DNA of 58,094 bases from a virus: the IMG/VR virus record IMGVR_UViG_3300030110_001023, positions 1-58,094 of that record; one strand, given 5' to 3'. Every line of letters begins with the position of its first letter. Within the stretch, counting starts at the first letter, position 1. Below are positions 1 to 58,094 of this stretch, in pieces. A model generated the notes under the pieces. That model made no database searches. It was not told the DNA's origin and worked only from the letters and a program-made list of their open reading frames with translations. The position numbers were made by a program, and so were the translations under genes.

Positions 1-601
1 CCATGTTGCTGACCGCATTGTATGCGCGGTCAAAACATTCGGTGGTCACCTCCGATACACGCTCCTCATTCTTGCGTTGTATCTGAGCGGTGATCTTCTG
101 CTTGTCATCCTCAGACATGGCGACCCGAAAGTCTCCAGCCTCAGGGACAGGCCGCACCTCGATGTCTGCCCAGAACATGCCAGCGACATCAGCTTGGTGG
201 GGAAACAGACCTGCGTCATACAGATCACCCAACCTGTCAGGTGCCTGATCGACAAGCTCAGGGTACACCTTGACGAAGTCAGCGACTGCGAGGTCGAAGG
301 CGTCCTTCTTCTCACGCATGACCTCAGTGAAACGCTCGTAGCCGCTGGCCTTGATGATGTACCAGCCATCCTCAGACCACGGTGCGGTCTCAGCAGCGAA
401 CACATTGTAGAGAACACCCCGTGCGGTCTTGACCGCTTTGTATTTGGAGTGGGTGGTATCGATGGTGGTCTTGAGAACCTTGACCGCCTTGTTATTGGCG
501 TTCTTCTGATCCGCGACCTCAGCCGATACAGCCTTGTCAGTTTTGGAAAAACTGGGGCACTTGACCGACAGCCTTACAAGCAATGCTTTTTCTGAAAGCA
601 T
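1..601 (-). CDS. Conserved phage protein of unknown function, N-terminal part (cut by window edge)
   Basis: The reading frame opens with ATG at 601-599 behind a strong AAAGGAG ribosome site and stays open for 200 codons to the window edge without a stop. It begins MLSEKALLVRLSVKCPSFSK and contains a stretch rich in Lys/Ala, then YNVFAAETAPWSEDGWYIIKAS. It is the last readable gene after the MoxR ATPase on the minus strand. I do not recognise a catalytic motif. A C-terminal piece in the same strand and context lies at the other end of the window (57842-58094), next to the VWA gene. Together they would make a protein of about 283 residues placed between MoxR and VWA partners, as in other MoxR/VWA modules where a third protein sits between them. 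Other long frames over this stretch, on either strand, look like shadows. Confidence 0.8.
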   Translation of the reverse strand, partial: MLSEKALLVRLSVKCPSFSKTDKAVSAEVADQKNANNKAVKVLKTTIDTTHSKYKAVKTARGVLYNVFAAETAPWSEDGWYIIKASGYERFTEVMREKKDAFDLAVADFVKVYPELVDQAPDRLGDLYDAGLFPHQADVAGMFWADIEVRPVPEAGDFRVAMSEDDKQKITAQIQRKNEERVSEVTTECFDRAYNAVSNM

Positions 602-630
602 GATAGCTCCTTTCGATGGTTGATATTTAC

Positions 631-646
631 GAGTCACCAGTGACTC
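631..646. promoter_or_regulatory. 16-bp palindrome, copy 1 (GAGTCAC-CA-GTGACTC)
   Basis: Perfect 7+2+7 inverted repeat, 29 nt upstream of the start codon at 601 on the minus strand and just after the hairpins that follow the MoxR gene. Five related copies occur elsewhere in the window. Likely a protein-binding operator or a 5'-UTR hairpin; function is inferred from placement only. Confidence 0.6.
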
Positions 647-661
647 AGGATGTGATGCATT

Positions 662-718
662 CGCATCTATCAGCACACCCGCTGTGATGTGCTGGTAGAT
701 GCGGGGGCGTTAGCCCCC
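662..718 (-). terminator. Double stem-loop after the MoxR gene
   Basis: Two stem-loops lie directly downstream of the MoxR stop codon on the minus strand. One has a 6-bp stem (GGGGGC, 703-708, with 713-718, loop GTTA). The other has a 16-bp stem with one G-T pair (662-677 with 688-703, 10-nt loop). No T-run follows, so a classical intrinsic terminator is not shown; attenuation or RNA processing is equally possible. The 10-base word GGCGTTAGCC is repeated at about 707-716 and 727-736. Confidence 0.5.
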
Positions 719-730
719 ACACCGTAGGCG

Positions 731-1717
731 TTAGCCGATCTCCACATCGGCATTGTCTGCGCGGTACTCGCATACTGCGCGGGTCTCAGCCAGATCAGGC
801 TGACGGGACAGGATGTCCCGCACTAGGACGACACTGAACTCCCGCCCCAGTCGCTTGCCGTAGATCAGCGCAGCGCCAATGGTCTCTTCGGTAACCCGCT
901 TGGCGATGTTAGACACCAAGGCGATGGTCACGTCAGTCTCTGTCGGCACCTCGCAACCCTCTGGGTCATCGAAGACCTTAGAGACAGGGATCAGCCTGTC
1001 AAAGATGCGGAGGAAGCCAGCGAACTCTGCCGCACGTCCCTCGCCAATCACCCCAGAGAATGCTGGCAAGTAGTCTTTGCATTCCAAGTGGGGAAGCAGG
1101 GCCGACACCGTAGACCATGACCGTGCGGTGGGGCACACCTCAGCCTTGGGGTCGAACTCTTGGAGTGCATCAGGGCGGTGCCTGATGTATCCGACCACAC
1201 GGTGATCGATGCCCGACTGTCCAGCCCATGCCGCCCAGTCGTCAGTGTCAGCCTCCAGTGGCACCACCGTGAGACGGTCCCGCACATGGGTTGGCAGTGG
1301 CCGACAGCCAGCCTTGTCCTTGGAGCGGTTGCCTGTGGCGATCACCGCCCAGCCCTTGGGCAGCTTGTAGCCATGCAGCTCCCGCTCCAGCAAGAGCCGC
1401 GCAGCACCGTTGAGAACGCCCTCGTCACCTTGAGGTAACTCGTCAATGAGAAGGACACCGACATCCCCGTCACGATCTGCGCGGGGTAGCCAGTCCATTG
1501 GCTTGAAGGTGGTAAGTGACCCTGACACGTCAGGGATACCCGTCCAATCCTCCCGTGCCATCGTGGGCACTGGGGCATAGATCAGGTTACCTCCCAGATC
1601 GTCAGCGACCTGACGTGCTAGGGCAGTCTTGCCCAGACCGGGTTCGCCTTCGAGGTAGGGCACACGACCCGACTTGACGATGGCGTGAACGATGCGAAGT
1701 GCTTGAGAAAATTTCAT
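731..1717 (-). CDS. MoxR-type AAA+ ATPase
   Basis: A 328-residue ATPase of the MoxR/RavA branch of AAA+ proteins, thought to act as chaperones that remodel or activate partner proteins. Walker A is GEPGLGKT (residues 24-31), Walker B VLLIDE (88-93), sensor 1 ATGN (127-130), and an arginine-rich HVRDRLT segment (144-150) fits the arginine-finger region. Start ATG at 1717 has an AAAGGAG site that overlaps the end of the upstream small gene. MoxR ATPases are usually encoded beside VWA-domain proteins. Here a VWA/metallopeptidase gene (56580-57830) lies on the same strand just across the window ends, with one unknown gene between. Phage versions of this pair are common but their role is not established. 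The call is firm at family level; substrate unknown. Confidence 0.93.
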   Translation of the reverse strand: MKFSQALRIVHAIVKSGRVPYLEGEPGLGKTALARQVADDLGGNLIYAPVPTMAREDWTGIPDVSGSLTTFKPMDWLPRADRDGDVGVLLIDELPQGDEGVLNGAARLLLERELHGYKLPKGWAVIATGNRSKDKAGCRPLPTHVRDRLTVVPLEADTDDWAAWAGQSGIDHRVVGYIRHRPDALQEFDPKAEVCPTARSWSTVSALLPHLECKDYLPAFSGVIGEGRAAEFAGFLRIFDRLIPVSKVFDDPEGCEVPTETDVTIALVSNIAKRVTEETIGAALIYGKRLGREFSVVLVRDILSRQPDLAETRAVCEYRADNADVEIG

Positions 1718-1720
1718 GAG

Positions 1721-1954
1721 CTAGGCTCCTTTCAAGGCTTGTTTGGTTTGGGAAACAGTTCCTCTGAAAATCATCAGAGCAACCTTGGCGACCACGATGG
1801 CCAGTGATCTGCGGGTGGGCAGACCACGATTAGCGAGTTCATCTTGAGCAACGCTGGCAATCTCCGTGATAGATGATTGCGAGTGTAACTCGAACTCGAA
1901 GTGAGGCTGCATGTCTGATGCAATCTCTTGGATAACTTGATCTGACACAAACAT
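1721..1954 (-). CDS. Small protein of unknown function (77 aa)
   Basis: Starts with MFVSDQVIQEIASDM at an ATG preceded by AAAGGAGGACACA, an excellent ribosome site; a longer in-frame version starting at 2011 lacks one. The C-terminal part (about residues 48-65) is hydrophobic (LAIVVAKVALMIF) and could be a membrane-associated helix. Its stop is 3 nt before the MoxR start, so the two are probably translated together. No family recognised. Confidence 0.7.
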   Translation of the reverse strand: MFVSDQVIQEIASDMQPHFEFELHSQSSITEIASVAQDELANRGLPTRRSLAIVVAKVALMIFRGTVSQTKQALKGA

Positions 1955-2003
1955 TGTGTCCTCCTTTCGGGTTGGTTGAGATGATGGTGTAATTGACACC
2001 GTC

Positions 2004-2026
2004 GAGGGCACCCAGCGGGTGCCCTC
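2004..2026 (-). terminator. GC-rich 10-bp hairpin in early operon
   Basis: GAGGGCACCC and GGGTGCCCTC form a perfect 10-bp stem around the triloop AGC. It sits between the stop of the 62-aa membrane protein gene (2038) and the start of the 77-aa gene (1954) on the minus strand. No T-run follows, so attenuation or RNA processing is as likely as termination. Confidence 0.5.
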
Positions 2027-2037
2027 TGCGTTGGCAA

Positions 2038-2226
2038 CTATCGACGTAGCCTCGCCATCTTATTGAGGTGACGCTGGCGTTCTTTGAAACGCTGCTCACG
2101 TCGCTTGTTTCTCCGACGAACGTGGGCGATGTACGGGTCAGGTTCGTAGGTGCTGTAGAATGCCAAGGCAGCGGTGAACACTGCCGCGACAACGAAGATT
2201 GAGCAAAATAAAATGACTGCGCTCAT
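2038..2226 (-). CDS. Small single-pass membrane protein (62 aa)
   Basis: Residues 4-24 (VILFCSIFVVAAVFTAALAFY) are a clear transmembrane helix, followed by a strongly basic tail with RRRNKRREQR and a final RLRR. This is the layout of a small inner-membrane protein with a positively charged cytoplasmic tail. ATG is preceded by GAGAGGAACTGATC, a good ribosome site. Its start lies 2 nt after the preceding gene's stop. Function unknown. Confidence 0.7.
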   Translation of the reverse strand: MSAVILFCSIFVVAAVFTAALAFYSTYEPDPYIAHVRRRNKRREQRFKERQRHLNKMARLRR

Positions 2227-2228
2227 GA

Positions 2229-2474
2229 TCAGTTCCTCTCGTTTTTGGGTGTGTACTTTTCCAAGTGCAACACGTTGTTAACGTACCATCTCTTGTGCCC
2301 ATGCTTGTGAACATGCAGAGAGTGCTTGCCCTGCCTTGGCGTGGCCCTTTTGTCAGCCGTGCCATCTTTTTTTCTAGGCTGGTACAGGTTGGTGACGACA
2401 GTCCAGCCAGAGCGGCGAGGGTGTGTCTCGCGGCTCTGGCCTACGCAAACGCGACCATATGGTGTATAATTCAT
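2229..2474 (-). CDS. Small basic protein of unknown function (81 aa)
   Basis: Starts MNYTPYGRVCVGQSRE. The ATG overlaps the upstream gene's stop codon in the arrangement ATGA, a typical sign of coupled translation. A start 12 codons further upstream is possible, but the overlap favours this one. The protein is rich in Arg, Lys and His (HSLHVHKHGHKRWY) and has no motif I recognise. Confidence 0.62.
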   Translation of the reverse strand: MNYTPYGRVCVGQSRETHPRRSGWTVVTNLYQPRKKDGTADKRATPRQGKHSLHVHKHGHKRWYVNNVLHLEKYTPKNERN

Positions 2475-2734
2475 GATCCATGCCCCCTGCGTTTGAACAC
2501 CGATTGCCAATTGTTTTTGTCTAGCAGGTGGTCAGCCAGCAGCCCCATCAGGTCTGCCTTGCAGTCCTCCAAGGTGGCAGCATATGTCACCTCAAGGACG
2601 TGGCCGTCCGCTGTGACATAGCCCGCCCAGCGCAGGTCTTCGAAACCTTCGGCAGCCTCATGATCTGGGGCAGCGTTGTATTGCCGAAACTGCGGCTGCG
2701 TAACGTCCATCGACGTGAAATATTTTTTGTTCAT
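2471..2734 (-). CDS. Small protein of unknown function (87 aa)
   Basis: Starts MNKKYFTSMDVTQPQFRQYN with a GAAAGG site 9 nt upstream. The longer frame up to 3010 overlaps another gene and is not convincing. Soluble, mixed composition, with a central segment GYVTADGHVLEVTYAATLED that looks like beta-strand and a helical C-terminus. No family recognised. Its stop overlaps the next gene's start. Confidence 0.65.
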   Translation of the reverse strand: MNKKYFTSMDVTQPQFRQYNAAPDHEAAEGFEDLRWAGYVTADGHVLEVTYAATLEDCKADLMGLLADHLLDKNNWQSVFKRRGHGS

Positions 2735-2776
2735 GTTATGCCTTTCGGTTGATGTTGATATTGAGTGGTTACCCAG

Positions 2777-2800
2777 AACGCTGCGCAGCGGTGCAGCGTT
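2777..2800 (-). terminator. Hairpin between early genes
   Basis: AACGCTGC (2777-2784) pairs with GCAGCGTT (2793-2800) around an 8-nt loop. It lies between the stop of the gene at 2826 and the start at 2734, in the same position relative to genes as the other early-operon hairpins. Confidence 0.4.
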
Positions 2801-2825
2801 TTCGGCCCGTACCAATGGGCGCTCA

Positions 2826-3026
2826 TCAGTGGGCTTGGTCTGCCTCGCATTCGGGGCAGATCGTGGGGGTCTCGAATGCCTCTGTGTAATACGCGCAGTC
2901 GTCGCAATCGGGGTCGATCTCAATGATCTCAACCTCCCCAGCTTCCTCCATGTGATCCATGAAGTTTTCAGGGGTAAGCTTGGACAGATCAACGTCAGCG
3001 GTAAGCGCATAAGTTTTGTATTTCAT
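2826..3026 (-). CDS. Small acidic protein with two CxxC pairs (66 aa)
   Basis: Starts MKYKTYALTADVDLSKLTP with a TTGGAGTT ribosome site. It carries CDDC near residue 41 and CPEC near residue 58, spaced as in a small zinc ribbon, inside a strongly acidic sequence. This suggests a metal-stabilised protein-protein interaction module, not a DNA binder. The conserved palindrome lies 17 nt upstream of the start. Function unknown. Confidence 0.72.
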   Translation of the reverse strand: MKYKTYALTADVDLSKLTPENFMDHMEEAGEVEIIEIDPDCDDCAYYTEAFETPTICPECEADQAH

Positions 3027-3043
3027 TTCAACTCCAATCGTAA

Positions 3044-3059
3044 AAGTTACCAGTGACTC
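3044..3059. promoter_or_regulatory. 16-bp palindrome, copy 2 (AAGTTAC-CA-GTGACTC)
   Basis: Second copy of the repeated palindrome, with one half GTGACTC and the other half the AAGTTAC variant. It lies 17 nt upstream of the start codon at 3026 and directly downstream of a stable hairpin, the same order seen at 601-718 and at 55913-55988. Confidence 0.6.
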
Positions 3060-3068
3060 AGAAAGTGT

Positions 3069-3088
3069 GCCGCCCCCGAAGGGGCGGC
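3069..3088 (-). terminator. 8-bp hairpin with TTCG tetraloop
   Basis: Read on the minus strand this is GCCGCCCC-TTCG-GGGGCGGC, a very stable UUCG-capped stem 6 nt after the stop of the 203-aa gene. The following bases (ACACTTTCTG) give no T-run, so it may stall, attenuate or protect the transcript end rather than terminate it. Confidence 0.6.
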
Positions 3089-3094
3089 GTTGGA

Positions 3095-3706
3095 TTAGAC
3101 TGCCTGTTTGAGGACAGTCACGTTGTCGTCGTATCCGCTGCCGACCTTGGCGAGGTCAGCGGCGTTCATGACCAATTCCCAGACAGCGGTCTTGCCTTCG
3201 ACGGTATCGACATCGTGACCGTTTGCCTTGGCAAGCTTCTGGGCGAGGGCGACGATCTGCTCTTCGTCGCTCAATTCCTCCTTCGGGTTCAGGAAGGCGA
3301 CCAGCTTGTTGAAGCTGTTGATCTGCAACTCTTCGCAGCGTTGGTTGATCGTGTCGCGAAACTTTCCAGCGGTCAGGTTGTCGCTGTAGCCGCCGTCTCT
3401 TGCGACGTTGATGGTGCTGAGAAATTCAGGATGCTTGGCAAGCTTGAGGGCATTTTCTGCCAGCTTCTTGCCTTTGCCGCTGGCATTCTTCTGCCCCAGC
3501 ACATCGAAGCACACCGCATCGCGGAACTGGCCAGCCTTCTTGCTGCCCTTGCGGAAGTTTTGGCGAGCAGCTTCAACCGCCAGAATGCCGATCAAGGTGA
3601 ACTTGTCAGCCTCGACAAATTGGTTGGCGCGGAATTCAGAGATCTCAGCTTCTTTGCGTGAGATGTCGGCGGCAACGTGAGCAGCTTGTTTGATGATGTT
3701 TGTCAT
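3095..3706 (-). CDS. Conserved phage protein of unknown function (203 aa)
   Basis: Starts MTNIIKQAAHVAADISRKEA at ATG 3706, preceded by GAAGGGAT; the 16 codons further upstream lack a ribosome site. Highly helical, with charged heptad-like stretches (ISRKEAEISEFRANQFVEADKF), suggesting a coiled-coil or helical-bundle protein. It is the first gene of the leftward operon and directly follows the structured non-coding region that probably holds its promoter. No catalytic motif or family recognised. Confidence 0.75.
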   Translation of the reverse strand: MTNIIKQAAHVAADISRKEAEISEFRANQFVEADKFTLIGILAVEAARQNFRKGSKKAGQFRDAVCFDVLGQKNASGKGKKLAENALKLAKHPEFLSTINVARDGGYSDNLTAGKFRDTINQRCEELQINSFNKLVAFLNPKEELSDEEQIVALAQKLAKANGHDVDTVEGKTAVWELVMNAADLAKVGSGYDDNVTVLKQAV

Positions 3707-4410
3707 GTGTGTGATCCCTTCGATCTGAATGTGTTTCGACCATGCTTGGTCCAAGGGGCAGGATTGCCCTCATCAGGGGTGCAGCATCAGCACCCGACAC
3801 TTGCGGGGTGGTCTCTCAGTCAGCAACCGTTCGTTGCCTCGCACGTCCAGCTTGCTATCGCTGGGGGTTCGCGGCGGCAGAGATGCCATCCCCGTGATCC
3901 CCGTTGCCAACGTCCTTTCATCGTTGTCGTGCAGCGGGGTCTCATTCTGGCGGGGCTGTCACACCTTACGCTCTTGTCCGTTTGCTAGGACACCAGCCTC
4001 ATTGCTGATGCGGTCCCTTCCCGGATCGCTGTGGTTCGCTTTGTTTCTGGCTAGCGTTGCCCAGGGGGTGGCCCCCGCTCGGTGACTGATGTGTGCCGCC
4101 GAGGACCTACGTATGGACCCACTCGGTGGGCTTGTCAAACACAAATTGTCACATTATCGAAAGTTTTTTTTCGGTTTGAGGCTGACTGCGGGTTTCCAGT
4201 GGCCACCAAATCCCATTGATTTGTCAGGAGGTGAATTTAAGCTGTTTTTTGGACGTGTTTTTACATGCGCTGCGAATCGTCATTTTCGGGCGCTACTGCA
4301 AGAAAAACGAGTCGGTTTGTAATGTTTTCAATGACTTAATTTTTTTGGGGGTGTCGACCTGGTCGCACGCTGCGTGTCACCCCCGCCTGAAAAAAAAGGA
4401 GATTCGGACG
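3707..4410. other. 704-nt structured non-coding region between divergent operons
   Basis: I find no convincing gene here; the open frames lack ribosome sites and resemble shadows. The left part is GC-rich and full of short inverted repeats: GGGGCA/TGCCC near 3755, GGGTGC/GCACCC near 3777, GCAAC/GTTGC near 3831, GGGGG/CCCCC at 4064-4076. A CCCAC-TCG-GTGGG repeat lies at 4118-4130, inside the spacer of a weak minus-strand promoter candidate (TTGACA at 4139-4134, CATACG at about 4115-4110). The right part (4140-4410) becomes T-rich and holds an orphan AGGAGGTGA at about 4227. Position between divergent operons fits a promoter/operator region, a replication origin or a structured RNA; none is proved. 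Confidence 0.55.
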
Positions 4411-4905
4411 ATGTCAGACAGTTTGAAAGTGGTGGGCGGCACCGACAGCGGCAAGCAGTCGGGCAAGGGGCGGCGACCACTGACCAGCAAGCAGCAAGCA
4501 TTCGCTGATGGCGTGGTCTCAGGTCTCAGTCAGAGCGAGGCCTACCGGCGCGCTTATTCGGCGGCTGGCATGAAAGCATCAGCCGTCCATACCGAGAGTA
4601 GTTCATTGGCTGGCCACCCTGAGGTTGCCCGAAGGATCGCGGCGGGATTAGCGGAGAAGGAACGGGCAGCACAGCGCAGCGGCCTCTCCCGAAGGGCAAT
4701 GGTTCTTGAGAGGCTGGAGCATGAGGCCATGAACGCAGAGGCTGATGCGGCCCGTATCAGGGCACTCGAATTGCTGGGGAAACATGAGCGGCTATTTGTG
4801 GACGTGGTAGAGAATCAGGAAGACACTCGGACGGCTGATGACCTGCGCGAAGAACTGGCGCAGCGGCTGGCTGGTCTGACCGCTCGAGTCACTGGTGACT
4901 CGTAG
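4411..4905 (+). CDS. terS: Terminase small subunit
   Basis: 164 residues. Residues 27-75 (starting TSKQQAFADGVVSGLSQSEAYRRAY and on to HPEVARRIAAGL) match the helix-turn-helix layout of phage small terminases, which bind the packaging site and deliver DNA to the large subunit. The remainder is helical and acidic, ending in a likely oligomerisation and TerL-contact segment. ATG 4411 has an AAGGAG site; an upstream in-frame extension to 4216 has none and looks non-coding. It is separated from terL by about 3 kb that carries an AT-rich DNA-modification cassette, so the cassette seems to have been inserted between the two terminase genes. Family call is good; the exact TerS family is not certain. 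Confidence 0.85.
   Translation: MSDSLKVVGGTDSGKQSGKGRRPLTSKQQAFADGVVSGLSQSEAYRRAYSAAGMKASAVHTESSSLAGHPEVARRIAAGLAEKERAAQRSGLSRRAMVLERLEHEAMNAEADAARIRALELLGKHERLFVDVVENQEDTRTADDLREELAQRLAGLTARVTGDS
4886..4901. promoter_or_regulatory. 16-bp palindrome, copy 3 (GAGTCAC-TG-GTGACTC)
   Basis: Perfect copy, the reverse complement of copy 1, within the last codons of the small terminase gene (encoding RVTGDS). No start codon follows closely; the next gene begins 300 nt later. Confidence 0.5.
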
Positions 4906-5208
4906 CAGCACGATGCGCTGCGCGGCGGGCGGCGGGATGGCAGTCAGGCAAAAAGACCCCGCCCCTAAACGGCCAACTGTTTCTGGCGTCAGAAGCCGAG
5001 GGGCCACCCCCTGTGCTGCGACACAGCGCGTGTCAGGCACGCATGTATGCTGTTTCACTCAAACGATTAGCTGATTTTAATAGACCCCCCCTATTACTTC
5101 TTTTTCCCAATGGGATGAAGTGTGCCCCCACCCCTATAAAACAATCTGACATGATGTAGGTTTACAGTGGGCCTATAATGTGCTATAAAATCACAGGGAG
5201 AAAAGTCT
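4906..5208 (+). other. Intergenic region with composition switch before the mom-like gene
   Basis: The first half is GC-rich like the terminase gene; from about 5070 the sequence turns AT-rich and stays so through the modification cassette. No gene seen. The switch marks the left border of a probable insertion. Confidence 0.55.
5151..5179 (+). promoter_or_regulatory. Putative sigma-70 promoter for the DNA-modification cassette
   Basis: A perfect TATAAT (5174-5179) lies 30 nt before the mom-like start codon. The -35 candidate at the 17-bp spacing (ATGATG) is weak; CTGACA at 5146-5151 is closer to consensus but 22 bp away. A second TATAAA follows at 5184. This would let the cassette be expressed apart from the late operon. 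Confidence 0.45.
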
Positions 5209-5922
5209 ATGGCAGTTCCTGATGATTATTCAGTAAGGCAGATTATGTCGTATGAATGCCATGAATGGTTTCTAAAAAAACACTATGCAAAACGATTGCC
5301 GTCTACTTCATATGCTTTTGGTCTTTATAGAAATAAAGATAGTTTGCTTATAGGTGTTTGTAGTTATGGCAGACCGATGAGTTCAACATTGGTAAGTGGT
5401 TCGTTTAATGGGCTATACCAAGATAATTTTATGGAACTAAACAGGTTGATCATAACAGATGATGCAGAAAAAAACGTACTGTCTTTTTTTGTATCGCAAA
5501 CTTTAAAAAAATTACAGTCACCAAGTGTAGTAGTTAGTTATGCAGATAGCTCTCAGCATCATCACGGATATATTTATCAAGCGACAAATTGGATATACAC
5601 AGGTTTAAGTAAAAAATTTAAAGATTATGCTGTTGAAGGATTAGAACATATGCATCACAGCTCTATTGAAGATAGTGTTGGCAGGTATGACAAGAATAAA
5701 AACATTAATAAACAAGAGTTACTAAAAGAAAGATATGGAGACAGGTTGTACATGAAAGAACGTGCAAGAAAGCATAGATATTTTTATGTATTAGGGAACA
5801 AGAAACAACGAAAAGAAATGGTAAAAAATTTAGCTTATACAGTAAAACCGTATCCAAAGGGGGATAACAAAAAGTATGATGCTTCATACACACCATCTAC
5901 ACAAGGAGTTTTATTTCTGTGA
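5209..5922 (+). CDS. Mom-like DNA adenine modification enzyme (GNAT-fold)
   Basis: 237 residues resembling the Mom group of phage proteins, GNAT-fold enzymes; phage Mu Mom converts adenine in DNA to the N6-methylcarbamoyl form, protecting phage DNA from restriction. Visible signatures are KHYAKR (24-29), a beta-hairpin with SYAFGLYRNKDSLLIGVCSYG (34-54, strand pair typical of the GNAT core), ELNRLII (76-82), and YADSSQHHHGYIYQATNW (111-128), the region that in this family carries the key Asp and aromatic residues. The gene is much more AT-rich than its neighbours, suggesting recent transfer. GGGAG lies 8 nt upstream of the ATG. Its stop overlaps the start of a zinc-ribbon protein. Family placement is from pattern memory; chemistry is inferred. 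Confidence 0.78.
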   Translation: MAVPDDYSVRQIMSYECHEWFLKKHYAKRLPSTSYAFGLYRNKDSLLIGVCSYGRPMSSTLVSGSFNGLYQDNFMELNRLIITDDAEKNVLSFFVSQTLKKLQSPSVVVSYADSSQHHHGYIYQATNWIYTGLSKKFKDYAVEGLEHMHHSSIEDSVGRYDKNKNINKQELLKERYGDRLYMKERARKHRYFYVLGNKKQRKEMVKNLAYTVKPYPKGDNKKYDASYTPSTQGVLFL

Positions 5923-6104
5923 TACCACCTAGTAACTGCCCTTGGTGTGGCGAGTTCACTCACTATAACTTTGTGAGGGGTCACTACGTTTGTTTGAGAT
6001 GTAGCAGACCAGTGTCAGATTGCTGTGACGGTGAAACTGCTAACGATCAAAAACAGTTAAACAGTCAGAGGGACACTGTTAATAACAGTTCTTATAACAG
6101 TTAA
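5919..6104 (+). CDS. Small zinc-ribbon protein
   Basis: 61 residues starting at GTG 5919, which overlaps the stop of the mom-like gene; AAGGAG lies 9 nt upstream. Cysteines form CPWCG (residues 8-12) and CLRCSRPVSDCCDG (about 25-38), a zinc-ribbon pattern also seen in small proteins of T7-like marine phages. The C-terminal 20 residues are Asn/Gln/Ser-rich because the DNA there belongs to the AACAGTT repeat cluster. Possible partner or regulator of the modification enzyme; no evidence beyond the overlap. Confidence 0.75.
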   Translation: MIPPSNCPWCGEFTHYNFVRGHYVCLRCSRPVSDCCDGETANDQKQLNSQRDTVNNSSYNS

Positions 6105-6165
6105 TATTTTTTTTGTTAATAACTGATAACAGATAATAACAGTAACTGTTAATAACAGGGTTAAC
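6050..6165. promoter_or_regulatory. Cluster of AACAGTT/TAACAG repeats with two CTGTTA-A-TAACAG palindromes
   Basis: The 13-bp palindrome CTGTTAATAACAG occurs exactly at 6076-6088 and 6146-6158. Between and around them are half sites AACAGTT or TAACAG (about 6050, 6058, 6086, 6097, 6127, 6137, 6141). The cluster runs through the 3' end of the zinc-ribbon gene to just before the HTH-methyltransferase gene. That is the usual position of operators for an autoregulating HTH protein; iterons for replication are an alternative. Confidence 0.65.
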
Positions 6166-6202
6166 CAAATAACATTTTTTTGGAGGTTTGTCAAACTTGT
6201 CA

Positions 6203-6901
6203 ATGAACACTTTCGGTAAACGACTAACAGTCGCTATGAAGAACGCTAAGAAAAGTCAGACTGACATCGCCCGTGATCTATCTGTGGCACAGGCTTCGGT
6301 TAATGCTTGGGTATGGGATAAGAACTGGCCCACCATGAAAAATCTTCTAGCTCTCGAATCTCATCTTGATGTGAGCGTAAATTGGCTTTTGGTAGGAGAA
6401 GAAGGAATGCGAAACAAATTTGATTACTACCCTACCCCAGCTACCATTATCTGCGAACTGGGCAGACGCATAGGATGGGATGCTTGCTCCTTCTGGGAGC
6501 CGTGTAATGGTGGTGGGCATATGAGTGATGGTATGAAGTCTTTTGGATTTAGTGCCATCAGAACGGATATACAGGATGGAGAGGACTTCTTTTCATATGA
6601 TGAGGCACTCCATGAGAACCTGATAACCAATCCACCCTTTCGTCAGATACGAGAGTTTATAGATCATGCCTTTGCGATTGGGGTGAAGCGTATGGCTCTG
6701 GTTTGTCCTGAGCGGTTATGGGCATGTCGAAAAGGAAACGAACAGTTTAGGAGGCACAGACCTGATGTGTTCGCCATGATGGACTGGCGCGAAGATTATT
6801 TAAACAAAGGAGGGAAACCGGATCGTGCCCTCGCTGTTTCTATCTGGAACTCCCCTTGTGCTGATTCTTGTAGCTTTGATATATGGTCGAGAACTTTGTA
6901 A
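6203..6901 (+). CDS. HTH (XRE-type) - DNA adenine methyltransferase-like fusion
   Basis: Residues 1-65 form a Cro/CI-type helix-turn-helix domain (FGKRLTVAMKNAKKSQTDIA, then SVNAWV, ending LDVSVNWLLVGEEG). Residues 70-230 look like an N6-adenine methyltransferase: YYPTP (75-79), EPCNGGG (99-105, in the place of the SAM-binding motif) and NPPF (143-146, the catalytic motif), then LVCPERLW. The motif I glycines are unusual, so activity is not certain. The start is ambiguous: ATG 6203 gives the natural HTH N-terminus but is far from GGAGG (6182-6186). TTG 6197 is spaced better, so the protein may begin there. The palindromic repeat cluster directly upstream suggests self-regulation through the HTH half. 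Confidence 0.82.
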   Translation: MNTFGKRLTVAMKNAKKSQTDIARDLSVAQASVNAWVWDKNWPTMKNLLALESHLDVSVNWLLVGEEGMRNKFDYYPTPATIICELGRRIGWDACSFWEPCNGGGHMSDGMKSFGFSAIRTDIQDGEDFFSYDEALHENLITNPPFRQIREFIDHAFAIGVKRMALVCPERLWACRKGNEQFRRHRPDVFAMMDWREDYLNKGGKPDRALAVSIWNSPCADSCSFDIWSRTL

Positions 6902-7008
6902 TCAGTTTATATTTCTTGATCGTGTCGATTGGAGGTATAGTCTTCTCATGCGTTATGCTTTCCATACTCATAGCTGTTCTGGTATTTATTATTAAGGAAG
7001 GCAGGTAA
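6883..7008 (+). CDS. Small membrane protein (41 aa)
   Basis: Starts MVENFVISLYFLIVSIGG at an ATG inside the end of the methyltransferase gene. Nearly the whole chain is hydrophobic, enough for one long or two short membrane helices, ending KEGR. No clear ribosome site, but overlap with the upstream gene allows coupled translation. Function unknown; a small toxin- or holin-like role cannot be read from sequence. Confidence 0.5.
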   Translation: MVENFVISLYFLIVSIGGIVFSCVMLSILIAVLVFIIKEGR

Positions 7009-7011
7009 GCC

Positions 7012-7179
7012 ATGCCGATTATCCATCTCTTTCGAGACAAGAAGCTAGTCGAGCGTGTGAAGCAGCTAGAAGATGACCTCAAGGATATTGTTGATGTTGC
7101 TCGCATATCTGAAGGCCCAGCCGCATCTTACTATGGTATGATGGCGCAGAAAGCTCTTGATGGCTCAGACGAACAATGA
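7012..7179 (+). CDS. Small helical protein (55 aa)
   Basis: MPIIHLFRDKKLVERVKQLE at ATG 7012, preceded by AAGGAAGG. Residues 8-32 have heptad-like hydrophobic spacing, so a short coiled coil is likely. The stop overlaps the next start (ATGA). No family recognised. Confidence 0.58.
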   Translation: MPIIHLFRDKKLVERVKQLEDDLKDIVDVARISEGPAASYYGMMAQKALDGSDEQ

Positions 7180-7448
7180 AAGTATTTTATATACTCGTAA
7201 GTTTATTGTGGTACGCACCATCCTTTGACAATGAGCCATCTTTCCGTATAACGCATTTGAATGGTAAGCCTTTATTCTTTACGTCCAAGGAAGCATGTTT
7301 GAAGCATGTTCATGGAAATCATAAATATATTAAAATGTTTGTGGATAGCTACTACGAGGGTAAGGCAACTTCTAACCACATAGTTTGTGAATCTTTTGAA
7401 TTTACACCTGCGTCTTTAAGCGAGGGAAAATATGAAAGGCAAATTTAA
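7176..7448 (+). CDS. Small protein with N-terminal hydrophobic segment (90 aa)
   Basis: The N-terminus MKVFYILVSLLWYAPSF looks like a signal peptide or membrane anchor. The rest is soluble with a conserved-looking FFTSKEACLKHVHGN and CESFEF; two or three cysteines could form a disulphide after export. Starts by ATGA overlap with the preceding gene and overlaps the next gene by 17 nt. Function unknown. Confidence 0.65.
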   Translation: MKVFYILVSLLWYAPSFDNEPSFRITHLNGKPLFFTSKEACLKHVHGNHKYIKMFVDSYYEGKATSNHIVCESFEFTPASLSEGKYERQI

Positions 7449-7923
7449 CGGAAGAATTTCTGCACAGTTCACCGCACCAAAGACGTGGGTTCTTGAAAAG
7501 CCACTTTCTTTTGAAACGAGATCACTGGGAAAACATGAAGTTGATTTGCTTCTTCGCATAGGAGCGAATGTTGCTTCTCACCTTTCTAAAGTTTTGGGAA
7601 GGGTTACATGTGACAAGGGCATGAAGACTGATCTTGCATCAGTGCCAAGGATTGTCTGGTCATTTATTTCTCCTTGGGATGTTGCCCGTGCTGCTGTCAT
7701 TCATGATCACCTGTATGCGTCTCTCAGGCAGTATTATAACGGCATTTACAGAGACAAGAAGAAATGGAAAGAAGCCCGTAAGCTTTCTGACGATGTGTTT
7801 CTTTGGGCCATGCAAAGCGCACACCCACCCGTACCAAAGTATAAGATATGGTGTGCATACTACGCCGTAAGAATTTTTGGGCGTTGGCCAGCATCTGCCA
7901 AACCTGATCAGGCTGAGAAGTAA
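7432..7923 (+). CDS. DUF1353 family phage protein
   Basis: 163 residues with the DUF1353 signatures MKTDLASVPRIVWSFISPW (about 64-82) and AAVIHDHLY (about 87-95), followed by a helical C-terminus with WAMQS. DUF1353 proteins are common in tailed phages, often close to terminase or lysis genes; their biochemical role is unknown. The conserved Asp and His residues suggest a hydrolase-like site, but this is inference. The gene sits 2 nt before terL. Confidence 0.82.
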   Translation: MKGKFNGRISAQFTAPKTWVLEKPLSFETRSLGKHEVDLLLRIGANVASHLSKVLGRVTCDKGMKTDLASVPRIVWSFISPWDVARAAVIHDHLYASLRQYYNGIYRDKKKWKEARKLSDDVFLWAMQSAHPPVPKYKIWCAYYAVRIFGRWPASAKPDQAEK

Positions 7924-7925
7924 AC

Positions 7926-9413
7926 ATGGACCTGTCTTCTGTCGATATCGATGCGATAAGTCATGATGACAGGATGGAACTTCTTTCTCTTGTTGAGAAA
8001 CTGGAGAAGGCTGAAACCCGCGAACTCTGCCACAGCGAGTTTATTCCTTTTGTAAAATCTGTGTGGCCAGCTTTCATTGAGGGGCGGCACCACGAAATCA
8101 TGGGGGAAGCCTTTGAGCGGGTTGCGAAGGGAGAACTCAAACGCCTGATCGTAAACATGCCGCCCCGTCATACCAAGTCTGAGTTTGCCAGCTATCTTCT
8201 CCCTGCTTGGTTTCTTGGGCAGTACCCAGAAAAAAAGGTTATCCAGACAGCGCATACAGCAGAGCTTGCAACTGGGTTTGGTCGAAAGGTTAGAAACCTT
8301 TTCCAAGACGAATCATTTAAAGATATCTTTCCTAATGTATCGTTAAGGGCAGACTCAAAAGCGGCTGGTCGCTGGAACACAAACATGGGAGGTGATTACT
8401 TCTCTATCGGTGTGGGCGGTGCTGTAACAGGTAAAGGTGCTGACCTGCTCATCATTGATGATCCGCACTCGGAACAAGATGCACAGTCTGGTGCGTATAA
8501 CGCTGAAGTGTTTGATCGTGTGTATGAGTGGTACACCTCAGGCCCACGGCAACGACTTCAACCGGGAGGAGCTATCGTCATCGTTATGACACGGTGGCAT
8601 CAACGTGACCTGACAGGGCAAATCCTCAAAGCATCTATTGAACGGCATGGATCAGATGAGTGGGAGCTTATTGAGCTTCCTGCCATCATGCCATCAGGAA
8701 ACGCCTTATGGCCTGAGTTCTGGCAGATAGAAGAACTTGAAACCCTCAAGAATGAACTGCCTGTCTCGAAGTGGTCAGCCCAGTATCAGCAAGACCCCAC
8801 CAGTGAACAGGGTGCTATCATCAAAAGAGAATGGTGGAAAAGATGGGAAAGAGATGAGCCACCACCCTGTGACTTCATGATCCAGTCTTGGGATACGGCG
8901 TTTCTGAAAACTCAAAGAAGCGACTACTCAGCTTGCACTACATGGGGTGTGTGGTTCAACGAAGAAGAAAACAAGCATAACTTAATTATGCTAAATGCGT
9001 TTCAGGATCGTTTGGAGTTTCCTGAACTCAAACAAAAAGCATACGAACATTATGTTGACTGGTCACCAGATGCTTTTATTGTGGAAGCGAAGGCGACAGG
9101 ATTGCCACTGATATTTGAATTACGGCAAATGGGGATACCCGTTGCAGACTTTACGCCAAGCCGTGGTAACGATAAGATCGCCCGTGTTAATGCGGTTGCT
9201 GATCTTTTTTATTCTGGCATCGTGTGGGCACCAGAAACAAGATGGGCTGAGGAAGTGATCGAACAGTTTGCGTCTTTTCCATCGGGGTCTCACGATGACT
9301 TAGTTGATTCAAGCACCCAAGCATTGTTGCGTTTTAGACAAGGCGGCTTTGTTCGCGCAGCGAGCGATGAGGTGGAACAGGAATATTGGCGTGATACTGT
9401 AGAGTATTACTAA
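7926..9413 (+). CDS. terL: Terminase large subunit
   Basis: 495-residue packaging motor that pumps DNA into the procapsid and cuts concatemers. The N-terminal ATPase has a deviant Walker A (PPRHTKSE, 79-86), typical of this family, and Walker B LLIIDDPH (174-181). The C-terminal RNase-H-like nuclease shows QSWDTAF (Asp323), FIVEAKATG (Glu387) and a late SHDDLVDS acidic cluster (about 461-468) that would complete metal binding. Full length, no truncation. The adjacent P22-type portal fits a headful or related packaging strategy, which would give circularly permuted ends and agrees with the split gene at the window edges. Confidence 0.97.
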   Translation: MDLSSVDIDAISHDDRMELLSLVEKLEKAETRELCHSEFIPFVKSVWPAFIEGRHHEIMGEAFERVAKGELKRLIVNMPPRHTKSEFASYLLPAWFLGQYPEKKVIQTAHTAELATGFGRKVRNLFQDESFKDIFPNVSLRADSKAAGRWNTNMGGDYFSIGVGGAVTGKGADLLIIDDPHSEQDAQSGAYNAEVFDRVYEWYTSGPRQRLQPGGAIVIVMTRWHQRDLTGQILKASIERHGSDEWELIELPAIMPSGNALWPEFWQIEELETLKNELPVSKWSAQYQQDPTSEQGAIIKREWWKRWERDEPPPCDFMIQSWDTAFLKTQRSDYSACTTWGVWFNEEENKHNLIMLNAFQDRLEFPELKQKAYEHYVDWSPDAFIVEAKATGLPLIFELRQMGIPVADFTPSRGNDKIARVNAVADLFYSGIVWAPETRWAEEVIEQFASFPSGSHDDLVDSSTQALLRFRQGGFVRAASDEVEQEYWRDTVEYY

Positions 9414-9429
9414 TCGGAAGGAAGATACG

Positions 9430-11955
9430 ATGGCCATCGAAAAGCCTCTGGTAAGTGGACCGTTTCCCGAAGAGATGGAAGGAACGGTAGAAGTTGAGAC
9501 GGAAGAAGAGCCTGACCTATCAATAGGAGTTTTGAATCCTGACGCTGTTTCTATTGAGACAGAAGATGGTGGTGTCATCATTGAGTTTGATCCACGCTCT
9601 GAAGATGAGGATGCGGATGGTCAAGCGCATAACGCAAACCTCGCTGAGTTTATGGAAGAAGGAGACCTTCAGAACTTGGCAACGGACCTTGTGGGTCTGT
9701 TCGATTCTGATCGCATGTCCCGTAAAGACTGGGAGATGACATACATAAAAGGTCTCGACCTTCTTGGCCTCAAGATCGAAGATCGCACCCAACCATTCCC
9801 CGGTGCTTGTGGTGTCTTTCATCCCGTTCTCACCGAAAGCATTATCAGGTATCAAGCGCATTCCATGATGGAAACCTTTCCCGCATCTGGTCCTGTAAAG
9901 ACCCAAGTGATCGGAGAGATTAATACAGAAAAAGAAGAGCAAGCAGTTCGTGTGCAAAACGAAATGAACTTCCAAGTAACGGAAGTCATGACAGATTATC
10001 GTAGTGAACATGAGCAGCTTTTATTTCACCTTCCCCTCGCTGGCTCTGCATTCAAGAAGATTTATTACGATGTGGATATGGGCAGAGCTTGCGCTGTCTT
10101 TGTGCCAGCAGAAGACTTGGTTGTTGCTTATGGTGCAACAGACCTGAGAAGCTGTGAGCGTTTTACTCATGTCATGAAGAAGACATCAAACGAAGTGAGA
10201 AAGCTTCAGGTTGCTGGCTTCTATCGTGATATTGACTTGTCAGAACCGTCTCCCGATTACAGCAAAATACAAAATGCCTATGATCGTATCCAAGGTGATG
10301 ACCCATCTGTTGAGTATGATGATCGATACACGCTCTTGGAAATGCATGTAGACCTTGACCTTGAAGGCTATGAGGACATGAAGGATGGGGAGCCTACGGG
10401 CATCGCATGTCCGTATGTAGTCACCATCGATAGCCAAGCCCGTGAGATACTTTCCATACGCAAGAACTGGAACAAAGACGACGAGCGCAAGATGCGCCGA
10501 ATGCATTTCTCTCATTATAAATTTATGCCGGGGCTTGGTTTCTATGGTCTTGGACTAACGCATATGATTGGCGGTATGGCCAAATCTGCCACATCTATCC
10601 TGCGTCAACTGGTTGATGCGGGTACATTGAGCAATCTACCAGCAGGTCTCAAGACAAGAGGACTGCGTATCAAAGGAGATGATTCACCCATATCACCGGG
10701 TGAGTTTCGGGATGTGGACGTTCCCGGTGGTTCAATCAGGGACAACATCAGCTTCATGCCATACAAGGAACCGTCAGGAACTCTCTATCAGTTACTGGGC
10801 ACAATCGTTGACGAGGCCCGTAAGTATGCGGCTGTCCCCGATATGAATATCGGAGAGATGACCAATCAGGCTCCCGTTGGATCAACCCTAGCCATACTTG
10901 AACGGTCTATGAAAGTAATGTCTGCCTGTCAGGCAAGGCTTCATGCATCTCTCAGAAACGAGTTCAAGATACTTGCGGGTGTTATCAAAGATTTCTTACC
11001 AGATGCTTACGACTATGAGATGAATAAAGATGCAAGCCGTAAGAAAGATTTTGATGAGCGCATTGATGTAATCCCTGTGTCTGATCCAAACGCAACGACA
11101 ATGGCGCAACGGATCATGCAGTATCAGGCAGCGTTGCAGTTAGCGCAGCAAGCCCCGCAAATGTATGACCTTCCTCAGTTACACAAGCAAATGCTTGAAA
11201 CGCTTGGTATACAAAACGTCGATAAGATTATTCCTGTGGGTGCTGAGGTCATGCCAGAAGACCCCGTCAGTGAAAACATGAACATCATAAACATGAAGCC
11301 TGTGAAAGCTTTTGCTTATCAGGACCATGAAGCGCACATCAGAACCCACATGTCTGCCATACAAGACCCAAAGATACTCAAGCTTGTCGAGCAGTCGCCT
11401 AACGCAAACGCAATACAAGCGGCACTTGAAGCGCATCTTCGCGAACATCTGGCATTCCAGTATCGCGACGAGATTGAAGATCAACTGGGTGTCGAACTGC
11501 CACCAATTGGTGAGCCATTACCACGCGATGTAGAACAGAGACTTGCTGGTCTGGTTGCTGCTGCCGCCGAGAAGCTTCTGAAGAAAGATGTGGCTGAAGC
11601 ACAAGCAGAAGAAAACATGCAAAAGGCACAAGACCCTGTTGTTCAGATGCAGCAAGAAGAGCTTCGGTTGCAAGCAGCAGATATTGAGCGCAAGGCAAAG
11701 GCAGATCAGATGCGTGTTGAGGCTGACATCCTCAAGACACAAACCACGGCAGAGACCGAAAGAAAGAGGATTGCGTCTCAAGAAAAAACCACAGGCGCTC
11801 AGATCGGAGCCAAGATTGCAACAGAAAGCATGAAGGCAGAAGTAAACAGCAAAGAGACATCTTCCAAAGAAAAGATTGAAGGTGCAAAACTTGGCGCAAA
11901 AATAGCAGAAGATTTACTGGAGGCAGCAGAAGATGGCAGCAAAGAAGAAAGCTAA
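9430..11955 (+). CDS. Portal protein (P22-type)
   Basis: 841 residues, directly after terL. The segment FPGACGVFHPVLTESIIRYQ (about 119-138) followed by FPASGPVKT is characteristic of P22-like portal proteins, the dodecameric ring through which DNA enters and leaves the head. The last 150 residues form a long charged coiled coil with the repeated element GAQIGAKIA / GAKLGAKIA near the end, matching the helical barrel of P22-type portals that projects into the capsid. AAGGAAG precedes the ATG. Confidence 0.93.
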   Translation: MAIEKPLVSGPFPEEMEGTVEVETEEEPDLSIGVLNPDAVSIETEDGGVIIEFDPRSEDEDADGQAHNANLAEFMEEGDLQNLATDLVGLFDSDRMSRKDWEMTYIKGLDLLGLKIEDRTQPFPGACGVFHPVLTESIIRYQAHSMMETFPASGPVKTQVIGEINTEKEEQAVRVQNEMNFQVTEVMTDYRSEHEQLLFHLPLAGSAFKKIYYDVDMGRACAVFVPAEDLVVAYGATDLRSCERFTHVMKKTSNEVRKLQVAGFYRDIDLSEPSPDYSKIQNAYDRIQGDDPSVEYDDRYTLLEMHVDLDLEGYEDMKDGEPTGIACPYVVTIDSQAREILSIRKNWNKDDERKMRRMHFSHYKFMPGLGFYGLGLTHMIGGMAKSATSILRQLVDAGTLSNLPAGLKTRGLRIKGDDSPISPGEFRDVDVPGGSIRDNISFMPYKEPSGTLYQLLGTIVDEARKYAAVPDMNIGEMTNQAPVGSTLAILERSMKVMSACQARLHASLRNEFKILAGVIKDFLPDAYDYEMNKDASRKKDFDERIDVIPVSDPNATTMAQRIMQYQAALQLAQQAPQMYDLPQLHKQMLETLGIQNVDKIIPVGAEVMPEDPVSENMNIINMKPVKAFAYQDHEAHIRTHMSAIQDPKILKLVEQSPNANAIQAALEAHLREHLAFQYRDEIEDQLGVELPPIGEPLPRDVEQRLAGLVAAAAEKLLKKDVAEAQAEENMQKAQDPVVQMQQEELRLQAADIERKAKADQMRVEADILKTQTTAETERKRIASQEKTTGAQIGAKIATESMKAEVNSKETSSKEKIEGAKLGAKIAEDLLEAAEDGSKEES

Positions 11956-12121
11956 GTCACGGGTTAATGAGGCAGGAAACTATACCAAGCCTACCATGAG
12001 GAAGCGTCTCTTCAATAAGATCAAGGCAGGTGGAAAGGGTGGCAAGCCGGGACAATGGTCGGCACGAAAAGCCCAGATGCTTGCCTCACAATACAAGAAG
12101 GCTGGAGGAGGATATAAATAA
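11933..12121 (+). CDS. Small basic phage protein (62 aa)
   Basis: Overlaps the portal gene's end by 23 nt in another frame. Very Lys/Gly-rich, with KAGGKGGKPGQWSARKAQML and a Gly-Lys C-terminus, a pattern common in marine podoviruses next to the portal gene. Possibly a DNA-binding or head-packaged basic protein; role unknown. Confidence 0.75.
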   Translation: MAAKKKAKSRVNEAGNYTKPTMRKRLFNKIKAGGKGGKPGQWSARKAQMLASQYKKAGGGYK

Positions 12122-12279
12122 TGAGCAAGAAGTCAGTTGATGCACCAAAGGGATATCATTGGATGAAAGCTGGCAAAGGTTTTAAGCTGATGAAAAACCC
12201 TCCCGGTGGATACAAGCCACATAAAGGCGCAAGCAAGAAAGCGTCATTTGAAATTCAAACGGTTCATAAGAGTAAGTAA
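12121..12279 (+). CDS. Small basic protein (52 aa)
   Basis: Starts MSKKSVDAPKGYHWMKAGKG at an ATG sharing one base with the preceding stop (TAATG) and with GGAGGA upstream. Pro/Gly/Lys-rich, no obvious fold. It ends in TAATG overlap with the next gene, so three basic-protein genes form one tightly coupled run after the portal gene. Confidence 0.72.
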   Translation: MSKKSVDAPKGYHWMKAGKGFKLMKNPPGGYKPHKGASKKASFEIQTVHKSK

Positions 12280-12533
12280 TGGCTCTCAAGAAATCACAGA
12301 AGTCGCTCAAGAACTGGACAAAGCAAAAGTGGAGAACCAAGTCTGGTAAGCCTTCCACACAGGGATCAAAGGCAACGGGAGAAAGGTATCTCCCTTCTTC
12401 TGCAATCAAATCTCTAAGTTCAAAAGAATATGCTGCAACCACAAGAGCAAAAAGAGCGGGAACTAAAAAGGGGAAGCAGTATGTACCCCAACCAAAAAAA
12501 GTTGCAAAGAAAACAAGGAGACATCGCAAGTGA
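12279..12533 (+). CDS. Basic protein, probably DUF5872
   Basis: 84 residues, LKKSQKSLKNWTKQKWRTKS then GERYLPSSAIKSLSSKEYAA and KKGKQYVPQPKKVAKKT. The Trp-Thr-Lys-Gln-Lys-Trp-Arg-Thr motif and the YxPQPKK tail recall DUF5872, found in many phages and some large DNA viruses. Function unknown; high charge suggests nucleic-acid contact. The DUF number is from memory. Confidence 0.75.
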   Translation: MALKKSQKSLKNWTKQKWRTKSGKPSTQGSKATGERYLPSSAIKSLSSKEYAATTRAKRAGTKKGKQYVPQPKKVAKKTRRHRK

Positions 12534-12730
12534 GTTTAGGACAGGATCACATATTGATTCGTCTACACAAGTTTATCACCGAACAATTAAATGATGGCGC
12601 AGACCATCTGGCATCTGGTGGTGCGAGAAACTTTGATGAGTACAGCCGTATGGTTGGACGCATCGAAGGCATTGCTATGGTGGAAAGGGAACTCAAAGAC
12701 CTTTCCAGTAAACTTGAAGACGATGACTAA
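12530..12730 (+). CDS. Small conserved phage protein (66 aa)
   Basis: GTG start at 12530 with AAGGAG 10 nt upstream, overlapping the previous stop by 4 nt. Helical, acidic C-terminus (MVERELKDLSSKLEDDD). The size and position recall small helical proteins found between portal and scaffold genes in related phages. Function unknown. Confidence 0.68.
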   Translation: MSLGQDHILIRLHKFITEQLNDGADHLASGGARNFDEYSRMVGRIEGIAMVERELKDLSSKLEDDD

Positions 12731-12839
12731 ACAGGAAACCGCTGTGCCTGTATCAATTCAGCGCGAAACGAGCATTGCTCGCGAGGAACGACCATATGAC
12801 AAAAGTCAAAGAGAAGAAAGATTCGACTGTCGAATTTGA
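12723..12839 (+). CDS. Possible 38-aa protein
   Basis: MTKQETAVPVSIQRETSIAR overlaps the preceding gene by 8 nt and the GroES-like start by 44 nt in a different frame. No clear ribosome site. It may only be the leader that positions ribosomes for the co-chaperonin start. Confidence 0.3.
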   Translation: MTKQETAVPVSIQRETSIAREERPYDKSQREERFDCRI

Positions 12840-13194
12840 TAAAGACCTAGAGAAGCAAACAGCTTCTCAACTTCCTAAGCCATGCGGTTATAAGATTTTA
12901 ATCGCTCTTCCTGAAATAGAAGAAACCACTGAAGGCGGTATTATTAAACCAGATCTTGTTCGAGAGATTGAAGAATACTCGACAGTGGTTGGTTTTGTGA
13001 TGTCGCTGGGTCCAGATTGTTATAAAGGTGACAAGAAGTTCCCATCAGGAGCCTACTGTAAAGAAGGCGACTTTATTTTGTTTCGGGCATTTCAAGGAAC
13101 TCGCATCCGCATTCATGGAAAAGAGTTTCGCTTGATTAACGATGATAATGTTGAAGCCGTGGTGGATGATCCCCGTGGCATCAAGAGGGCTTAG
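12796..13194 (+). CDS. GroES-like co-chaperonin
   Basis: 132 residues. LPKPCGYKILIALPE (26-40) is the first strand pair of the Cpn10 barrel, and EETTEGGIIKPD (42-53) matches the GroES mobile loop that docks to GroEL. Then come VVGFVMSLGPDCY, YCKEGDFILFRAF and GKEFRLINDDNVEAVVDD. Like T4 gp31, such proteins replace host GroES so that GroEL can fold the capsid protein; the location just upstream of scaffold and capsid genes fits. The N-terminal 25 charged residues are extra compared with bacterial GroES. ATG 12796 has GAGGAA upstream; an earlier in-frame start at 12775 is less likely. Confidence 0.88.
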   Translation: MTKVKEKKDSTVEFDKDLEKQTASQLPKPCGYKILIALPEIEETTEGGIIKPDLVREIEEYSTVVGFVMSLGPDCYKGDKKFPSGAYCKEGDFILFRAFQGTRIRIHGKEFRLINDDNVEAVVDDPRGIKRA

Positions 13195-13196
13195 AC

Positions 13197-14195
13197 ATGG
13201 CTGAAGAAAAGCAAGAAGTAGTTCAAGAGGCTCAAGAAGAGCTTTTTGAAATTGAAGTCATTGATGATACGCCAGAAGAAGATCGGCCTTATGTAGCTGA
13301 TAAATCTTCTGACGGTTCTGAAGTTGATGATGAGATCAAAGGTCTTGGTAAAAGAGCGCAAGATCGTATTGGTCAGTTGAAACGAGAGTTTCACGACAAG
13401 AGACGGGAAGCTGACGCTGCACAACGTATGCAGCAAGAAGCCATCAATGTTGCTCAAACAATCCGTCAGGAAAATGAGCAGCTAAAGGCGCTGCTCAAAA
13501 ACGGTAACACGGCTTTGTTTGATGTAACGAAAGCTAAGAATGATGCAGACCTTGCCTCTGCACAATCAAGGCTTACGGCAGCATACGATGAAGGAAACGC
13601 TGAAGAAATTGTTTCAGCACAAACTGCTCTTAACGAGTTAATGTTTGATGGGCGCAAACTACAAGAAGCAATCAGCCAACGAAATGTGATTGCTGAACAA
13701 CCTGCTCCTCAGGCTGCACCTGCTCAACAACAGCAACAGCCAGATATTACGTTAACAGAAAAGGATGCTGATTGGATTAGGAGGAACCCTTGGTTTCAGA
13801 AAGATCAGAAACTAACTGCCTATGCAATGGGTTTGCATTATGAGCTTACCCAACAAAAAGGTGTTCATCCTAATGGTTCTGAATATTACAAGATGATTGA
13901 TGAGGAAATGAGAAAGCATTTTCCTATTGACGAAATAAACCAAAATTACCAGAATGGTACTGGAGAAGAATTTGTTTCTTCTGATGTTCGTGAGTCGTCA
14001 GACGCAGATAACATTTCTGTAGATGTCGAGTCAGAAGAAGCAATGGCCCCCGTGGTTGCGCCAGCTACTCGTAGTAGTAACAAAAAACCAACGCGAGCCA
14101 GACTCACGAAAACCCAAGTAGACCTCGCTAAGAAACTTGGGCTGACAAACGAGCAATACGCAAAAGAGCTTTTGAAGGAGCAGTTAAATGGCTAA
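13197..14195 (+). CDS. Putative scaffolding protein
   Basis: 332 residues, acidic N-terminus (EEKQEVVQEAQEELFEIEV), long coiled coil with heptads at about 50-170, a Gln/Pro/Ala-rich linker (AAPAQQQQQP), and a basic C-terminal helix (ARLTKTQVDLAKKLGLTNEQ). This order, with a basic C-terminal capsid-binding helix, is that of phage scaffolding proteins, and it lies between portal and capsid genes. No protease domain seen. Call rests on composition and position. Confidence 0.7.
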   Translation: MAEEKQEVVQEAQEELFEIEVIDDTPEEDRPYVADKSSDGSEVDDEIKGLGKRAQDRIGQLKREFHDKRREADAAQRMQQEAINVAQTIRQENEQLKALLKNGNTALFDVTKAKNDADLASAQSRLTAAYDEGNAEEIVSAQTALNELMFDGRKLQEAISQRNVIAEQPAPQAAPAQQQQQPDITLTEKDADWIRRNPWFQKDQKLTAYAMGLHYELTQQKGVHPNGSEYYKMIDEEMRKHFPIDEINQNYQNGTGEEFVSSDVRESSDADNISVDVESEEAMAPVVAPATRSSNKKPTRARLTKTQVDLAKKLGLTNEQYAKELLKEQLNG

Positions 14196-14691
14196 TGATC
14201 AAGACAGCGAATTGTTCGACGGTGATGAGCGCGAATCCAGAACCGCCGCCAGTTTAGGGGATAAAGAAACCCGTGAGATGAGCGAGCGCACAAAAAGCTG
14301 GGCACCTCCGTCATTGTTGCCTGAGCCTACTCCAGTAGATGGCTATGTGTATCGTTGGATACGCACAGCTACTTTGGGTGAAGCGGATAACACGAATGTT
14401 TCCCAACGATTTAGAGAAGGCTGGGAAGCTGTTCCTGTAGAAGATCATCCTGAGATGCAAATCCTGACTGACCATAATTCTAGGTTTGAAGGAGCTATTG
14501 AAGTTGGTGGCTTGTTGCTTTGTAGGACCGCTGAAGAGAATATGAAACAGCGGGACGGTTATTACGCTAATAAAACAAAGCAGCAGATTGACGCAGTTGA
14601 CCAGAGCTACCTTAGAGAAAGCGACCCCCGTATGCCCGTTCTCAGACCAGAGAACACAACGAGGGTTGGTTTCGGAACTGGGCGCTCATAG
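14188..14691 (+). CDS. Head-associated protein of unknown function
   Basis: 167 residues, overlapping the scaffold gene by 8 nt. Contains YVYRWIRTA, NVSQRFREGWEAV and GGLLLCRTAEENMKQRDGYY, a combination found in a conserved protein encoded just before the capsid gene in many marine podoviruses. Probably a virion or assembly protein; function not established. Soluble, no membrane segment. Confidence 0.65.
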   Translation: MANDQDSELFDGDERESRTAASLGDKETREMSERTKSWAPPSLLPEPTPVDGYVYRWIRTATLGEADNTNVSQRFREGWEAVPVEDHPEMQILTDHNSRFEGAIEVGGLLLCRTAEENMKQRDGYYANKTKQQIDAVDQSYLRESDPRMPVLRPENTTRVGFGTGRS

Positions 14692-14737
14692 AATTTTTCT
14701 GTGGGCTTTTTGAAACTGAAGATGCAAGGAGTCTTAA

Positions 14738-15340
14738 ATGTCTTCAACTGCTGCACCCTTCGGTCTGCGTCCAATCGGTAAGCTGGATAGTGGTTCACTT
14801 GAAGTATCGCGCCAATATCCAATAGCTTCGGGTTATGGAACCAACATCTGCATGGGCGACATCGTCCAGCTTGTGGATGGCGGCACCGCAACCACGATTG
14901 AAAAGCAGTCTGCTACAGGGGATGACTCTACCGAAATTGATATGGTAGGGATTTTCATGGGCTGTAAATACACAGACCCTAACTCAAACCAAATGACGTT
15001 TAGTCAAAAGTGGCCAGCAAGTACGGTGGCCTCTGATGCAATGGCGTATGTGGTTGATGATCCAAATGTCTTGTTCACCATCCAAGCGGATGCTGCCCCG
15101 ACGAATACGGGAGACATTTATGGTAAGAACACTCTTTTAATTCAAACAGCACCTAATACGAGCTTGAATATTAGCCGTGTTGCTTTGGATATTTCTGAGC
15201 TTTCTACCGATGCTCAAAACCCAATTCGGGTTATTGATTATCTTGGTGGAGATCAAGGAGATGAAAAGGGAACGACTTACCCCGTGCTGGTGTGCAAGTT
15301 TAATTATCATCAGCATTCATCCACAACTGGCTCGGCATAA
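14738..15340 (+). CDS. Putative capsid decoration/structural protein
   Basis: 200 residues starting MSSTAAPFGLRPIGKLDSGS, a hallmark of a structural protein encoded directly upstream of the capsid gene in uncultured marine phages. Predicted mostly beta, with many Thr/Ser/Asp, no Cys-rich motifs. AAGGAG 5 nt before ATG. Likely a capsid decoration or stabilisation protein by context; not proven. Confidence 0.68.
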   Translation: MSSTAAPFGLRPIGKLDSGSLEVSRQYPIASGYGTNICMGDIVQLVDGGTATTIEKQSATGDDSTEIDMVGIFMGCKYTDPNSNQMTFSQKWPASTVASDAMAYVVDDPNVLFTIQADAAPTNTGDIYGKNTLLIQTAPNTSLNISRVALDISELSTDAQNPIRVIDYLGGDQGDEKGTTYPVLVCKFNYHQHSSTTGSA

Positions 15341-15353
15341 GGAGATTTGAGTT

Positions 15354-16262
15354 ATGGCTATAGCAAGAACACAACTCCTTAAAGAGCTTCTTCCCGGCTT
15401 GAACGCCTTGTTCGGATTGGAGTACGAGAAGTACGAAGACGAACATACATCGATTTACGAAACCGAAAGTTCGGATCGTAGCTTCGAGGAAGAGGTGAAG
15501 TTGTCTGGATTTGGTTCGGCTCCGGTTAAACCCGAAGGCGAAGCGATTTCCTTTGATAGCGCACAGGAGTCATTTACGGCTCGGTATAACCATGAAACGG
15601 TTGCTATGGGTTTCTCTATCACTGAAGAGGCGATGGAAGATAACCTGTATGATTCCCTTTCAGCACGTTATACCAAGGCTCTCGCCCGTGGTATGGCTTA
15701 CACCAAGCAGACTAAAGCTGTTACGCCCCTCAATAACGGGTTTACCAGCTATCAGTCTGGTGATGGTGTAACGCTCTTTAACACGGCTCACCCAACGGTT
15801 GCTGGCGGTAACAATTCAAACCGTCCGACAACGGCTGCTGATCTAAACGAAACGACCCTTGAAAATGCGGTAATTGATATTGCTGCATATGTCGATGAGC
15901 GTGGACTTTTGATCGCAGCACGTCCTCGCAGGTTGGTTATTCCTCCTGCACTGACGTTTGTTGCAACTCGCATTCTCCAATCGGAGCTTCGGGTTGGCAC
16001 TGCTGATAACGACATCAATGCTATTCGTAGCAACGGTTCGATCCCAGAAGGCTATGAGGTCAATCACTATCTGACTGACAGCAACGCTTTCTTCATCGTT
16101 ACCGATGTTCCTAATGGTATGAAGCACTTCGAGCGCACCCCCATGCAAACCAGCATGGATGGTGACTTCGACACAGGCAATGTCCGTTACAAGGCACGGG
16201 AAAGATATTCCTTTGGAGTATCAGACCCACTCGGAATTTACGGTTCTCCGGGTTCTTCTTAA
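15354..16262 (+). CDS. Major capsid protein (Mu gpT-like)
   Basis: 302 residues. LKELLPGLNALFGLEYEKYE at the N-terminus, a DRSFEEEVKLSGFG loop, SITEEAMEDNLYDSL, LFNTAHPTV and a C-terminal RYKARERYSFGVSDPLGIYG match the gpT-type major head subunit family (HK97 fold). The gene has a good ribosome site (AAGGAG) and ends at a strong intrinsic terminator, as expected for the most highly produced virion protein. I see no sign of a protease target sequence near the N-terminus. Confidence 0.92.
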   Translation: MAIARTQLLKELLPGLNALFGLEYEKYEDEHTSIYETESSDRSFEEEVKLSGFGSAPVKPEGEAISFDSAQESFTARYNHETVAMGFSITEEAMEDNLYDSLSARYTKALARGMAYTKQTKAVTPLNNGFTSYQSGDGVTLFNTAHPTVAGGNNSNRPTTAADLNETTLENAVIDIAAYVDERGLLIAARPRRLVIPPALTFVATRILQSELRVGTADNDINAIRSNGSIPEGYEVNHYLTDSNAFFIVTDVPNGMKHFERTPMQTSMDGDFDTGNVRYKARERYSFGVSDPLGIYGSPGSS

Positions 16263-16269
16263 CACCGTA

Positions 16270-16303
16270 ATGGGGGGAGAGTTTTCTCCCCCCATCGTTT
16301 TTC
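16270..16303 (+). terminator. Intrinsic terminator after the capsid gene
   Basis: ATGGGGGGAGA pairs with TCTCCCCCCAT (11-bp perfect stem, loop GTTT, 16270-16295), followed by CGTTTTTCC. This is the clearest rho-independent terminator in the window, and it isolates capsid expression from the genes downstream. Confidence 0.88.
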
Positions 16304-16346
16304 CTGACGGCGAAAGCCGACACTAGCCACGACAGGAGGAAACATC

Positions 16347-17063
16347 ATGGCTGTGCATTTTACTGGTCCTATTCTTTTTGGCGGGAAGGATACCCCGCGC
16401 AAATGGTTTGAAAACCTTCCGATTGATAAGAACCCTGACTATGTCGTTTATATGGACGACTTCACAGGGATTGCTCTTGATACCACCAATGACTGGACGC
16501 TTATTAAGGACAGCAGTGCTACTGCTGCTCTTGGTGCTGACGCTGAGAGCGGGACTTTGGTTCTGACTTCTCAAGCCACCACCGATAACGATGGTGCTTC
16601 TGTTCAAGGCAATGAAATTTTTGCTATGGCTTCTGACAGAGATATTTGGTTTGAAACCAAACTAACTCCAACAGATGCTGAGGGTAGCGCAATGGACATT
16701 TGCGTAGGCCTTACCGTTAACTTTGCAACAAACCCAGAAGCCATGTTAACGGCTGCTGATCGCGTTGTCTTCCAAGTAGATGACGGTGATAGTAATATTG
16801 ACTGCATCACTGAAAAAGACGGAACGGCAACAACCACAGATAGCGGCATTGACGTTGCAAGTGGAACGGCTGTAACTCTTGGCTTTCATGTTAAGGGCAC
16901 AACCTCTGTTGAGTTCTTTGTAAATCGTCTTCTGGTTGCCACTCATACGGCTAACCTGCCTGACAATGAAAACCTTGCGATTGGTGCGATGGAGCTTTCT
17001 GGTTCTGCAACGGGAACGAAGTCTATGGCCATAGATTATTTGATGGCTGTCCAAAACCGCTAG
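16347..17063 (+). CDS. Virion-associated beta-rich protein
   Basis: 238 residues after the capsid terminator with an AGGAGG site; a CGGC-GAAA-GCCG mini-hairpin (16307-16318) lies in the leader. The chain MDDFTGIALDTTNDWTLIKD, then IWFETKLTP, VEFFVNRLLVATHT and MELSGSATGTKS reads like a concanavalin/jelly-roll sandwich. Such a fold suits a head fibre, decoration or glycan-binding protein. No specific family assigned. Confidence 0.68.
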   Translation: MAVHFTGPILFGGKDTPRKWFENLPIDKNPDYVVYMDDFTGIALDTTNDWTLIKDSSATAALGADAESGTLVLTSQATTDNDGASVQGNEIFAMASDRDIWFETKLTPTDAEGSAMDICVGLTVNFATNPEAMLTAADRVVFQVDDGDSNIDCITEKDGTATTTDSGIDVASGTAVTLGFHVKGTTSVEFFVNRLLVATHTANLPDNENLAIGAMELSGSATGTKSMAIDYLMAVQNR

Positions 17064-17073
17064 GAGATAAACA

Positions 17074-17217
17074 ATGGCAACGAAGTCTAAAAGCAAAGCT
17101 GTAGCAAAAAAAGCTACAGCTAAACCTGCTGAGAAGAAAACTGTTGCTGCCAGCACTCCCCCCAAAGGGAGTGCTGAATACAAGGCTCTGGTCTTGCAGG
17201 GCAAGATAAAGGAGTAA
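17074..17217 (+). CDS. Lys/Ala-rich histone-like small protein (47 aa)
   Basis: MATKSKSKAVAKKATAKPAE followed by KKTVAASTPPKGSAEYKALV. Composition is that of a histone H1-like tail or a ribosomal-protein-like basic peptide. TAGGAG precedes the ATG, and the gene lies 10 nt after the structural gene. An inverted repeat CACTCCC/GGGAGTG falls inside the coding sequence (about 17154-17173). Could be a DNA-condensing virion component; no direct evidence. Confidence 0.62.
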   Translation: MATKSKSKAVAKKATAKPAEKKTVAASTPPKGSAEYKALVLQGKIKE

Positions 17218-17221
17218 GCTT

Positions 17222-17629
17222 GTGGCAGATGCAGTAACAACTCAAACGATTGTTGACGGCCAAAAAGAAGCAGCTTTTAAGTTTACTAATGTGAGCGATG
17301 GATCAGGCGAGTCTGCTGTTGTTAAGGTAGATGTGTCGGCTCTAGCAAAGGAGCATGTAACTCAAAAATCCTGCACTAAGTTTACCATTGATCAAATTTG
17401 GTGGCAGTGTGTGGGAATGAAGGTGCAGCTTCTTTTTGATGCAACGAGTAACGCTTTCATTATTGAGCTTGGAGAAACTTCTTCTGGTCATCATGACTAT
17501 CGTGATTTTGGTGGGATATGGAATAATGCTGGCTCTGGTGTTACGGGAGATGTCTTGTTTACAACTGTAGGCCATTCATCAGCCGATACCTACACGATCT
17601 TACTTTCTGGTCGTAAGAGTTATGGCTAA
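17222..17629 (+). CDS. Conserved virion protein of unknown function (135 aa)
   Basis: GTG start with AAGGAG 7 nt upstream. Contains DGQKEAAFKFTNVSDGSGES, FTIDQIWWQCVGMKVQLLFD and a YTILLSGRKSYG end. This pattern is widespread among structural genes of T4- and T7-like marine phages. Predicted beta-sandwich; role probably in head or neck decoration. Its stop shares one base with the next start (TAATG). Confidence 0.68.
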   Translation: MADAVTTQTIVDGQKEAAFKFTNVSDGSGESAVVKVDVSALAKEHVTQKSCTKFTIDQIWWQCVGMKVQLLFDATSNAFIIELGETSSGHHDYRDFGGIWNNAGSGVTGDVLFTTVGHSSADTYTILLSGRKSYG

Positions 17630-17988
17630 TGACCAAGAAGTTTCCCGGTGTTAAGAGGCTACCTAGTGGCGGCATAGAATATCGCGGCACTAAGTTTGCT
17701 GGGTTTAATAAACCCAAGCGATCTAATCGTGCTGGCAAGAAGGGTATGGTTCTTGCCAAAGAGGGCGATAAGGTAAAGCTGATACATTATGGTGACTCGT
17801 CAATGGGGCACAACTATTCTCCAGAAGCGAGGAAGAGCTTCAAAGCCAGACATGCTAAAAATATAAAAAAGGGAAAAATGTCTGCTGCATTTTGGGCCAA
17901 TAAAGAACTTTGGGGTGGGCCGGGAAAGTCAAAGAAATCTCCACCAAAATCTCAGAAGTCTGTGAAGGGTATAAAGAGACGGTCATGA
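17629..17988 (+). CDS. Basic phage protein with ARHAKNIKKGK motif (119 aa)
   Basis: MTKKFPGVKRLPSGGIEYRG then KARHAKNIKKGKMSAAFWAN and a Lys-rich tail ending KGIKRRS. The RHxxNI...SAAFWA element recurs in a small basic protein family of phages and large DNA viruses. Very high positive charge suggests nucleic-acid binding inside the virion. Function unknown. Confidence 0.7.
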   Translation: MTKKFPGVKRLPSGGIEYRGTKFAGFNKPKRSNRAGKKGMVLAKEGDKVKLIHYGDSSMGHNYSPEARKSFKARHAKNIKKGKMSAAFWANKELWGGPGKSKKSPPKSQKSVKGIKRRS

Positions 17989-18212
17989 AGAACCATTTTG
18001 CAACTGTGTTAACATCATGCTGTCTAGCCATTGGAGGTTGGGCAGTTCTGTTGCTTGTTGATATGGACAAAAAGGTTGCTGTTCTTGAATCTTCAGTATC
18101 AGAAACAAATGTAAAGGTTAGTCAGAACTATGATCTAATCAAAATTGTTTTGACAGAGTTAAGGCCATTTACCAAGACAAACCAGATTTCTTATGAAGAG
18201 GTAAAAAAATGA
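17985..18212 (+). CDS. Small membrane-anchored coiled-coil protein (75 aa)
   Basis: MKNHFATVLTSCCLAIGGWA leads into a single transmembrane helix (to about residue 25), then a heptad-patterned segment (KKVAVLESSVSETNVKVSQN). Start by ATGA overlap with the previous gene; longer in-frame starts would bury the membrane helix. Topology resembles a small spanin or membrane-attached virion protein. Function unknown. Confidence 0.6.
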   Translation: MKNHFATVLTSCCLAIGGWAVLLLVDMDKKVAVLESSVSETNVKVSQNYDLIKIVLTELRPFTKTNQISYEEVKK

Positions 18213-18499
18213 AATACTCTGATCAAAAGAAAAAAATGAAAATGGCGAATGGTGGTCTGCCTGAAGATTTAAATATGGGCAACATTGAAGGTCGTCTTCG
18301 TAATATTGGCAATCAACTCCGTGGCAGCAGTTTAAGCTTTATGGATAATTTAACTGATGCTGAAATCCTTCAACAGGTTTTAAACTCTCAACAAGCGCAA
18401 AATTTTTTAACTCAGATTGGAAACGTGTCTATCCCAAAAAGTAAGGCTATTAGAAAAGCGGGATCAATCAGAGGGCCAAGGCCACCAAGGATGGATTAG
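18209..18499 (+). CDS. Small virion-type protein with MANGGL motif (96 aa)
   Basis: Starts MKYSDQKKKMKMANGGLPED by ATGA overlap. The MANGGL element recurs in other genes here (32129-34825, and related forms at 19555 and 28807). The rest is helical with Gln/Asn (FMDNLTDAEILQQVLNSQQA) and a Pro/Arg tail. No family recognised. Confidence 0.62.
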   Translation: MKYSDQKKKMKMANGGLPEDLNMGNIEGRLRNIGNQLRGSSLSFMDNLTDAEILQQVLNSQQAQNFLTQIGNVSIPKSKAIRKAGSIRGPRPPRMD

Positions 18500-18503
18500 G
18501 ATA

Positions 18504-19202
18504 ATGGCGGTAAGCGGAACATCTACGTTTAATTTAGACATAGCCGAAATTTGTGAGGAAGCTTACGAAAGGGCTGGTCTTGAGATGCGTAGTGGTTACG
18601 ACCTTGCTACTGCAAGACGCAGTCTTAATCTTATGGGCCTTGAGTGGGCAAACCGTGGTATCAATCTGTGGCTTGTTGAAGAAGGAAGCGTAACGCTATC
18701 TACAGACACAGCAACTTATACGTTACCGACTGATACCATCGATCTTCTTGAGCATACGCTCAGGACAAACAACGGCACTACCAGCCAGACTGATACTGCT
18801 TTGGTAAGGATGTCCGTAAGTACATACTCACAGATTACCAACAAGCTTACCTCAGGTCAGCCAACACAAATATATATAGACAGACAAAGGGATGCTCCGA
18901 CTGTAACTCTTTGGCCAGTGCCAAGCTCTACATATAATGGAGACTTTATACGGTACTTCAGGCTTCGGCGTGTTCAAGATACAGGTGCCAAGTCTAGTAA
19001 TAATGTAGACATACCTGCGCGATTTCTCCCATGCATGGTAGCTGGCTTGTCGTATTATATAGCACTCAAAAAGCCAGAAGCCGCGCAACGTATTCCGACA
19101 CTCAAAGCTATTTACGAGGAGCAGTTTGATTTAGCTGCTGAAGAAGACCGTGAAAAAGCAAGCTTAACATTTACACCTTTATCGGATTACTATTCGCTAT
19201 GA
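18504..19202 (+). CDS. Head-tail adaptor protein (P22 gp4 / T7 gp11-type context)
   Basis: 232 residues. N-terminal helices IAEICEEAYERAGLE and LATARRSLNLMGLEWANRGI, then strands YTLPTDTIDLLEHTLR and YIDRQRDAPTVTLWPVPSST, and a helical end LKAIYEEQFDLAAEEDREKA. This helix-bundle plus beta-domain order is that of gp4/gp11-type adaptor or tail-tubular A proteins that dock under the portal. ATG 18504 follows TTAGGATA; the longer frame overlaps the previous gene and is unlikely. Confidence 0.78.
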   Translation: MAVSGTSTFNLDIAEICEEAYERAGLEMRSGYDLATARRSLNLMGLEWANRGINLWLVEEGSVTLSTDTATYTLPTDTIDLLEHTLRTNNGTTSQTDTALVRMSVSTYSQITNKLTSGQPTQIYIDRQRDAPTVTLWPVPSSTYNGDFIRYFRLRRVQDTGAKSSNNVDIPARFLPCMVAGLSYYIALKKPEAAQRIPTLKAIYEEQFDLAAEEDREKASLTFTPLSDYYSL

Positions 19203-19543
19203 GTAGTCCATACGCAAATGGTAAGTATGCCTTTGGGTTCTGTGATCGAACTGGTTTTAGGTATCCGTTAAAAGACCTTGTCTTTGAGGTTCGTAATGGT
19301 GTGAAGACTGGTTTGCGGGTAGGCCGTGATGTTGTTGATCCAGATCAACCTCAAAACTTTTTGGGGCGCATACGGATATTTGATCCGCAATCATTGCGCG
19401 ATCCAAGGCCAGACAGAAGCTTAGAGGCAAGCAGAAGCTTTTTTGGTTGGAACCCAGTCGGAGATGGAGGGACGGCTCCTAGCGGCACTGACAGCCTCTC
19501 TATGCAGGGTTCTGTAGGCGATGTTACGGTAACAATATCTTAA
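19199..19543 (+). CDS. Small virion protein with GSVGxVTVxIS C-terminus (114 aa)
   Basis: Starts by ATGA overlap with the adaptor gene. Contains GFCDRTGFRYPLKDLVFEVR, a motif of a conserved short protein in marine phages, and FLGRIRIFDPQSLRDPRPD. Its last residues, GSVGDVTVTIS, closely match the end of the protein at 28492-28797 (GSVGSVTVSIS), suggesting a shared tail used for docking to a common partner. Role unknown, probably neck or tail. Confidence 0.66.
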   Translation: MSSPYANGKYAFGFCDRTGFRYPLKDLVFEVRNGVKTGLRVGRDVVDPDQPQNFLGRIRIFDPQSLRDPRPDRSLEASRSFFGWNPVGDGGTAPSGTDSLSMQGSVGDVTVTIS

Positions 19544-19554
19544 AGGAGATTACG

Positions 19555-20010
19555 ATGGCTGAAAAAATAAAACCCCCTAGAATGGCCCCCGGTGAAAAAA
19601 CAACCACTCTTAAACCCCCTACTTCAGAAAAAGAAGCTATGGAAAGAGCAATAAAAAGAATGCAAGCAAGAGAAGCCGCTAAAAAAGAAAGCGTAAAGCC
19701 AAAGAAAATGGGTGGTGGTAGTCTTTCTTATGGAAAGATGAAAATGGCTGGCGGCGGCATGGTTGATGACATGAAGGCTGCTGGTTTTAAAATGGCTGAA
19801 GGCGGTAAAATGCCTATGGACCCAAAGACGGGTAAGCCTACTTTTGTTGGAGACGGCAAAGGCAAGATGGGTCATGGCGGTATGGCATACGGCAAAAAGA
19901 AAATGATGGGTGGCGGTATGGCTTATGGCAAAAAGAAGATGATGGACGGCGGTTCTGTAGCTCGTGGCAGTGGAGCAGCACGTCCACAAAAGTTTGGCAA
20001 GAATGGCTAG
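19555..20010 (+). CDS. Low-complexity Gly/Met/Lys repeat protein
   Basis: 151 residues. After a charged helix (KEAMERAIKRMQAREAAKKE) the chain is made of short repeats: KMGGGSLSYGKMKMAGGGM, KMAEGGKM, then GGMAYGKKKMMGGGMAYGKK in tandem. AAGGAGAT before ATG. Such Gly-Met-Lys repeat proteins lie among virion genes of many marine phages and have no assigned function. Disordered, basic; possible head-interior or nucleic-acid-binding component. Confidence 0.7.
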   Translation: MAEKIKPPRMAPGEKTTTLKPPTSEKEAMERAIKRMQAREAAKKESVKPKKMGGGSLSYGKMKMAGGGMVDDMKAAGFKMAEGGKMPMDPKTGKPTFVGDGKGKMGHGGMAYGKKKMMGGGMAYGKKKMMDGGSVARGSGAARPQKFGKNG

Positions 20011-20016
20011 TGAGTT

Positions 20017-20661
20017 ATGGCTTGGACATTTACCACACTTAAAACGGCTATTCAGGATTATGTAGATAATTCTGAAACTACGTTTGTAAACAATCTGGAT
20101 GAGTTTATTCGGATTGCTGAAAACAGAATATTTTATTCTGTGCAGCTACCTATATTCAGAAGGAATGTAACGGGTAGCTTTACAACTGGTGGTAAGTATC
20201 TTTCTCAGCCAACAGACTTTTTAACTGCTATGAGTCTTTCTGTAACAAGCGGTAACAATACGACATATCTTTTGCCTAAAGATGTTAACTACATTACCGA
20301 AGCGTACCCAGACTCTACTGAAACAGGTCTTCCTAAGTATTACGCCATCTTTGATGATACTTTTTTTATCGTAGGACCAACGCCTGACTCTGGGTACACC
20401 ACCGAACTTCATTATGCATATCAACCTGAAAGCATCACCACAGCTTCTAGCGGCACAAGCTGGCTTGGTGATAATGCTGAAGATGCATTGTTGTATGGTT
20501 CTTTAGTAGAAGCGTACACATTTATGAAGGGTGAAGTGGACTTGATTACAAACTACACAGAAAGGTTTGCAGCTTCTGTTCAAAAACTCAGTAATCTGGG
20601 AGAAGCTAGAAACCGCAAAGATCAATATCGTAATGGCGCTTTCCAAGTACAGGAGACATGA
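20017..20661 (+). CDS. Second adaptor-like / neck protein
   Basis: 214 residues: TLKTAIQDYVDNSETTFVNN, FIRIAENRIFYSVQLPIFRR, then strands FTTGGKYLSQPTDFLTAMSL and YYAIFDDTFFIVGPTPDSGY, and AEDALLYGSLVEAYTFMKGE. Same layout as the gene at 18504 (helical start, beta centre, helical end), so two related adaptor-type rings may be stacked below the portal. The end overlaps the next gene (ATGATG). Confidence 0.74.
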   Translation: MAWTFTTLKTAIQDYVDNSETTFVNNLDEFIRIAENRIFYSVQLPIFRRNVTGSFTTGGKYLSQPTDFLTAMSLSVTSGNNTTYLLPKDVNYITEAYPDSTETGLPKYYAIFDDTFFIVGPTPDSGYTTELHYAYQPESITTASSGTSWLGDNAEDALLYGSLVEAYTFMKGEVDLITNYTERFAASVQKLSNLGEARNRKDQYRNGAFQVQET

Positions 20662-20954
20662 TGCTATCTCTTAATGCAGAAATGCCCAGTGATTTTAAGG
20701 TTGATGTAGGCACAACAAATAACAGAGGACATACACCTTCTGAAGTTGCAGAGATGTGCGTTAATAAACTTATGCATGTTTCGGAAGATGCGCCCCCAGC
20801 TATAAGGGATCAAGCTGTGTTCTTTAAAGATCAACTTTTTGTTTTGGTTGAGCATTACATGAAACAAGCAGTTGCAAGTGATAGGACAAATGTAATTAAT
20901 GCTTTAACAAACGCTGGCTCACCTCAGTTGGCTGAAATGATACGGAGACTTTAA
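20658..20954 (+). CDS. Conserved phage protein of unknown function (98 aa)
   Basis: LSLNAEMPSDFKVDVGTTNN, then HTPSEVAEMCVNKLM, DAPPAIRDQAVFFKDQL and SPQLAEMIRRL. This is a compact helical protein conserved in marine podovirus structural regions. Starts either at ATG 20658 or the next codon. Likely a virion or chaperone component; role unknown. Confidence 0.68.
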   Translation: MMLSLNAEMPSDFKVDVGTTNNRGHTPSEVAEMCVNKLMHVSEDAPPAIRDQAVFFKDQLFVLVEHYMKQAVASDRTNVINALTNAGSPQLAEMIRRL

Positions 20955-21386
20955 ATGGCTATATCACAGGCAATGTGTACTTCTTTCAAAGTTGAGTTGA
21001 TGAAAGCTGTCCACAACTTTACAGCATCCACTGGTAACACTTTTAAGTTGGCGCTGTACCAAAGCACTGCTTCTCTTGATGCAACAACAACTGCTTACAC
21101 TTCTAGTGGTGAAGCAACTGGTACAGGTTATTCTGCCAAAGGAGGAACGCTGACAAGTGTTACCCCTACTTCTAGCGGCACCACAGCAATAGGTGATTTT
21201 GCTGATCTTACTTTTTCTTCAGTCACCGTTACGGCTCGCGGTGCTTTGATATTTAACGAAACAGCCACGGGTGACCCGGCTGTTGTTGTTTTAGATTTTG
21301 GTGCTGACAAGTCTGCAACTGCTGGGGATATGACAATAACCTTTCCGACAGCTAGTGCGACTGCTGCAATTATTAGAATTGGATAG
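20955..21386 (+). CDS. Phage structural protein (143 aa)
   Basis: FKVELMKAVHNFTASTGNTF then KLALYQSTASLDATTTAYTS and TARGALIFNETATGDPAVVV. Thr/Ser/Ala-rich beta protein belonging to a group common in marine phages between adaptor and fibre genes. Starts immediately after the preceding stop. Probably a tail or fibre-base component by context. Confidence 0.7.
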   Translation: MAISQAMCTSFKVELMKAVHNFTASTGNTFKLALYQSTASLDATTTAYTSSGEATGTGYSAKGGTLTSVTPTSSGTTAIGDFADLTFSSVTVTARGALIFNETATGDPAVVVLDFGADKSATAGDMTITFPTASATAAIIRIG

Positions 21387-21396
21387 AGTTTAGAGT

Positions 21397-22203
21397 ATGT
21401 CTACGTCGGGTTGGGGCAGGGGAACATGGGGTAGTGGCTCTTACGGGCAACCTATTATTGCTGACACCACTTATGCTGTTACAGTCTCCAATCCCGGTAG
21501 TGGTAATAAATATTATATAGATGGTGTTTTAACACCCACTCTAAACCTACAAGAAGGACAAACATATAAGTTTGATCAGTCTGATAATACAAATGATGGT
21601 CACCCATTACGCCTTTCTACCACTTCAGACGGGACACATGGAGGAGGCTCTGCTTATACAACTGGTGTAATAACATCAGGAACACCAGGAAACTCAGGCG
21701 CTTTTACTCAGATAACCGTTGCCGCAGGTGCGCCTAATTTATACTACTACTGCTCAAGTCACTCTGGTATGGGAGGCGCGGCAATAACTCCTGCCCCCGT
21801 AGATGGTTGGGGCAGAGGGGAATGGGGTAGCGGTCCTTGGGGCCAACCTGATACAGTTACAGTTACTGGGGTAGCGGCCACAGGTGCTGTAGGTACAGCT
21901 ACTGCTGCTGGTGGCGTTGGTATAACTCTAACGGGCGTTTCGGCTACAGGTGCTGTTGGTAATACTGCTGAATCAGAAGGAACTGGTGTAACAATATCCC
22001 TATCTGGTGTAGAACTAAATGCATCATTAGGAAATGTGACGGCTACAGCAGGAACTGGTATAGTAATTGACGTAACGGGTCTTGAGGCTACAACGGGTAT
22101 TGGAACTGTAAATATTTGGGGAGAAATAATCCCGACACAAGATGCATCTTGGTCAGCGATATCAATATCTCAAGATGCTGATTGGACTGACATAGCTGCA
22201 TAA
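21397..22203 (+). CDS. Virion protein with a cupredoxin-like domain and WGxG repeats
   Basis: 268 residues. GWGRGTWGSGSYGQP (5-19) is repeated as GWGRGEWGSGPWGQP (about 137-151). Between them residues 24-132 read as a cupredoxin-like sandwich: YAVTVSNPGSGNKYYIDG, YKFDQSDNTNDGHPLRLST and YYYCSSHSGMGG. That last motif has the Cys-x2-His-x2-Met type-1 copper ligand order, with an upstream His in DGHPLRL. The C-terminal half contains Gly/Ala/Thr repeats (VSATGAVGN, LNASLGN, ATTGIGT). It is probably a fibre or tail-surface protein. Copper binding is not shown: such domains in phages may be purely structural. Confidence 0.7.
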   Translation: MSTSGWGRGTWGSGSYGQPIIADTTYAVTVSNPGSGNKYYIDGVLTPTLNLQEGQTYKFDQSDNTNDGHPLRLSTTSDGTHGGGSAYTTGVITSGTPGNSGAFTQITVAAGAPNLYYYCSSHSGMGGAAITPAPVDGWGRGEWGSGPWGQPDTVTVTGVAATGAVGTATAAGGVGITLTGVSATGAVGNTAESEGTGVTISLSGVELNASLGNVTATAGTGIVIDVTGLEATTGIGTVNIWGEIIPTQDASWSAISISQDADWTDIAA

Positions 22204-22217
22204 AAAGGAATGAAACT

Positions 22218-23585
22218 ATGACTTCAACATATACGAGTAATCTTGGTATTGAAAAACCAGCTACTGGTGATCAGTCAGGAACATGGGGTGATACCACCAA
22301 TACCAACTTTGATATTGTTGACCGTGCTATTGCAGGTGTCGGCTCTATTACTTTGAGTGGCACGTCACACACGCTGACGACAACAGATGGATCGCTTACA
22401 GACGGAATGTTCAGAGTTCTGGTTTTGGCAGGAAGTCCAACTGGAACAAACACCGTAACAATTTCACCCAACGACCAAGATAAATTTTATCTGGTTAAAA
22501 ACGGAAGTGGGCAAAGCGCAGTTTTTAGCCAAGGAACTGGCGCAAATGTTACCATACCAAACGGCGGTGCAGATATAATCTTTGCAGACGGCGCAGGTAG
22601 TGGTGCTGCTGTTTCCAGTATTTTTGCCAACTCGTTATCTTTTGGAAAAATAAATCTTACATCAGATACGGCTGCTGGAGATGCGGCGGCATTAGGAGCT
22701 ACGGGTAGTGAGGGTTTGATATTAACAGGTCAGGGAAGCACCAATGATGTAACCATCAAAAACGATGCTGACCAAGACGTGTTAGAAATTCCAACAGGAA
22801 CACAAAATGTTACCGTTGCTGGTGACTTTACGGCAGCAGGAACTTTAAATGTTACAGGAGATACATCAGCAGGAGATAGTGCTGCTATAGGCTTTGCGGC
22901 GGCAGATGGTCTTGTTCTAACAGGTCAGGGTTCTACTAATGACGTGACCATTAGGAATGATGCAGATGCTGAAGTTTGTGGCGTACCAACAGGTACAGAT
23001 GATTTACGGTTTCCTGACGATGCAAAGATAGAAATGGGAACTGGCGGCGACTTACAGCTTTATCACGATGCATCAAACAGTTACATCGTTGATAACGGCA
23101 CAGGTAATCTTAAAATTGCTGGTAGCCAGATCGACTTTATGGGTGGTGCTGATAGTGGCGAGACTATGGCTACTCTTGCTGATAACGGCGCTGTCACTTT
23201 GTATCATGACAATACGGCAAGGGTGGCAACCTCAGGAACTGGGATTGCAGTTACGGGAACTGTAATAGCAACAACTGATACTGACACGTCAAATACAGGG
23301 AGTACTGTGTTAGACTTTGGGACAAATCAAAACTTTGTTTTAACGCTTACAGGCAATATTACGCTGGCTAACCCTTCAACAGAACAGGTTGGTCAAGCTG
23401 GCATAATTGTGTTTATACAAGACGGCACAGGTTCAAGAACTGTAACACTTGATACAGACTATGAAAGTCCTGCTGCTGGGGGCATTACCCTTAGTACAAC
23501 AGCGGGTGCCGTAGATGTTGTCCCGTATTTTGTAAAAGCTTCTGGCTCTATTCAACTTGGCGCACCACAACTGGCGTTTGGCTAA
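22218..23585 (+). CDS. Tail fibre-like protein with duplicated repeats
   Basis: 455 residues, starting NLGIEKPATGDQSGTWGDTT, a motif seen at the N-terminus of many marine phage fibre proteins. An about 60-residue unit is duplicated: LTGQGSTNDVTIKNDADQ (about 172-189) and LTGQGSTNDVTIRNDADA (about 235-252). Next comes LQLYHDASNSYIVDNGTGNL, typical of trimeric beta-prism or collar fibre shafts, and a beta-rich end. Likely a host-contact fibre. AAAGGA precedes the ATG. Confidence 0.75.
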   Translation: MTSTYTSNLGIEKPATGDQSGTWGDTTNTNFDIVDRAIAGVGSITLSGTSHTLTTTDGSLTDGMFRVLVLAGSPTGTNTVTISPNDQDKFYLVKNGSGQSAVFSQGTGANVTIPNGGADIIFADGAGSGAAVSSIFANSLSFGKINLTSDTAAGDAAALGATGSEGLILTGQGSTNDVTIKNDADQDVLEIPTGTQNVTVAGDFTAAGTLNVTGDTSAGDSAAIGFAAADGLVLTGQGSTNDVTIRNDADAEVCGVPTGTDDLRFPDDAKIEMGTGGDLQLYHDASNSYIVDNGTGNLKIAGSQIDFMGGADSGETMATLADNGAVTLYHDNTARVATSGTGIAVTGTVIATTDTDTSNTGSTVLDFGTNQNFVLTLTGNITLANPSTEQVGQAGIIVFIQDGTGSRTVTLDTDYESPAAGGITLSTTAGAVDVVPYFVKASGSIQLGAPQLAFG

Positions 23586-26071
23586 TGACTATGTTTTCTT
23601 CTTTTTGGATGGCGAATGCTGGCGGTGCTTCTGGGTACGCTGTTGAAAACAGTGCCCGGTTTGACTCTGCTAGTAGTCAATATCTGTCCAGAGCAAACAG
23701 TGGCACCCCTACATCTACCAATGAGTTTACAGTAAGTTGGTGGTGGAAAGATGCCACTCCCGATAAATCATACACGGAAAGCGGCAACTACACTCACTTT
23801 GGCATGAGTCCAACCGCAAACTTCTTTTATATAGGGGTAGGGGCTGGAGCTTCAGCGGGTACTTACGAATTTAATGTTTACTCTAAAGACTCAAGTGGAA
23901 CTACCAGAACAGATTATGACAAAGCCAACTTGCGCGACCCTAATGGGTGGAACCATTTTGTTGTAGCTATTGATACTGATCAGTCAACCGCTGGAAATAG
24001 AAAACGTATGTATCGAAATGGAGTTGAGGTAACAAAACGAGCCTCTTCTGACTTTGGATCAGGTGTAACTTTCCCTGGTATGGCAGACGGGCAAAGCATG
24101 TACTGGGCTTATAACGGTTCATCTGGAAATTACATGATGGGATATCTTGCTCAATGCGCCTTCGTAGATGGGCAGCAGCTAACCCCATCAGATTTTGGAG
24201 AGCATTCAAATGAAGGGGTATGGCGTCCTAAAGATTTATCCGGTTTAACTTTTGGAAGTTACGGGCATTGGCTTAAATTTGAAGATAGTTCAAACGTAGG
24301 ATTAGACAGTAGCGGCAACTCAAATAACTTTACGAATAACAATACTGTCATTCAGACTAACGACTCGCCTACTAAAAATTATGCGGTGTTAACGCCTCTT
24401 AGCGCACAACAAAGTGGCGAGTTGTCTAAAGCAAATACCGCGACAACTTCTGGTTCCGATCAGGGAATGACCTTTGCAAGTTTTCCTGTAACGACTGGTC
24501 AAAAAGTTTACATAGAGGCTACTTGTTCTGGGGCTACTTCGTGCATGACAGGTTGCGTAAAGGCAATATCAGCAACAACCAGAGACCCTACTTCTGATTT
24601 TGACGGCCTTGAAACTGCTGACGGCGGTGCTGGTCGGCTGCTTCATGTTGGGCTAGGAGATGTTTTTAATTCTGACGGCAATTACAGCGCAACAAACTAC
24701 GCTCCAAATGATAGCGTTCCCGTCACCCATATGATTGCCCTTGATCTAGTTAATGACAAGATTTATTGGGGCGATGCTGGGGTGGGTGCAAGTGGATGGT
24801 CGAATGGTTCGGGTAGTTTTAATCAAGCCTTTGGTTCAGCAGTTGGAGTTGATTTGACGGCTAACCTAGATTGGTTCTTTGCCTTTAGGCCGTTTGGTGG
24901 AACTATTGAGGTAAATTTTGGTGCAACAGCTTTTACTGTCAGCCCACCAACTGGTTATAGTTCAGGTTATTCGGCAGCTATTGAAAGAGAAAATCGTGAG
25001 ACTGCTTTGACCATTGAAGACGGCACGGCTCATTTCCAAGCAACTACATACTCAGGCAATGGCGGTTCAAATGAAATTAATCAGTCTGGAAATTCGCAAT
25101 TCCAACCTGACTTGGTATGGCTTAAAGAGCGTGATGGTGGGAATCACGGCACACTAATAGACGCAGTGCGTGGTGCTAATAAAGGTATGTACCCTTCTCT
25201 CAGTAATGCTGAATACACTGAAAGTAACCTAAGTTTTGATGCAGATGGTTTTTCACTGTCAGCGACAGGCTCTGCTGCTCAAGTTAACGGTTCTAGTAAT
25301 ACTTATATTGGTTGGCAGTGGCTTGCTGGCAATGGCACATCTACACCAAGCGGTGGAGATATAGCAACGACTGTATCAGTTAATCAAACAAATGGTTTTT
25401 CTATAGTAAAATGGACGGGTAACGGAAATGATGGGGCTACGATAGCTCATGGTTTGGGTGCGGCCCCTTCATGGATAATATACCGCAAGACAGCCGCACA
25501 ACAATGGTTTGTTCAACATGCAGGTATGACAGGTGGCGTTGCTAATGGCAGTTCAACTAAACAAATGGTTCTTGATGCCATCGGTGGAGAAGGTGGGCCG
25601 TTTAGTGGGGGTTACATTGACACAATTGGTAGCTCAACAATGACTTTACAACAAGGGTCTTCAAGCATTGTGAATTGTAACGATAGTGGTGCAGAGTACA
25701 TTGGATGGTTTTGGTGCGAAAAACCCGGATTTAGTGCATTTGGTTCCTACGAAGGGACTGGCAATGCAAATTACGGCGCTTTTGTGGATTTAAAATTTAA
25801 GCCCGCATTCCTTATGGTTAAAAATGTAGACGCAAACGGTGGATGGGCTATGTACGATAATGCTAGAACGCCGTTTAACCCAAGCAACAAAAATATAAAT
25901 GCAAATGCAAACGCTGCTGAATATTCACCTGATTATCCAATAGACTTTTTGTCCAACGGATTTAAAGTTAGGGATGCTCAAGCGTATGTAAACACTGATG
26001 GTCAAACTTATATCTACATGGCTTTTGCGGAACATCCCTTCGCGGGAACAACACCATCCACGGCATACTAG
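23585..26071 (+). CDS. Tail spike/fibre with LamG-like lectin domains
   Basis: 828 residues, start by TAATG overlap. Residues about 20-230 (ARFDSASSQYLSRANSGTPT, FTVSWWWKDATP, GYLAQCAFVDGQQLTPSDFG) form a concanavalin/LamG-type domain as in many marine phage tail proteins. From about 600 on, GFSIVKWTGNGNDGATIAHG, then FLMVKNVDANGGWAMYDNAR match the repeated C-terminal fold (DUF7483-like) of such proteins. Probable receptor-binding spike. No depolymerase active-site motif recognised. Confidence 0.75.
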   Translation: MTMFSSFWMANAGGASGYAVENSARFDSASSQYLSRANSGTPTSTNEFTVSWWWKDATPDKSYTESGNYTHFGMSPTANFFYIGVGAGASAGTYEFNVYSKDSSGTTRTDYDKANLRDPNGWNHFVVAIDTDQSTAGNRKRMYRNGVEVTKRASSDFGSGVTFPGMADGQSMYWAYNGSSGNYMMGYLAQCAFVDGQQLTPSDFGEHSNEGVWRPKDLSGLTFGSYGHWLKFEDSSNVGLDSSGNSNNFTNNNTVIQTNDSPTKNYAVLTPLSAQQSGELSKANTATTSGSDQGMTFASFPVTTGQKVYIEATCSGATSCMTGCVKAISATTRDPTSDFDGLETADGGAGRLLHVGLGDVFNSDGNYSATNYAPNDSVPVTHMIALDLVNDKIYWGDAGVGASGWSNGSGSFNQAFGSAVGVDLTANLDWFFAFRPFGGTIEVNFGATAFTVSPPTGYSSGYSAAIERENRETALTIEDGTAHFQATTYSGNGGSNEINQSGNSQFQPDLVWLKERDGGNHGTLIDAVRGANKGMYPSLSNAEYTESNLSFDADGFSLSATGSAAQVNGSSNTYIGWQWLAGNGTSTPSGGDIATTVSVNQTNGFSIVKWTGNGNDGATIAHGLGAAPSWIIYRKTAAQQWFVQHAGMTGGVANGSSTKQMVLDAIGGEGGPFSGGYIDTIGSSTMTLQQGSSSIVNCNDSGAEYIGWFWCEKPGFSAFGSYEGTGNANYGAFVDLKFKPAFLMVKNVDANGGWAMYDNARTPFNPSNKNINANANAAEYSPDYPIDFLSNGFKVRDAQAYVNTDGQTYIYMAFAEHPFAGTTPSTAY

Positions 26072-26080
26072 GAGATAAAG

Positions 26081-26632
26081 ATGTTTGTGTTAAACGATAA
26101 AACGGTTTTGCAATCGGGTAAATCTTGGACAGATGATAACGGTCTTACGCACCCAAGTAACTGGGCAAGTGCATGGTCGGTTGACGATAAAGCGGCTTAC
26201 GGTATTAAAGAGGTAAGCATACAAACAAAACCTGATGAAAAATTTTATTGGGTGACTGGCCCAGCTTTAGACGGTTCTTGGACTTCTACGGAAAAAAACT
26301 TAAACGATGTTACACAAACGGTTCTTGGCGAAGACGTTACTACAAAAGGTCTTAAATCAGAGTGGATTAATAGGACAAAAAAAACAGCAAATTCTTTGTT
26401 GGCTCCTACTGATTGGCAAGTAATCGCTAAAGCAGATCGTGACCGCGCTATTGATTCAAACGTAGCAACTTACCGTGCGGCTGTTGTTACCAAGTGTGCC
26501 GCTATAGAAACGTCCATTACCAATGCCGCTAATCTAAATGCCTTTAAGGCGTTATTTGATGTGCCTGTGGACAGCGATGGTAATCCTACAGGTAACGCAC
26601 CTATGTATGATTGGCCTGTGATGGGTGAGTAA
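26081..26632 (+). CDS. Putative tail fibre assembly-type protein
   Basis: 183 residues. The C-terminal section LLAPTDWQVIAKADRDRAID and VATYRAAVVTKCAAIETSI resembles the TDW...YR helix pattern at the end of tail fibre assembly (Tfa) and DUF4376-type proteins, usually encoded after the fibre gene, as here. The N-terminus is beta-rich (SVDDKAAYGIKEV). Would act as chaperone or distal cap of the upstream spike; by analogy only. Confidence 0.6.
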   Translation: MFVLNDKTVLQSGKSWTDDNGLTHPSNWASAWSVDDKAAYGIKEVSIQTKPDEKFYWVTGPALDGSWTSTEKNLNDVTQTVLGEDVTTKGLKSEWINRTKKTANSLLAPTDWQVIAKADRDRAIDSNVATYRAAVVTKCAAIETSITNAANLNAFKALFDVPVDSDGNPTGNAPMYDWPVMGE

Positions 26633-28492
26633 ATGCCCCTTCAAGACCTTAAATTTCGTGCTGGCGTTAACAGAGAAACCACATCTTATTCAAATGAAGG
26701 TGGTTGGTTTGACGTTGATAAGGTGCGCTTTCGTGACCAATATCCTGAAAAGATTGGTGGGTGGCAGAAATATTCTGGCTCTCAATTTTTAGGAACGTGC
26801 AGGTCTTTGTACGGATGGGTTGCTCTTGACGGGTCAATATATGTAGGTGTTGGGACAAATAAAAAGTTTTATGTTGAAGAAGGGGAAACATATTTCGACA
26901 TAACCCCAATAAGAAAAACAACAACAAACGCAGCTACGTTTGCAGCTTCTAATGGTTCAGCGACTATTACAGTAAGTGATTCAAATCATGGTGCTGGCGT
27001 TGGAGACTTTGTAACATTTAGCGGCGCAGTTTCTTTAGGTGGTACTATTACTGCTGCTGTATTAAACGCAGAACATGAAATAGTTACAGTACCAAACTCT
27101 TCTACATACACAATAACAGCTTCAGCTACAGCAAACTCAAGCGATACGGGTAATGGCGGTGGATCAGTAACTGCTGTCTATCAAATAAACATAGGACTAG
27201 ACACTGGTGTTAGTGGTTCAGGTTGGGGTGTTGGAACTTGGGGCCGTGGTACTTGGGGTTCAGCGTCTACAAGCACTGTAGCTTCTGCTCAACTTGGGCT
27301 GTGGAGCCAAGATAACTTTGGTGAAGACCTGCTGTTAAATCAACGCCAAGGTAATATTTATTATTGGGATGCATCAAGCGGCACAAGCACAAGAGCCGTT
27401 GTGTTATCAAGTTTGGCTAACTCAAATCTCGCACCTACTATTGCAAAGCAAATTTTGGTTTCTGACAGAGACAGACATGTTCTTGCTTTTGGATGTGATG
27501 ATGAGTCGTCAATAGGAACACAAGACCCGCTATTAATACGTTTTGCAGATCAAGAGTCTTTGACTGATTGGGAAACAAGAACCGATAATACAGCAGGTAG
27601 TTTAAGGCTTGGCACAGGATCAGAGATAGTTTGTGCCAAAGAAACCCGAGAAGAGATACTCGTTTGGACAGATGTGTCGCTTCATTCCGTGCGCTTTATT
27701 GGACCGCCGTTTACTTTTGGTCTCAGGCAGGTATCTGGTTTAATAACAATCATATCCCCTAACGCATCTATAGCAGTTGAAGACTTTGCTGTGTGGATGG
27801 GGCGCGATGATTTCTTTGTGTACAAAGGCGGGGTCAATACACTGCCCTGCACAGTAAAGCAGTATGTGTTTTCTGATTTAAACCAAGCCCAAACTCAAAA
27901 GATTTTCTGTGGCGTTAATTCAGCTTTTAGTGAAATCTGGTGGTTCTATCCATCATCTAGTTCTTTGGAAAATGATCGTTATGTGGTTTGGAACTACACA
28001 AACAATCTCTGGTATTACGGGAATTTATTTAGAACTGCTTGGTTAGACAGGGGGATTAAAGACTTTCCTATTGGAGCATCAAGTGACGGTTATCTTTATA
28101 ACCATGAGTTTGGCTTAGATGACGGGTCTACTGATCCTGCATCACCCATATCTTCTTTCATTGAATCATCTCAGGTAGACATTGGGCAAGGCGATAACTT
28201 TGCTTTTGTAAACAGGATTATTCCAGATATATCTTTTTCAACCAGCACAGTATCTGATCCAAGTGCAAATGTAATTTTAAAAAGTAGAAATTTTCCCGGT
28301 GGCGGCTTTCAACAAACAGATACAACTGGCGTAACGCAAACAGCGACCACGCCAGTTGAACTGTACACAGAGAAGGCTGACATACGATTGCGTGGGCGCT
28401 CTATGACTTTAAGAGTAGAGTCAAATGCAACTGGCGTTCAATGGAAACTTGGTACGCCACGCATGAACATACGCCCTGATGGGCGGCGATAA
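26633..28492 (+). CDS. Tail stabilisation / tail-tube B-type protein
   Basis: 619 residues. LQDLKFRAGVNRETTSYSNE, GWFDVDKVRFRDQYPEKIGG and GWQKYSG start a protein class found next to adaptor genes in P22- and T7-like phages (P22 gp10-type DNA stabilisation, T7 gp12-type nozzle). The middle is beta-propeller-like (SLHSVRFIGPPFTFGLRQVS, VWMGRDDFFVYKG). A GWGVGTWGRGTWGS insert (about 199-212) shares the WGxGTWG element with the protein at 21397. Starts straight after the preceding stop. Confidence 0.72.
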   Translation: MPLQDLKFRAGVNRETTSYSNEGGWFDVDKVRFRDQYPEKIGGWQKYSGSQFLGTCRSLYGWVALDGSIYVGVGTNKKFYVEEGETYFDITPIRKTTTNAATFAASNGSATITVSDSNHGAGVGDFVTFSGAVSLGGTITAAVLNAEHEIVTVPNSSTYTITASATANSSDTGNGGGSVTAVYQINIGLDTGVSGSGWGVGTWGRGTWGSASTSTVASAQLGLWSQDNFGEDLLLNQRQGNIYYWDASSGTSTRAVVLSSLANSNLAPTIAKQILVSDRDRHVLAFGCDDESSIGTQDPLLIRFADQESLTDWETRTDNTAGSLRLGTGSEIVCAKETREEILVWTDVSLHSVRFIGPPFTFGLRQVSGLITIISPNASIAVEDFAVWMGRDDFFVYKGGVNTLPCTVKQYVFSDLNQAQTQKIFCGVNSAFSEIWWFYPSSSSLENDRYVVWNYTNNLWYYGNLFRTAWLDRGIKDFPIGASSDGYLYNHEFGLDDGSTDPASPISSFIESSQVDIGQGDNFAFVNRIIPDISFSTSTVSDPSANVILKSRNFPGGGFQQTDTTGVTQTATTPVELYTEKADIRLRGRSMTLRVESNATGVQWKLGTPRMNIRPDGRR

Positions 28493-28797
28493 TGGCAAGG
28501 AGGCCGATAGCACCAGCAGCACCAACATTTTTAACACCACCAGCAAACTACGATGTGGGTTACTTTGGTGCCCTCTCTGCAAACTTAAATATACTGGTGG
28601 GTCAAATCGAAAACCCCGGCTTAGTTCGTGCTGAGGGTTTAACACTAACAAACTTAAAAACAAACGATACGGAACTTGGGGCTGGAGACGTTTTTGAGGT
28701 AGATGGATTTTTAAAAGTAAGTAGAATACATAATCCGCATGTTGCGGGGAATACCAGTACAGGATCAGTAGGTTCTGTTACAGTATCGATTAGTTAG
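28492..28797 (+). CDS. Small virion protein with GSVGxVTVxIS C-terminus (101 aa)
   Basis: Starts by TAATG overlap with the tail protein. Ala/Pro-rich N-terminus, then ANLNILVGQIENPGLVRAEG and a C-terminal GSVGSVTVSIS that is nearly the same as the end of the protein at 19199-19543. Probably a tail or neck accessory component using the shared end for docking. Function unknown. Confidence 0.62.
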   Translation: MARRPIAPAAPTFLTPPANYDVGYFGALSANLNILVGQIENPGLVRAEGLTLTNLKTNDTELGAGDVFEVDGFLKVSRIHNPHVAGNTSTGSVGSVTVSIS

Positions 28798-28806
28798 GAG
28801 GGCGTG

Positions 28807-30639
28807 ATGAGCCTAGTAGAAGCAGCAGAAGCGGTAAGGCAGAAAGGACGATTTGGCGATACCGTTCTCATGCACGTCAACCCCGAAGAAGCCAAGGCTT
28901 TGGCTCATGGATCAGGTGGTTACCTAACAACAAATCCTGACACTGGATTACCAGAAGCGTTTCTTCCTGCACTGCTTCCCATTATCGGGGGACTTGGTGG
29001 CACTGCTTTAGCAACATCAGGTGCTTTAACTGGTCTTGGTGCAGCGGGTGCTTTTCTTAGCGCCAATCCATTCTTAGCAGGAGCGATAGGCTCTGGATTG
29101 GGAAAGTTTATTGGAACGGGTGATTTAGGTGAGGGTCTCAAGACTGGTCTTATATCTGGTGTAACTGGTGGCTTGCTTCAGGGTTTATCTGGCGGTGAGT
29201 TTATTAATACACCAGAGGCTATTGGTGGTGTAGAGCAACTAGCTAATGTTCCTAATGTTACTGTTGATCAAGCGGTTGCTATTAAACAAGCTGCTGATGC
29301 AGCGGGAAACATTGGGCAGGTAAAAACCTTAGGAATACCGGGGTCAGAAAATATATTAAAAGAGGTGCAAAAGTCTGCTGCTTCTTTGCCAGCAGGTTAT
29401 AATCCTAGTGAAAGCATCACTACTGCTGGTACAGGAGTACTTTCACCTTCGACTGCTCCTTATATAGACCCAACCACGGGGCTTCTACAGGAGGGTAACC
29501 TAAACATAGCGGGTGAGCTTGCTGGTGGGGTGGGCAGTGCTATCCTTGGAGATGCAATGGACCCACAAACTGTAAACTTTGATGACGTTGCAACGAGAAA
29601 GTCTTATGACGCACCAGAGAGGATTGGCGTAAGAGAGCGTTTCTTACCCGATGAAGATTTCAGAGGCGGCGTAGATCCAGAGTTCGATTACTTCGGCGAA
29701 ACGACTTATGCTGCTGATGGCGGTCCAATCAAAATGCAAGACGGTGGTGTCACTAGTTTTAGTTCAAGTAAAGATGTAGCTGATGCGTTCTCTCAAGGAT
29801 TACCAGCAGCCGCATACGCTGAACAAATGCGCCGTGGTGTTATGGGCGATAAATCTTTTACTGCTGCTTACATGGATGCTATGTCAAAATTGTTCAACAT
29901 GTTCCGTAGCGAAGAGGGCCAGCGCGGTGGTCGGATTGCTGAAAAGGTAGGTCCAAAATTAGTTGATAGAAACAGAGCAGATAGGGTTCTTCAGGAATTA
30001 TTGGGCAGTGATGAGTTTGTTATTCCTGTTGATCAAACAGTAGACATGCCTAAAACCCCCACACGCCGTTACGATGGTGGCGCAATCAAAATGCAGGACG
30101 GCATGGGTTTAGCGGCTATGGCTGGTGTGATGGATGATGCAGACCCAGACTCTGCTATGATGCAAATACAATCAATGATGATGGAAGGCCAGCAAGGTGA
30201 CGAAGATACATCTAACATTATTATTGACGAGGCAATATCAGCTATTCGAGGTGAACATGCGAACCCAGAAGTTGCCATACAAGCCTTTGTTGAACAATAC
30301 GGAGAAAACGCACTTGATGTTTTGGTAACGCAAGTTCAGCAAGAAGAGATGCTAGAACAGATGGGACGCAATCAAGACATGCTTGTTGAAGGCGACGGTA
30401 TGATTGAAGGCATGGGCAAGGGCCGTGATGACATGGTGCAAGCAACACTAGAGGGGGAGCAAGACGTTCTTCTTTCTGACGGAGAGTTTGTGCTTCCTGC
30501 TGACGTTGTCTCTGGCATAGGCGACGGTAGTTCTAAAGCTGGAGAAGCAGAACTGATGGCGCTTATAGATCGTGTAAGGACACGGCGTACTGGAACTAAG
30601 GAGCCACCGAACATGGTTGGGGAGGTGCTTCCTGCATGA
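28807..30639 (+). CDS. Internal virion / ejection-type protein
   Basis: 610 residues from ATG 28807 (GGAGGG 5 nt upstream favours this over the GTG one codon earlier). Residues about 55-140 are a Gly/Ala/Leu-rich hydrophobic stretch (LLPIIGGLGGTALATSGALT), like membrane-inserting segments of ejected proteins. GGPIKMQDGGVTSF and GGAIKMQDGMG (about 300 and 420) share the KMQDG motif. The C-terminus is acidic and Met-rich (MVQATLEGEQDVLLSDGEFV). Likely ejected with DNA to help form the channel across the envelope; inferred from composition and order. Confidence 0.65.
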   Translation: MSLVEAAEAVRQKGRFGDTVLMHVNPEEAKALAHGSGGYLTTNPDTGLPEAFLPALLPIIGGLGGTALATSGALTGLGAAGAFLSANPFLAGAIGSGLGKFIGTGDLGEGLKTGLISGVTGGLLQGLSGGEFINTPEAIGGVEQLANVPNVTVDQAVAIKQAADAAGNIGQVKTLGIPGSENILKEVQKSAASLPAGYNPSESITTAGTGVLSPSTAPYIDPTTGLLQEGNLNIAGELAGGVGSAILGDAMDPQTVNFDDVATRKSYDAPERIGVRERFLPDEDFRGGVDPEFDYFGETTYAADGGPIKMQDGGVTSFSSSKDVADAFSQGLPAAAYAEQMRRGVMGDKSFTAAYMDAMSKLFNMFRSEEGQRGGRIAEKVGPKLVDRNRADRVLQELLGSDEFVIPVDQTVDMPKTPTRRYDGGAIKMQDGMGLAAMAGVMDDADPDSAMMQIQSMMMEGQQGDEDTSNIIIDEAISAIRGEHANPEVAIQAFVEQYGENALDVLVTQVQQEEMLEQMGRNQDMLVEGDGMIEGMGKGRDDMVQATLEGEQDVLLSDGEFVLPADVVSGIGDGSSKAGEAELMALIDRVRTRRTGTKEPPNMVGEVLPA

Positions 30640-31052
30640 TTGTTTCCCTAGTACCTGTTGAGTACATCGATAGAGAATGGGATCATGTTGCTAATTTAAT
30701 ATCGAAAGCTGTTCAGCGTTCTGGTGGCAGATGGGATATTGGTTCTGTTTATGAAGAGGTAAAGGCTGGTTATCAACAACTGTTCATTGTTTATGATGAA
30801 GACAAGAAAGAAACGAAAGCAGCTTGGACATCTAAGTTTCTTGATTATCCGGGAGCTAAGTCTTTGCAGACTATTTTTATAGGCGGTTCTGGATATGATG
30901 AGTGGTTTGATGAGGTAAATGATTTTATAAGACGGTGGGCATCTGAAAACGATTGTAAGTTTGTTGAGTTCATTGGGCGTAAAGGTTGGGAAAGAAAGCT
31001 AAAAAAGATTGGCTGGACTTCTGAATATTATTCTTATCGTATGGAGATATAG
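30636..31052 (+). CDS. GNAT-like internal protein (T7 gp13-type context)
   Basis: 138 residues, start by ATGA overlap. QLFIVYDEDKKETKAAWTSK, LQTIFIGGSGYDEW, FVEFIGRKGWERKLKKIGW fit a small GNAT-fold acyltransferase, a type often encoded just before the large internal virion proteins of podoviruses. The acetyl-CoA loop is poorly conserved, so a structural role is possible. Confidence 0.62.
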   Translation: MIVSLVPVEYIDREWDHVANLISKAVQRSGGRWDIGSVYEEVKAGYQQLFIVYDEDKKETKAAWTSKFLDYPGAKSLQTIFIGGSGYDEWFDEVNDFIRRWASENDCKFVEFIGRKGWERKLKKIGWTSEYYSYRMEI

Positions 31053-31054
31053 TC

Positions 31055-32113
31055 ATGGGTAAAGGCGGCGGCGGTGGTGGTTCTCCTCCCCCACAAACAT
31101 CACAGGTAACTCAGACTACAAGTAACCTTCCTGAATATGTAGAACCTTATTTTAAAAGGTTGCTAGATAGAGCGGAGGGGCAGACTAATTTACCTTACGA
31201 AACCTATGGTCAAACAAGGATTGCTCTGCCTACAACAGCAGGTGCTGCCTCTGAAACAATGGTAACTGACATTGCTCAAGACCCTACCACAAGTGCAATG
31301 TTTGATGTGGCGGGACTGGAGTTTGCAGAACAGATTACTCGTCCTACACAATTTACAGGAACAGACTTAGTTACTCAGTTTGACCCAACCGCTACATATG
31401 AAGCTTATGCTGCGCCAACAGAAAGTGTTATGGCAGCAACTGACCCTCGTGATAATTTACAAAGCTTTATAAATCCATACCTTGAAAACGTGCTTGCCCA
31501 GCAAGAAGCTTCGGCAAGACGCAGGTTCGATGAAGCGCAAGCTGGCAGAGATTTTCAAGCTAGGGACGCATTTAGTGGAAGCCGAAGGTTTGTTCCTACC
31601 GCACTAGCGCAGCGTGATCTTGATGAAAGATTAGATCGAATGGGTGGAGAGGCGCGGTCTCAAGCATTTGATCGTGCCCTTGCTGCTGCAACTGGACAAC
31701 AAGAACTAGCTGTAAAAACAAGAGCGCAAGCTCTCCAAGATGCAGCAGCGCAACAAGCCACCCGTTTAAAAGCAGCAGAGACGGCTGACCGTTTGGGACT
31801 AGCTGGTGCAGAAGCTTTGTTGGGTGTAGCCCCTGCCAAGCAACAAACAAGGCTTGAGCAAGCCTCTTCTTTGGGAGCGGTGGGTGAAGCACAGCGTTTA
31901 AGAAATCAAGCAGAGCTTGATCAAGCGTATCAAGACTTTATCAATCAGCGTGATTATGAAAGAGGTCAACTGCAATTCCTGTCATCTATTCTTCGAGGTG
32001 TACCGATTACGCCTGAGTCTGAGGTGCGTAGGTTAGAGCCGCCTCCCAGCCCGTACACCCCATTGCTTAGTCTTGGTCTGGGCGCAGCAGGACTGTCAAA
32101 AATACTAGGTTAA
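31055..32113 (+). CDS. Internal virion protein (352 aa)
   Basis: MGKGGGGGGSPPPQTSQVTQ, a Gly/Pro-rich start, then YVEPYFKRLLDRAEG, and a long helical Ala/Gln/Arg-rich centre (about 130-300: LDERLDRMGGEARSQAFDRA). The C-terminus is Pro-rich and ends in a short hydrophobic helix. This layout is common in marine podoviruses between GNAT-like and giant internal genes, and suits a helical, channel-forming ejection protein. Function inferred from context. Confidence 0.68.
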   Translation: MGKGGGGGGSPPPQTSQVTQTTSNLPEYVEPYFKRLLDRAEGQTNLPYETYGQTRIALPTTAGAASETMVTDIAQDPTTSAMFDVAGLEFAEQITRPTQFTGTDLVTQFDPTATYEAYAAPTESVMAATDPRDNLQSFINPYLENVLAQQEASARRRFDEAQAGRDFQARDAFSGSRRFVPTALAQRDLDERLDRMGGEARSQAFDRALAAATGQQELAVKTRAQALQDAAAQQATRLKAAETADRLGLAGAEALLGVAPAKQQTRLEQASSLGAVGEAQRLRNQAELDQAYQDFINQRDYERGQLQFLSSILRGVPITPESEVRRLEPPPSPYTPLLSLGLGAAGLSKILG

Positions 32114-32128
32114 ATACGGAGACGTAAG

Positions 32129-34825
32129 ATGGTAGCAAATCTGGTACAGCTTCAAGACAAGCTGAAAGACCTGAGTGATAAGCAGCTTCGGGATATATAC
32201 TCGAAGGGCACTGTCCCTCAGTTTCTTGTGATGACAGAAATGGGTCGTCGTAAAGAAATGCAAGAGGAGTATCAGAGAAATCAACAGCAACAAGCTACCA
32301 CTGTTGCTCAAGACCTAATGTCTCCTGCAACAGACATGGCAAGAACTATAGGTGGTATGGCACAACCACAAAACAGAATGTCTATGCAAGGACAAGACCT
32401 GCCTATTGAACAGTCAATGACAACTATGCCCATGTCACCTCAGCCAATGGCAAATAAGTTACCAGTAACTTCTATGGCTAATGGCGGTCTTGCAAAAATA
32501 AACAAGTCCTCTCCTCGTAAGATGGACATTGGTGGTGCGCTGGGTATGTCAAGCATGACCCCGGTTCAATCTAGGGGTATGACCCCTTTTGCATCTAGCA
32601 TCATGCGCCCGCCCCCAGATTTTCATCCTTTTGGAGGTGGACTAAAGGAAGAGCTTGATGAAGTAGATGCGGATTTATCTGGTCTTTCAGAGAAGATAGA
32701 TGACGTGGGAGAATATGCAGAGAGACGTGGTAATGCTCTGGCTCAGGGGGTTGAAGCTCAGATTGAAAATTATGAAAATAATATTCAAGGCCAGTTAGGA
32801 ACTGGTTCTTATAATAATCCTTATCAGAGGTTTCTTGATAACCCAAGAGGGCCGAGGCCTATTGCTGGTAAGGGTGGTGTGAGAATGGGCGGTAAACCGC
32901 TTGATATGACACAGGTTGTCCGTGACCCTCAACCTGCAAACATAAATCAACAGACTCAACAGACTATGGCTGATGGTGGCCTTGCAAAGATCAGGGCGCA
33001 GAATGGTTTTTTTGCTAGACCAGTTCGTCAACAACCTTATCCACAAACATCTCTTTCTCTTGCTGATCAACGTCGACTCAGAATGGAAGCATTGAGAGAG
33101 TCGGCGGCTGCTAGTAATCCAATGAGGAGTATAATAGACGGCATTACTCCAATGGATGTTCGTCCTACTTTATCTCCGTCACAACAAATAAAATATGATC
33201 AATTAGGCACTGCTATATATGACGATATAAATCTTGCCAAAGACCTTTTCCCCAATCAACCAGACTTGCAATTACAGTATATACAAGGTGCATCCCCCGA
33301 TATCGTAAGTAGTGGAGGAAGAGGTGATGCTGGTACTATAAGTCAGATGGCTTTGTCTGATCTTTCCACTGAGGGTCCAGAAGGTGGTTTAGCAAGTTAT
33401 GATCCTTTCTATGGATTTTCCCCAGATCCAATTAATTTATCAACGCAAATGCCTTATCCCAGTGCTGATTTGTCTGGGCGTGGTCTTACATATTCAACGG
33501 CTACAGGGCCACAAACCCCTGATTTAGTAAGCAGTGGAGGCAGGGGTGATGCGGGCACTAGAATGCGTATGGCCATGTTAAACGCTTCAAATACTCAAGT
33601 ACCACCAGTGTCTTCAAGCACAACTGCACCTGAAGGCCCAAATCCTTTTATACGACAAGCGGGTATACAAACTGTTCCTAAACCTGATTATTCAGGTGGG
33701 CCTTCTGATAGAAGAGTTGGAGGCATAACAACTGATTTGTCTGATTTTCAGGCAAGGCTGAAGGAAGTAAAGGGAAAACAATTTACGCCACCCACTGCGA
33801 CTCAAGCTGCAACAGATCGACTTGCTGCAACAAACAAAGCTTTGGCAGCAGCACAAGCAGCGCAGACTGGTGACTCAGTTTACAAAGACTTGTTTGCTAA
33901 CCTCGATAAAAGAACGGAAGCATCTGAGGATGCTGGTGATGAGGCGTTAGGGTTAGCATTGCTAGATGCTGCCTTGCGGGTAGCTGGTTCTAAAAGCCCA
34001 TCAGCATTCCAGGCTTTAGGTGAGGCTGCACCAGCGGTAAGAGGGTACGCTAAAACTAAAGCAGAGATTAGAAAAGAACAAAACAATCTGTTGGATTCTC
34101 GCGCCAAGCTAACGCAACTCAAGCTTGCTGAGACGCAAGGCAATAAAGAAGAGGTCCGTAAGATACGACAAGAGTTGAGGCAGATAAATCAAGATCAGGC
34201 ACAGATCGAAGACAGAGCCTTTAAACGATTTAATGATGAAAGAACCCTCAACCTAAATCTGATTAGCGCTGAGTCTAAACTTGCTACAGCCAAAACTGCT
34301 GAAAAAAGACAGAACGCAACACTTGCTGTACAAAACGCACAACTAGCGATCAGTAAAAATAAACTAGAAACTCAAGCTGGTGACATAACATTCACCATTA
34401 GCAATCTTAAAAAAGACCTGCCTAGATTGACTGGTCAAGCTAAACTACAAGCCGAAGAAGCTATTAAATTTTATGAAGATAGGCTCACAGACGTTACAAA
34501 AACTATTCAGCAAACAAAAACGCCGAGTGCGCTACAGTCAATGACCATGCAAACCAGATTGTTGGCGCAACAAAAGTCACTACAAGGTCAAATAACCGCA
34601 GATGAAAAAAAATATAGAAGTAAAGATTATTTTTTAAAAACACAATTGGATAAGTCTGCTGCTGGAAGAAAAAGAGCAGAGGAAGAGTACGCTGCTTTTC
34701 AAACAAGACTTAAGAACAACAAAAAGTTACTTGAAAGAATTAATCAACAGTTAGGTGGTAAACCAGCTTCTGGAGTCACCTCTCTTGAAGACTTACGATC
34801 AGAAATCGCGAACCAAAGTAAGTAA
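32129..34825 (+). CDS. Large internal virion protein with MANGGLAKI motifs (898 aa)
   Basis: N-terminal segment LVQLQDKLKDLSDKQLRDIY recurs in internal virion proteins of marine phages. Two copies of a short motif, MANGGLAKI (about 116) and MADGGLAKI (about 280), and two copies of VSSGGRGDAGT (about 392 and 467) punctuate a low-complexity first half. Residues about 540-890 are a long coiled coil (ARLKEVKGKQFTPPT onwards, AEIRKEQNNLLDSRAKLTQL). Likely packaged in the head and ejected. GGAGAC precedes the ATG. Confidence 0.7.
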   Translation: MVANLVQLQDKLKDLSDKQLRDIYSKGTVPQFLVMTEMGRRKEMQEEYQRNQQQQATTVAQDLMSPATDMARTIGGMAQPQNRMSMQGQDLPIEQSMTTMPMSPQPMANKLPVTSMANGGLAKINKSSPRKMDIGGALGMSSMTPVQSRGMTPFASSIMRPPPDFHPFGGGLKEELDEVDADLSGLSEKIDDVGEYAERRGNALAQGVEAQIENYENNIQGQLGTGSYNNPYQRFLDNPRGPRPIAGKGGVRMGGKPLDMTQVVRDPQPANINQQTQQTMADGGLAKIRAQNGFFARPVRQQPYPQTSLSLADQRRLRMEALRESAAASNPMRSIIDGITPMDVRPTLSPSQQIKYDQLGTAIYDDINLAKDLFPNQPDLQLQYIQGASPDIVSSGGRGDAGTISQMALSDLSTEGPEGGLASYDPFYGFSPDPINLSTQMPYPSADLSGRGLTYSTATGPQTPDLVSSGGRGDAGTRMRMAMLNASNTQVPPVSSSTTAPEGPNPFIRQAGIQTVPKPDYSGGPSDRRVGGITTDLSDFQARLKEVKGKQFTPPTATQAATDRLAATNKALAAAQAAQTGDSVYKDLFANLDKRTEASEDAGDEALGLALLDAALRVAGSKSPSAFQALGEAAPAVRGYAKTKAEIRKEQNNLLDSRAKLTQLKLAETQGNKEEVRKIRQELRQINQDQAQIEDRAFKRFNDERTLNLNLISAESKLATAKTAEKRQNATLAVQNAQLAISKNKLETQAGDITFTISNLKKDLPRLTGQAKLQAEEAIKFYEDRLTDVTKTIQQTKTPSALQSMTMQTRLLAQQKSLQGQITADEKKYRSKDYFLKTQLDKSAAGRKRAEEEYAAFQTRLKNNKKLLERINQQLGGKPASGVTSLEDLRSEIANQSK
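32456..32471. promoter_or_regulatory. 16-bp palindrome, copy 4 (AAGTTAC-CA-GTAACTT)
   Basis: Perfect palindrome inside the coding sequence of the 898-aa protein (encoding KLPVT), identical to the copy at 44943. It lies 2 nt before an in-frame ATG that opens the MANGGLAKI motif, but no ribosome site is visible, so an internal start is not claimed. Confidence 0.4.
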
Positions 34826-34830
34826 AAATT

Positions 34831-37800
34831 ATGGGTGAAATAATTGATATTCCAAACATTGGGCCTATTGAATTTCCTGATGGGATGTCTCGTGATGAAA
34901 TCCTAAACATAATTGATAACGAATTACTGCCCGGTCTTCAGCAACAAGAACCACAAGCTCCTCCCGAATATGACTATGCGGCACGGGATGAGATGGGATT
35001 CTTCGAGCGGTTTGGGGAACAGGTTGGTTCTAGCGCCAGCATATTGCGTGGTCTTGGCTCTCAGTTTGTCGAGGCAACTGGTGAAGCCACAGGTATAGAA
35101 GCTCTTGAAGAATTTGGAGAAGAAGGCCGAGAGGCTTTTGAGCAAAGACAGAAAGAAAAAGAAGTACCGACAATACAGTTTACTGACATCAGGAACCTGA
35201 GTGATGTCGGTAGTTGGATAACTGATACGGCTGGTGAACAAGTCCTTCTTAGTGCCCCAAGCATCGCAGGAAGTCTTGCTCTTGGTAAAGCAGGTGCGGC
35301 TATAGGAACAGTGTTTGCTCCCGGCGTGGGCACTGTTATTGGTGGCACAATAGGGGCAACACTAGGTGCATTTATTCCTTCCTTAGTGTTAGGGGTTGGT
35401 GAAGTACAGGGATCAATAAAAGAAAAAGATGAAACGGTAGAGGCACCGGGAGCAGCGTTTCTAGGAGGTAGTGCGATTGCTGCTTTAGACTCTGTCCTTC
35501 CTGGCAAGATAGGAGGTCAGATAGTCAAGAGATTTGGTGCAGATGTTGCTGAAGATGTAGCGCAACGTGCATTGTTGAAACCAATCAAGCGTGAGTACAT
35601 CAAGGCTGCTGGCAAAGGCATAGCTACAGAAGGCATTACAGAAGCCTTGCAAGAAGCTATTGCTGAAGTCACTGCCGTTCAAGCAACTGGCCAAGAGGTA
35701 GACGGGTCACAACTTGCAGAGATAATGATCAATGCTGGTGCTGCTGGTGCATTGATGGGAGGCACCCTCAGGACTGGGGCAGAGCGGTTTAAGAAAACAA
35801 GAACTCAAGAAGAAATAGACCAAGCAAAGGCAGAGGTAGATAAAAGACAGGAACAAAGAGACGAAGAAATAAAAGGTATAATAACGCCAGACCCAGATGC
35901 ACCTCTGCAAATAACATATGAAGAAGCGTCTTTTACCACCGATACCCCAGAGCAAGTCGTTGATACAATTATTGACGAGTCAGTATCACAAGGTGCTGAC
36001 ACAGGACTGGGGCAAGATATAGGCGAAGGCGCACCTATTGGTCCGTTTACAGTAAGACCAATGCCGGGAGGTGGCTTTACTGTTGTGAACGGAGCAGGAG
36101 AAGTACGCACACCTATATTTGGCACCTTAGACCAAGCACAAGAAGCTGCTGATCTGTTAGCTGAAAGGGTTCCAGAGGCCATAGAAGTAGCAGAGATTGA
36201 GTTTACAGAAGCTGCTGCACAACGTGCGCTTGAAGATAATAAGATTAAAGAAACAGAAGCTACTCTCGAAGCAGCGAAAGAAACGATAACTCCTTTGGGC
36301 TTCCTGTCCCGTGAGGACGTAGGTTCTAAAATAGCAAGTCAGATAGATAGGAAGAGAACTTTAGCTGTTTCTTTGAGACCCGGAGAGACTGTGCAGAACG
36401 ATGGCCAGTATACAATTGAAGAGGTAGCAGAGACTGGCGCATCCAATGAAGTTCTTAGTAACATCATTTCTAATAAGAGGCCTGTTACACAAGACCCAGA
36501 CCTCAATGTTTCTGTGAGAGACATAGAAGACTTATCATCTACCAAGAATATACGGTTTGGAGACGATGCCTTTAAGACGTTTTCTCTTAGAACAACAGGC
36601 AAGTCCATGCCTCAGAACATGTCTCAGGTGCAGCGCAATGTTCTGTTTGAAAGCATAGACGCACTACCTGAGTTTGAAAACGAGACATCTATCCCGGTTA
36701 TCAAATACCCACACTTTACATCGAAGCAAATACAGGATGTAGCCAAAGCTATCAGGGAGACGGGAAAAGTTAGCGACAAGCTAATTATGGAAACTCTTGA
36801 AGCCCCCAATATTCGTGGCACAAGACGAAAAGAAATATCCAATGAAGTTCGTAGAGAGTTAGTGCGAAGAGGTGTGCTGCAAAGAGATGGTTCTGTAAAA
36901 AAACGATCTGTTGTAAAACCTTCCTTTGAAAGAAGTCCTGCCCCTAATGTAAAAAAACAAGAGCTACTTCAAAGACTAGAGCCTTTAGCTAGTGCCATAA
37001 ACGAAAGGTTTCAGCAAAGGGTAAAGGCTTTCCCAGAGCTAAAAGATGTTAGGTTAAAATTTAATAATGTAATAGACGATATTGCGACTGGAGAAATACA
37101 GCAAGACGCTGAAGGAGATTTTGTTACTAAACAAGAACAGGGTCAGTTCTTCAAGGCAATAAGACTTGCTGTGAATGTTGTTACTGACCCGTCAAAATCA
37201 GATCAAGAAAATATAGCAGCATTAGCTGAGGTCTTGGATCATGAGTTTATTCACGCAGCTTATGAAGCAGGTGTTGTAACTGATCAAGAGCAAGCATCTC
37301 TCGAATCTTTTGTTAAGAAAGCAAAGCGACCCGGCACTGATGGCAAGACTTATTATGATGATAGAGTTGATGCGCTTGACCCAAATACAAGTGAGGAGTT
37401 GCTTGTAGAAGAAGCTGTCGCAGAGGCGTTCAGAGACTACGCTGCTGGTCGTCGCGTGTTCCCGCCAAAGACACGGAGCATATTCCGAAAGATTGCAGAG
37501 TTTTTTGGTTTGTTAAAGCAAGCTGCTGCTGATGCTGACATTGTAACAGGTAACGAAATATTTCAACGGCTTGATGCTGGTGTAAGTCCGAGCAGTCCAA
37601 AAAGACAGCGTAGTGAAGCTACAGCAACTACGGCTCCGATGGCAAACCTCAAGCCAGCGGATAGGGCAAAGGTAGAAAGTGGTGAGAGGCTTCCTGATTT
37701 TGTCGAGCCTCCTGAAAAGACTAAACAAAAGCTTTCTAGGAAACGTGCCCGTAAAGTACCAGCACCTGTAGGTGAAAATCCTTTCCCGACACCTCCTCAA

Positions 37801-40800
37801 AATGAGATTGATGATCGACTGCGTAGAAAGGGAAAGCGCACAGATGTTGTAGATGCCGTGGTTTCTACAGGACCAAGAAACCCACGCACTGAAATAAAAA
37901 ATGATCAAGGCGATGTTGTTGCTGTAGTAGGCCAGATTACTTTTGATGACTGGATTAACAAGACCGAAGGCCAGCTATCTGATGCTGAACTAGCAGAGGC
38001 TAGACAGTGGTATCCTGACGCAGCCAAGGCATATCAAAAATACTTTGGCGCAGACTGGCCTAATTATCTGGCAGCTTGGTTGATGGCTAATCAACAAGCC
38101 TCACCATCAACAGCAGCTATGAATGCAGTTCGTGCTAGAGAGCAAGCTCTTTCTGGTGTTGAGGTGGAGGTCGAGGCAGGGTTAGCTGCTGAAAAATTAT
38201 TTGGTTTTTGGAACGCAATGGAAAGAGATGGCGAGCTTCCATTGGGAGGGGCGCAAAAACTTTATGACTTTATTGATAGTGGATTACTGCGTGAGACACG
38301 CTCTTGGATGGGCGATGACGTGCGGGGTGGCGCACCTGCCGTTGCTGATGTTCACTCTTTACGAGATACGGGCTTTGTTGATCCAACGTATCAAGAGTTT
38401 TTAAAAGATAATTACAACCTGAATATTGATAGTGACACGTCAGGATCACCAAACGAAAATCAATATGAGCGGTCTGCTGACTTTATGAGATCGCTTACTA
38501 ATTATCTTAATGACATAAAATACAAAGGCGGTGGGTGGACCCCGTACCAAGTGCAGTCTGTCGGTTGGATGGCAACGACCAAGTTTCTGGGTCGTCCCGG
38601 TCAAACAGCAGAAGACTCAATTTTATTTAATATTAGAAATCTTCCGTTTGAATTGGCATTTGGTGAAGGGTCTCCATTGGCAGCGTCACTGCCTGAGTAT
38701 TCTTCTCTACCCGCTATTGGTCAAAAAGAAGTTACGCAGATAGCTGCTGATGCAGCATCTGATTTTGCAAGAGATGTAACGGGCGTTGCAGAAATAAATC
38801 GTGTCCATGCTACTGGTGGTTGGATGGACGACACGATAAATCCAAATATGACGGAGCAACTTGTAGCTTCTCCAGAGGCTACACAAGACATGGCCAGCGT
38901 TCTTGGTTTCTTGTTAGAGCAAGAAAGGATGCTCTCTTATCGGGTGCTGCCTAAGAAAACAACAAAGTCTAAAGTTGCTTTAAAAATACGACCCACAGAT
39001 GTGTCAAAAGATTTGTTGAACAATGACACAAACATGGCCATACTGTGGGATAAGTTGCGTAAGGCTGACCTAGCCAGAAGTAAAAAGGCATCCACTAAAC
39101 TAGCTAAGGACCGGAAAGCACAGCCTGAAGAAGACATATCTCTTGATGAGGTTGATGCTCTTATTCAAGGGTACACCTCGACTGTAGATGAGAACGGTAA
39201 TGCAGCAATGCTTATACTTCTCGACAGTAGGGGTAAGACTTTGGAGTCACGCTTTGAGCCTGATGGAGATGTGTCACAGGCATTGGCTAGAATATCGGAT
39301 GAGATTGGTATCAACTTAGAATTTGAAGCGGCTTACTACGAGAGTGAACTTACAGAAAACGACTGGACGGAGGATCAGACAGGTGACGGTTACTTACAAA
39401 GGATTCATCAAAGATACGGACCCGCTGTTGCAGAAAGGGTCAAGGATTTTAAGCGGAGCGAACTTGAACCGCTACTCAAAGACTCCATTACCAGCGCGAA
39501 ACTCAAGTATGGAAGCGGGCAAAAGTTCTCAAGGAAAAGTCCAACCGCCACGCAAGAAGACCTAGATACATTCTTTGAAAGCATGGGAGAGGAGGGCGCT
39601 CTCCTAGAATACCCTGAAATAGGTGAGAACCTAGATCAATGGATTATGAATGTGGACAGGGGTGCGTTAACAAATGCGCTAAACTCTCCTGAGTATGATG
39701 AATATCAATCTGTTTTATCTGCAAATTTGGAACGAGCCTTTCCTTCTGGACAGATACCAGTATCTCGCACAGAAAATTATGCAGTAACAACTGCTACTGA
39801 CAGACAAACAACAAATTTCCTCGTATCTACAGATGACGTAAAGTTTGCGGGAAATGTAGATGAGAACGAACTTATTGTTCAGTTGCCACCCAGCTTTGGT
39901 TATGGCACTGCCCCCATCTCTGTAAGAGTAAGGCCAGAGCAAGAGAATAGGGTAGACGGCTTACCTGCCACCTATAAAATTCCCAACGTAGGTTCAGTAC
40001 CTACGGAACCCTTTGGCCCAGCTAGGCAAGCTGCTCGTGATTATGGCCAATCAGTAGGCCGAAACATTCCTGACCTTGCGGGTAATTACACATACGAATC
40101 TGTAGACTTCGAGCGAGCAAGTCGTACAGGAAATGCTTATGATGAATTACTAAGCTCACCAGAAGATGAGTTTACTGAAGCAGCATACGATGCTCTCGCC
40201 GAAGAAGTTCTCACTCAGTACGACTTCATAAAAGATACAGGATTGGAAATTGAGTTCTCCCCTGATGACATCGACCCATACCCCAATTCTGCACAGGAGA
40301 TGGTTGAAGACGTAAAGAACAATAATCACATGTACGTTAGTTCGATTGATCAAAGGTATGGTGAAGGGGAAATAGTATCAGAAGATGTGCAGAATAATCC
40401 CATGCTTCGTCTTACTGACGAGTACATATCAGGTCGTCAGGCTAGGGTAGATGACATTCTTCGGTTGGTTCATAATTACTTTGGGCACGTCAAAGAAGGT
40501 TTTAATTTTACAGACTCTGGTAAAGATGCAGCATATGCTAGTCACGCTGTTATGTTTAGCCCCCTTGCTCGCGTTGCTTTAGCAACTGAAACTCGCGGTC
40601 AAAATTCATCAGCAACCTTGAGCAGAAGTAAGAGAGGTCTTTCAGAAGAAACTTCTGTAGTTGTACCACCAAAAATTGGCATTCTTCCTGACTTTGTTAT
40701 TAATGAAGGTATAGAAAATCTTGTTGAGCCTGTTGATGTTCAGGAGCTTCGAGATGAGACAACCTTTAATGTTCAGGGGTCATTTGTCCCTGATCAAAAG

Positions 40801-43800
40801 TTTTCTCGTAAGTACCCACAAGACCCAGCCGATGTTGCTGCAAACAGGTTTGTAAAAAGAGCAAGGGCCGATGGAACTCGAAGCGATAACTGGGGTAAGA
40901 TACCTTTTGCTGGGAAACTTTTGCCAGTACGCGCTGCTTTCGGCAGGAACTACACAACTGGCGGTTATGGTTTAAGACATGCCAGCCTCCATGACGAAGA
41001 CTACCAAGGTGTAGAAGATTTACCTTTTACCAGTTCTGCTAGCGCAATAGGTTCTGCCCTTGATGCATTTACACAAGCGCGGATATCTGGTGTTGACAAG
41101 TCAAGATTTAAATTCAAACAAAATAACAAACGTGATTCACTGGAAATGCGCTGGAGGCCAACAGGATCAAGCACTGATGTTGTTGTGGTATTTGATAGAC
41201 AGATAGACGATAAGTCAGGACAAGAATTTTTAGGCATTACTACATCTTATCCTGACAGCGAGGTTATCCGCGACAAATATAACAGAGAAGAAGTAGAGAA
41301 GCTGAGGAAAGGTGGTGTCCTTGGTCCTAATTTTGCAGCCACTTCACCAACCGCACAGGAAACTGTCTTAACATTTAAGACAAAGAAGCCCACTGATCGA
41401 CCAACGCTCAAGCTCAAGGGTAAAGCAAAACAAAAGTTTTCTCGTGGCAGAGGTGTCAATGATTTATCTCCTGAGTTACAAGAAACTGTCAGACGAACAC
41501 AGGCAATAAATGAGCAAGAGACGGCAGGACAGGCATGGCTCGGTGCCTTGTTTGGTGATTACAAAAACAGCGTTTTGTTTAGTAACAACTGGCAAAGGAT
41601 AAGATCCAAATTTCGTGAATCATGGATAGAAAAGTATGACGTTCTATCTGTTCTTGCAGACAAGGAACAGCGTGAAGTAACGGGAACTTTGGGTGCAGAA
41701 GCAAACGCATACTCTGCTGTGCTTATGGCTGATCAACATGCTCAGATGACGAAGCTTGCGTGGTATGACGGGGTTCCAATTTACGATAAAAAAGAGGGCT
41801 ATACCAGAGTTACCAACACCGTAGATGGTCAACCTATTCGAGGCCTTGCAAAAATACTTGAGCCTCTGCTTGCTGAAGGCAAGACATCTTTATTTGGTAC
41901 ATATGCACAAGCCAGAAGAGCAGAGAGACTTAACGCAGAGCAACGAGACTCTGGGATGACGCAAAGTGACATCGACAACGGCTTATTGCTTGGTGAAATG
42001 AACCCAGAGTTTGCTGCAATCTTTGATGAGTATCAGGTGTGGAACAGTTACCTTGTAAAATACATGGTTGATACGGGTCTTATTACAGCAGAGATGGGTA
42101 AGGTATGGATATCTACCGCTGACTATACGCCATACTATAGGCAAGAACAGGAAGCTGCTGGTGCAGCGCAAGACATGACTTTCTTCTATCCTGATCCTAC
42201 CCTTGGCCCAATTGGACAAGGTGCAGCGGCGTTACAAGGTAATCCCAGAGAAAGAATACCTCTTGATGGAAAGCGACCACCCCCAAAACTTGTCGGCGCT
42301 GGCCGTGCATTTCAACTTGAGATTGATGGGGTAAACCAGCCAGAAGAATATGACTCTTACAACAAGGTAAAGGCTGTTGCCAAAGCTATTGAACGGTCAA
42401 GTCCTGACGCAGAAATAAAAATATATTCAGCGCCTCGCAGGGTAGATGACTTCCTTGACAATGTCGCAAGGAACACTGCTACCGCCATCCAAGGCGGTAT
42501 GAAAAACATTGCGGCACAAAGAGTCATAAGGGCATCACGGTCTCTTGGTTTAGCAAATGAGGTTAATCCTGATCCGTCAGGAGCAAAGCCCCTCAATACA
42601 GTTCAGATAAGAGTGGACGGTGTCGATAGATACTTTGAGATTGTAGATAACGATCTCTACACAAGCATGACTATTTTATCTCAGAACAAAGATATTGCTC
42701 TGGACAATCTTTTTGTTGGTGTCGCATCTACTCCAGCAAGAGTGTTACGAGAGTTAGTCACCAGAGACCCCGGCTTTATGCTGCGAAACATGATGCGAGA
42801 TACCCTTAGTGCGTGGGTAACATCAGGGGTAAATTATGTTCCCATCATAGACAGCGCACGGGGTGTGGTAGATGTTTTAAGAGGCGACGCTTCAAGCGAG
42901 GCGTTACGACGTGCAGGAATCTTTGGCGGGTTTGATTTTGCTGGCACACCTAAAGATATGGCGAAGTATATTGAGAGCAAAACAAAAACAAAATATCCGT
43001 CTGGTGTATTTGAAAAAGCAACCAGTCCTTTCAAGATACTATGGGATGCAACGACTGTCGCAACGAATGCATCCGAAGCAGCAACTCGTGTGGCTGTATA
43101 CAAGAGAGTGTTAGAGAAAACAGGGAACGAAGCACAAGCTATTTTTGAGGCGCTTGAGGTTTTAAACTTTAACAGACGTGGAGCCAACCCTGTTATTCAA
43201 GTAATTACAGCAATTACGCCGTTCTTAAATGCTCGTATTCAGGGCTTAGATGTGCTGTATCGTGCTGGTATAAACAAACGTACAGCTAATCCCAATGCTA
43301 CCCGAAGGGCGTTTGCAGCTAAGGCTTCCCTTATTGCTGGATTGACGGCTTTGTATACCACACTTATGCGAGATCAAGATTGCTATAAGAATGCTACGCC
43401 AGAAGCTAGAGACTTAAATTGGTTTATACCCACACCATTTGACGACACTTGTTTTAAAATACCTACACCGTTTGAGGTTGGTTTCCTGTTTAAAACTATT
43501 CCTGAGAGAATTATGCAATGGTCGTTTGGTTCTGATGTTGGGCGTGATGTTTTCGAGTCCTTTAAAAGGAACGCAACATCTACCTTTGCTGTCACTCCCC
43601 CACAAATATTTACACCTACATTAGAACTTATGGTGAACCACTCGTTCTTTACGGGTAGAGAAGTTGTGCCGTATTACTTGCAGAACTTAGACCCTGATTA
43701 TCGAAAGTATCAGACGACAAGCAGCTTTGCTATTAAGCTGGGCAGAGAGTTAAACATAGCACCGATAAAGATAGATCACTTTATCAAAGGATACTCAGGC

Positions 43801-44250
43801 ACACTGGGAAGTTACGCTCTTGATTTGGGAAGTAGTGCTATTGATGCTTTCGAGCCAACGGATCAACCACTTCCTCCTGACAGGTCATGGTATAACCTGC
43901 CAATGGTGAGGAGTTTCTTCCAAGACCCGAATAGTCGCGGCACCGTTATACAGTTTTATGAGTTAGACCAGCTAGTTAAACAGGCAACGAACACATTCAA
44001 GGCGGCAGAGCGCGAAGGTGATGTGCAAAAGATAGAAGAGATTGTTGAAGATCGTGCGTCTCTCTTGGCTCTCGAAGATGAGTTAAAGAATATTAGAAAC
44101 AGCCTCAACGAAATACGAGAAACAAAGAATCAAATCTTACGGGCACCTCTTGATCCCGCACAAAAGCAAGAACTGTTAGAGGCAGTAAGGCTGCAAGAGC
44201 TTGCCATCACTTCAGCTATTCCACAGTTGCGTCAGATAGGCTTGCAATGA
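34831..44250 (+). CDS. Giant polyvalent internal virion protein with HExxH metallopeptidase-like and LPD38-like regions
   Basis: 3139 residues, about a sixth of the window. Residues 133-216 are Gly/Ala-rich and hydrophobic. HEFIH (804-808, in ALAEVLDHEFIHAAYEAG) followed by a Glu-rich EEAVAEAFRDY (860-870) is a gluzincin-type zinc peptidase pattern. A DDILRLVHNYFGHVKEG to ETRGQNS block (about 1873-1932) recurs in phage polyvalent proteins. Residues about 2620-2815 (LVTRDPGFMLRNMMRDTLSA, ANPVIQVITAITPFLNARIQ) match LPD38, the large polyvalent protein-associated domain. Short KLSRK/KFSRK/KFSRG elements at 967, 1565, 1990 and 2202 separate regions. Polyvalent proteins are thought to be injected and to protect or reprogram the host; which activities are real here is untested. 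The end is a coiled coil. Confidence 0.85.
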   Translation: MGEIIDIPNIGPIEFPDGMSRDEILNIIDNELLPGLQQQEPQAPPEYDYAARDEMGFFERFGEQVGSSASILRGLGSQFVEATGEATGIEALEEFGEEGREAFEQRQKEKEVPTIQFTDIRNLSDVGSWITDTAGEQVLLSAPSIAGSLALGKAGAAIGTVFAPGVGTVIGGTIGATLGAFIPSLVLGVGEVQGSIKEKDETVEAPGAAFLGGSAIAALDSVLPGKIGGQIVKRFGADVAEDVAQRALLKPIKREYIKAAGKGIATEGITEALQEAIAEVTAVQATGQEVDGSQLAEIMINAGAAGALMGGTLRTGAERFKKTRTQEEIDQAKAEVDKRQEQRDEEIKGIITPDPDAPLQITYEEASFTTDTPEQVVDTIIDESVSQGADTGLGQDIGEGAPIGPFTVRPMPGGGFTVVNGAGEVRTPIFGTLDQAQEAADLLAERVPEAIEVAEIEFTEAAAQRALEDNKIKETEATLEAAKETITPLGFLSREDVGSKIASQIDRKRTLAVSLRPGETVQNDGQYTIEEVAETGASNEVLSNIISNKRPVTQDPDLNVSVRDIEDLSSTKNIRFGDDAFKTFSLRTTGKSMPQNMSQVQRNVLFESIDALPEFENETSIPVIKYPHFTSKQIQDVAKAIRETGKVSDKLIMETLEAPNIRGTRRKEISNEVRRELVRRGVLQRDGSVKKRSVVKPSFERSPAPNVKKQELLQRLEPLASAINERFQQRVKAFPELKDVRLKFNNVIDDIATGEIQQDAEGDFVTKQEQGQFFKAIRLAVNVVTDPSKSDQENIAALAEVLDHEFIHAAYEAGVVTDQEQASLESFVKKAKRPGTDGKTYYDDRVDALDPNTSEELLVEEAVAEAFRDYAAGRRVFPPKTRSIFRKIAEFFGLLKQAAADADIVTGNEIFQRLDAGVSPSSPKRQRSEATATTAPMANLKPADRAKVESGERLPDFVEPPEKTKQKLSRKRARKVPAPVGENPFPTPPQNEIDDRLRRKGKRTDVVDAVVSTGPRNPRTEIKNDQGDVVAVVGQITFDDWINKTEGQLSDAELAEARQWYPDAAKAYQKYFGADWPNYLAAWLMANQQASPSTAAMNAVRAREQALSGVEVEVEAGLAAEKLFGFWNAMERDGELPLGGAQKLYDFIDSGLLRETRSWMGDDVRGGAPAVADVHSLRDTGFVDPTYQEFLKDNYNLNIDSDTSGSPNENQYERSADFMRSLTNYLNDIKYKGGGWTPYQVQSVGWMATTKFLGRPGQTAEDSILFNIRNLPFELAFGEGSPLAASLPEYSSLPAIGQKEVTQIAADAASDFARDVTGVAEINRVHATGGWMDDTINPNMTEQLVASPEATQDMASVLGFLLEQERMLSYRVLPKKTTKSKVALKIRPTDVSKDLLNNDTNMAILWDKLRKADLARSKKASTKLAKDRKAQPEEDISLDEVDALIQGYTSTVDENGNAAMLILLDSRGKTLESRFEPDGDVSQALARISDEIGINLEFEAAYYESELTENDWTEDQTGDGYLQRIHQRYGPAVAERVKDFKRSELEPLLKDSITSAKLKYGSGQKFSRKSPTATQEDLDTFFESMGEEGALLEYPEIGENLDQWIMNVDRGALTNALNSPEYDEYQSVLSANLERAFPSGQIPVSRTENYAVTTATDRQTTNFLVSTDDVKFAGNVDENELIVQLPPSFGYGTAPISVRVRPEQENRVDGLPATYKIPNVGSVPTEPFGPARQAARDYGQSVGRNIPDLAGNYTYESVDFERASRTGNAYDELLSSPEDEFTEAAYDALAEEVLTQYDFIKDTGLEIEFSPDDIDPYPNSAQEMVEDVKNNNHMYVSSIDQRYGEGEIVSEDVQNNPMLRLTDEYISGRQARVDDILRLVHNYFGHVKEGFNFTDSGKDAAYASHAVMFSPLARVALATETRGQNSSATLSRSKRGLSEETSVVVPPKIGILPDFVINEGIENLVEPVDVQELRDETTFNVQGSFVPDQKFSRKYPQDPADVAANRFVKRARADGTRSDNWGKIPFAGKLLPVRAAFGRNYTTGGYGLRHASLHDEDYQGVEDLPFTSSASAIGSALDAFTQARISGVDKSRFKFKQNNKRDSLEMRWRPTGSSTDVVVVFDRQIDDKSGQEFLGITTSYPDSEVIRDKYNREEVEKLRKGGVLGPNFAATSPTAQETVLTFKTKKPTDRPTLKLKGKAKQKFSRGRGVNDLSPELQETVRRTQAINEQETAGQAWLGALFGDYKNSVLFSNNWQRIRSKFRESWIEKYDVLSVLADKEQREVTGTLGAEANAYSAVLMADQHAQMTKLAWYDGVPIYDKKEGYTRVTNTVDGQPIRGLAKILEPLLAEGKTSLFGTYAQARRAERLNAEQRDSGMTQSDIDNGLLLGEMNPEFAAIFDEYQVWNSYLVKYMVDTGLITAEMGKVWISTADYTPYYRQEQEAAGAAQDMTFFYPDPTLGPIGQGAAALQGNPRERIPLDGKRPPPKLVGAGRAFQLEIDGVNQPEEYDSYNKVKAVAKAIERSSPDAEIKIYSAPRRVDDFLDNVARNTATAIQGGMKNIAAQRVIRASRSLGLANEVNPDPSGAKPLNTVQIRVDGVDRYFEIVDNDLYTSMTILSQNKDIALDNLFVGVASTPARVLRELVTRDPGFMLRNMMRDTLSAWVTSGVNYVPIIDSARGVVDVLRGDASSEALRRAGIFGGFDFAGTPKDMAKYIESKTKTKYPSGVFEKATSPFKILWDATTVATNASEAATRVAVYKRVLEKTGNEAQAIFEALEVLNFNRRGANPVIQVITAITPFLNARIQGLDVLYRAGINKRTANPNATRRAFAAKASLIAGLTALYTTLMRDQDCYKNATPEARDLNWFIPTPFDDTCFKIPTPFEVGFLFKTIPERIMQWSFGSDVGRDVFESFKRNATSTFAVTPPQIFTPTLELMVNHSFFTGREVVPYYLQNLDPDYRKYQTTSSFAIKLGRELNIAPIKIDHFIKGYSGTLGSYALDLGSSAIDAFEPTDQPLPPDRSWYNLPMVRSFFQDPNSRGTVIQFYELDQLVKQATNTFKAAEREGDVQKIEEIVEDRASLLALEDELKNIRNSLNEIRETKNQILRAPLDPAQKQELLEAVRLQELAITSAIPQLRQIGLQ

Positions 44251-44960
44251 GTGCGTATTCTTTTGCACAGATGGTCAAGAAGCCGTTTCGTCGGGCGTGT
44301 ATCTGGGGCGACAAGAAGTTCTTTGATCCCTCTGTGACTCCATTGTCGCAGCAGCTTGAGGAAAGTTATCCCACCATATTGTCAGAGACACAAAGCATGA
44401 TGCAAAGGTACGATGACTTTGCACCCTTCCAAGATATATCACCTGATCAAACATACATAAGCAACGATGACAGGTGGCGCATGTTCTTCCTGAAGGGAGC
44501 GGGTGTAACCTTCAAGCGTAACGCTGCTCATTTCCCTACACTCATGAGTGTTCTCAACAAGCACAGAGGTGTGGTCTCTGCTTACCTGTCAGTGCTAGGT
44601 CCACAAAAGATTCTCAACCCGCATGAAGGACCGTGGGCTGGTGTTCTGCGAATGCATATGGGGTTGATTATCCCTGATCCAGACAAGTGCCACATCAATG
44701 TGGAGGGCGACAAGTATCACTGGGACAACGGCAAGGTTGTTTTATTTGATGACACATACAATCACTATGCTGTAAACGAAACGGATCAACTGAGAGTAAT
44801 CCTGTTTATAGATTACATGAGACCCATGCGGTTCCCTTACAATCTATTGAACTGGACTGTCATGAAAATGAGTTGGGCTTTCCCGTACATATGGAGGCCA
44901 CTGTGGCGGCACCGACGCTGGTCACAGAAGTTTTATGCGGAGAAGTTACCAGTAACTTAG
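44247..44960 (+). CDS. Aspartyl/asparaginyl beta-hydroxylase-like 2OG oxygenase
   Basis: 237 residues, start by ATGA overlap with the giant gene. LNPHEGPWAGVLRMHMGL (about 129-146), GKVVLFDDTYNHYAVNETDQ (about 167-186) and LRVILFIDYMRP follow the aspartyl/asparaginyl beta-hydroxylase family (Fe(II)/2-oxoglutarate enzymes): first His in the HEGP region, second in YNH, then the Arg of RVILF that holds 2-oxoglutarate. Members hydroxylate Asp/Asn in proteins or modify lipids. Placed between internal virion and lysis genes, it may act on virion or envelope components; target unknown. A hydrophobic/aromatic C-terminus (FPYNLLNWTVMKMSWAFPYI) may touch membrane. Confidence 0.8.
   Translation: MSAYSFAQMVKKPFRRACIWGDKKFFDPSVTPLSQQLEESYPTILSETQSMMQRYDDFAPFQDISPDQTYISNDDRWRMFFLKGAGVTFKRNAAHFPTLMSVLNKHRGVVSAYLSVLGPQKILNPHEGPWAGVLRMHMGLIIPDPDKCHINVEGDKYHWDNGKVVLFDDTYNHYAVNETDQLRVILFIDYMRPMRFPYNLLNWTVMKMSWAFPYIWRPLWRHRRWSQKFYAEKLPVT
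44943..44958. promoter_or_regulatory. 16-bp palindrome, copy 5 (AAGTTAC-CA-GTAACTT)
   Basis: Perfect palindrome at the very end of the hydroxylase gene (encoding KLPVT before the stop), 11 nt upstream of the endolysin start and directly against its GGAG ribosome site. It could control endolysin timing, as an operator or an RNA hairpin masking the site; inferred from position. Confidence 0.55.
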
Positions 44961-44969
44961 GAGCGTAAT

Positions 44970-45395
44970 GTGGATATTGACAAGTTAATAGTACAGTTGA
45001 AGGTACACGAAGGTGTGCGTAAGTTTGTTTATCTCGACACAGAAGGCATAGAGACCATTGGTGTTGGGCGCAATCTGGTAGACCGTGGTTTGTCAGATGA
45101 TGAGATAGAACTCATGCTGGCAAACGATATTAGAGATTTTCAAGATGAGGTGGAAGCTGCCTTTCCTTGGTGGTCTGATCTTGATGACGTGCGTCAACGG
45201 GTTGTTGTGGACATGGCTTTCAACATGGGACTTGGCTCACTCTCAAAGTTTGTGAACACCTTGGCTCACATTGAAGAGGGTCGGTATGATGAGGCAAGCG
45301 TCGAGATGCTTGACTCTAGGTGGGCTAGGCAGGTTGGAGATAGGGCCAAGGTCTTGAGTGAGATGATGAGAACAGGCGGAGATCATGACTATTAA
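44970..45395 (+). CDS. T4-type lysozyme endolysin (GH24)
   Basis: 141 residues from GTG 44970. The ATG two bases earlier runs into a stop after six codons, while GGAG is well spaced for the GTG. HEGVRKFVYLDTEGIETIGVG gives the catalytic triad Glu14, Asp23, Thr29 with exactly the spacing of T4 lysozyme (11-20-26). Then come VVVDMAFNMG and SRWARQVGDRAKVLSEMMRT. It cleaves peptidoglycan at lysis. No signal peptide, so it needs a holin for release. It overlaps the next gene by 11 nt. Confidence 0.93.
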   Translation: MDIDKLIVQLKVHEGVRKFVYLDTEGIETIGVGRNLVDRGLSDDEIELMLANDIRDFQDEVEAAFPWWSDLDDVRQRVVVDMAFNMGLGSLSKFVNTLAHIEEGRYDEASVEMLDSRWARQVGDRAKVLSEMMRTGGDHDY

Positions 45396-45717
45396 AGGTC
45401 GCAAGGGTCTGGAAAAGGACAGCATCTATGAGGAGTATGATGTGGACGGAGACGGCATTGTCAGTGACGAGGAACTGGCAAAGGTCAAGGCTATTCATGA
45501 AGCTGAATCAGCAGAAGAAAAAGCTGATGCCCAGAGAAGAATGGCTTGGGTATCTATTATTGCCATGCTTGTCTTTAGTGCTTTTCTTTTCCTTCCTATT
45601 TTTCCTGACTCTCGGATTAAAGCTTTGGCTGATTTGTTCGGTCTGTTTTACATTGGCATGGCTGGTGTCGTCGGTGCGTACATGGGCATGACTGCCTACA
45701 TGAGTGCGAAGAGGTGA
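45385..45717 (+). CDS. Membrane protein with EF-hand, candidate holin
   Basis: 110 residues. Residues 19-30, DVDGDGIVSDEE, are a canonical EF-hand calcium loop (Asp at 1, 3, 5, Gly 6, Ile 8, Ser 9, Glu 12). After a charged helix come two transmembrane helices (about 54-71, MAWVSIIAMLVFSAFLFL, and about 82-104, LADLFGLFYIGMAGVVGAYM). Position between endolysin and spanins makes it the best holin candidate. A calcium-responsive holin would be unusual; calcium binding is predicted only from the loop. Confidence 0.78.
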   Translation: MTIKGRKGLEKDSIYEEYDVDGDGIVSDEELAKVKAIHEAESAEEKADAQRRMAWVSIIAMLVFSAFLFLPIFPDSRIKALADLFGLFYIGMAGVVGAYMGMTAYMSAKR

Positions 45718-45720
45718 GCC

Positions 45721-46119
45721 GTGATCAAAATTTATTTCACTATATTACTTGTTGGTCTTATCGGTGGAATTGGATACGGCGGTTATTACTATTACAAAGA
45801 TACTCAAAACCGCATTAAAGTTTTGACAGAGAACAACGCAAAGCTTGAGGTTGCTAGGAAAGTACAAGACGAAACCATAAAGACACTGACTGATGATGCT
45901 AAAAAATTTAAGGAACTTAACAGGAAACTTTCCAAAGATATGCAGAGAGCCGAAGCGTATCGCAATAACCTGATAGACAAATTGCGTAAGCATAATCTTA
46001 CACGGCTCAGTCAGAAGAAACCTGAACTAGTAGAGAAGAAGATAAACAATGGCACACAAAAACTTTTTGACCAACTGGAAGGTCTTACTGCTTTGCCCAG
46101 TTCTTCTCCTGCTAAGTAG
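45721..46119 (+). CDS. i-spanin (Rz-like)
   Basis: 132 residues from GTG 45721. N-terminal transmembrane helix (IYFTILLVGLIGGIGYGGYY) with almost no cytoplasmic part, then a long periplasmic coiled coil (NRIKVLTENNAKLEVARKVQ to about 95). This is the Rz-type inner-membrane spanin layout. The downstream lipoprotein gene starts inside its 3' end in another frame, the classical Rz/Rz1 nesting. It connects the inner to the outer membrane spanin and fuses envelopes at the last step of lysis in Gram-negative hosts. Confidence 0.82.
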   Translation: MIKIYFTILLVGLIGGIGYGGYYYYKDTQNRIKVLTENNAKLEVARKVQDETIKTLTDDAKKFKELNRKLSKDMQRAEAYRNNLIDKLRKHNLTRLSQKKPELVEKKINNGTQKLFDQLEGLTALPSSSPAK

Positions 46120-46450
46120 TTGCAGCGGTTGGAACCCGCTCAAGCAGATAGAGGTAAAGACAATTCAGGTAGATCGGGTTATTCCTACACAGGAAAGACC
46201 GCGACCCTTAAAGCTAAGTGATATAAAATGGTATGTGGTAACCGATAGAAACTTCAGGGATTTTAAGAAGAGGTATAAAAAAGAAAACGGTGAGTTCTTA
46301 TTCTATGTAATCAGTGTTCGGGATTACGAAACGCTTGCCTTAAATATGGCAGAATTACAGAGGTATATTGGACAGCAAAAAGAAATTATAGTTTATTACG
46401 AGCAAGCAGTCGCACCTAAGCCTGTGTCTCGGAAAGAAGAGATGAAATGA
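46049..46450 (+). CDS. o-spanin-like outer-membrane lipoprotein (Rz1-like)
   Basis: 133 residues, starting within the i-spanin gene in a different frame (71-nt overlap). A signal peptide (WKVLLLCPVLLLLSSCSGWN) ends in the lipobox LSSC (Cys about 25), so the mature protein would be lipid-anchored. The rest is larger and less Pro-rich than Rz1 of lambda, with FYVISVRDYETLALNMAELQ as a folded part, so it may carry an added function. Nesting and lipobox support the spanin role. Confidence 0.75.
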   Translation: MAHKNFLTNWKVLLLCPVLLLLSSCSGWNPLKQIEVKTIQVDRVIPTQERPRPLKLSDIKWYVVTDRNFRDFKKRYKKENGEFLFYVISVRDYETLALNMAELQRYIGQQKEIIVYYEQAVAPKPVSRKEEMK

Positions 46451-46656
46451 AGACATATGAAGTTGGTGTGTATAACAAGTATATACGAGAACGGGTACGC
46501 AATGGTGATGATGTTGACCCAGCAGAGGCTGCTTGGGAAAACATACACTACTTTGATGTTAAAGCAGAAAACGAAGCAGACGCTAAAAGAAAAATATCGT
46601 TTGAGTATAAACCAGAAAAAGGTTTCGTCATTGACTGCATAAATGTTTACAAATAG
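46447..46656 (+). CDS. Small phage protein of unknown function (69 aa)
   Basis: MKTYEVGVYNKYIRERVRNG, start by ATGA overlap. Compact alpha/beta protein with AENEADAKRKISFEYKPEKG, typical of a small conserved phage protein of the YEVxVYxxxVR type. Function unknown. Confidence 0.66.
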   Translation: MKTYEVGVYNKYIRERVRNGDDVDPAEAAWENIHYFDVKAENEADAKRKISFEYKPEKGFVIDCINVYK

Positions 46657-46668
46657 GAGGGTAAGTTA

Positions 46669-47220
46669 ATGGACCCTGTAACATTGGCGGCTGTGACGGG
46701 CGGGTTTGCCGCTGTCAAATCAGCTATTAGTGGGGTGAGAAGCGCCCTTGAATCAGCAGACGATGTGGGAGCAATCGCTTCTCATATTGACACGTTATTC
46801 AAAACACATGGCGCTGCTAAGAAGCGTATCAAAGAAGCCCAAAATAAAAAGCCAACTCCTGCGTGGCAGAAATTAATTAAGTTTCGGCTTGGTGAAGATA
46901 ACGACGAGACATCTCTTGCAAATATTACAGCGGCAAAGCTGGCAGAGAAACAGCAAGAGGAGGACATTCGTAGGTTATCAATTCAAATAAACAAACGGTT
47001 TGGCGCAGACACTTGGGATGAAATCTTAGAGGCCCAGAAAGAAGCAGTCATCAAGCAGAGAAAGCGAAGGAAAGAAGCGGCTGAGAAACGGGAAAGGGAA
47101 AAGCTAGAAGCTAAAGGTTTCTGGCAAAAGCTTGTTATTGAGTTTGGTAAATTTATTGTAGTCGGTGCGTTTGTTGGCATCATGATAATGGTATTGATAT
47201 ATCTCAAGGCCAACAAGTAA
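46669..47220 (+). CDS. Membrane-anchored protein with C-terminal helix (183 aa)
   Basis: GGAGGG before ATG. VTLAAVTGGFAAVKSAISGV is an amphipathic N-terminus; residues about 95-150 are very basic coiled coil (KEAVIKQRKRRKEAAEKRER); residues about 160-180 (FIVVGAFVGIMIMVLIYL) are a tail-anchor membrane helix. Its stop shares a base with the next start. Possibly part of the lysis region or of envelope contact; function unknown. Confidence 0.68.
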   Translation: MDPVTLAAVTGGFAAVKSAISGVRSALESADDVGAIASHIDTLFKTHGAAKKRIKEAQNKKPTPAWQKLIKFRLGEDNDETSLANITAAKLAEKQQEEDIRRLSIQINKRFGADTWDEILEAQKEAVIKQRKRRKEAAEKREREKLEAKGFWQKLVIEFGKFIVVGAFVGIMIMVLIYLKANK

Positions 47221-47564
47221 TGGACGGCGCTGTCGATATAAAATTTTTGATTACGCTAGGAGGTATAATCTTTAGCGTAGCTGGCGCAGCGGCTGTCGGT
47301 AAGATGCAGATCAAAGCGATTATTGAATCGCTGGGTGACGTTGAGAAAAGATTGAGGGATATTGATAAGAGACTTGATGTGCTTGAAACAAACCAAGGTA
47401 TTGTTCAGAATCAAATCAATACGCTCAAAGGTATTCTTAGTCCTGACAATCTTGCAAAGCAAAATAGAGAAGTAGAAGGTATTAAAGTCAGTGTTGTCGA
47501 GGCGCACAAAGATATTGATCGGTTGTTCAAAATGCACAACGGCAGTCATCCTGAGGTAAAGTAA
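47220..47564 (+). CDS. Small membrane protein with coiled coil (114 aa)
   Basis: N-terminal membrane helix (FLITLGGIIFSVAGAAAVGK), then a heptad-patterned segment (SLGDVEKRLRDIDKRLDVLE) and a soluble end. Layout parallels the i-spanin; may be an antiholin or second spanin-like protein. Start and stop overlap the flanking genes by one base each (TAATG). Confidence 0.65.
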   Translation: MDGAVDIKFLITLGGIIFSVAGAAAVGKMQIKAIIESLGDVEKRLRDIDKRLDVLETNQGIVQNQINTLKGILSPDNLAKQNREVEGIKVSVVEAHKDIDRLFKMHNGSHPEVK

Positions 47565-47794
47565 TGGATTTAATTTTTTCTGGAGTGCTGTCGATAGCAA
47601 GTATGTTTTACTGCGACAACCAAGAATTTTTTAAACAAGCTTATAAAGAAATGAGCCAAGGGGCTGAGTGGCATTACGTTGGCCGTCAACCCCTTGACCC
47701 ATCAGCTAAGTCTATATCTGGTCGCATCTGCAATGAGGGTAAGTGCAGCGAACCTTATATTATGTGGAAGCTAAAGATGCCTGATAATGACTAG
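47564..47794 (+). CDS. Small probably exported protein (76 aa)
   Basis: Hydrophobic start LIFSGVLSIASMFYC could be a signal peptide; the rest has AEWHYVGRQPLDPSAKSISG and two cysteines (CNEGKC). Last gene of the rightward late operon. Its stop codon overlaps that of the convergent gene at 47791, the two sharing CTAG. Function unknown. Confidence 0.62.
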   Translation: MDLIFSGVLSIASMFYCDNQEFFKQAYKEMSQGAEWHYVGRQPLDPSAKSISGRICNEGKCSEPYIMWKLKMPDND

Positions 47795-48069
47795 TCATCT
47801 TCAGACTTCAGAGCAGACGACATCTCGTCACAAACAAACTCGTTGAACGTGCGACCATCAGGCAAGTCTTTGCCGTCAATAATTGTCGTTGACCGAATCC
47901 ATTTGCAGCAGTCTCTGATGCCATGCTCGTAAGTTCTGTTGGTCAAGATGTACTCAAGACCTTCTCTGATCAAAGAACCAATGCTCCTTTCCTCTTGACC
48001 AGACCGCCTTCGCAATCTCTCTAACTGATCTTCTTCGACCACAAAGTTGAAAGTTGTTTTGTCTGACAT
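47791..48069 (-). CDS. Ribbon-helix-helix-type protein (92 aa)
   Basis: TTFNFVVEEDQLERLRRRSG followed by EERSIGSLIREGLEYIL is a ribbon-helix-helix DNA-binding pattern (strand, helix, turn, helix). ATG 48069 follows GAGGTGATC. Last gene of the leftward recombination operon. Probably a small transcriptional regulator; target unknown. The repeated palindromes are candidates. Confidence 0.7.
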   Translation of the reverse strand: MSDKTTFNFVVEEDQLERLRRRSGQEERSIGSLIREGLEYILTNRTYEHGIRDCCKWIRSTTIIDGKDLPDGRTFNEFVCDEMSSALKSEDD

Positions 48070-48077
48070 GATCACCT

Positions 48078-48431
48078 CTAAAATGGAATGTCATCGTCAA
48101 GATCAAAATCATCTTCAGCCTTTTGATTGGACGGGGGTGGTGATTGATTGGACTGATCCATGTATGACTCGTCATACTCATTGACAAGCAGCCGCATGTT
48201 AGGACCGTACTGGCCCTCCTTTGATCTGTCCACGATCCCGTTGTCATAGGCTTGAATTGAGAGAAGCGGCTCCTTCCCCTCCTTCACACAAGCGACCAAG
48301 AACTTAACCACATCCTTGGACAGATGCATGTTGCCCCGAAAGTCTGGCTGACTGTCCTTGTTCTTATTCCTAACTGGCCTAAGGTTACAACTATTCTCCT
48401 TAGGTTTGTTTTCTATCTTCCATTGCGCCAT
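48078..48431 (-). CDS. Protein with SSB-type acidic tail, putative ssDNA-binding protein
   Basis: 117 residues. The last residues, DDFDLDDDIPF, match the acidic C-terminal tip of bacterial SSB (DFDDDIPF), which recruits replication and repair proteins. The body (FRGNMHLSKDVVKFLVACVK, LLSIQAYDNGIVDRSKEGQY) has the alternating strand pattern expected of a small OB-like domain, but I cannot confirm an OB fold. Neighbouring annealing protein and nuclease genes support a role in recombination. Confidence 0.72.
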   Translation of the reverse strand: MAQWKIENKPKENSCNLRPVRNKNKDSQPDFRGNMHLSKDVVKFLVACVKEGKEPLLSIQAYDNGIVDRSKEGQYGPNMRLLVNEYDESYMDQSNQSPPPSNQKAEDDFDLDDDIPF

Positions 48432-49180
48432 TACACGTCCTCCTTCAAGGTTTTGATACGATCATTCAACCACGTCTGGGTTGACTTGGTGTTGTCTTCT
48501 ATCCACGACAATGCGTCTTGGTAGGCTTTGTCTCCTCTCTTTTTCAGCGCCTCTCTTCCTTCTTTGTTATCATTCCAAAACTTAATTAAATCTTTCTTTG
48601 CCGCCTTCGCATCATCAATACCCATGTCATTCACAACGTCCTGTGAAGCAGCACCGATGTTTGAAAAGTGCATGGCATACAGTTCTTTCATGCTCTCTGG
48701 ATCATAGGGATCATCATTTTGTACCTCGTCATCCAGAGACAGATCATCATCTGATGGTGACTCGTCATTAGCTGTCATGGGTAAATCCTCCCCTGCATAG
48801 ATGTAGTGACCCAGACCGCAGTAAGCCAAGGCCTTTACAAGACAACGCTGCAAAGCTGTGTTCACCGCAAATGAGTCAGGTGTTTTGACAGCATTGTTTT
48901 TGTAGTCGGTAATCGGGTAAGTCTCTGTCACTGTCTGGTCTCCCACCTTTACGGTGACCTTGACGTAAGCAAACCCCTGCTTATCCATTGCGTAGGGCAC
49001 TTGATTGTTATGCTCACCCAGAGTGAACCAGTGTTTCTCAAAGCTTGCGTTGGGAAAGTTTTCTTTAACGATGCCCCACGCCCACGCCCAAGAAAGGTAT
49101 GTCATGTTACCTTTCTTTTCAGTGTGGTCGTTGCAGTTAATTGACTGAAGCGTTTCCCAGACTGTTGATGTGTCTGTCAT
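48431..49180 (-). CDS. DUF1071/Sak-type single-strand annealing protein
   Basis: 249 residues from ATG 49180 (ATGA overlap with the upstream gene). NMTYLSWAWAWGIVKENFPN (25-44), ITDYKNNAVKTPDSFAVNTA and LQRCLVKALAYCGLGHYIYA, then GEDLP match DUF1071, a Sak/Rad52-like family of phage recombinases that anneal complementary single strands. The C-terminal half is an acidic linker plus helices (DEVQNDDPYDPESMKELYAM). Works with the RecB-like nuclease (49520) and the SSB-like protein (48078) in recombination-dependent replication. Confidence 0.88.
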   Translation of the reverse strand: MTDTSTVWETLQSINCNDHTEKKGNMTYLSWAWAWGIVKENFPNASFEKHWFTLGEHNNQVPYAMDKQGFAYVKVTVKVGDQTVTETYPITDYKNNAVKTPDSFAVNTALQRCLVKALAYCGLGHYIYAGEDLPMTANDESPSDDDLSLDDEVQNDDPYDPESMKELYAMHFSNIGAASQDVVNDMGIDDAKAAKKDLIKFWNDNKEGREALKKRGDKAYQDALSWIEDNTKSTQTWLNDRIKTLKEDV

Positions 49181-49527
49181 GGCAGTAAGTCCAGCAGCTT
49201 CTGCCACCACGTCTTAGGTCTCTCTCGCTCGACGTATGGGATGGGGGTGAGAAAGTCAGCCAATGCTGGAGACATGGCTGGCTTTTCTTCTGGCTGATCA
49301 ATCACTGTCGTCTGCTTGCCATTGCGCTGCCAAATCGGTGGCTTGTTTCGACGCATGTTCAGCACACCTTTGTACTGATCGTAACCAAGCTTATCGATAA
49401 TCACCCGCCTGACTTGTTGATAGCCTATTTTATTTGTCGGGCGTTCACTAATCTCTTTGAGGCTTGCGCCGTCAAGAAACTCCTCAACGATAAGTTCGTC
49501 GCGTTTAGCCTTTTCTTCTCTAGTCAT
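49177..49527 (-). CDS. Small HTH-like protein (116 aa)
   Basis: ATG 49527 with GGAG upstream; start codon overlaps the nuclease stop. MTREEKAKRDELIVEEFLDG followed by ASLKEISERPTNKIGYQQVR and RVIIDKLGYD reads like a helix-turn-helix of the resolvase or sigma-like type. C-terminal Pro/Trp-rich tail (TWWQKLLDLLP) may be a protein-contact motif. Probably an accessory or regulatory factor of the recombination operon. Confidence 0.62.
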   Translation of the reverse strand: MTREEKAKRDELIVEEFLDGASLKEISERPTNKIGYQQVRRVIIDKLGYDQYKGVLNMRRNKPPIWQRNGKQTTVIDQPEEKPAMSPALADFLTPIPYVERERPKTWWQKLLDLLP

Positions 49528-50428
49528 TTTGATTCTCCTGTTTGTATTGGTCGCAAAAGTCTGCGACCTGACAATAGTTTCCAACGCATCGCGCTGGTTC
49601 TCCCTTACGTTCTATGATTTGAAAGTCCTCCTTAGTTTTCATTTTGTTGTGATGCTCTTCTGCCTCCTCAAAAGTTTCGCAATTTTTTACTGACCGCACA
49701 CCGCCGTGTTTCACGATGGCCCATGTGCTATCTCTTTTCCACCTGTCTTCATTGGTGCATAAGGGTGGCTCGTTACCCATGTCATGATCGAACCAAGCGT
49801 CCTGATGATACGTCACCCTCTCTTCGATAAATCTTTTCTGTTCTTCCCGTGACCAAAGCGGCAACTCAACGACATGAACGGCGGCTTGGGGGTAGCTGTT
49901 GCTGTTGATGGCTTGTGCTTTTTTCCAATCCCGCAAGATCATGATCACTTGTAACCGATCAATATCAATACCCAGATCGTGGTGGGCAAGGTATGCATAA
50001 CAGTTGAGTTGTTCTTCCCATTCAGTGTTGGGCTTGCCCACCTTGTATGCACTCGTAAATTTCCAATCCATCAACACCTTCTGTTTCCCGTCAGTCCGAA
50101 TCGCATCACATTGTCCTGATACTTTCCAACCGTTGACCTCCATAAACATGCGCTGTTCGATGATGTCACTATCGTCAGCGCCTTCTTCCAAGACGGTGTG
50201 AATGCATTTGCCTAAGAGTTTCCAAACATCATCCGCAATATCAGTCACGATCTCGTCTTTATGTTTGGCCTGAAGGATACTAATCCTTGGCGATGACAAT
50301 AGCCGTGTGATAGTAATGTTGGATTCGCCGGGGTCGTACTTATCCCGAGCGAGGAGGTTCTCGAACTGATGGGGTAATCCATATTTATTTGTAATCATAT
50401 CTACCACTGAGTGGGTTGCTGTTGTCAT
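49520..50428 (-). CDS. RecB/Cas4-type PD-(D/E)XK nuclease
   Basis: 302 residues. GKCIHTVLEEG (His77), CDAIRTDGKQKVLMDWKFTS (Asp108, Asp121, Lys123) are the His, D...DxK core of RecB-family nucleases. RCVGNYCQVADFCDQY at the C-terminus has three cysteines that, with one upstream, could hold an Fe-S cluster as in Cas4/AddB-like enzymes. It would resect DNA ends for the DUF1071 annealing protein. Start may be MTTATHSV (50428) or MITNKYG (50398); the promoter lying so close to 50428 favours the shorter form or a nearly leaderless mRNA. Confidence 0.86.
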   Translation of the reverse strand: MTTATHSVVDMITNKYGLPHQFENLLARDKYDPGESNITITRLLSSPRISILQAKHKDEIVTDIADDVWKLLGKCIHTVLEEGADDSDIIEQRMFMEVNGWKVSGQCDAIRTDGKQKVLMDWKFTSAYKVGKPNTEWEEQLNCYAYLAHHDLGIDIDRLQVIMILRDWKKAQAINSNSYPQAAVHVVELPLWSREEQKRFIEERVTYHQDAWFDHDMGNEPPLCTNEDRWKRDSTWAIVKHGGVRSVKNCETFEEAEEHHNKMKTKEDFQIIERKGEPARCVGNYCQVADFCDQYKQENQND

Positions 50429-50430
50429 GC

Positions 50431-50459
50431 GTTATATATTCATGTATATGAAGTGTCAA
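50431..50459 (-). promoter_or_regulatory. Strong sigma-70 promoter for the recombination operon
   Basis: On the minus strand TTGACA (50459-50454), a 17-bp spacer and TATAAC (50436-50431) give a near-consensus host-type promoter, reading into the nuclease gene. It occupies the 30-bp gap between two divergent genes, and its -35 overlaps the RusA start codon. So transcription of this operon may compete with the RusA side. Confidence 0.68.
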
Positions 50460-50842
50460 TGACTGAAATCAAGTTTGAAATTCTGGGTCAGCCCTACTCC
50501 AAAGCAAACAGCCGCAAGATGGTGTACTTTGGTAATCGGCCAGCCTTTATAAAATCAGATCGCGCACGGGATTATGAGGCGATATTCGCGTCTCAGTGCC
50601 CGACACTTGATCCCATCATTCCTTACAACAATACAGAGAAGCAGGACGTGGCTGTGTTCATGACCATATGGTACGCCAGTCGCCGCCCTGACCTAGACGA
50701 AAGCCTCATACTTGATTGTATGCAGGGGCGTATCTACGAGAACGACAGGTGTGTAAAAGAGAAACACATTAAGTGGGCGTATGATAAGGAAAATCCTCGC
50801 GCCGAAATTCAGGTGGTGAAAATAAAAATACCGCCTCCATGA
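50459..50842 (+). CDS. RusA-type Holliday junction resolvase
   Basis: 127 residues. FEILGQPYSKANSRKMV (6-22) and RRPDLDESLILDCMQGRIYE (76-94) with Asp78, Asp80, Asp86 and Asp96 are the conserved acidic residues of RusA-family endonucleases, which cut four-way junctions. KWAYDKENPRAEIQV closes the fold. Works on branched DNA made by the recombination set. There is no strong ribosome site, and the earlier in-frame start (50411) overlaps the divergent gene. Confidence 0.88.
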   Translation: MTEIKFEILGQPYSKANSRKMVYFGNRPAFIKSDRARDYEAIFASQCPTLDPIIPYNNTEKQDVAVFMTIWYASRRPDLDESLILDCMQGRIYENDRCVKEKHIKWAYDKENPRAEIQVVKIKIPPP

Positions 50843-50851
50843 GGAGGCGGT
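50830..50851 (+). terminator. Hairpin overlapping the RusA stop
   Basis: ACCGCCTCC and GGAGGCGGT form a perfect 9-bp stem with loop ATGA, which contains the RusA stop codon. No T-run follows (AAGTTTCAGG), so it may attenuate transcription or hold back a ribosome rather than terminate. Confidence 0.55.
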
Positions 50852-50914
50852 AAGTTTCAGGGAGGTTTCATCACAAATCGATTAGGAGAAATCAATTTGA
50901 CAAAAGGCACAATA

Positions 50915-52666
50915 ATGGAAATGACACAGCAAGACAATTACTTTCATGATCAGATTCAAGTAAGAGCAAACAGCGCAAGGGTAGGTTATTCAACGACTGC
51001 GCGAATCAAATGTCCGTATTGCAGTGACCATCGTAAAAACAAACATGACCGATCTATGGCAGTTACGTTCTTTTCTGACAGGCTGGTATACCTCTGCCAT
51101 CATTGCGAAGAGAAGGGTGCCATCTCCACAGAAAAGAAAGAGTGGAAACCAAAGCGCACATACCCGAAGGTGCAGGTCAAGGACGCTCCCCGATCCCCTG
51201 CCATAGACTGGTTGATACGAGAGCGGAAGATTGACCCTGACGTGGTCAAACAGTTCGGGGTGATATCGACTCGTAAGTATTTTCAAAAGCTTCAACGCGA
51301 AGCAGACTGCGTTGGCTTTCCTTTTTACAACGAGACAGAGGTCTATGCGGTCAAGTACCGCACATCAGGTGGGGATAAAGCACACACGCAAGAGGGTGCG
51401 GGTGGGGCACAATCATTCTTTGGTATTGAGAAGGTGCGGCCTGAGGCCAAGACGTTGATCATATGTGAGGGAGAGATTGATCAGTTAAGTCTCGTCACCG
51501 CTGGGTTCATCGACAGCGTCAGCGTCCCTAATGGGGCACCCATGAAGGCTTCCGAAGGAGAGGTCGATCCCACCAACGATAGGAAGTATGGCTTTGTATG
51601 GGCCGCAAAAGACCTCCTGAAGCAGGTTGATAAGGTTATCCTCGCCGTGGACATGGATGGCCCCGGTCAGGCACTGGCAGAGGAACTGGCACGGCGTATA
51701 GGTAAGGTGAAATGCTGGCAGGTAGACTGGCCCGAAGACTGCAAAGACCCCAACGATATTCTCGTAAAGCATGGGCCTGATAAACTGGTAGAAGTTATCG
51801 GTGACTCAAAGCCGTGGCCTATCACTGGGTTGTTTGACGTTGATCATTATGCCGATCAGGTAAATCAGATATATGAACGGGGACATCAACGGGGTCTGTC
51901 CACTGGTATCGATAGCGTCGATAACCTTTTTACCATATGTCCGGGTCAACTATCGATTGTCACTGGGCACCCGTCATCAGGTAAGTCTGAGTTCATCGAT
52001 CAGATCATGGTCAATATGGCTGAGAGTTATGACTGGTCGTTTGCCGTATGTAGTTTTGAGAACGATCCCCCAACGCACATCATTAAGCTGATGGAGAAAC
52101 ATGCGGGGGTTCCGTTCCACGATGGGCCTAGCATGAGGATGACCCGCGAAGAACTTGCAGAGGCGAAGGATTGGTGTGGCCGTCATTTCTTTTTCGTTGA
52201 GCAGAACGATGGCGAGCCAGCGTCTATTGAATCAATATTGGAGCGAGCGCAAGCTGCCATCCTACGATATGGGGTGAGGGGCTTGGTCATTGATCCGTAC
52301 AACTACGTTGATATTGACAAGTCAAAGGTGAGTGAGACTGAGGCGATCAGTCAGATGCTGACACGCTGTCGGTTATTCGCACGGGCACATGACATCCATG
52401 TATGGTTCATCGCACATCCCGCCAAGATGATGCGAGATGGGGGTGAGTTCCCAGCGCCTAAGGGATATGACATATCAGGATCAGCGGCATGGTTTGCCAA
52501 GGCTGATCTGGGCGTGACCGTTCACAGAAAGCCTGACACTAACTTATCTGAGATTCATTGTTGGAAGGTGCGCTTCAAGTGGGTGGGTCAACAGGGTGTG
52601 ACTGACCTTGAATATTTTAAATCAACAGGACAATACAGGGAGGCCATCAACTATGCAGAGCTTTGA
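50915..52666 (+). CDS. T7-type DNA primase-helicase
   Basis: About 583 residues. N-terminal zinc site CPYC...CHHC (about 33-64), primase TOPRIM with CEGEID (about 184-189) and AVDMDGPG (about 244-251), then RecA-type helicase with GLSTGID, Walker A GHPSSGKS (about 351-358) and a LVIDPYN Walker B-like segment. It unwinds DNA at the fork and makes primers, as T7 gp4. TTG 50897, with AGGAG 8 nt upstream, is an alternative start adding six residues. No phage DNA polymerase is found in the window, so it probably recruits the host replicase. Confidence 0.94.
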   Translation: MEMTQQDNYFHDQIQVRANSARVGYSTTARIKCPYCSDHRKNKHDRSMAVTFFSDRLVYLCHHCEEKGAISTEKKEWKPKRTYPKVQVKDAPRSPAIDWLIRERKIDPDVVKQFGVISTRKYFQKLQREADCVGFPFYNETEVYAVKYRTSGGDKAHTQEGAGGAQSFFGIEKVRPEAKTLIICEGEIDQLSLVTAGFIDSVSVPNGAPMKASEGEVDPTNDRKYGFVWAAKDLLKQVDKVILAVDMDGPGQALAEELARRIGKVKCWQVDWPEDCKDPNDILVKHGPDKLVEVIGDSKPWPITGLFDVDHYADQVNQIYERGHQRGLSTGIDSVDNLFTICPGQLSIVTGHPSSGKSEFIDQIMVNMAESYDWSFAVCSFENDPPTHIIKLMEKHAGVPFHDGPSMRMTREELAEAKDWCGRHFFFVEQNDGEPASIESILERAQAAILRYGVRGLVIDPYNYVDIDKSKVSETEAISQMLTRCRLFARAHDIHVWFIAHPAKMMRDGGEFPAPKGYDISGSAAWFAKADLGVTVHRKPDTNLSEIHCWKVRFKWVGQQGVTDLEYFKSTGQYREAINYAEL

Positions 52667-53432
52667 TCCGAAGGGTGATTTCAGAGCAGAGATCAAGACG
52701 CACAGCGTTATAGATTTTTTTGTGTTGGAAACAAACCTACCACCTCAGTTCATTGAGGTGCTGAACACTGAGATTGACAAGTTACTGGGAGAAGAGAACG
52801 TCAAGGAAGAGAAGGATTTCTCTGGTAATCTGGTGGGTCAGATAAAGCGTGGCGCACAGCTTAACCTAGAGAAGGGCAGGTGCGATGCCTTTCACGGTGT
52901 GTACGGTGTGGCTGAAAGCCTCGCCAAAGAATACGCCAAGCGGTTCATGATGATCGGTGGGAGTGACGTTGTGCAGCAGGGGTCTGTCGATTATCCACAC
53001 GCAGATTGTTATGAGGCGTGGACAGTCCACAGTTTCGCAGGGGATTATAATCCCATTCATGACCACGGTAACAGGTTGGATGGTGCCATGTCATTTGTGA
53101 TTTACACGATGGTGCCAGAGAATATGCGAAACAAAGATGCTTCAGATATGAAACATGCGTCAGGTTGGATGGATGGCTGCATCAGTTTTGTCAACGGCCC
53201 GACCAGTCAGAAGGCAGCAGCATCGTTCAGATATCCCAAGGTTCTGAACATCATTCCTGAGGTTGGGAAGATGGTCATCTTTCCACACTGGCTAAACCAT
53301 ATGGTGTATCCGTTTGATTGCGAGGGTGAGCGGCGTTCAGTGAGCGGCAACATAACCATGATGACCGAAGAGCATTATCAGATATTGACTAGTCAGGACA
53401 TGGTAGGTGAGGGAGCAAAGAATGATGAATAA
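52653..53432 (+). CDS. 2OG-Fe(II) oxygenase, phage type
   Basis: 259 residues from ATG 52653 (GGGAGG upstream; 14-nt overlap with the helicase gene). FAGDYNPIHDHGNRLDGAMS (about 132-151) and VIFPHWLNHMVYPFDCEGER (about 208-227), then RSVSGNI, match the putative 2OG-Fe(II) oxygenase family (2OG-FeII_Oxy_5 type). IHDH supplies the first metal ligands, the C-terminal His the third, and the Arg binds 2-oxoglutarate. Such genes are common in marine phages; proposed roles range from DNA base to protein hydroxylation. Its position in the replication operon favours a nucleic-acid or nucleotide substrate. Confidence 0.85.
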   Translation: MQSFDPKGDFRAEIKTHSVIDFFVLETNLPPQFIEVLNTEIDKLLGEENVKEEKDFSGNLVGQIKRGAQLNLEKGRCDAFHGVYGVAESLAKEYAKRFMMIGGSDVVQQGSVDYPHADCYEAWTVHSFAGDYNPIHDHGNRLDGAMSFVIYTMVPENMRNKDASDMKHASGWMDGCISFVNGPTSQKAAASFRYPKVLNIIPEVGKMVIFPHWLNHMVYPFDCEGERRSVSGNITMMTEEHYQILTSQDMVGEGAKNDE

Positions 53433-53721
53433 GCTTGGAATAAAACCAGCGCAGGTAACACGAGGGACCGTGTTGGATGAGGCCCGTAACTTAATCACGG
53501 GTAACCGTGCTGAAATGCACGGCGATGCAAAGCAAAACTTTACAAACATTGCCAAGCTTTGGAGCGTGTATCTTGATAGGGAGGTGGGTGCCAAGGACGT
53601 GGCGCTGATGATGTCTCTATTAAAAATAGCGCGAACCAAAACGGGAGAAATGAACCACGATGATGTGGTTGATGCGATTGGTTACTTGGCGTTGGGGGAG
53701 GAAGTAGCCCCCACCCGTTAG
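53422..53721 (+). CDS. DUF6378 domain protein
   Basis: 99 residues from ATG 53422 (GGGAG upstream, 11-nt overlap). VLDEARNLITGNRAEMHGDA, NFTNIAKLWSVYL and MMSLLKIARTKTGEMNHDDV, then DAIGYLALGEE follow DUF6378. This family is common in phages beside replication genes, and its YGD-like/helical core is reminiscent of small nucleotide-handling proteins. Function not established. Confidence 0.82.
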   Translation: MMNKLGIKPAQVTRGTVLDEARNLITGNRAEMHGDAKQNFTNIAKLWSVYLDREVGAKDVALMMSLLKIARTKTGEMNHDDVVDAIGYLALGEEVAPTR

Positions 53722-53730
53722 GGTGAGGGC
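53707..53730. terminator. Bidirectional hairpin between convergent genes
   Basis: GCCCCCACCC and GGGTGAGGGC pair at nine of ten positions with loop GTTA, covering the end of the DUF6378 gene and the gap to the convergent gene at 53740. Placement suits a shared terminator; no T-run on either strand. Confidence 0.55.
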
Positions 53731-53739
53731 GCTGGTGAA

Positions 53740-53970
53740 CTAGAGGTATTGGCGTATCATGTAACGAATTTGAGCGGATACGCTACGCTCGTTCTCTTCG
53801 CAAGCTTTCTGCAACTTGTCATGGCAGTCAGGGTCCAGAATAATATGCATCCTGATCTTGTCTTCTGCTAGGGTTGAGTTGTCTTTTGAGACTGGTTTCG
53901 ACTGTGTGCCAGTACCCACTGCCCCACTCGTTTCCTCTGTTGTCACATAGCTCTCGAACTGTGGTGGCAT
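53740..53970 (-). CDS. Arc-type ribbon-helix-helix protein (76 aa)
   Basis: Disordered N-terminus (MPPQFESYVTTEETSGAVGT), then KIRMHIILDPDCHDKLQKAC and ERSVSAQIRYMIRQYL, a clear ribbon-helix-helix domain as in Arc/CopG repressors. GGAGAATACACA before ATG. Probably a transcription regulator at the far end of the leftward operon. Confidence 0.76.
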   Translation of the reverse strand: MPPQFESYVTTEETSGAVGTGTQSKPVSKDNSTLAEDKIRMHIILDPDCHDKLQKACEENERSVSAQIRYMIRQYL

Positions 53971-54028
53971 TGTGTATTCTCCTTAGTACATTGTACGTCT
54001 GATCCGACGTTAGGTTGGTGGTGTTCAT
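53828..54028 (-). CDS. Possible overlapping small protein (66 aa)
   Basis: MNTTNLTSDQTYNVLRRIHN with a good GGAGTGAAC site, but more than half of the frame overlaps the ribbon-helix-helix gene in another frame. The first 20 codons use unshared sequence. It could be real, a leader peptide, or a remnant. Confidence 0.35.
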   Translation of the reverse strand: MNTTNLTSDQTYNVLRRIHNATTVRELCDNRGNEWGSGYWHTVETSLKRQLNPSRRQDQDAYYSGP

Positions 54029-54054
54029 GTTCACTCCTTGTATCACACGGGATG

Positions 54055-54420
54055 TCATTCTTCAACACTGGGTGTGTCTTTGTTGGTTACAAGATGCACA
54101 ATCTCAGCCGACTTGAGCGTTGTCTTTTCCTCTGACATGTGTGCAGCAACCCAATCTTCAAACACTGGCGAGTGCATGATGTCTTCGTAACCCGTCATGT
54201 CCAGGTTGATCTGAAGGTGGTCGCCATTGATGTCCACGCTAGACACATCACATGTGGCAGATATGCCATCAAGCTGACCGATAAATACCATCATGTCTTC
54301 GATACGTTTTTCAAAGATCATGGCAAGATCAGCAAGGCTAAGTTGAGCTATCAAACTGCCCAGAGAATCAGCATGGATAGATCGGGGTGCAGACAGGTAT
54401 TTGTGGCTACTAATATACAT
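54055..54420 (-). CDS. Phage protein of unknown function (121 aa)
   Basis: Starts MYISSHKYLSAPRSIHADSL, overlapping the stop of the preceding gene. LIAQLSLADLAMIFEKRIED and VDINGDHLQINLDMTGYEDI give an alpha/beta fold. No family recognised. The longer frame up to 54507 overlaps the next gene. Confidence 0.65.
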   Translation of the reverse strand: MYISSHKYLSAPRSIHADSLGSLIAQLSLADLAMIFEKRIEDMMVFIGQLDGISATCDVSSVDINGDHLQINLDMTGYEDIMHSPVFEDWVAAHMSEEKTTLKSAEIVHLVTNKDTPSVEE

Positions 54421-54736
54421 CGGGCACGTCCTTCCAGTTGACCCAGCCTTTGCCCCAGCATCTGTCGCATTCGATGGTGACCTCATTGTAGCCAGCCCAA
54501 GGCCCATTTTCTGTGTGGCCTCCGACTTCTACTTCGCTGTCAACTCTGCCCGTGCCGCCGCAATCGGTACACTCAAAGTCAAAGCTGGGTATGGCATCCC
54601 AACTCTCACGCCATCCATGTACGATGTTTGGTTCAACGCCATGTTCAATGGCAAGCTTCACTAGATTGATCGTGTCGTTCTCAACGTCCACGATCTTTGC
54701 TTCTAGCTCCGCAATTTCTTCCTTAACGGTTAGCAT
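54410..54736 (-). CDS. DnaJ-type zinc-finger small protein (108 aa)
   Basis: Helical N-terminus (VKEEIAELEAKIVDVENDTI), then CTDCGGTGR and CDRCWGKGW, two CxxCxGxG repeats as in the DnaJ central zinc domain. GGAGGATCATTAC gives the start at 54736. Such DnaJ-like fingers in phages often support protein folding or anti-termination-type contacts; role unknown. Confidence 0.75.
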   Translation of the reverse strand: MLTVKEEIAELEAKIVDVENDTINLVKLAIEHGVEPNIVHGWRESWDAIPSFDFECTDCGGTGRVDSEVEVGGHTENGPWAGYNEVTIECDRCWGKGWVNWKDVPDVY

Positions 54737-55913
54737 GTAATGATCCTCCTGACTTGTTTGTAAGAACATAGTCCTTCGTAATGGTGCCCAACTCTTTGTT
54801 ACCTCGCTTGTGAGCGCGAACCCACACGCGAGTACCGCCCCTAAGTCTACGGAAATGACCCCGCACATCATGTAATCTTTTGATGCCCTCGGTCTCCCTA
54901 AACTCACGGGGAATAATTGATATGCCTCTGGGCTTTGGCAAGTCAATTTCGATCTGGATGTGCGAGTTACCCCGCCTGAATTTACCAAACTTGTATTGTT
55001 TGTCAGTGCTTGCTTGGCGTGGAGACTGGATAACCCAGTCAAAGTTAAGCAACGCCAGAACAGTAATCAGGAACCGTGCGTCACCCCGAATGCTATCCTG
55101 CCCCACTGCTTGTATTCTAGCAGCAGTCTCTTCGTTCCATTCAGCATTGGCAACGTCCAGATAAAAGTCGATGCCCGGTCCTTGCAGTAAACGAATGTGA
55201 TTGCACAACTGGAACAGTGCTTCTCCAGTTTCTTTTGGGTTGGTCTTCTGATTATGCTGCGCCCACCATCCACCCAGTGCATCAATGCTGACGTTATGTT
55301 CAGCCTTGATATGCTGAAACAACTCATCATCAGACACAGATGTCTGACCTGTAAAGTCCTTGAGGAAATAACGGTGATGCGCCTCAGTAAATCCTGATCC
55401 CTCTTCACACACAGCAAACTGAATTGACAAGGGTGCAGCACCGATCATTTCTTTACCCGAAGCAGGGTCATTGAAGGGGACAAAGGGTGTGCCAATAAAA
55501 CTGTCACCCTCATACCCCGTGTGGGGTGCGTCTTCTAACAGATATCCCACGGTGTGGGATATGGCTGACCAGTCAATGGGATTATCCTGAGCAAACTTGT
55601 CCCTTGCTACCCGCTGCAAAACCTCCTGACGCAGGTGTTCATTCCACTCTATCCAAGTCAAATCGTTTGGCATACGAGCGAAGGGCAGCATCCGCAACAG
55701 TTCGCTGCAAGTCGCGATCATGCTCTGCTCCATTGCAAACTCAAGAAAGCGATCATCCAGCACGAACCGTGTTGCCTTACGCATGTCGATATATTTCTGG
55801 TGGCAGCGATCCTTGAACGCTTGGATGTGGCGCACCTCTTGTGCTGCGAAGACACCCTTCTTAGGGTTGTTCAAGGCAGCGATGACATCGTCAGCTAGAT
55901 TGAACTTAGCCAT
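54723..55913 (-). CDS. Conserved phage protein of unknown function (396 aa)
   Basis: FNLADDVIAALNNPKKGVFA, AAQEVRHIQAFKDR at the start, and a conserved-looking end HDVRGHFRRLRGGTRVWVRA followed by HKRGNKELGTITKDYVL. The end pattern (VRGHxR...VWVRxHxRG) recurs in hypothetical proteins of phages and may be a nucleic-acid-binding region. The repeated palindrome lies 17 nt upstream and AGGAGG precedes the ATG. The 3' end overlaps the DnaJ-type gene. I do not recognise a function. Confidence 0.75.
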   Translation of the reverse strand: MAKFNLADDVIAALNNPKKGVFAAQEVRHIQAFKDRCHQKYIDMRKATRFVLDDRFLEFAMEQSMIATCSELLRMLPFARMPNDLTWIEWNEHLRQEVLQRVARDKFAQDNPIDWSAISHTVGYLLEDAPHTGYEGDSFIGTPFVPFNDPASGKEMIGAAPLSIQFAVCEEGSGFTEAHHRYFLKDFTGQTSVSDDELFQHIKAEHNVSIDALGGWWAQHNQKTNPKETGEALFQLCNHIRLLQGPGIDFYLDVANAEWNEETAARIQAVGQDSIRGDARFLITVLALLNFDWVIQSPRQASTDKQYKFGKFRRGNSHIQIEIDLPKPRGISIIPREFRETEGIKRLHDVRGHFRRLRGGTRVWVRAHKRGNKELGTITKDYVLTNKSGGSLHANR

Positions 55914-55930
55914 ACAAACCTCCTATTTAT

Positions 55931-55988
55931 GAGTCATCAGTAACTTGTAAGTAAATGGGCGGCATCCACATCAGTGAACACCGCCCAT
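55931..55988. promoter_or_regulatory. 16-bp palindrome, copy 6, plus upstream hairpin
   Basis: GAGTCAT-CA-GTAACTT (55931-55946) lies 17 nt before the start codon at 55913. Beside it ATGGGCGG (55955-55962) pairs with CCGCCCAT (55981-55988) around an 18-nt loop. The order hairpin, palindrome, ribosome site, start repeats that seen at 601-718 and 3026-3088. The rest of the 190-nt gap (to 56102) shows no gene. Confidence 0.58.
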
Positions 55989-56102
55989 GCAAATCGCGAG
56001 AATCGAAAGGAACCCGCACCGTAAACCACAATGCGAGTAGAAAAGCTCCTCCATTTGCTGACGGGGTTATAATCGGGGCACTCGCCGTCTAATCCCCATC
56101 AG

Positions 56103-56420
56103 CTAGGGACCGACGTACCGCCAGACCTTGATCTCTCTACTGTGATTAGTCTTTCGCTGAGAGTTTACACGCTCACCCGTGAACTCCCAGTCCTTGCCCC
56201 TGAAGATAGAGCCAGCAGCATTGCCCAAGCTATCGGTGATACCCTCTCTGGCAAACGCCCTGCTTACATCATCAGCAGTCACGGTGCGGCTGTCTCGCAG
56301 CATGGCGATCTGCTTTGCCACATGCCTTGCGTGGGTCAGCAGGTCATGCTTGCTGGCAGCAGCAGATGCCATGCCCTCTTCTTTGAGGCGCTGTGCCTCA
56401 GCTAGATCAAACAAGTCCAT
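56103..56420 (-). CDS. Phage protein with VTADDV and LGNAAGSIF motifs (105 aa)
   Basis: MDLFDLAEAQRLKEEGMASA, then THARHVAKQIAMLRDSRTVT, ADDVSRAFAREGI and LGNAAGSIFRGKDWEFTGER. This is a widespread small phage protein that reads like a winged-helix domain; function unknown. ATG 56420 is spaced correctly from GGAAGGG; two upstream in-frame ATGs are not. Confidence 0.74.
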   Translation of the reverse strand: MDLFDLAEAQRLKEEGMASAAASKHDLLTHARHVAKQIAMLRDSRTVTADDVSRAFAREGITDSLGNAAGSIFRGKDWEFTGERVNSQRKTNHSREIKVWRYVGP

Positions 56421-56422
56421 TG

Positions 56423-56566
56423 TCATCCCTTCCATGCTATGATGCCTTGCTCAACGCTGGGTGCGAAGTGAAGCAGCCCAACGGTGATTGTAGTCCACAA
56501 AAGAATAGCGATGAAGGAGAGAGCGATCTCTCTCCAATCACGCTTGGCCCAGTCATGTTGTCTCAT
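56423..56566 (-). CDS. Small membrane protein (47 aa)
   Basis: MRQHDWAKRDWREIALSFIA: a charged start, then one transmembrane helix (ALSFIAILLWTTITVGLLHF). GGAGGTGACAG gives a very strong start at 56566, and the stop abuts the next gene's start region. Below the usual 60-residue cut-off, but well supported by the ribosome site and coupling. Function unknown. Confidence 0.68.
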   Translation of the reverse strand: MRQHDWAKRDWREIALSFIAILLWTTITVGLLHFAPSVEQGIIAWKG

Positions 56567-56579
56567 CTGTCACCTCCAA

Positions 56580-57830
56580 TCAGGCAGCGACTTGGACAAC
56601 TGTTGCCCAAGTCGCGTCCTCTTCGATTGCATCCAACCATCTCTGGTCCCGCACACATGCTGCAAGCAGCGTCGGCAGTGCTGGCTCAGGGATGTCTTTA
56701 TAGATATCCTCCATGTCAGAGAAGATGATGATAGCATCAACGTCGAGTTGTTGCTCATCGACATACTCCAGAGCCTTGCAGGTGTTTGTCCCACCGTAGT
56801 AGCGGGTGCGGTCAATCTCATCACCGGGGTCAACGACCTGATGCTCCTTGACCGTGTGGGTGAACTTGACCACATGGCTGGTGATGTCGAACTCTGAGGT
56901 GATCGACTGCAACTCCTCGCAGAACTGGGCGAACATCTCGTCATCGACTGATGATGACACGTCAATCAGAACTGCAATCTCACCGCCCACGTCACGGCGG
57001 CGGGTAGGCAGCGGCACACCCACCGCACGGGACCGACGACCAAGGCGCTGGTAGGACGTGCCAGACGGGCGACCATCCAGCAAGAACCTGCGAAGCACAC
57101 CCCGCCAGTCAACGACTGGCTTGCGTAGCAGCGTGATGTGCTGCTTGAAGGGGCTGTCTTCCTTGCCAGCCTCGCCGCTGATCATGGCGGCATTGAGGAC
57201 GATCTCAGTCCACTTGTCCTCCTCCTCCTTGATCTCTGAGGCGGTGAGACCAGAGCCGTCATCAGATGTGCCATCGATCACCACCCCGTGGCCCTGCATG
57301 TCCACTGGCTGGTCCTTGCCCGACTGGGCAGGGGCATCCCCAGAGCCGCTGTTTTCTTGGGGTTGATCGTCACCACCCTCAGCATCACCCTGAGAGTCAC
57401 CCTCCGATTCGCCAGTACCCTCTGGCTCTGGCTGGTCATCGAACAATTTGCGGTAGATATCTTCCGCTGACTGACCGCGATATGCCAAGTCGATCAGGCC
57501 GTCCTCAGGTAGGGAGAACCCAGCATCAACTAGGATGCTGTTGATGGCGTAGTCAGCAGCCGTGTTCCAGTTATTGGGATCACGCTGCCCCCTGCGAAGA
57601 TGGTGCTTAAAGATCACATGGCACACCTCATGAGCGAGGACGCCCTTGAGGTGAGCGTTAGTGTGGCCATCCACAAACGCAGGGTTGAACCAGATAGAGG
57701 AACCATCTGTCGCCATCGTGTCAAACTGATCTGACTCGATCAGGTTGAGCCGCATGGCGATGTTGCCGAAGAACGGATTGTCCAGCAAAAGCTGCGTCCG
57801 TGCTGTCACGATCTTGTGTTGTGCTGACAT
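56580..57830 (-). CDS. DUF2201-type metallopeptidase/VWA-domain protein (MoxR partner)
   Basis: 416 residues. N-terminal putative metallopeptidase with HEVCHVIFKHH (67-77), an acidic disordered linker (about 128-180, EPEGTGESEGDSQGD), and a C-terminal VWA-like domain with MIDAS DVSSS (290-294), GGTNT (346-350) and FSDMED (370-375). This is the DUF2201 arrangement. Members are encoded with MoxR AAA+ ATPases; here the MoxR gene is on the same strand at the other window end. AGGAGG lies 8 nt before ATG. Likely a chaperone/adaptor complex; substrate unknown. Confidence 0.9.
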   Translation of the reverse strand: MSAQHKIVTARTQLLLDNPFFGNIAMRLNLIESDQFDTMATDGSSIWFNPAFVDGHTNAHLKGVLAHEVCHVIFKHHLRRGQRDPNNWNTAADYAINSILVDAGFSLPEDGLIDLAYRGQSAEDIYRKLFDDQPEPEGTGESEGDSQGDAEGGDDQPQENSGSGDAPAQSGKDQPVDMQGHGVVIDGTSDDGSGLTASEIKEEEDKWTEIVLNAAMISGEAGKEDSPFKQHITLLRKPVVDWRGVLRRFLLDGRPSGTSYQRLGRRSRAVGVPLPTRRRDVGGEIAVLIDVSSSVDDEMFAQFCEELQSITSEFDITSHVVKFTHTVKEHQVVDPGDEIDRTRYYGGTNTCKALEYVDEQQLDVDAIIIFSDMEDIYKDIPEPALPTLLAACVRDQRWLDAIEEDATWATVVQVAA

Positions 57831-57841
57831 GTCAATACCTC

Positions 57842-58094
57842 CTACTGACCAATAAAGTCATCGATTTGGTTCATGATCTCGCGGGCATCTGCCGCGACTT
57901 CCTGACGCTTGGCACCATCCTCCTTGAGGGTGGCAGCATCAGTCTCAGTGAGACGCTGGCCGATCTCGCGGGCCAACTGCTCAAGGCGAGGGTCATCACC
58001 CACGTTGAGGGACGGCAGCAACTCTGCGATGTCTCGCACGTTGCCGACCAAACTGTCGTAAAGCTTGGCACCCTTCTTGTCGGGATCGTATGCC
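57842..58094 (-). CDS. C-terminal fragment of unknown phage protein (cut by window edge)
   Basis: The open frame enters from the right edge (AYDPDKKGAKLYDSLVGNVR) and ends at 57842 after 83 codons. Helical and acidic, ending EIMNQIDDFIGQ. It lies directly before the VWA gene. The gene fragment at 1-601 is its probable N-terminal part. An in-frame ATG at 58051 lies inside the domain and has no ribosome site. Confidence 0.75.
   Translation of the reverse strand, partial: AYDPDKKGAKLYDSLVGNVRDIAELLPSLNVGDDPRLEQLAREIGQRLTETDAATLKEDGAKRQEVAADAREIMNQIDDFIGQ

What the first reader, a model, noticed from the sequence alone, without database searches (positions are those of the whole stretch)
34831..44250. 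3139-residue polyvalent protein with a zinc-peptidase motif and four KFSRK-like separators
One gene takes up about a sixth of the window. It has HEFIH at 804-808 with downstream glutamates, an LPD38-like region at 2620-2815, and several unassigned blocks. The short elements KLSRK (967), KFSRK (1565, 1990) and KFSRG (2202) fall between blocks, as if marking borders. They could be cleavage sites, perhaps for its own peptidase domain, releasing separate effectors after injection.
Basis: partly seen in the sequence, partly recalled or inferred. Interest (0 to 1): 0.66.

Follow-up and report, generated by a model that had tools for sequence, protein, structure and literature searches.

The report
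Phage polyprotein with punctuation-like domain separators
A giant protein of a virus that infects bacteria is built like a chain of separate tools with the same short tag (KFSR-like) between them, always after its built-in cutting enzyme, and the same tag pattern recurs in dozens of distantly related viruses, which suggests that the chain is cut into separate proteins at these tags.

Summary
The 3139-aa ORF, HEFIH804 and the four K[FL]SR[KG] elements are where stated; 99% of composition shuffles give no such element. Only the LPD38 position is off (Pfam: 2850-3011).

The elements are not a quirk of this protein. All four are kept in close relatives, within variable linkers. They generalise to [KR][FY]S[R/L][RK], which marks module borders across LPD38-type phage polyvalent proteins. 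In 81 dereplicated relatives [KR][FY]S[RL] occurs 60 times against 11 expected. Predictions written down beforehand held in 45 further proteins:
- 53 sites against 5.8 expected, scrambled controls flat;
- 92% of core matches at homology breaks, against 32% of random positions;
- 63 sites downstream of the zincin, 5 upstream;
- 15 of 16 multi-site proteins use only R or only L;
- the motif precedes the C-terminal module in 27/45 (scrambled: 0/45).

The same effector module in proteins without LPD38 carries no motif.

Best reading: an injected polyprotein cut at these sites by its own zincin. Border function is well supported. Cleavage, and the zincin as cutter, are inferred. Autoprocessing by zincins was proposed in 2017 (PMC5512222); I found no report of the site motif.

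The parts
34831..44250 (+). Gene of the 3139-aa polyvalent protein (stop included; overlaps the next start as ATGA)
35065..35880 (+). N1, residues 79-350: match to phrog_6958, a virion structural protein family (also LUZ24-like Pseudomonas phage particle proteins)
37123..37536 (+). Zincin domain Z, about residues 765-902; homologs with HExxH in 31 of the 81 representatives
37240..37254 (+). HEFIH, residues 804-808, predicted zinc site; conserved HExIH in the alignment of distant homologs
37405..37425 (+). VEEAVAE, residues 859-865: conserved glutamates of the following helix, candidate third zinc ligand
37729..37743 (+). Separator 1, KLSRK 967-971
37744..39522 (+). Module B, residues 972-1564, unassigned; also found in L102, L109, L113 at another position of the chain
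39523..39537 (+). Separator 2, KFSRK 1565-1569
39538..39936 (+). Block I, about residues 1570-1702, present in the window and L003/L012 but absent in L014/L019: gain or loss directly after separator 2
39937..40758 (+). FGH module, residues 1703-1976 (conserved H..FGH..EG..F and ETRGQNS), phrog_3170-like, confident AlphaFold2 fold, no PDB relative
40798..40812 (+). Separator 3, KFSRK 1990-1994, in a low-confidence linker between FGH and D
40813..41433 (+). Module D, residues 1995-2201 (moderate alpha/beta fold about 2019-2144), unassigned
41434..41448 (+). Separator 4, KFSRG 2202-2206, before the E module; same place as [FY]S[RL] in about half of distant relatives
41449..42450 (+). E module, residues 2207-2540, shared with nearly all LPD38 relatives
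43378..43863 (+). Pfam LPD38, residues 2850-3011, within the conserved C-terminal module 2532-3099

Best explanation
The gene encodes an internal virion protein, predicted to be ejected into the host, that is a polyprotein. Its N-terminal part carries a zincin metallopeptidase; behind it follow effector modules and the LPD38 C-terminal unit. The modules hang on linkers that each hold a short punctuation site, [KR][FY]S followed by R or L and usually R/K. The zincin cuts at these sites, most simply between S and R (or S and L), releasing here pieces of about 969, 598, 425, 212 and 935 aa. Shown by comparison: the sites are conserved, protein-level border signals of the LPD38 chassis, placed downstream of the zincin, with one flavour per protein. 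Inferred: that they are cut, that the zincin of the same chain cuts them, which bond is cut, and when (assembly or after injection).
For: All four sites kept in relatives, in linkers with indels; 125-aa block gained or lost right after site 2. Family-wide enrichment with flat controls and location at homology breaks. Anchor before E module 36/78 vs 1/78 scrambled. Downstream of the zincin 84 matches vs 3 upstream, p=8e-13; denser where a zincin is present, p=5.5e-6. 15/15 multi-site proteins pure for R or L, spacing 97-1028 aa, median 270. Pre-specified validation on 45 new proteins: all predictions held. Sites absent from the same FGH module outside the LPD38 chassis. Codons vary. Sites 3 and 4 lie in low-confidence linkers between folded modules. 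The only HExxH among the window ORFs checked is the one in this protein. Processing by such zincins was proposed by Iyer et al., PMC5512222.
Against: No cleavage product has been observed. N4 virion RNA polymerase, which also has a zincin, is packaged uncut (PMC5512222). Flavour follows zincin and C-module about equally, with only 3 switches. Five zincin+LPD38 proteins have no core motif. Proteins without HExxH keep some [KR][FY]S[RL] sites, 11 vs 3.0. The zincin assignment rests on HExxH plus conserved glutamates; no structure match was found.
Confidence: 0.6

Rival explanations
1. The sites are cut, but by another enzyme: an assembly (prohead) protease of the phage or a protease of the host.
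For: P1 DarA and the P1 capsid protein are cut by the prohead protease Pro (PMC12810830 and PMC9024508). Proteins without HExxH still hold some sites.
Against: No other peptidase motif was seen in the window's phage ORFs: no HExxH elsewhere, and none of the Pfam or PHROGs searches of the phage genes named a separate protease gene, though the capsid gene partly resembles fused capsid-protease families. Known prohead sites of P1 differ (cut after E120). A prohead or host protease would not explain why sites lie after the zincin and are denser when a zincin is present.
Confidence: 0.13
2. The sites are not cut. They are short docking or handling signals in the linkers, for instance bound by a capsid, portal or core protein so that the chain can be folded into the head or threaded out during ejection.
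For: The sites depend on the LPD38 chassis and their flavour follows the C-module lineage at least as well as the zincin. A capsid-targeting signal is known in the P1 protein DarB (PMC9024508). N4 vRNAP is delivered uncut.
Against: A docking signal would be needed once per chain rather than at border after border, and should not avoid the part before the zincin.
Confidence: 0.18
3. By-product: the motif is a frozen linker or the tail of one domain type, or a DNA-level recombination site spread by module shuffling.
For: Some sites follow a GxFDPxNPDI tail, probably the end of one effector domain type.
Against: Such tails account for only 9/85 and 9/72 core sites; 67 and 50 of the others have non-redundant contexts. 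Codons differ within a protein, including TCN versus AGY serine. Flavour is uniform across different modules in a chain. The FGH module lacks sites outside the LPD38 chassis.
Confidence: 0.05

Closest known systems
Phage-type polyvalent proteins with zincin (MPTase) domains, Iyer et al. 2017, PMC5512222
   Same: Giant multidomain virion protein with an HExxH zincin and LPD38; the paper proposes that the zincin processes the chain into functional units.
   Different: The parts of the paper I searched name no cleavage site or interdomain motif. Here a repeated border motif with two lineage flavours is found and tested across the LPD38 group.
Phage P1 DarB/DdrB/DarA system
   Same: Internal, injected antirestriction proteins; DdrB and DarA are reported as processed (PMC5512222, PMC12810830).
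   Different: P1 DarA is cut by the prohead protease. P1 DarB (2255 aa) has only an isolated RLSRK (241) and a YSL (1312), no border series.
Phage N4 virion RNA polymerase
   Same: About 3500-aa ejected virion protein with a zincin domain (PMC5512222).
   Different: Reported as packaged unprocessed; not shown to have LPD38-type punctuation (not tested here).
Polyproteins of eukaryotic RNA viruses (general knowledge)
   Same: Works like them if the reading is right: protease in the chain, a repeated short site between products, site flavour fixed per lineage.
   Different: No homology claimed; here the virus infects bacteria and the chain would be a packaged cargo.

Membership tests
Phage-type polyvalent protein with LPD38 | LPD38 domain | tested here: met
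   Pfam PF18857 at 2850-3011, 115.4 bits against a cut-off of 27
Phage-type polyvalent protein with LPD38 | Several shuffled modules in one very large chain | tested here: met
   Modules Z, B, FGH and E recur in other orders and contexts
Phage-type polyvalent protein with LPD38 | Packaged in the virion and injected | not testable with these tools
   Only indirect: late operon position, match of N1 to virion structural families
Zincin-like metallopeptidase of polyvalent proteins | HExxH with a glutamate in the following helix | tested here: met
   HEFIH 804-808 and conserved EEAVAE; HExxH kept in all 31 discovery homologs counted and 37 of 39 in the validation set
Zincin-like metallopeptidase of polyvalent proteins | Zincin fold | tested here: inconclusive
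   Helices modelled but no PDB match; model confidence poor; no Pfam zincin match
Self-processing polyprotein | Repeated protein-level site at product borders | tested here: met
Self-processing polyprotein | Protease and sites in one chain, sites adapted as a set | tested here: met
   Sites downstream of the zincin and uniform in flavour
Self-processing polyprotein | Actual cleavage at the sites by that protease | not testable with these tools
   Needs proteomics or purified protein

The most novel reading that the evidence does not exclude
LPD38-type phages carry a self-processing polyprotein: a zincin in the chain with a lineage-specific site code ([KR][FY]S then R, or [KR][FY]S then L) releases a set of interchangeable effectors, and new effectors are recruited by gaining the site at their borders. 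This would be a general polyprotein strategy of tailed phages with a readable cleavage code.
Probability: 0.55. Interest if true: 0.88.

Novelty: new variant of a known kind. Interest (0 to 1): 0.74.

Why it matters
Polyvalent phage proteins have been thought to be processed by their zincins since 2017, but I found no report of where they would be cut. A motif that marks the borders gives a concrete, testable site. It offers a way to split hundreds of giant unannotated phage proteins into units for structure prediction and assays, and its R and L versions make natural swap experiments for a protease-site code.

Tried and rejected
1) Motif private to the window: rejected by relatives. 2) Motif carried by effector modules or by polyvalent proteins in general: rejected by the FGH control without LPD38. 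3) DNA-level recombination signal: rejected by codon variation. 4) Conserved tail of one domain type: explains only about 1 in 8-9 core sites. Only 3 flavour changes exist on the tree, so the trend that R-type zincins have a bulky and L-type a small letter after HE cannot be tested. 6) Fold assignment: no PDB match; the AlphaFold2 model of zincin plus module B is poor. 7) Zincin relatives in bacterial genomes: none at that sensitivity. 8) LPD3 search of six genomes was empty and its control was empty too, so uninformative. 9) One stray pattern search has no bearing. Circularity: the R/L generalisation was noticed in the discovery set, hence the pre-specified validation.

Full report
What was checked first. 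The gene at 34831-44250 reads through as 3139 aa. In 2000 shuffles of the protein the pattern appeared once in 19 and never twice; QKFSR is the top word by an unsupervised count. In 11,338 aa of other window ORFs there is no [KR][FYL]S[RL] and no HExxH. The LPD38 match is at 2850-3011, not 2620-2815. The window is a virus record with a late operon: terminase, portal, major capsid, tail proteins and a DNA-ejection-protein-like gene.

Close relatives. Sixteen IMG/VR loci carry the C-terminal part and six the middle part. Where a site region is present in those at 66% identity or more, the site is present: TKQKLSRK or TAEKFSRK, GQKFSRK or NREKFSRR, PDQKFSRK or PDERFSRK, AKQKFSRG or AKEKFSRGG. Around site 1 the linker is full of insertions and deletions while K[FL]SRK stays. 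Between the window and L014/L019 a block of about 125 aa (1577-1702) is gained or lost immediately after site 2, while the flanks align at 65-71%.

Distant relatives. An alignment of the C-terminal module from 12 sequences brought 80 viral and 80 bacterial-genome loci, the latter mostly prophage-like. In their N-terminal parts FSR and YSR, and also YSL, stand out; of all [FY]?R combinations only serine is clearly enriched. [FY]SR: 138 non-redundant against 71.6 expected in N-parts, 16 against 31.6 in the C-module, 47 against 59.6 in 507 other ORFs; the scrambled [FY]RS is not enriched. An all-against-all comparison put 72% of [FY]SR and 79% of [FY]SL sites where homology breaks, against 42% of random positions and 27% of [FY]RS. 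In 81 representatives below 65% identity: [KR][FY]S[RL] 60 vs 11.0, [FY]S[RL][RK] 58 vs 11.0, [KR][FY]SL[RK] 27 vs 0.7, controls flat. With the E module as anchor, the 60 aa before it hold [FY]S[RL] in 36 of 78 proteins and the scrambled form in 1; near-misses such as RYSI, RYSV, RFSK and RLSL stand at the same place.

Relation to the peptidase. A profile of the window's zincin region finds homologs with HExxH in 31 of the representatives. In them the core motif ([KR][FY]S[RL] or [FY]S[RL][RK]) has 84 matches in 43,820 aa downstream of the zincin and 3 in 23,696 aa upstream (p=8e-13; overlapping matches of one site are counted twice there). Core density is higher in proteins with Z-type or HEWxH zincins than in the others (p=5.5e-6; relatedness not corrected). 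All 15 proteins with at least two core sites use only R or only L (shuffled mean 6.8, P=1e-4); spacing is 97-1028 aa, median 270. On a tree of the C-module the flavour changes only 3 times, so it is a lineage trait and follows the zincin no better than the C-module.

Controls. The window's FGH module also occurs in polyvalent proteins without LPD38 in the same ORF. In 51 of those [FY]S[RL] is 30 against 35.3 expected and [KR][FY]S[RL] 2 against 4.3, whereas 12 with LPD38 have 31 against 14.5 and 21 against 1.8 (the 12 overlap the discovery set). The sites therefore belong to the chassis, not to the module. Codons within a chain differ, with serine switching between TCN and AGY (21 pairs same, 26 different), so selection is on the peptide. 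A GxFDPxNPDI tail that precedes some sites accounts for 9 of 85 and 9 of 72.

Validation. Because the R/L form was noticed in the discovery set, predictions were written down before new proteins were fetched. In 45 representatives below 80% identity to the discovery set (median 60%), [KR][FY]S[RL] is 53 vs 5.8, [FY]S[RL][RK] 52 vs 5.8, [KR][FY]SL[RK] 32 vs 0.4, with controls at 0.5-1.0 of expectation. Downstream of the zincin 63 sites, upstream 5 (p=1e-8). 15 of 16 multi-site proteins are pure (P=1e-4). Anchor 27/45 against 0/45. Core matches at homology breaks 97 of 105 (92%), random 32%. Both sets come from the same viral group, so this tests generality within LPD38-type proteins, not beyond.

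Structure. AlphaFold2 on 1555-2560 gives a confident FGH module (about 1704-1975), a moderate module D (about 2019-2144), and low-confidence linkers holding sites 3 and 4. The model of 630-1575 is poor outside the zincin helices; sites 1 and 2 lie in unmodelled stretches, which is weak evidence. Neither model has a PDB relative; the second has viral relatives of unknown function.

Mechanism. I judge it most likely that the chain is cut by its zincin at [FY]S before R or L. Zincin specificity is often set by the residue after the cut, and both Leu and Arg are known preferences of different zincins (own knowledge), which would make the R/L flavour a natural specificity switch. Steps shown: borders, conservation, chassis dependence, position after the zincin, uniform flavour. 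Steps inferred: cutting, cutter, bond, timing. Iyer et al. (PMC5512222) proposed processing by these zincins, and noted that N4 virion RNA polymerase is packaged uncut while P1 DdrB is processed. My searches found no paper naming the motif; the library holds only open-licence papers, so absence of a report is not proven.

What does not fit. One group of zincin+LPD38 proteins (L233, L240, L245, L220, L268) lacks the core motif, and no alternative repeated word was found in the three examined. Proteins without HExxH retain some sites. Two close spacings and one mixed protein occur in the validation set. In the window itself no site separates block I from FGH.

Noticed in passing
44247-44960 (+): Aspartyl/asparaginyl beta-hydroxylase gene (PF05118, 3e-42) overlapping the stop of the polyvalent gene (ATGA); found directly after it in nearly all close relatives whose locus reaches that far, at 82% identity or more.
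   Followed up: partly
39937-40758 (+) and L199-L277: FGH module (H..FGH..EG..F, ETRGQNS): widespread phage domain with a confident predicted fold, no PDB relative and no known function; near stand-alone in mycobacteriophages (gp103-type).
   Followed up: partly
L233, L240, L245, L220, L268: Zincin+FGH+LPD38 proteins of one group without any core separator; whether they use another site or stay uncut is open.
   Followed up: partly
Z domain in the relatives: The letter after HE in HExxH is mostly bulky (F, V, M, I, T) in R-flavour proteins and mostly small (A, G, S) in L-flavour ones; only 3 independent switches, so untestable here.
   Followed up: partly
1-4000 and 54000-58094: GC rises from about 0.45 to 0.56 at both ends, which encode an AAA ATPase (731-1717, -) and a DUF2201/VWA putative metallopeptidase (56580-57830, -): probably host flanks of a prophage.
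   Followed up: no
5209-5922 (+) and 6188-6901 (+): Mom-family protein (DNA modification, PF25680) next to a CI-like repressor: suggests a temperate phage.
   Followed up: no
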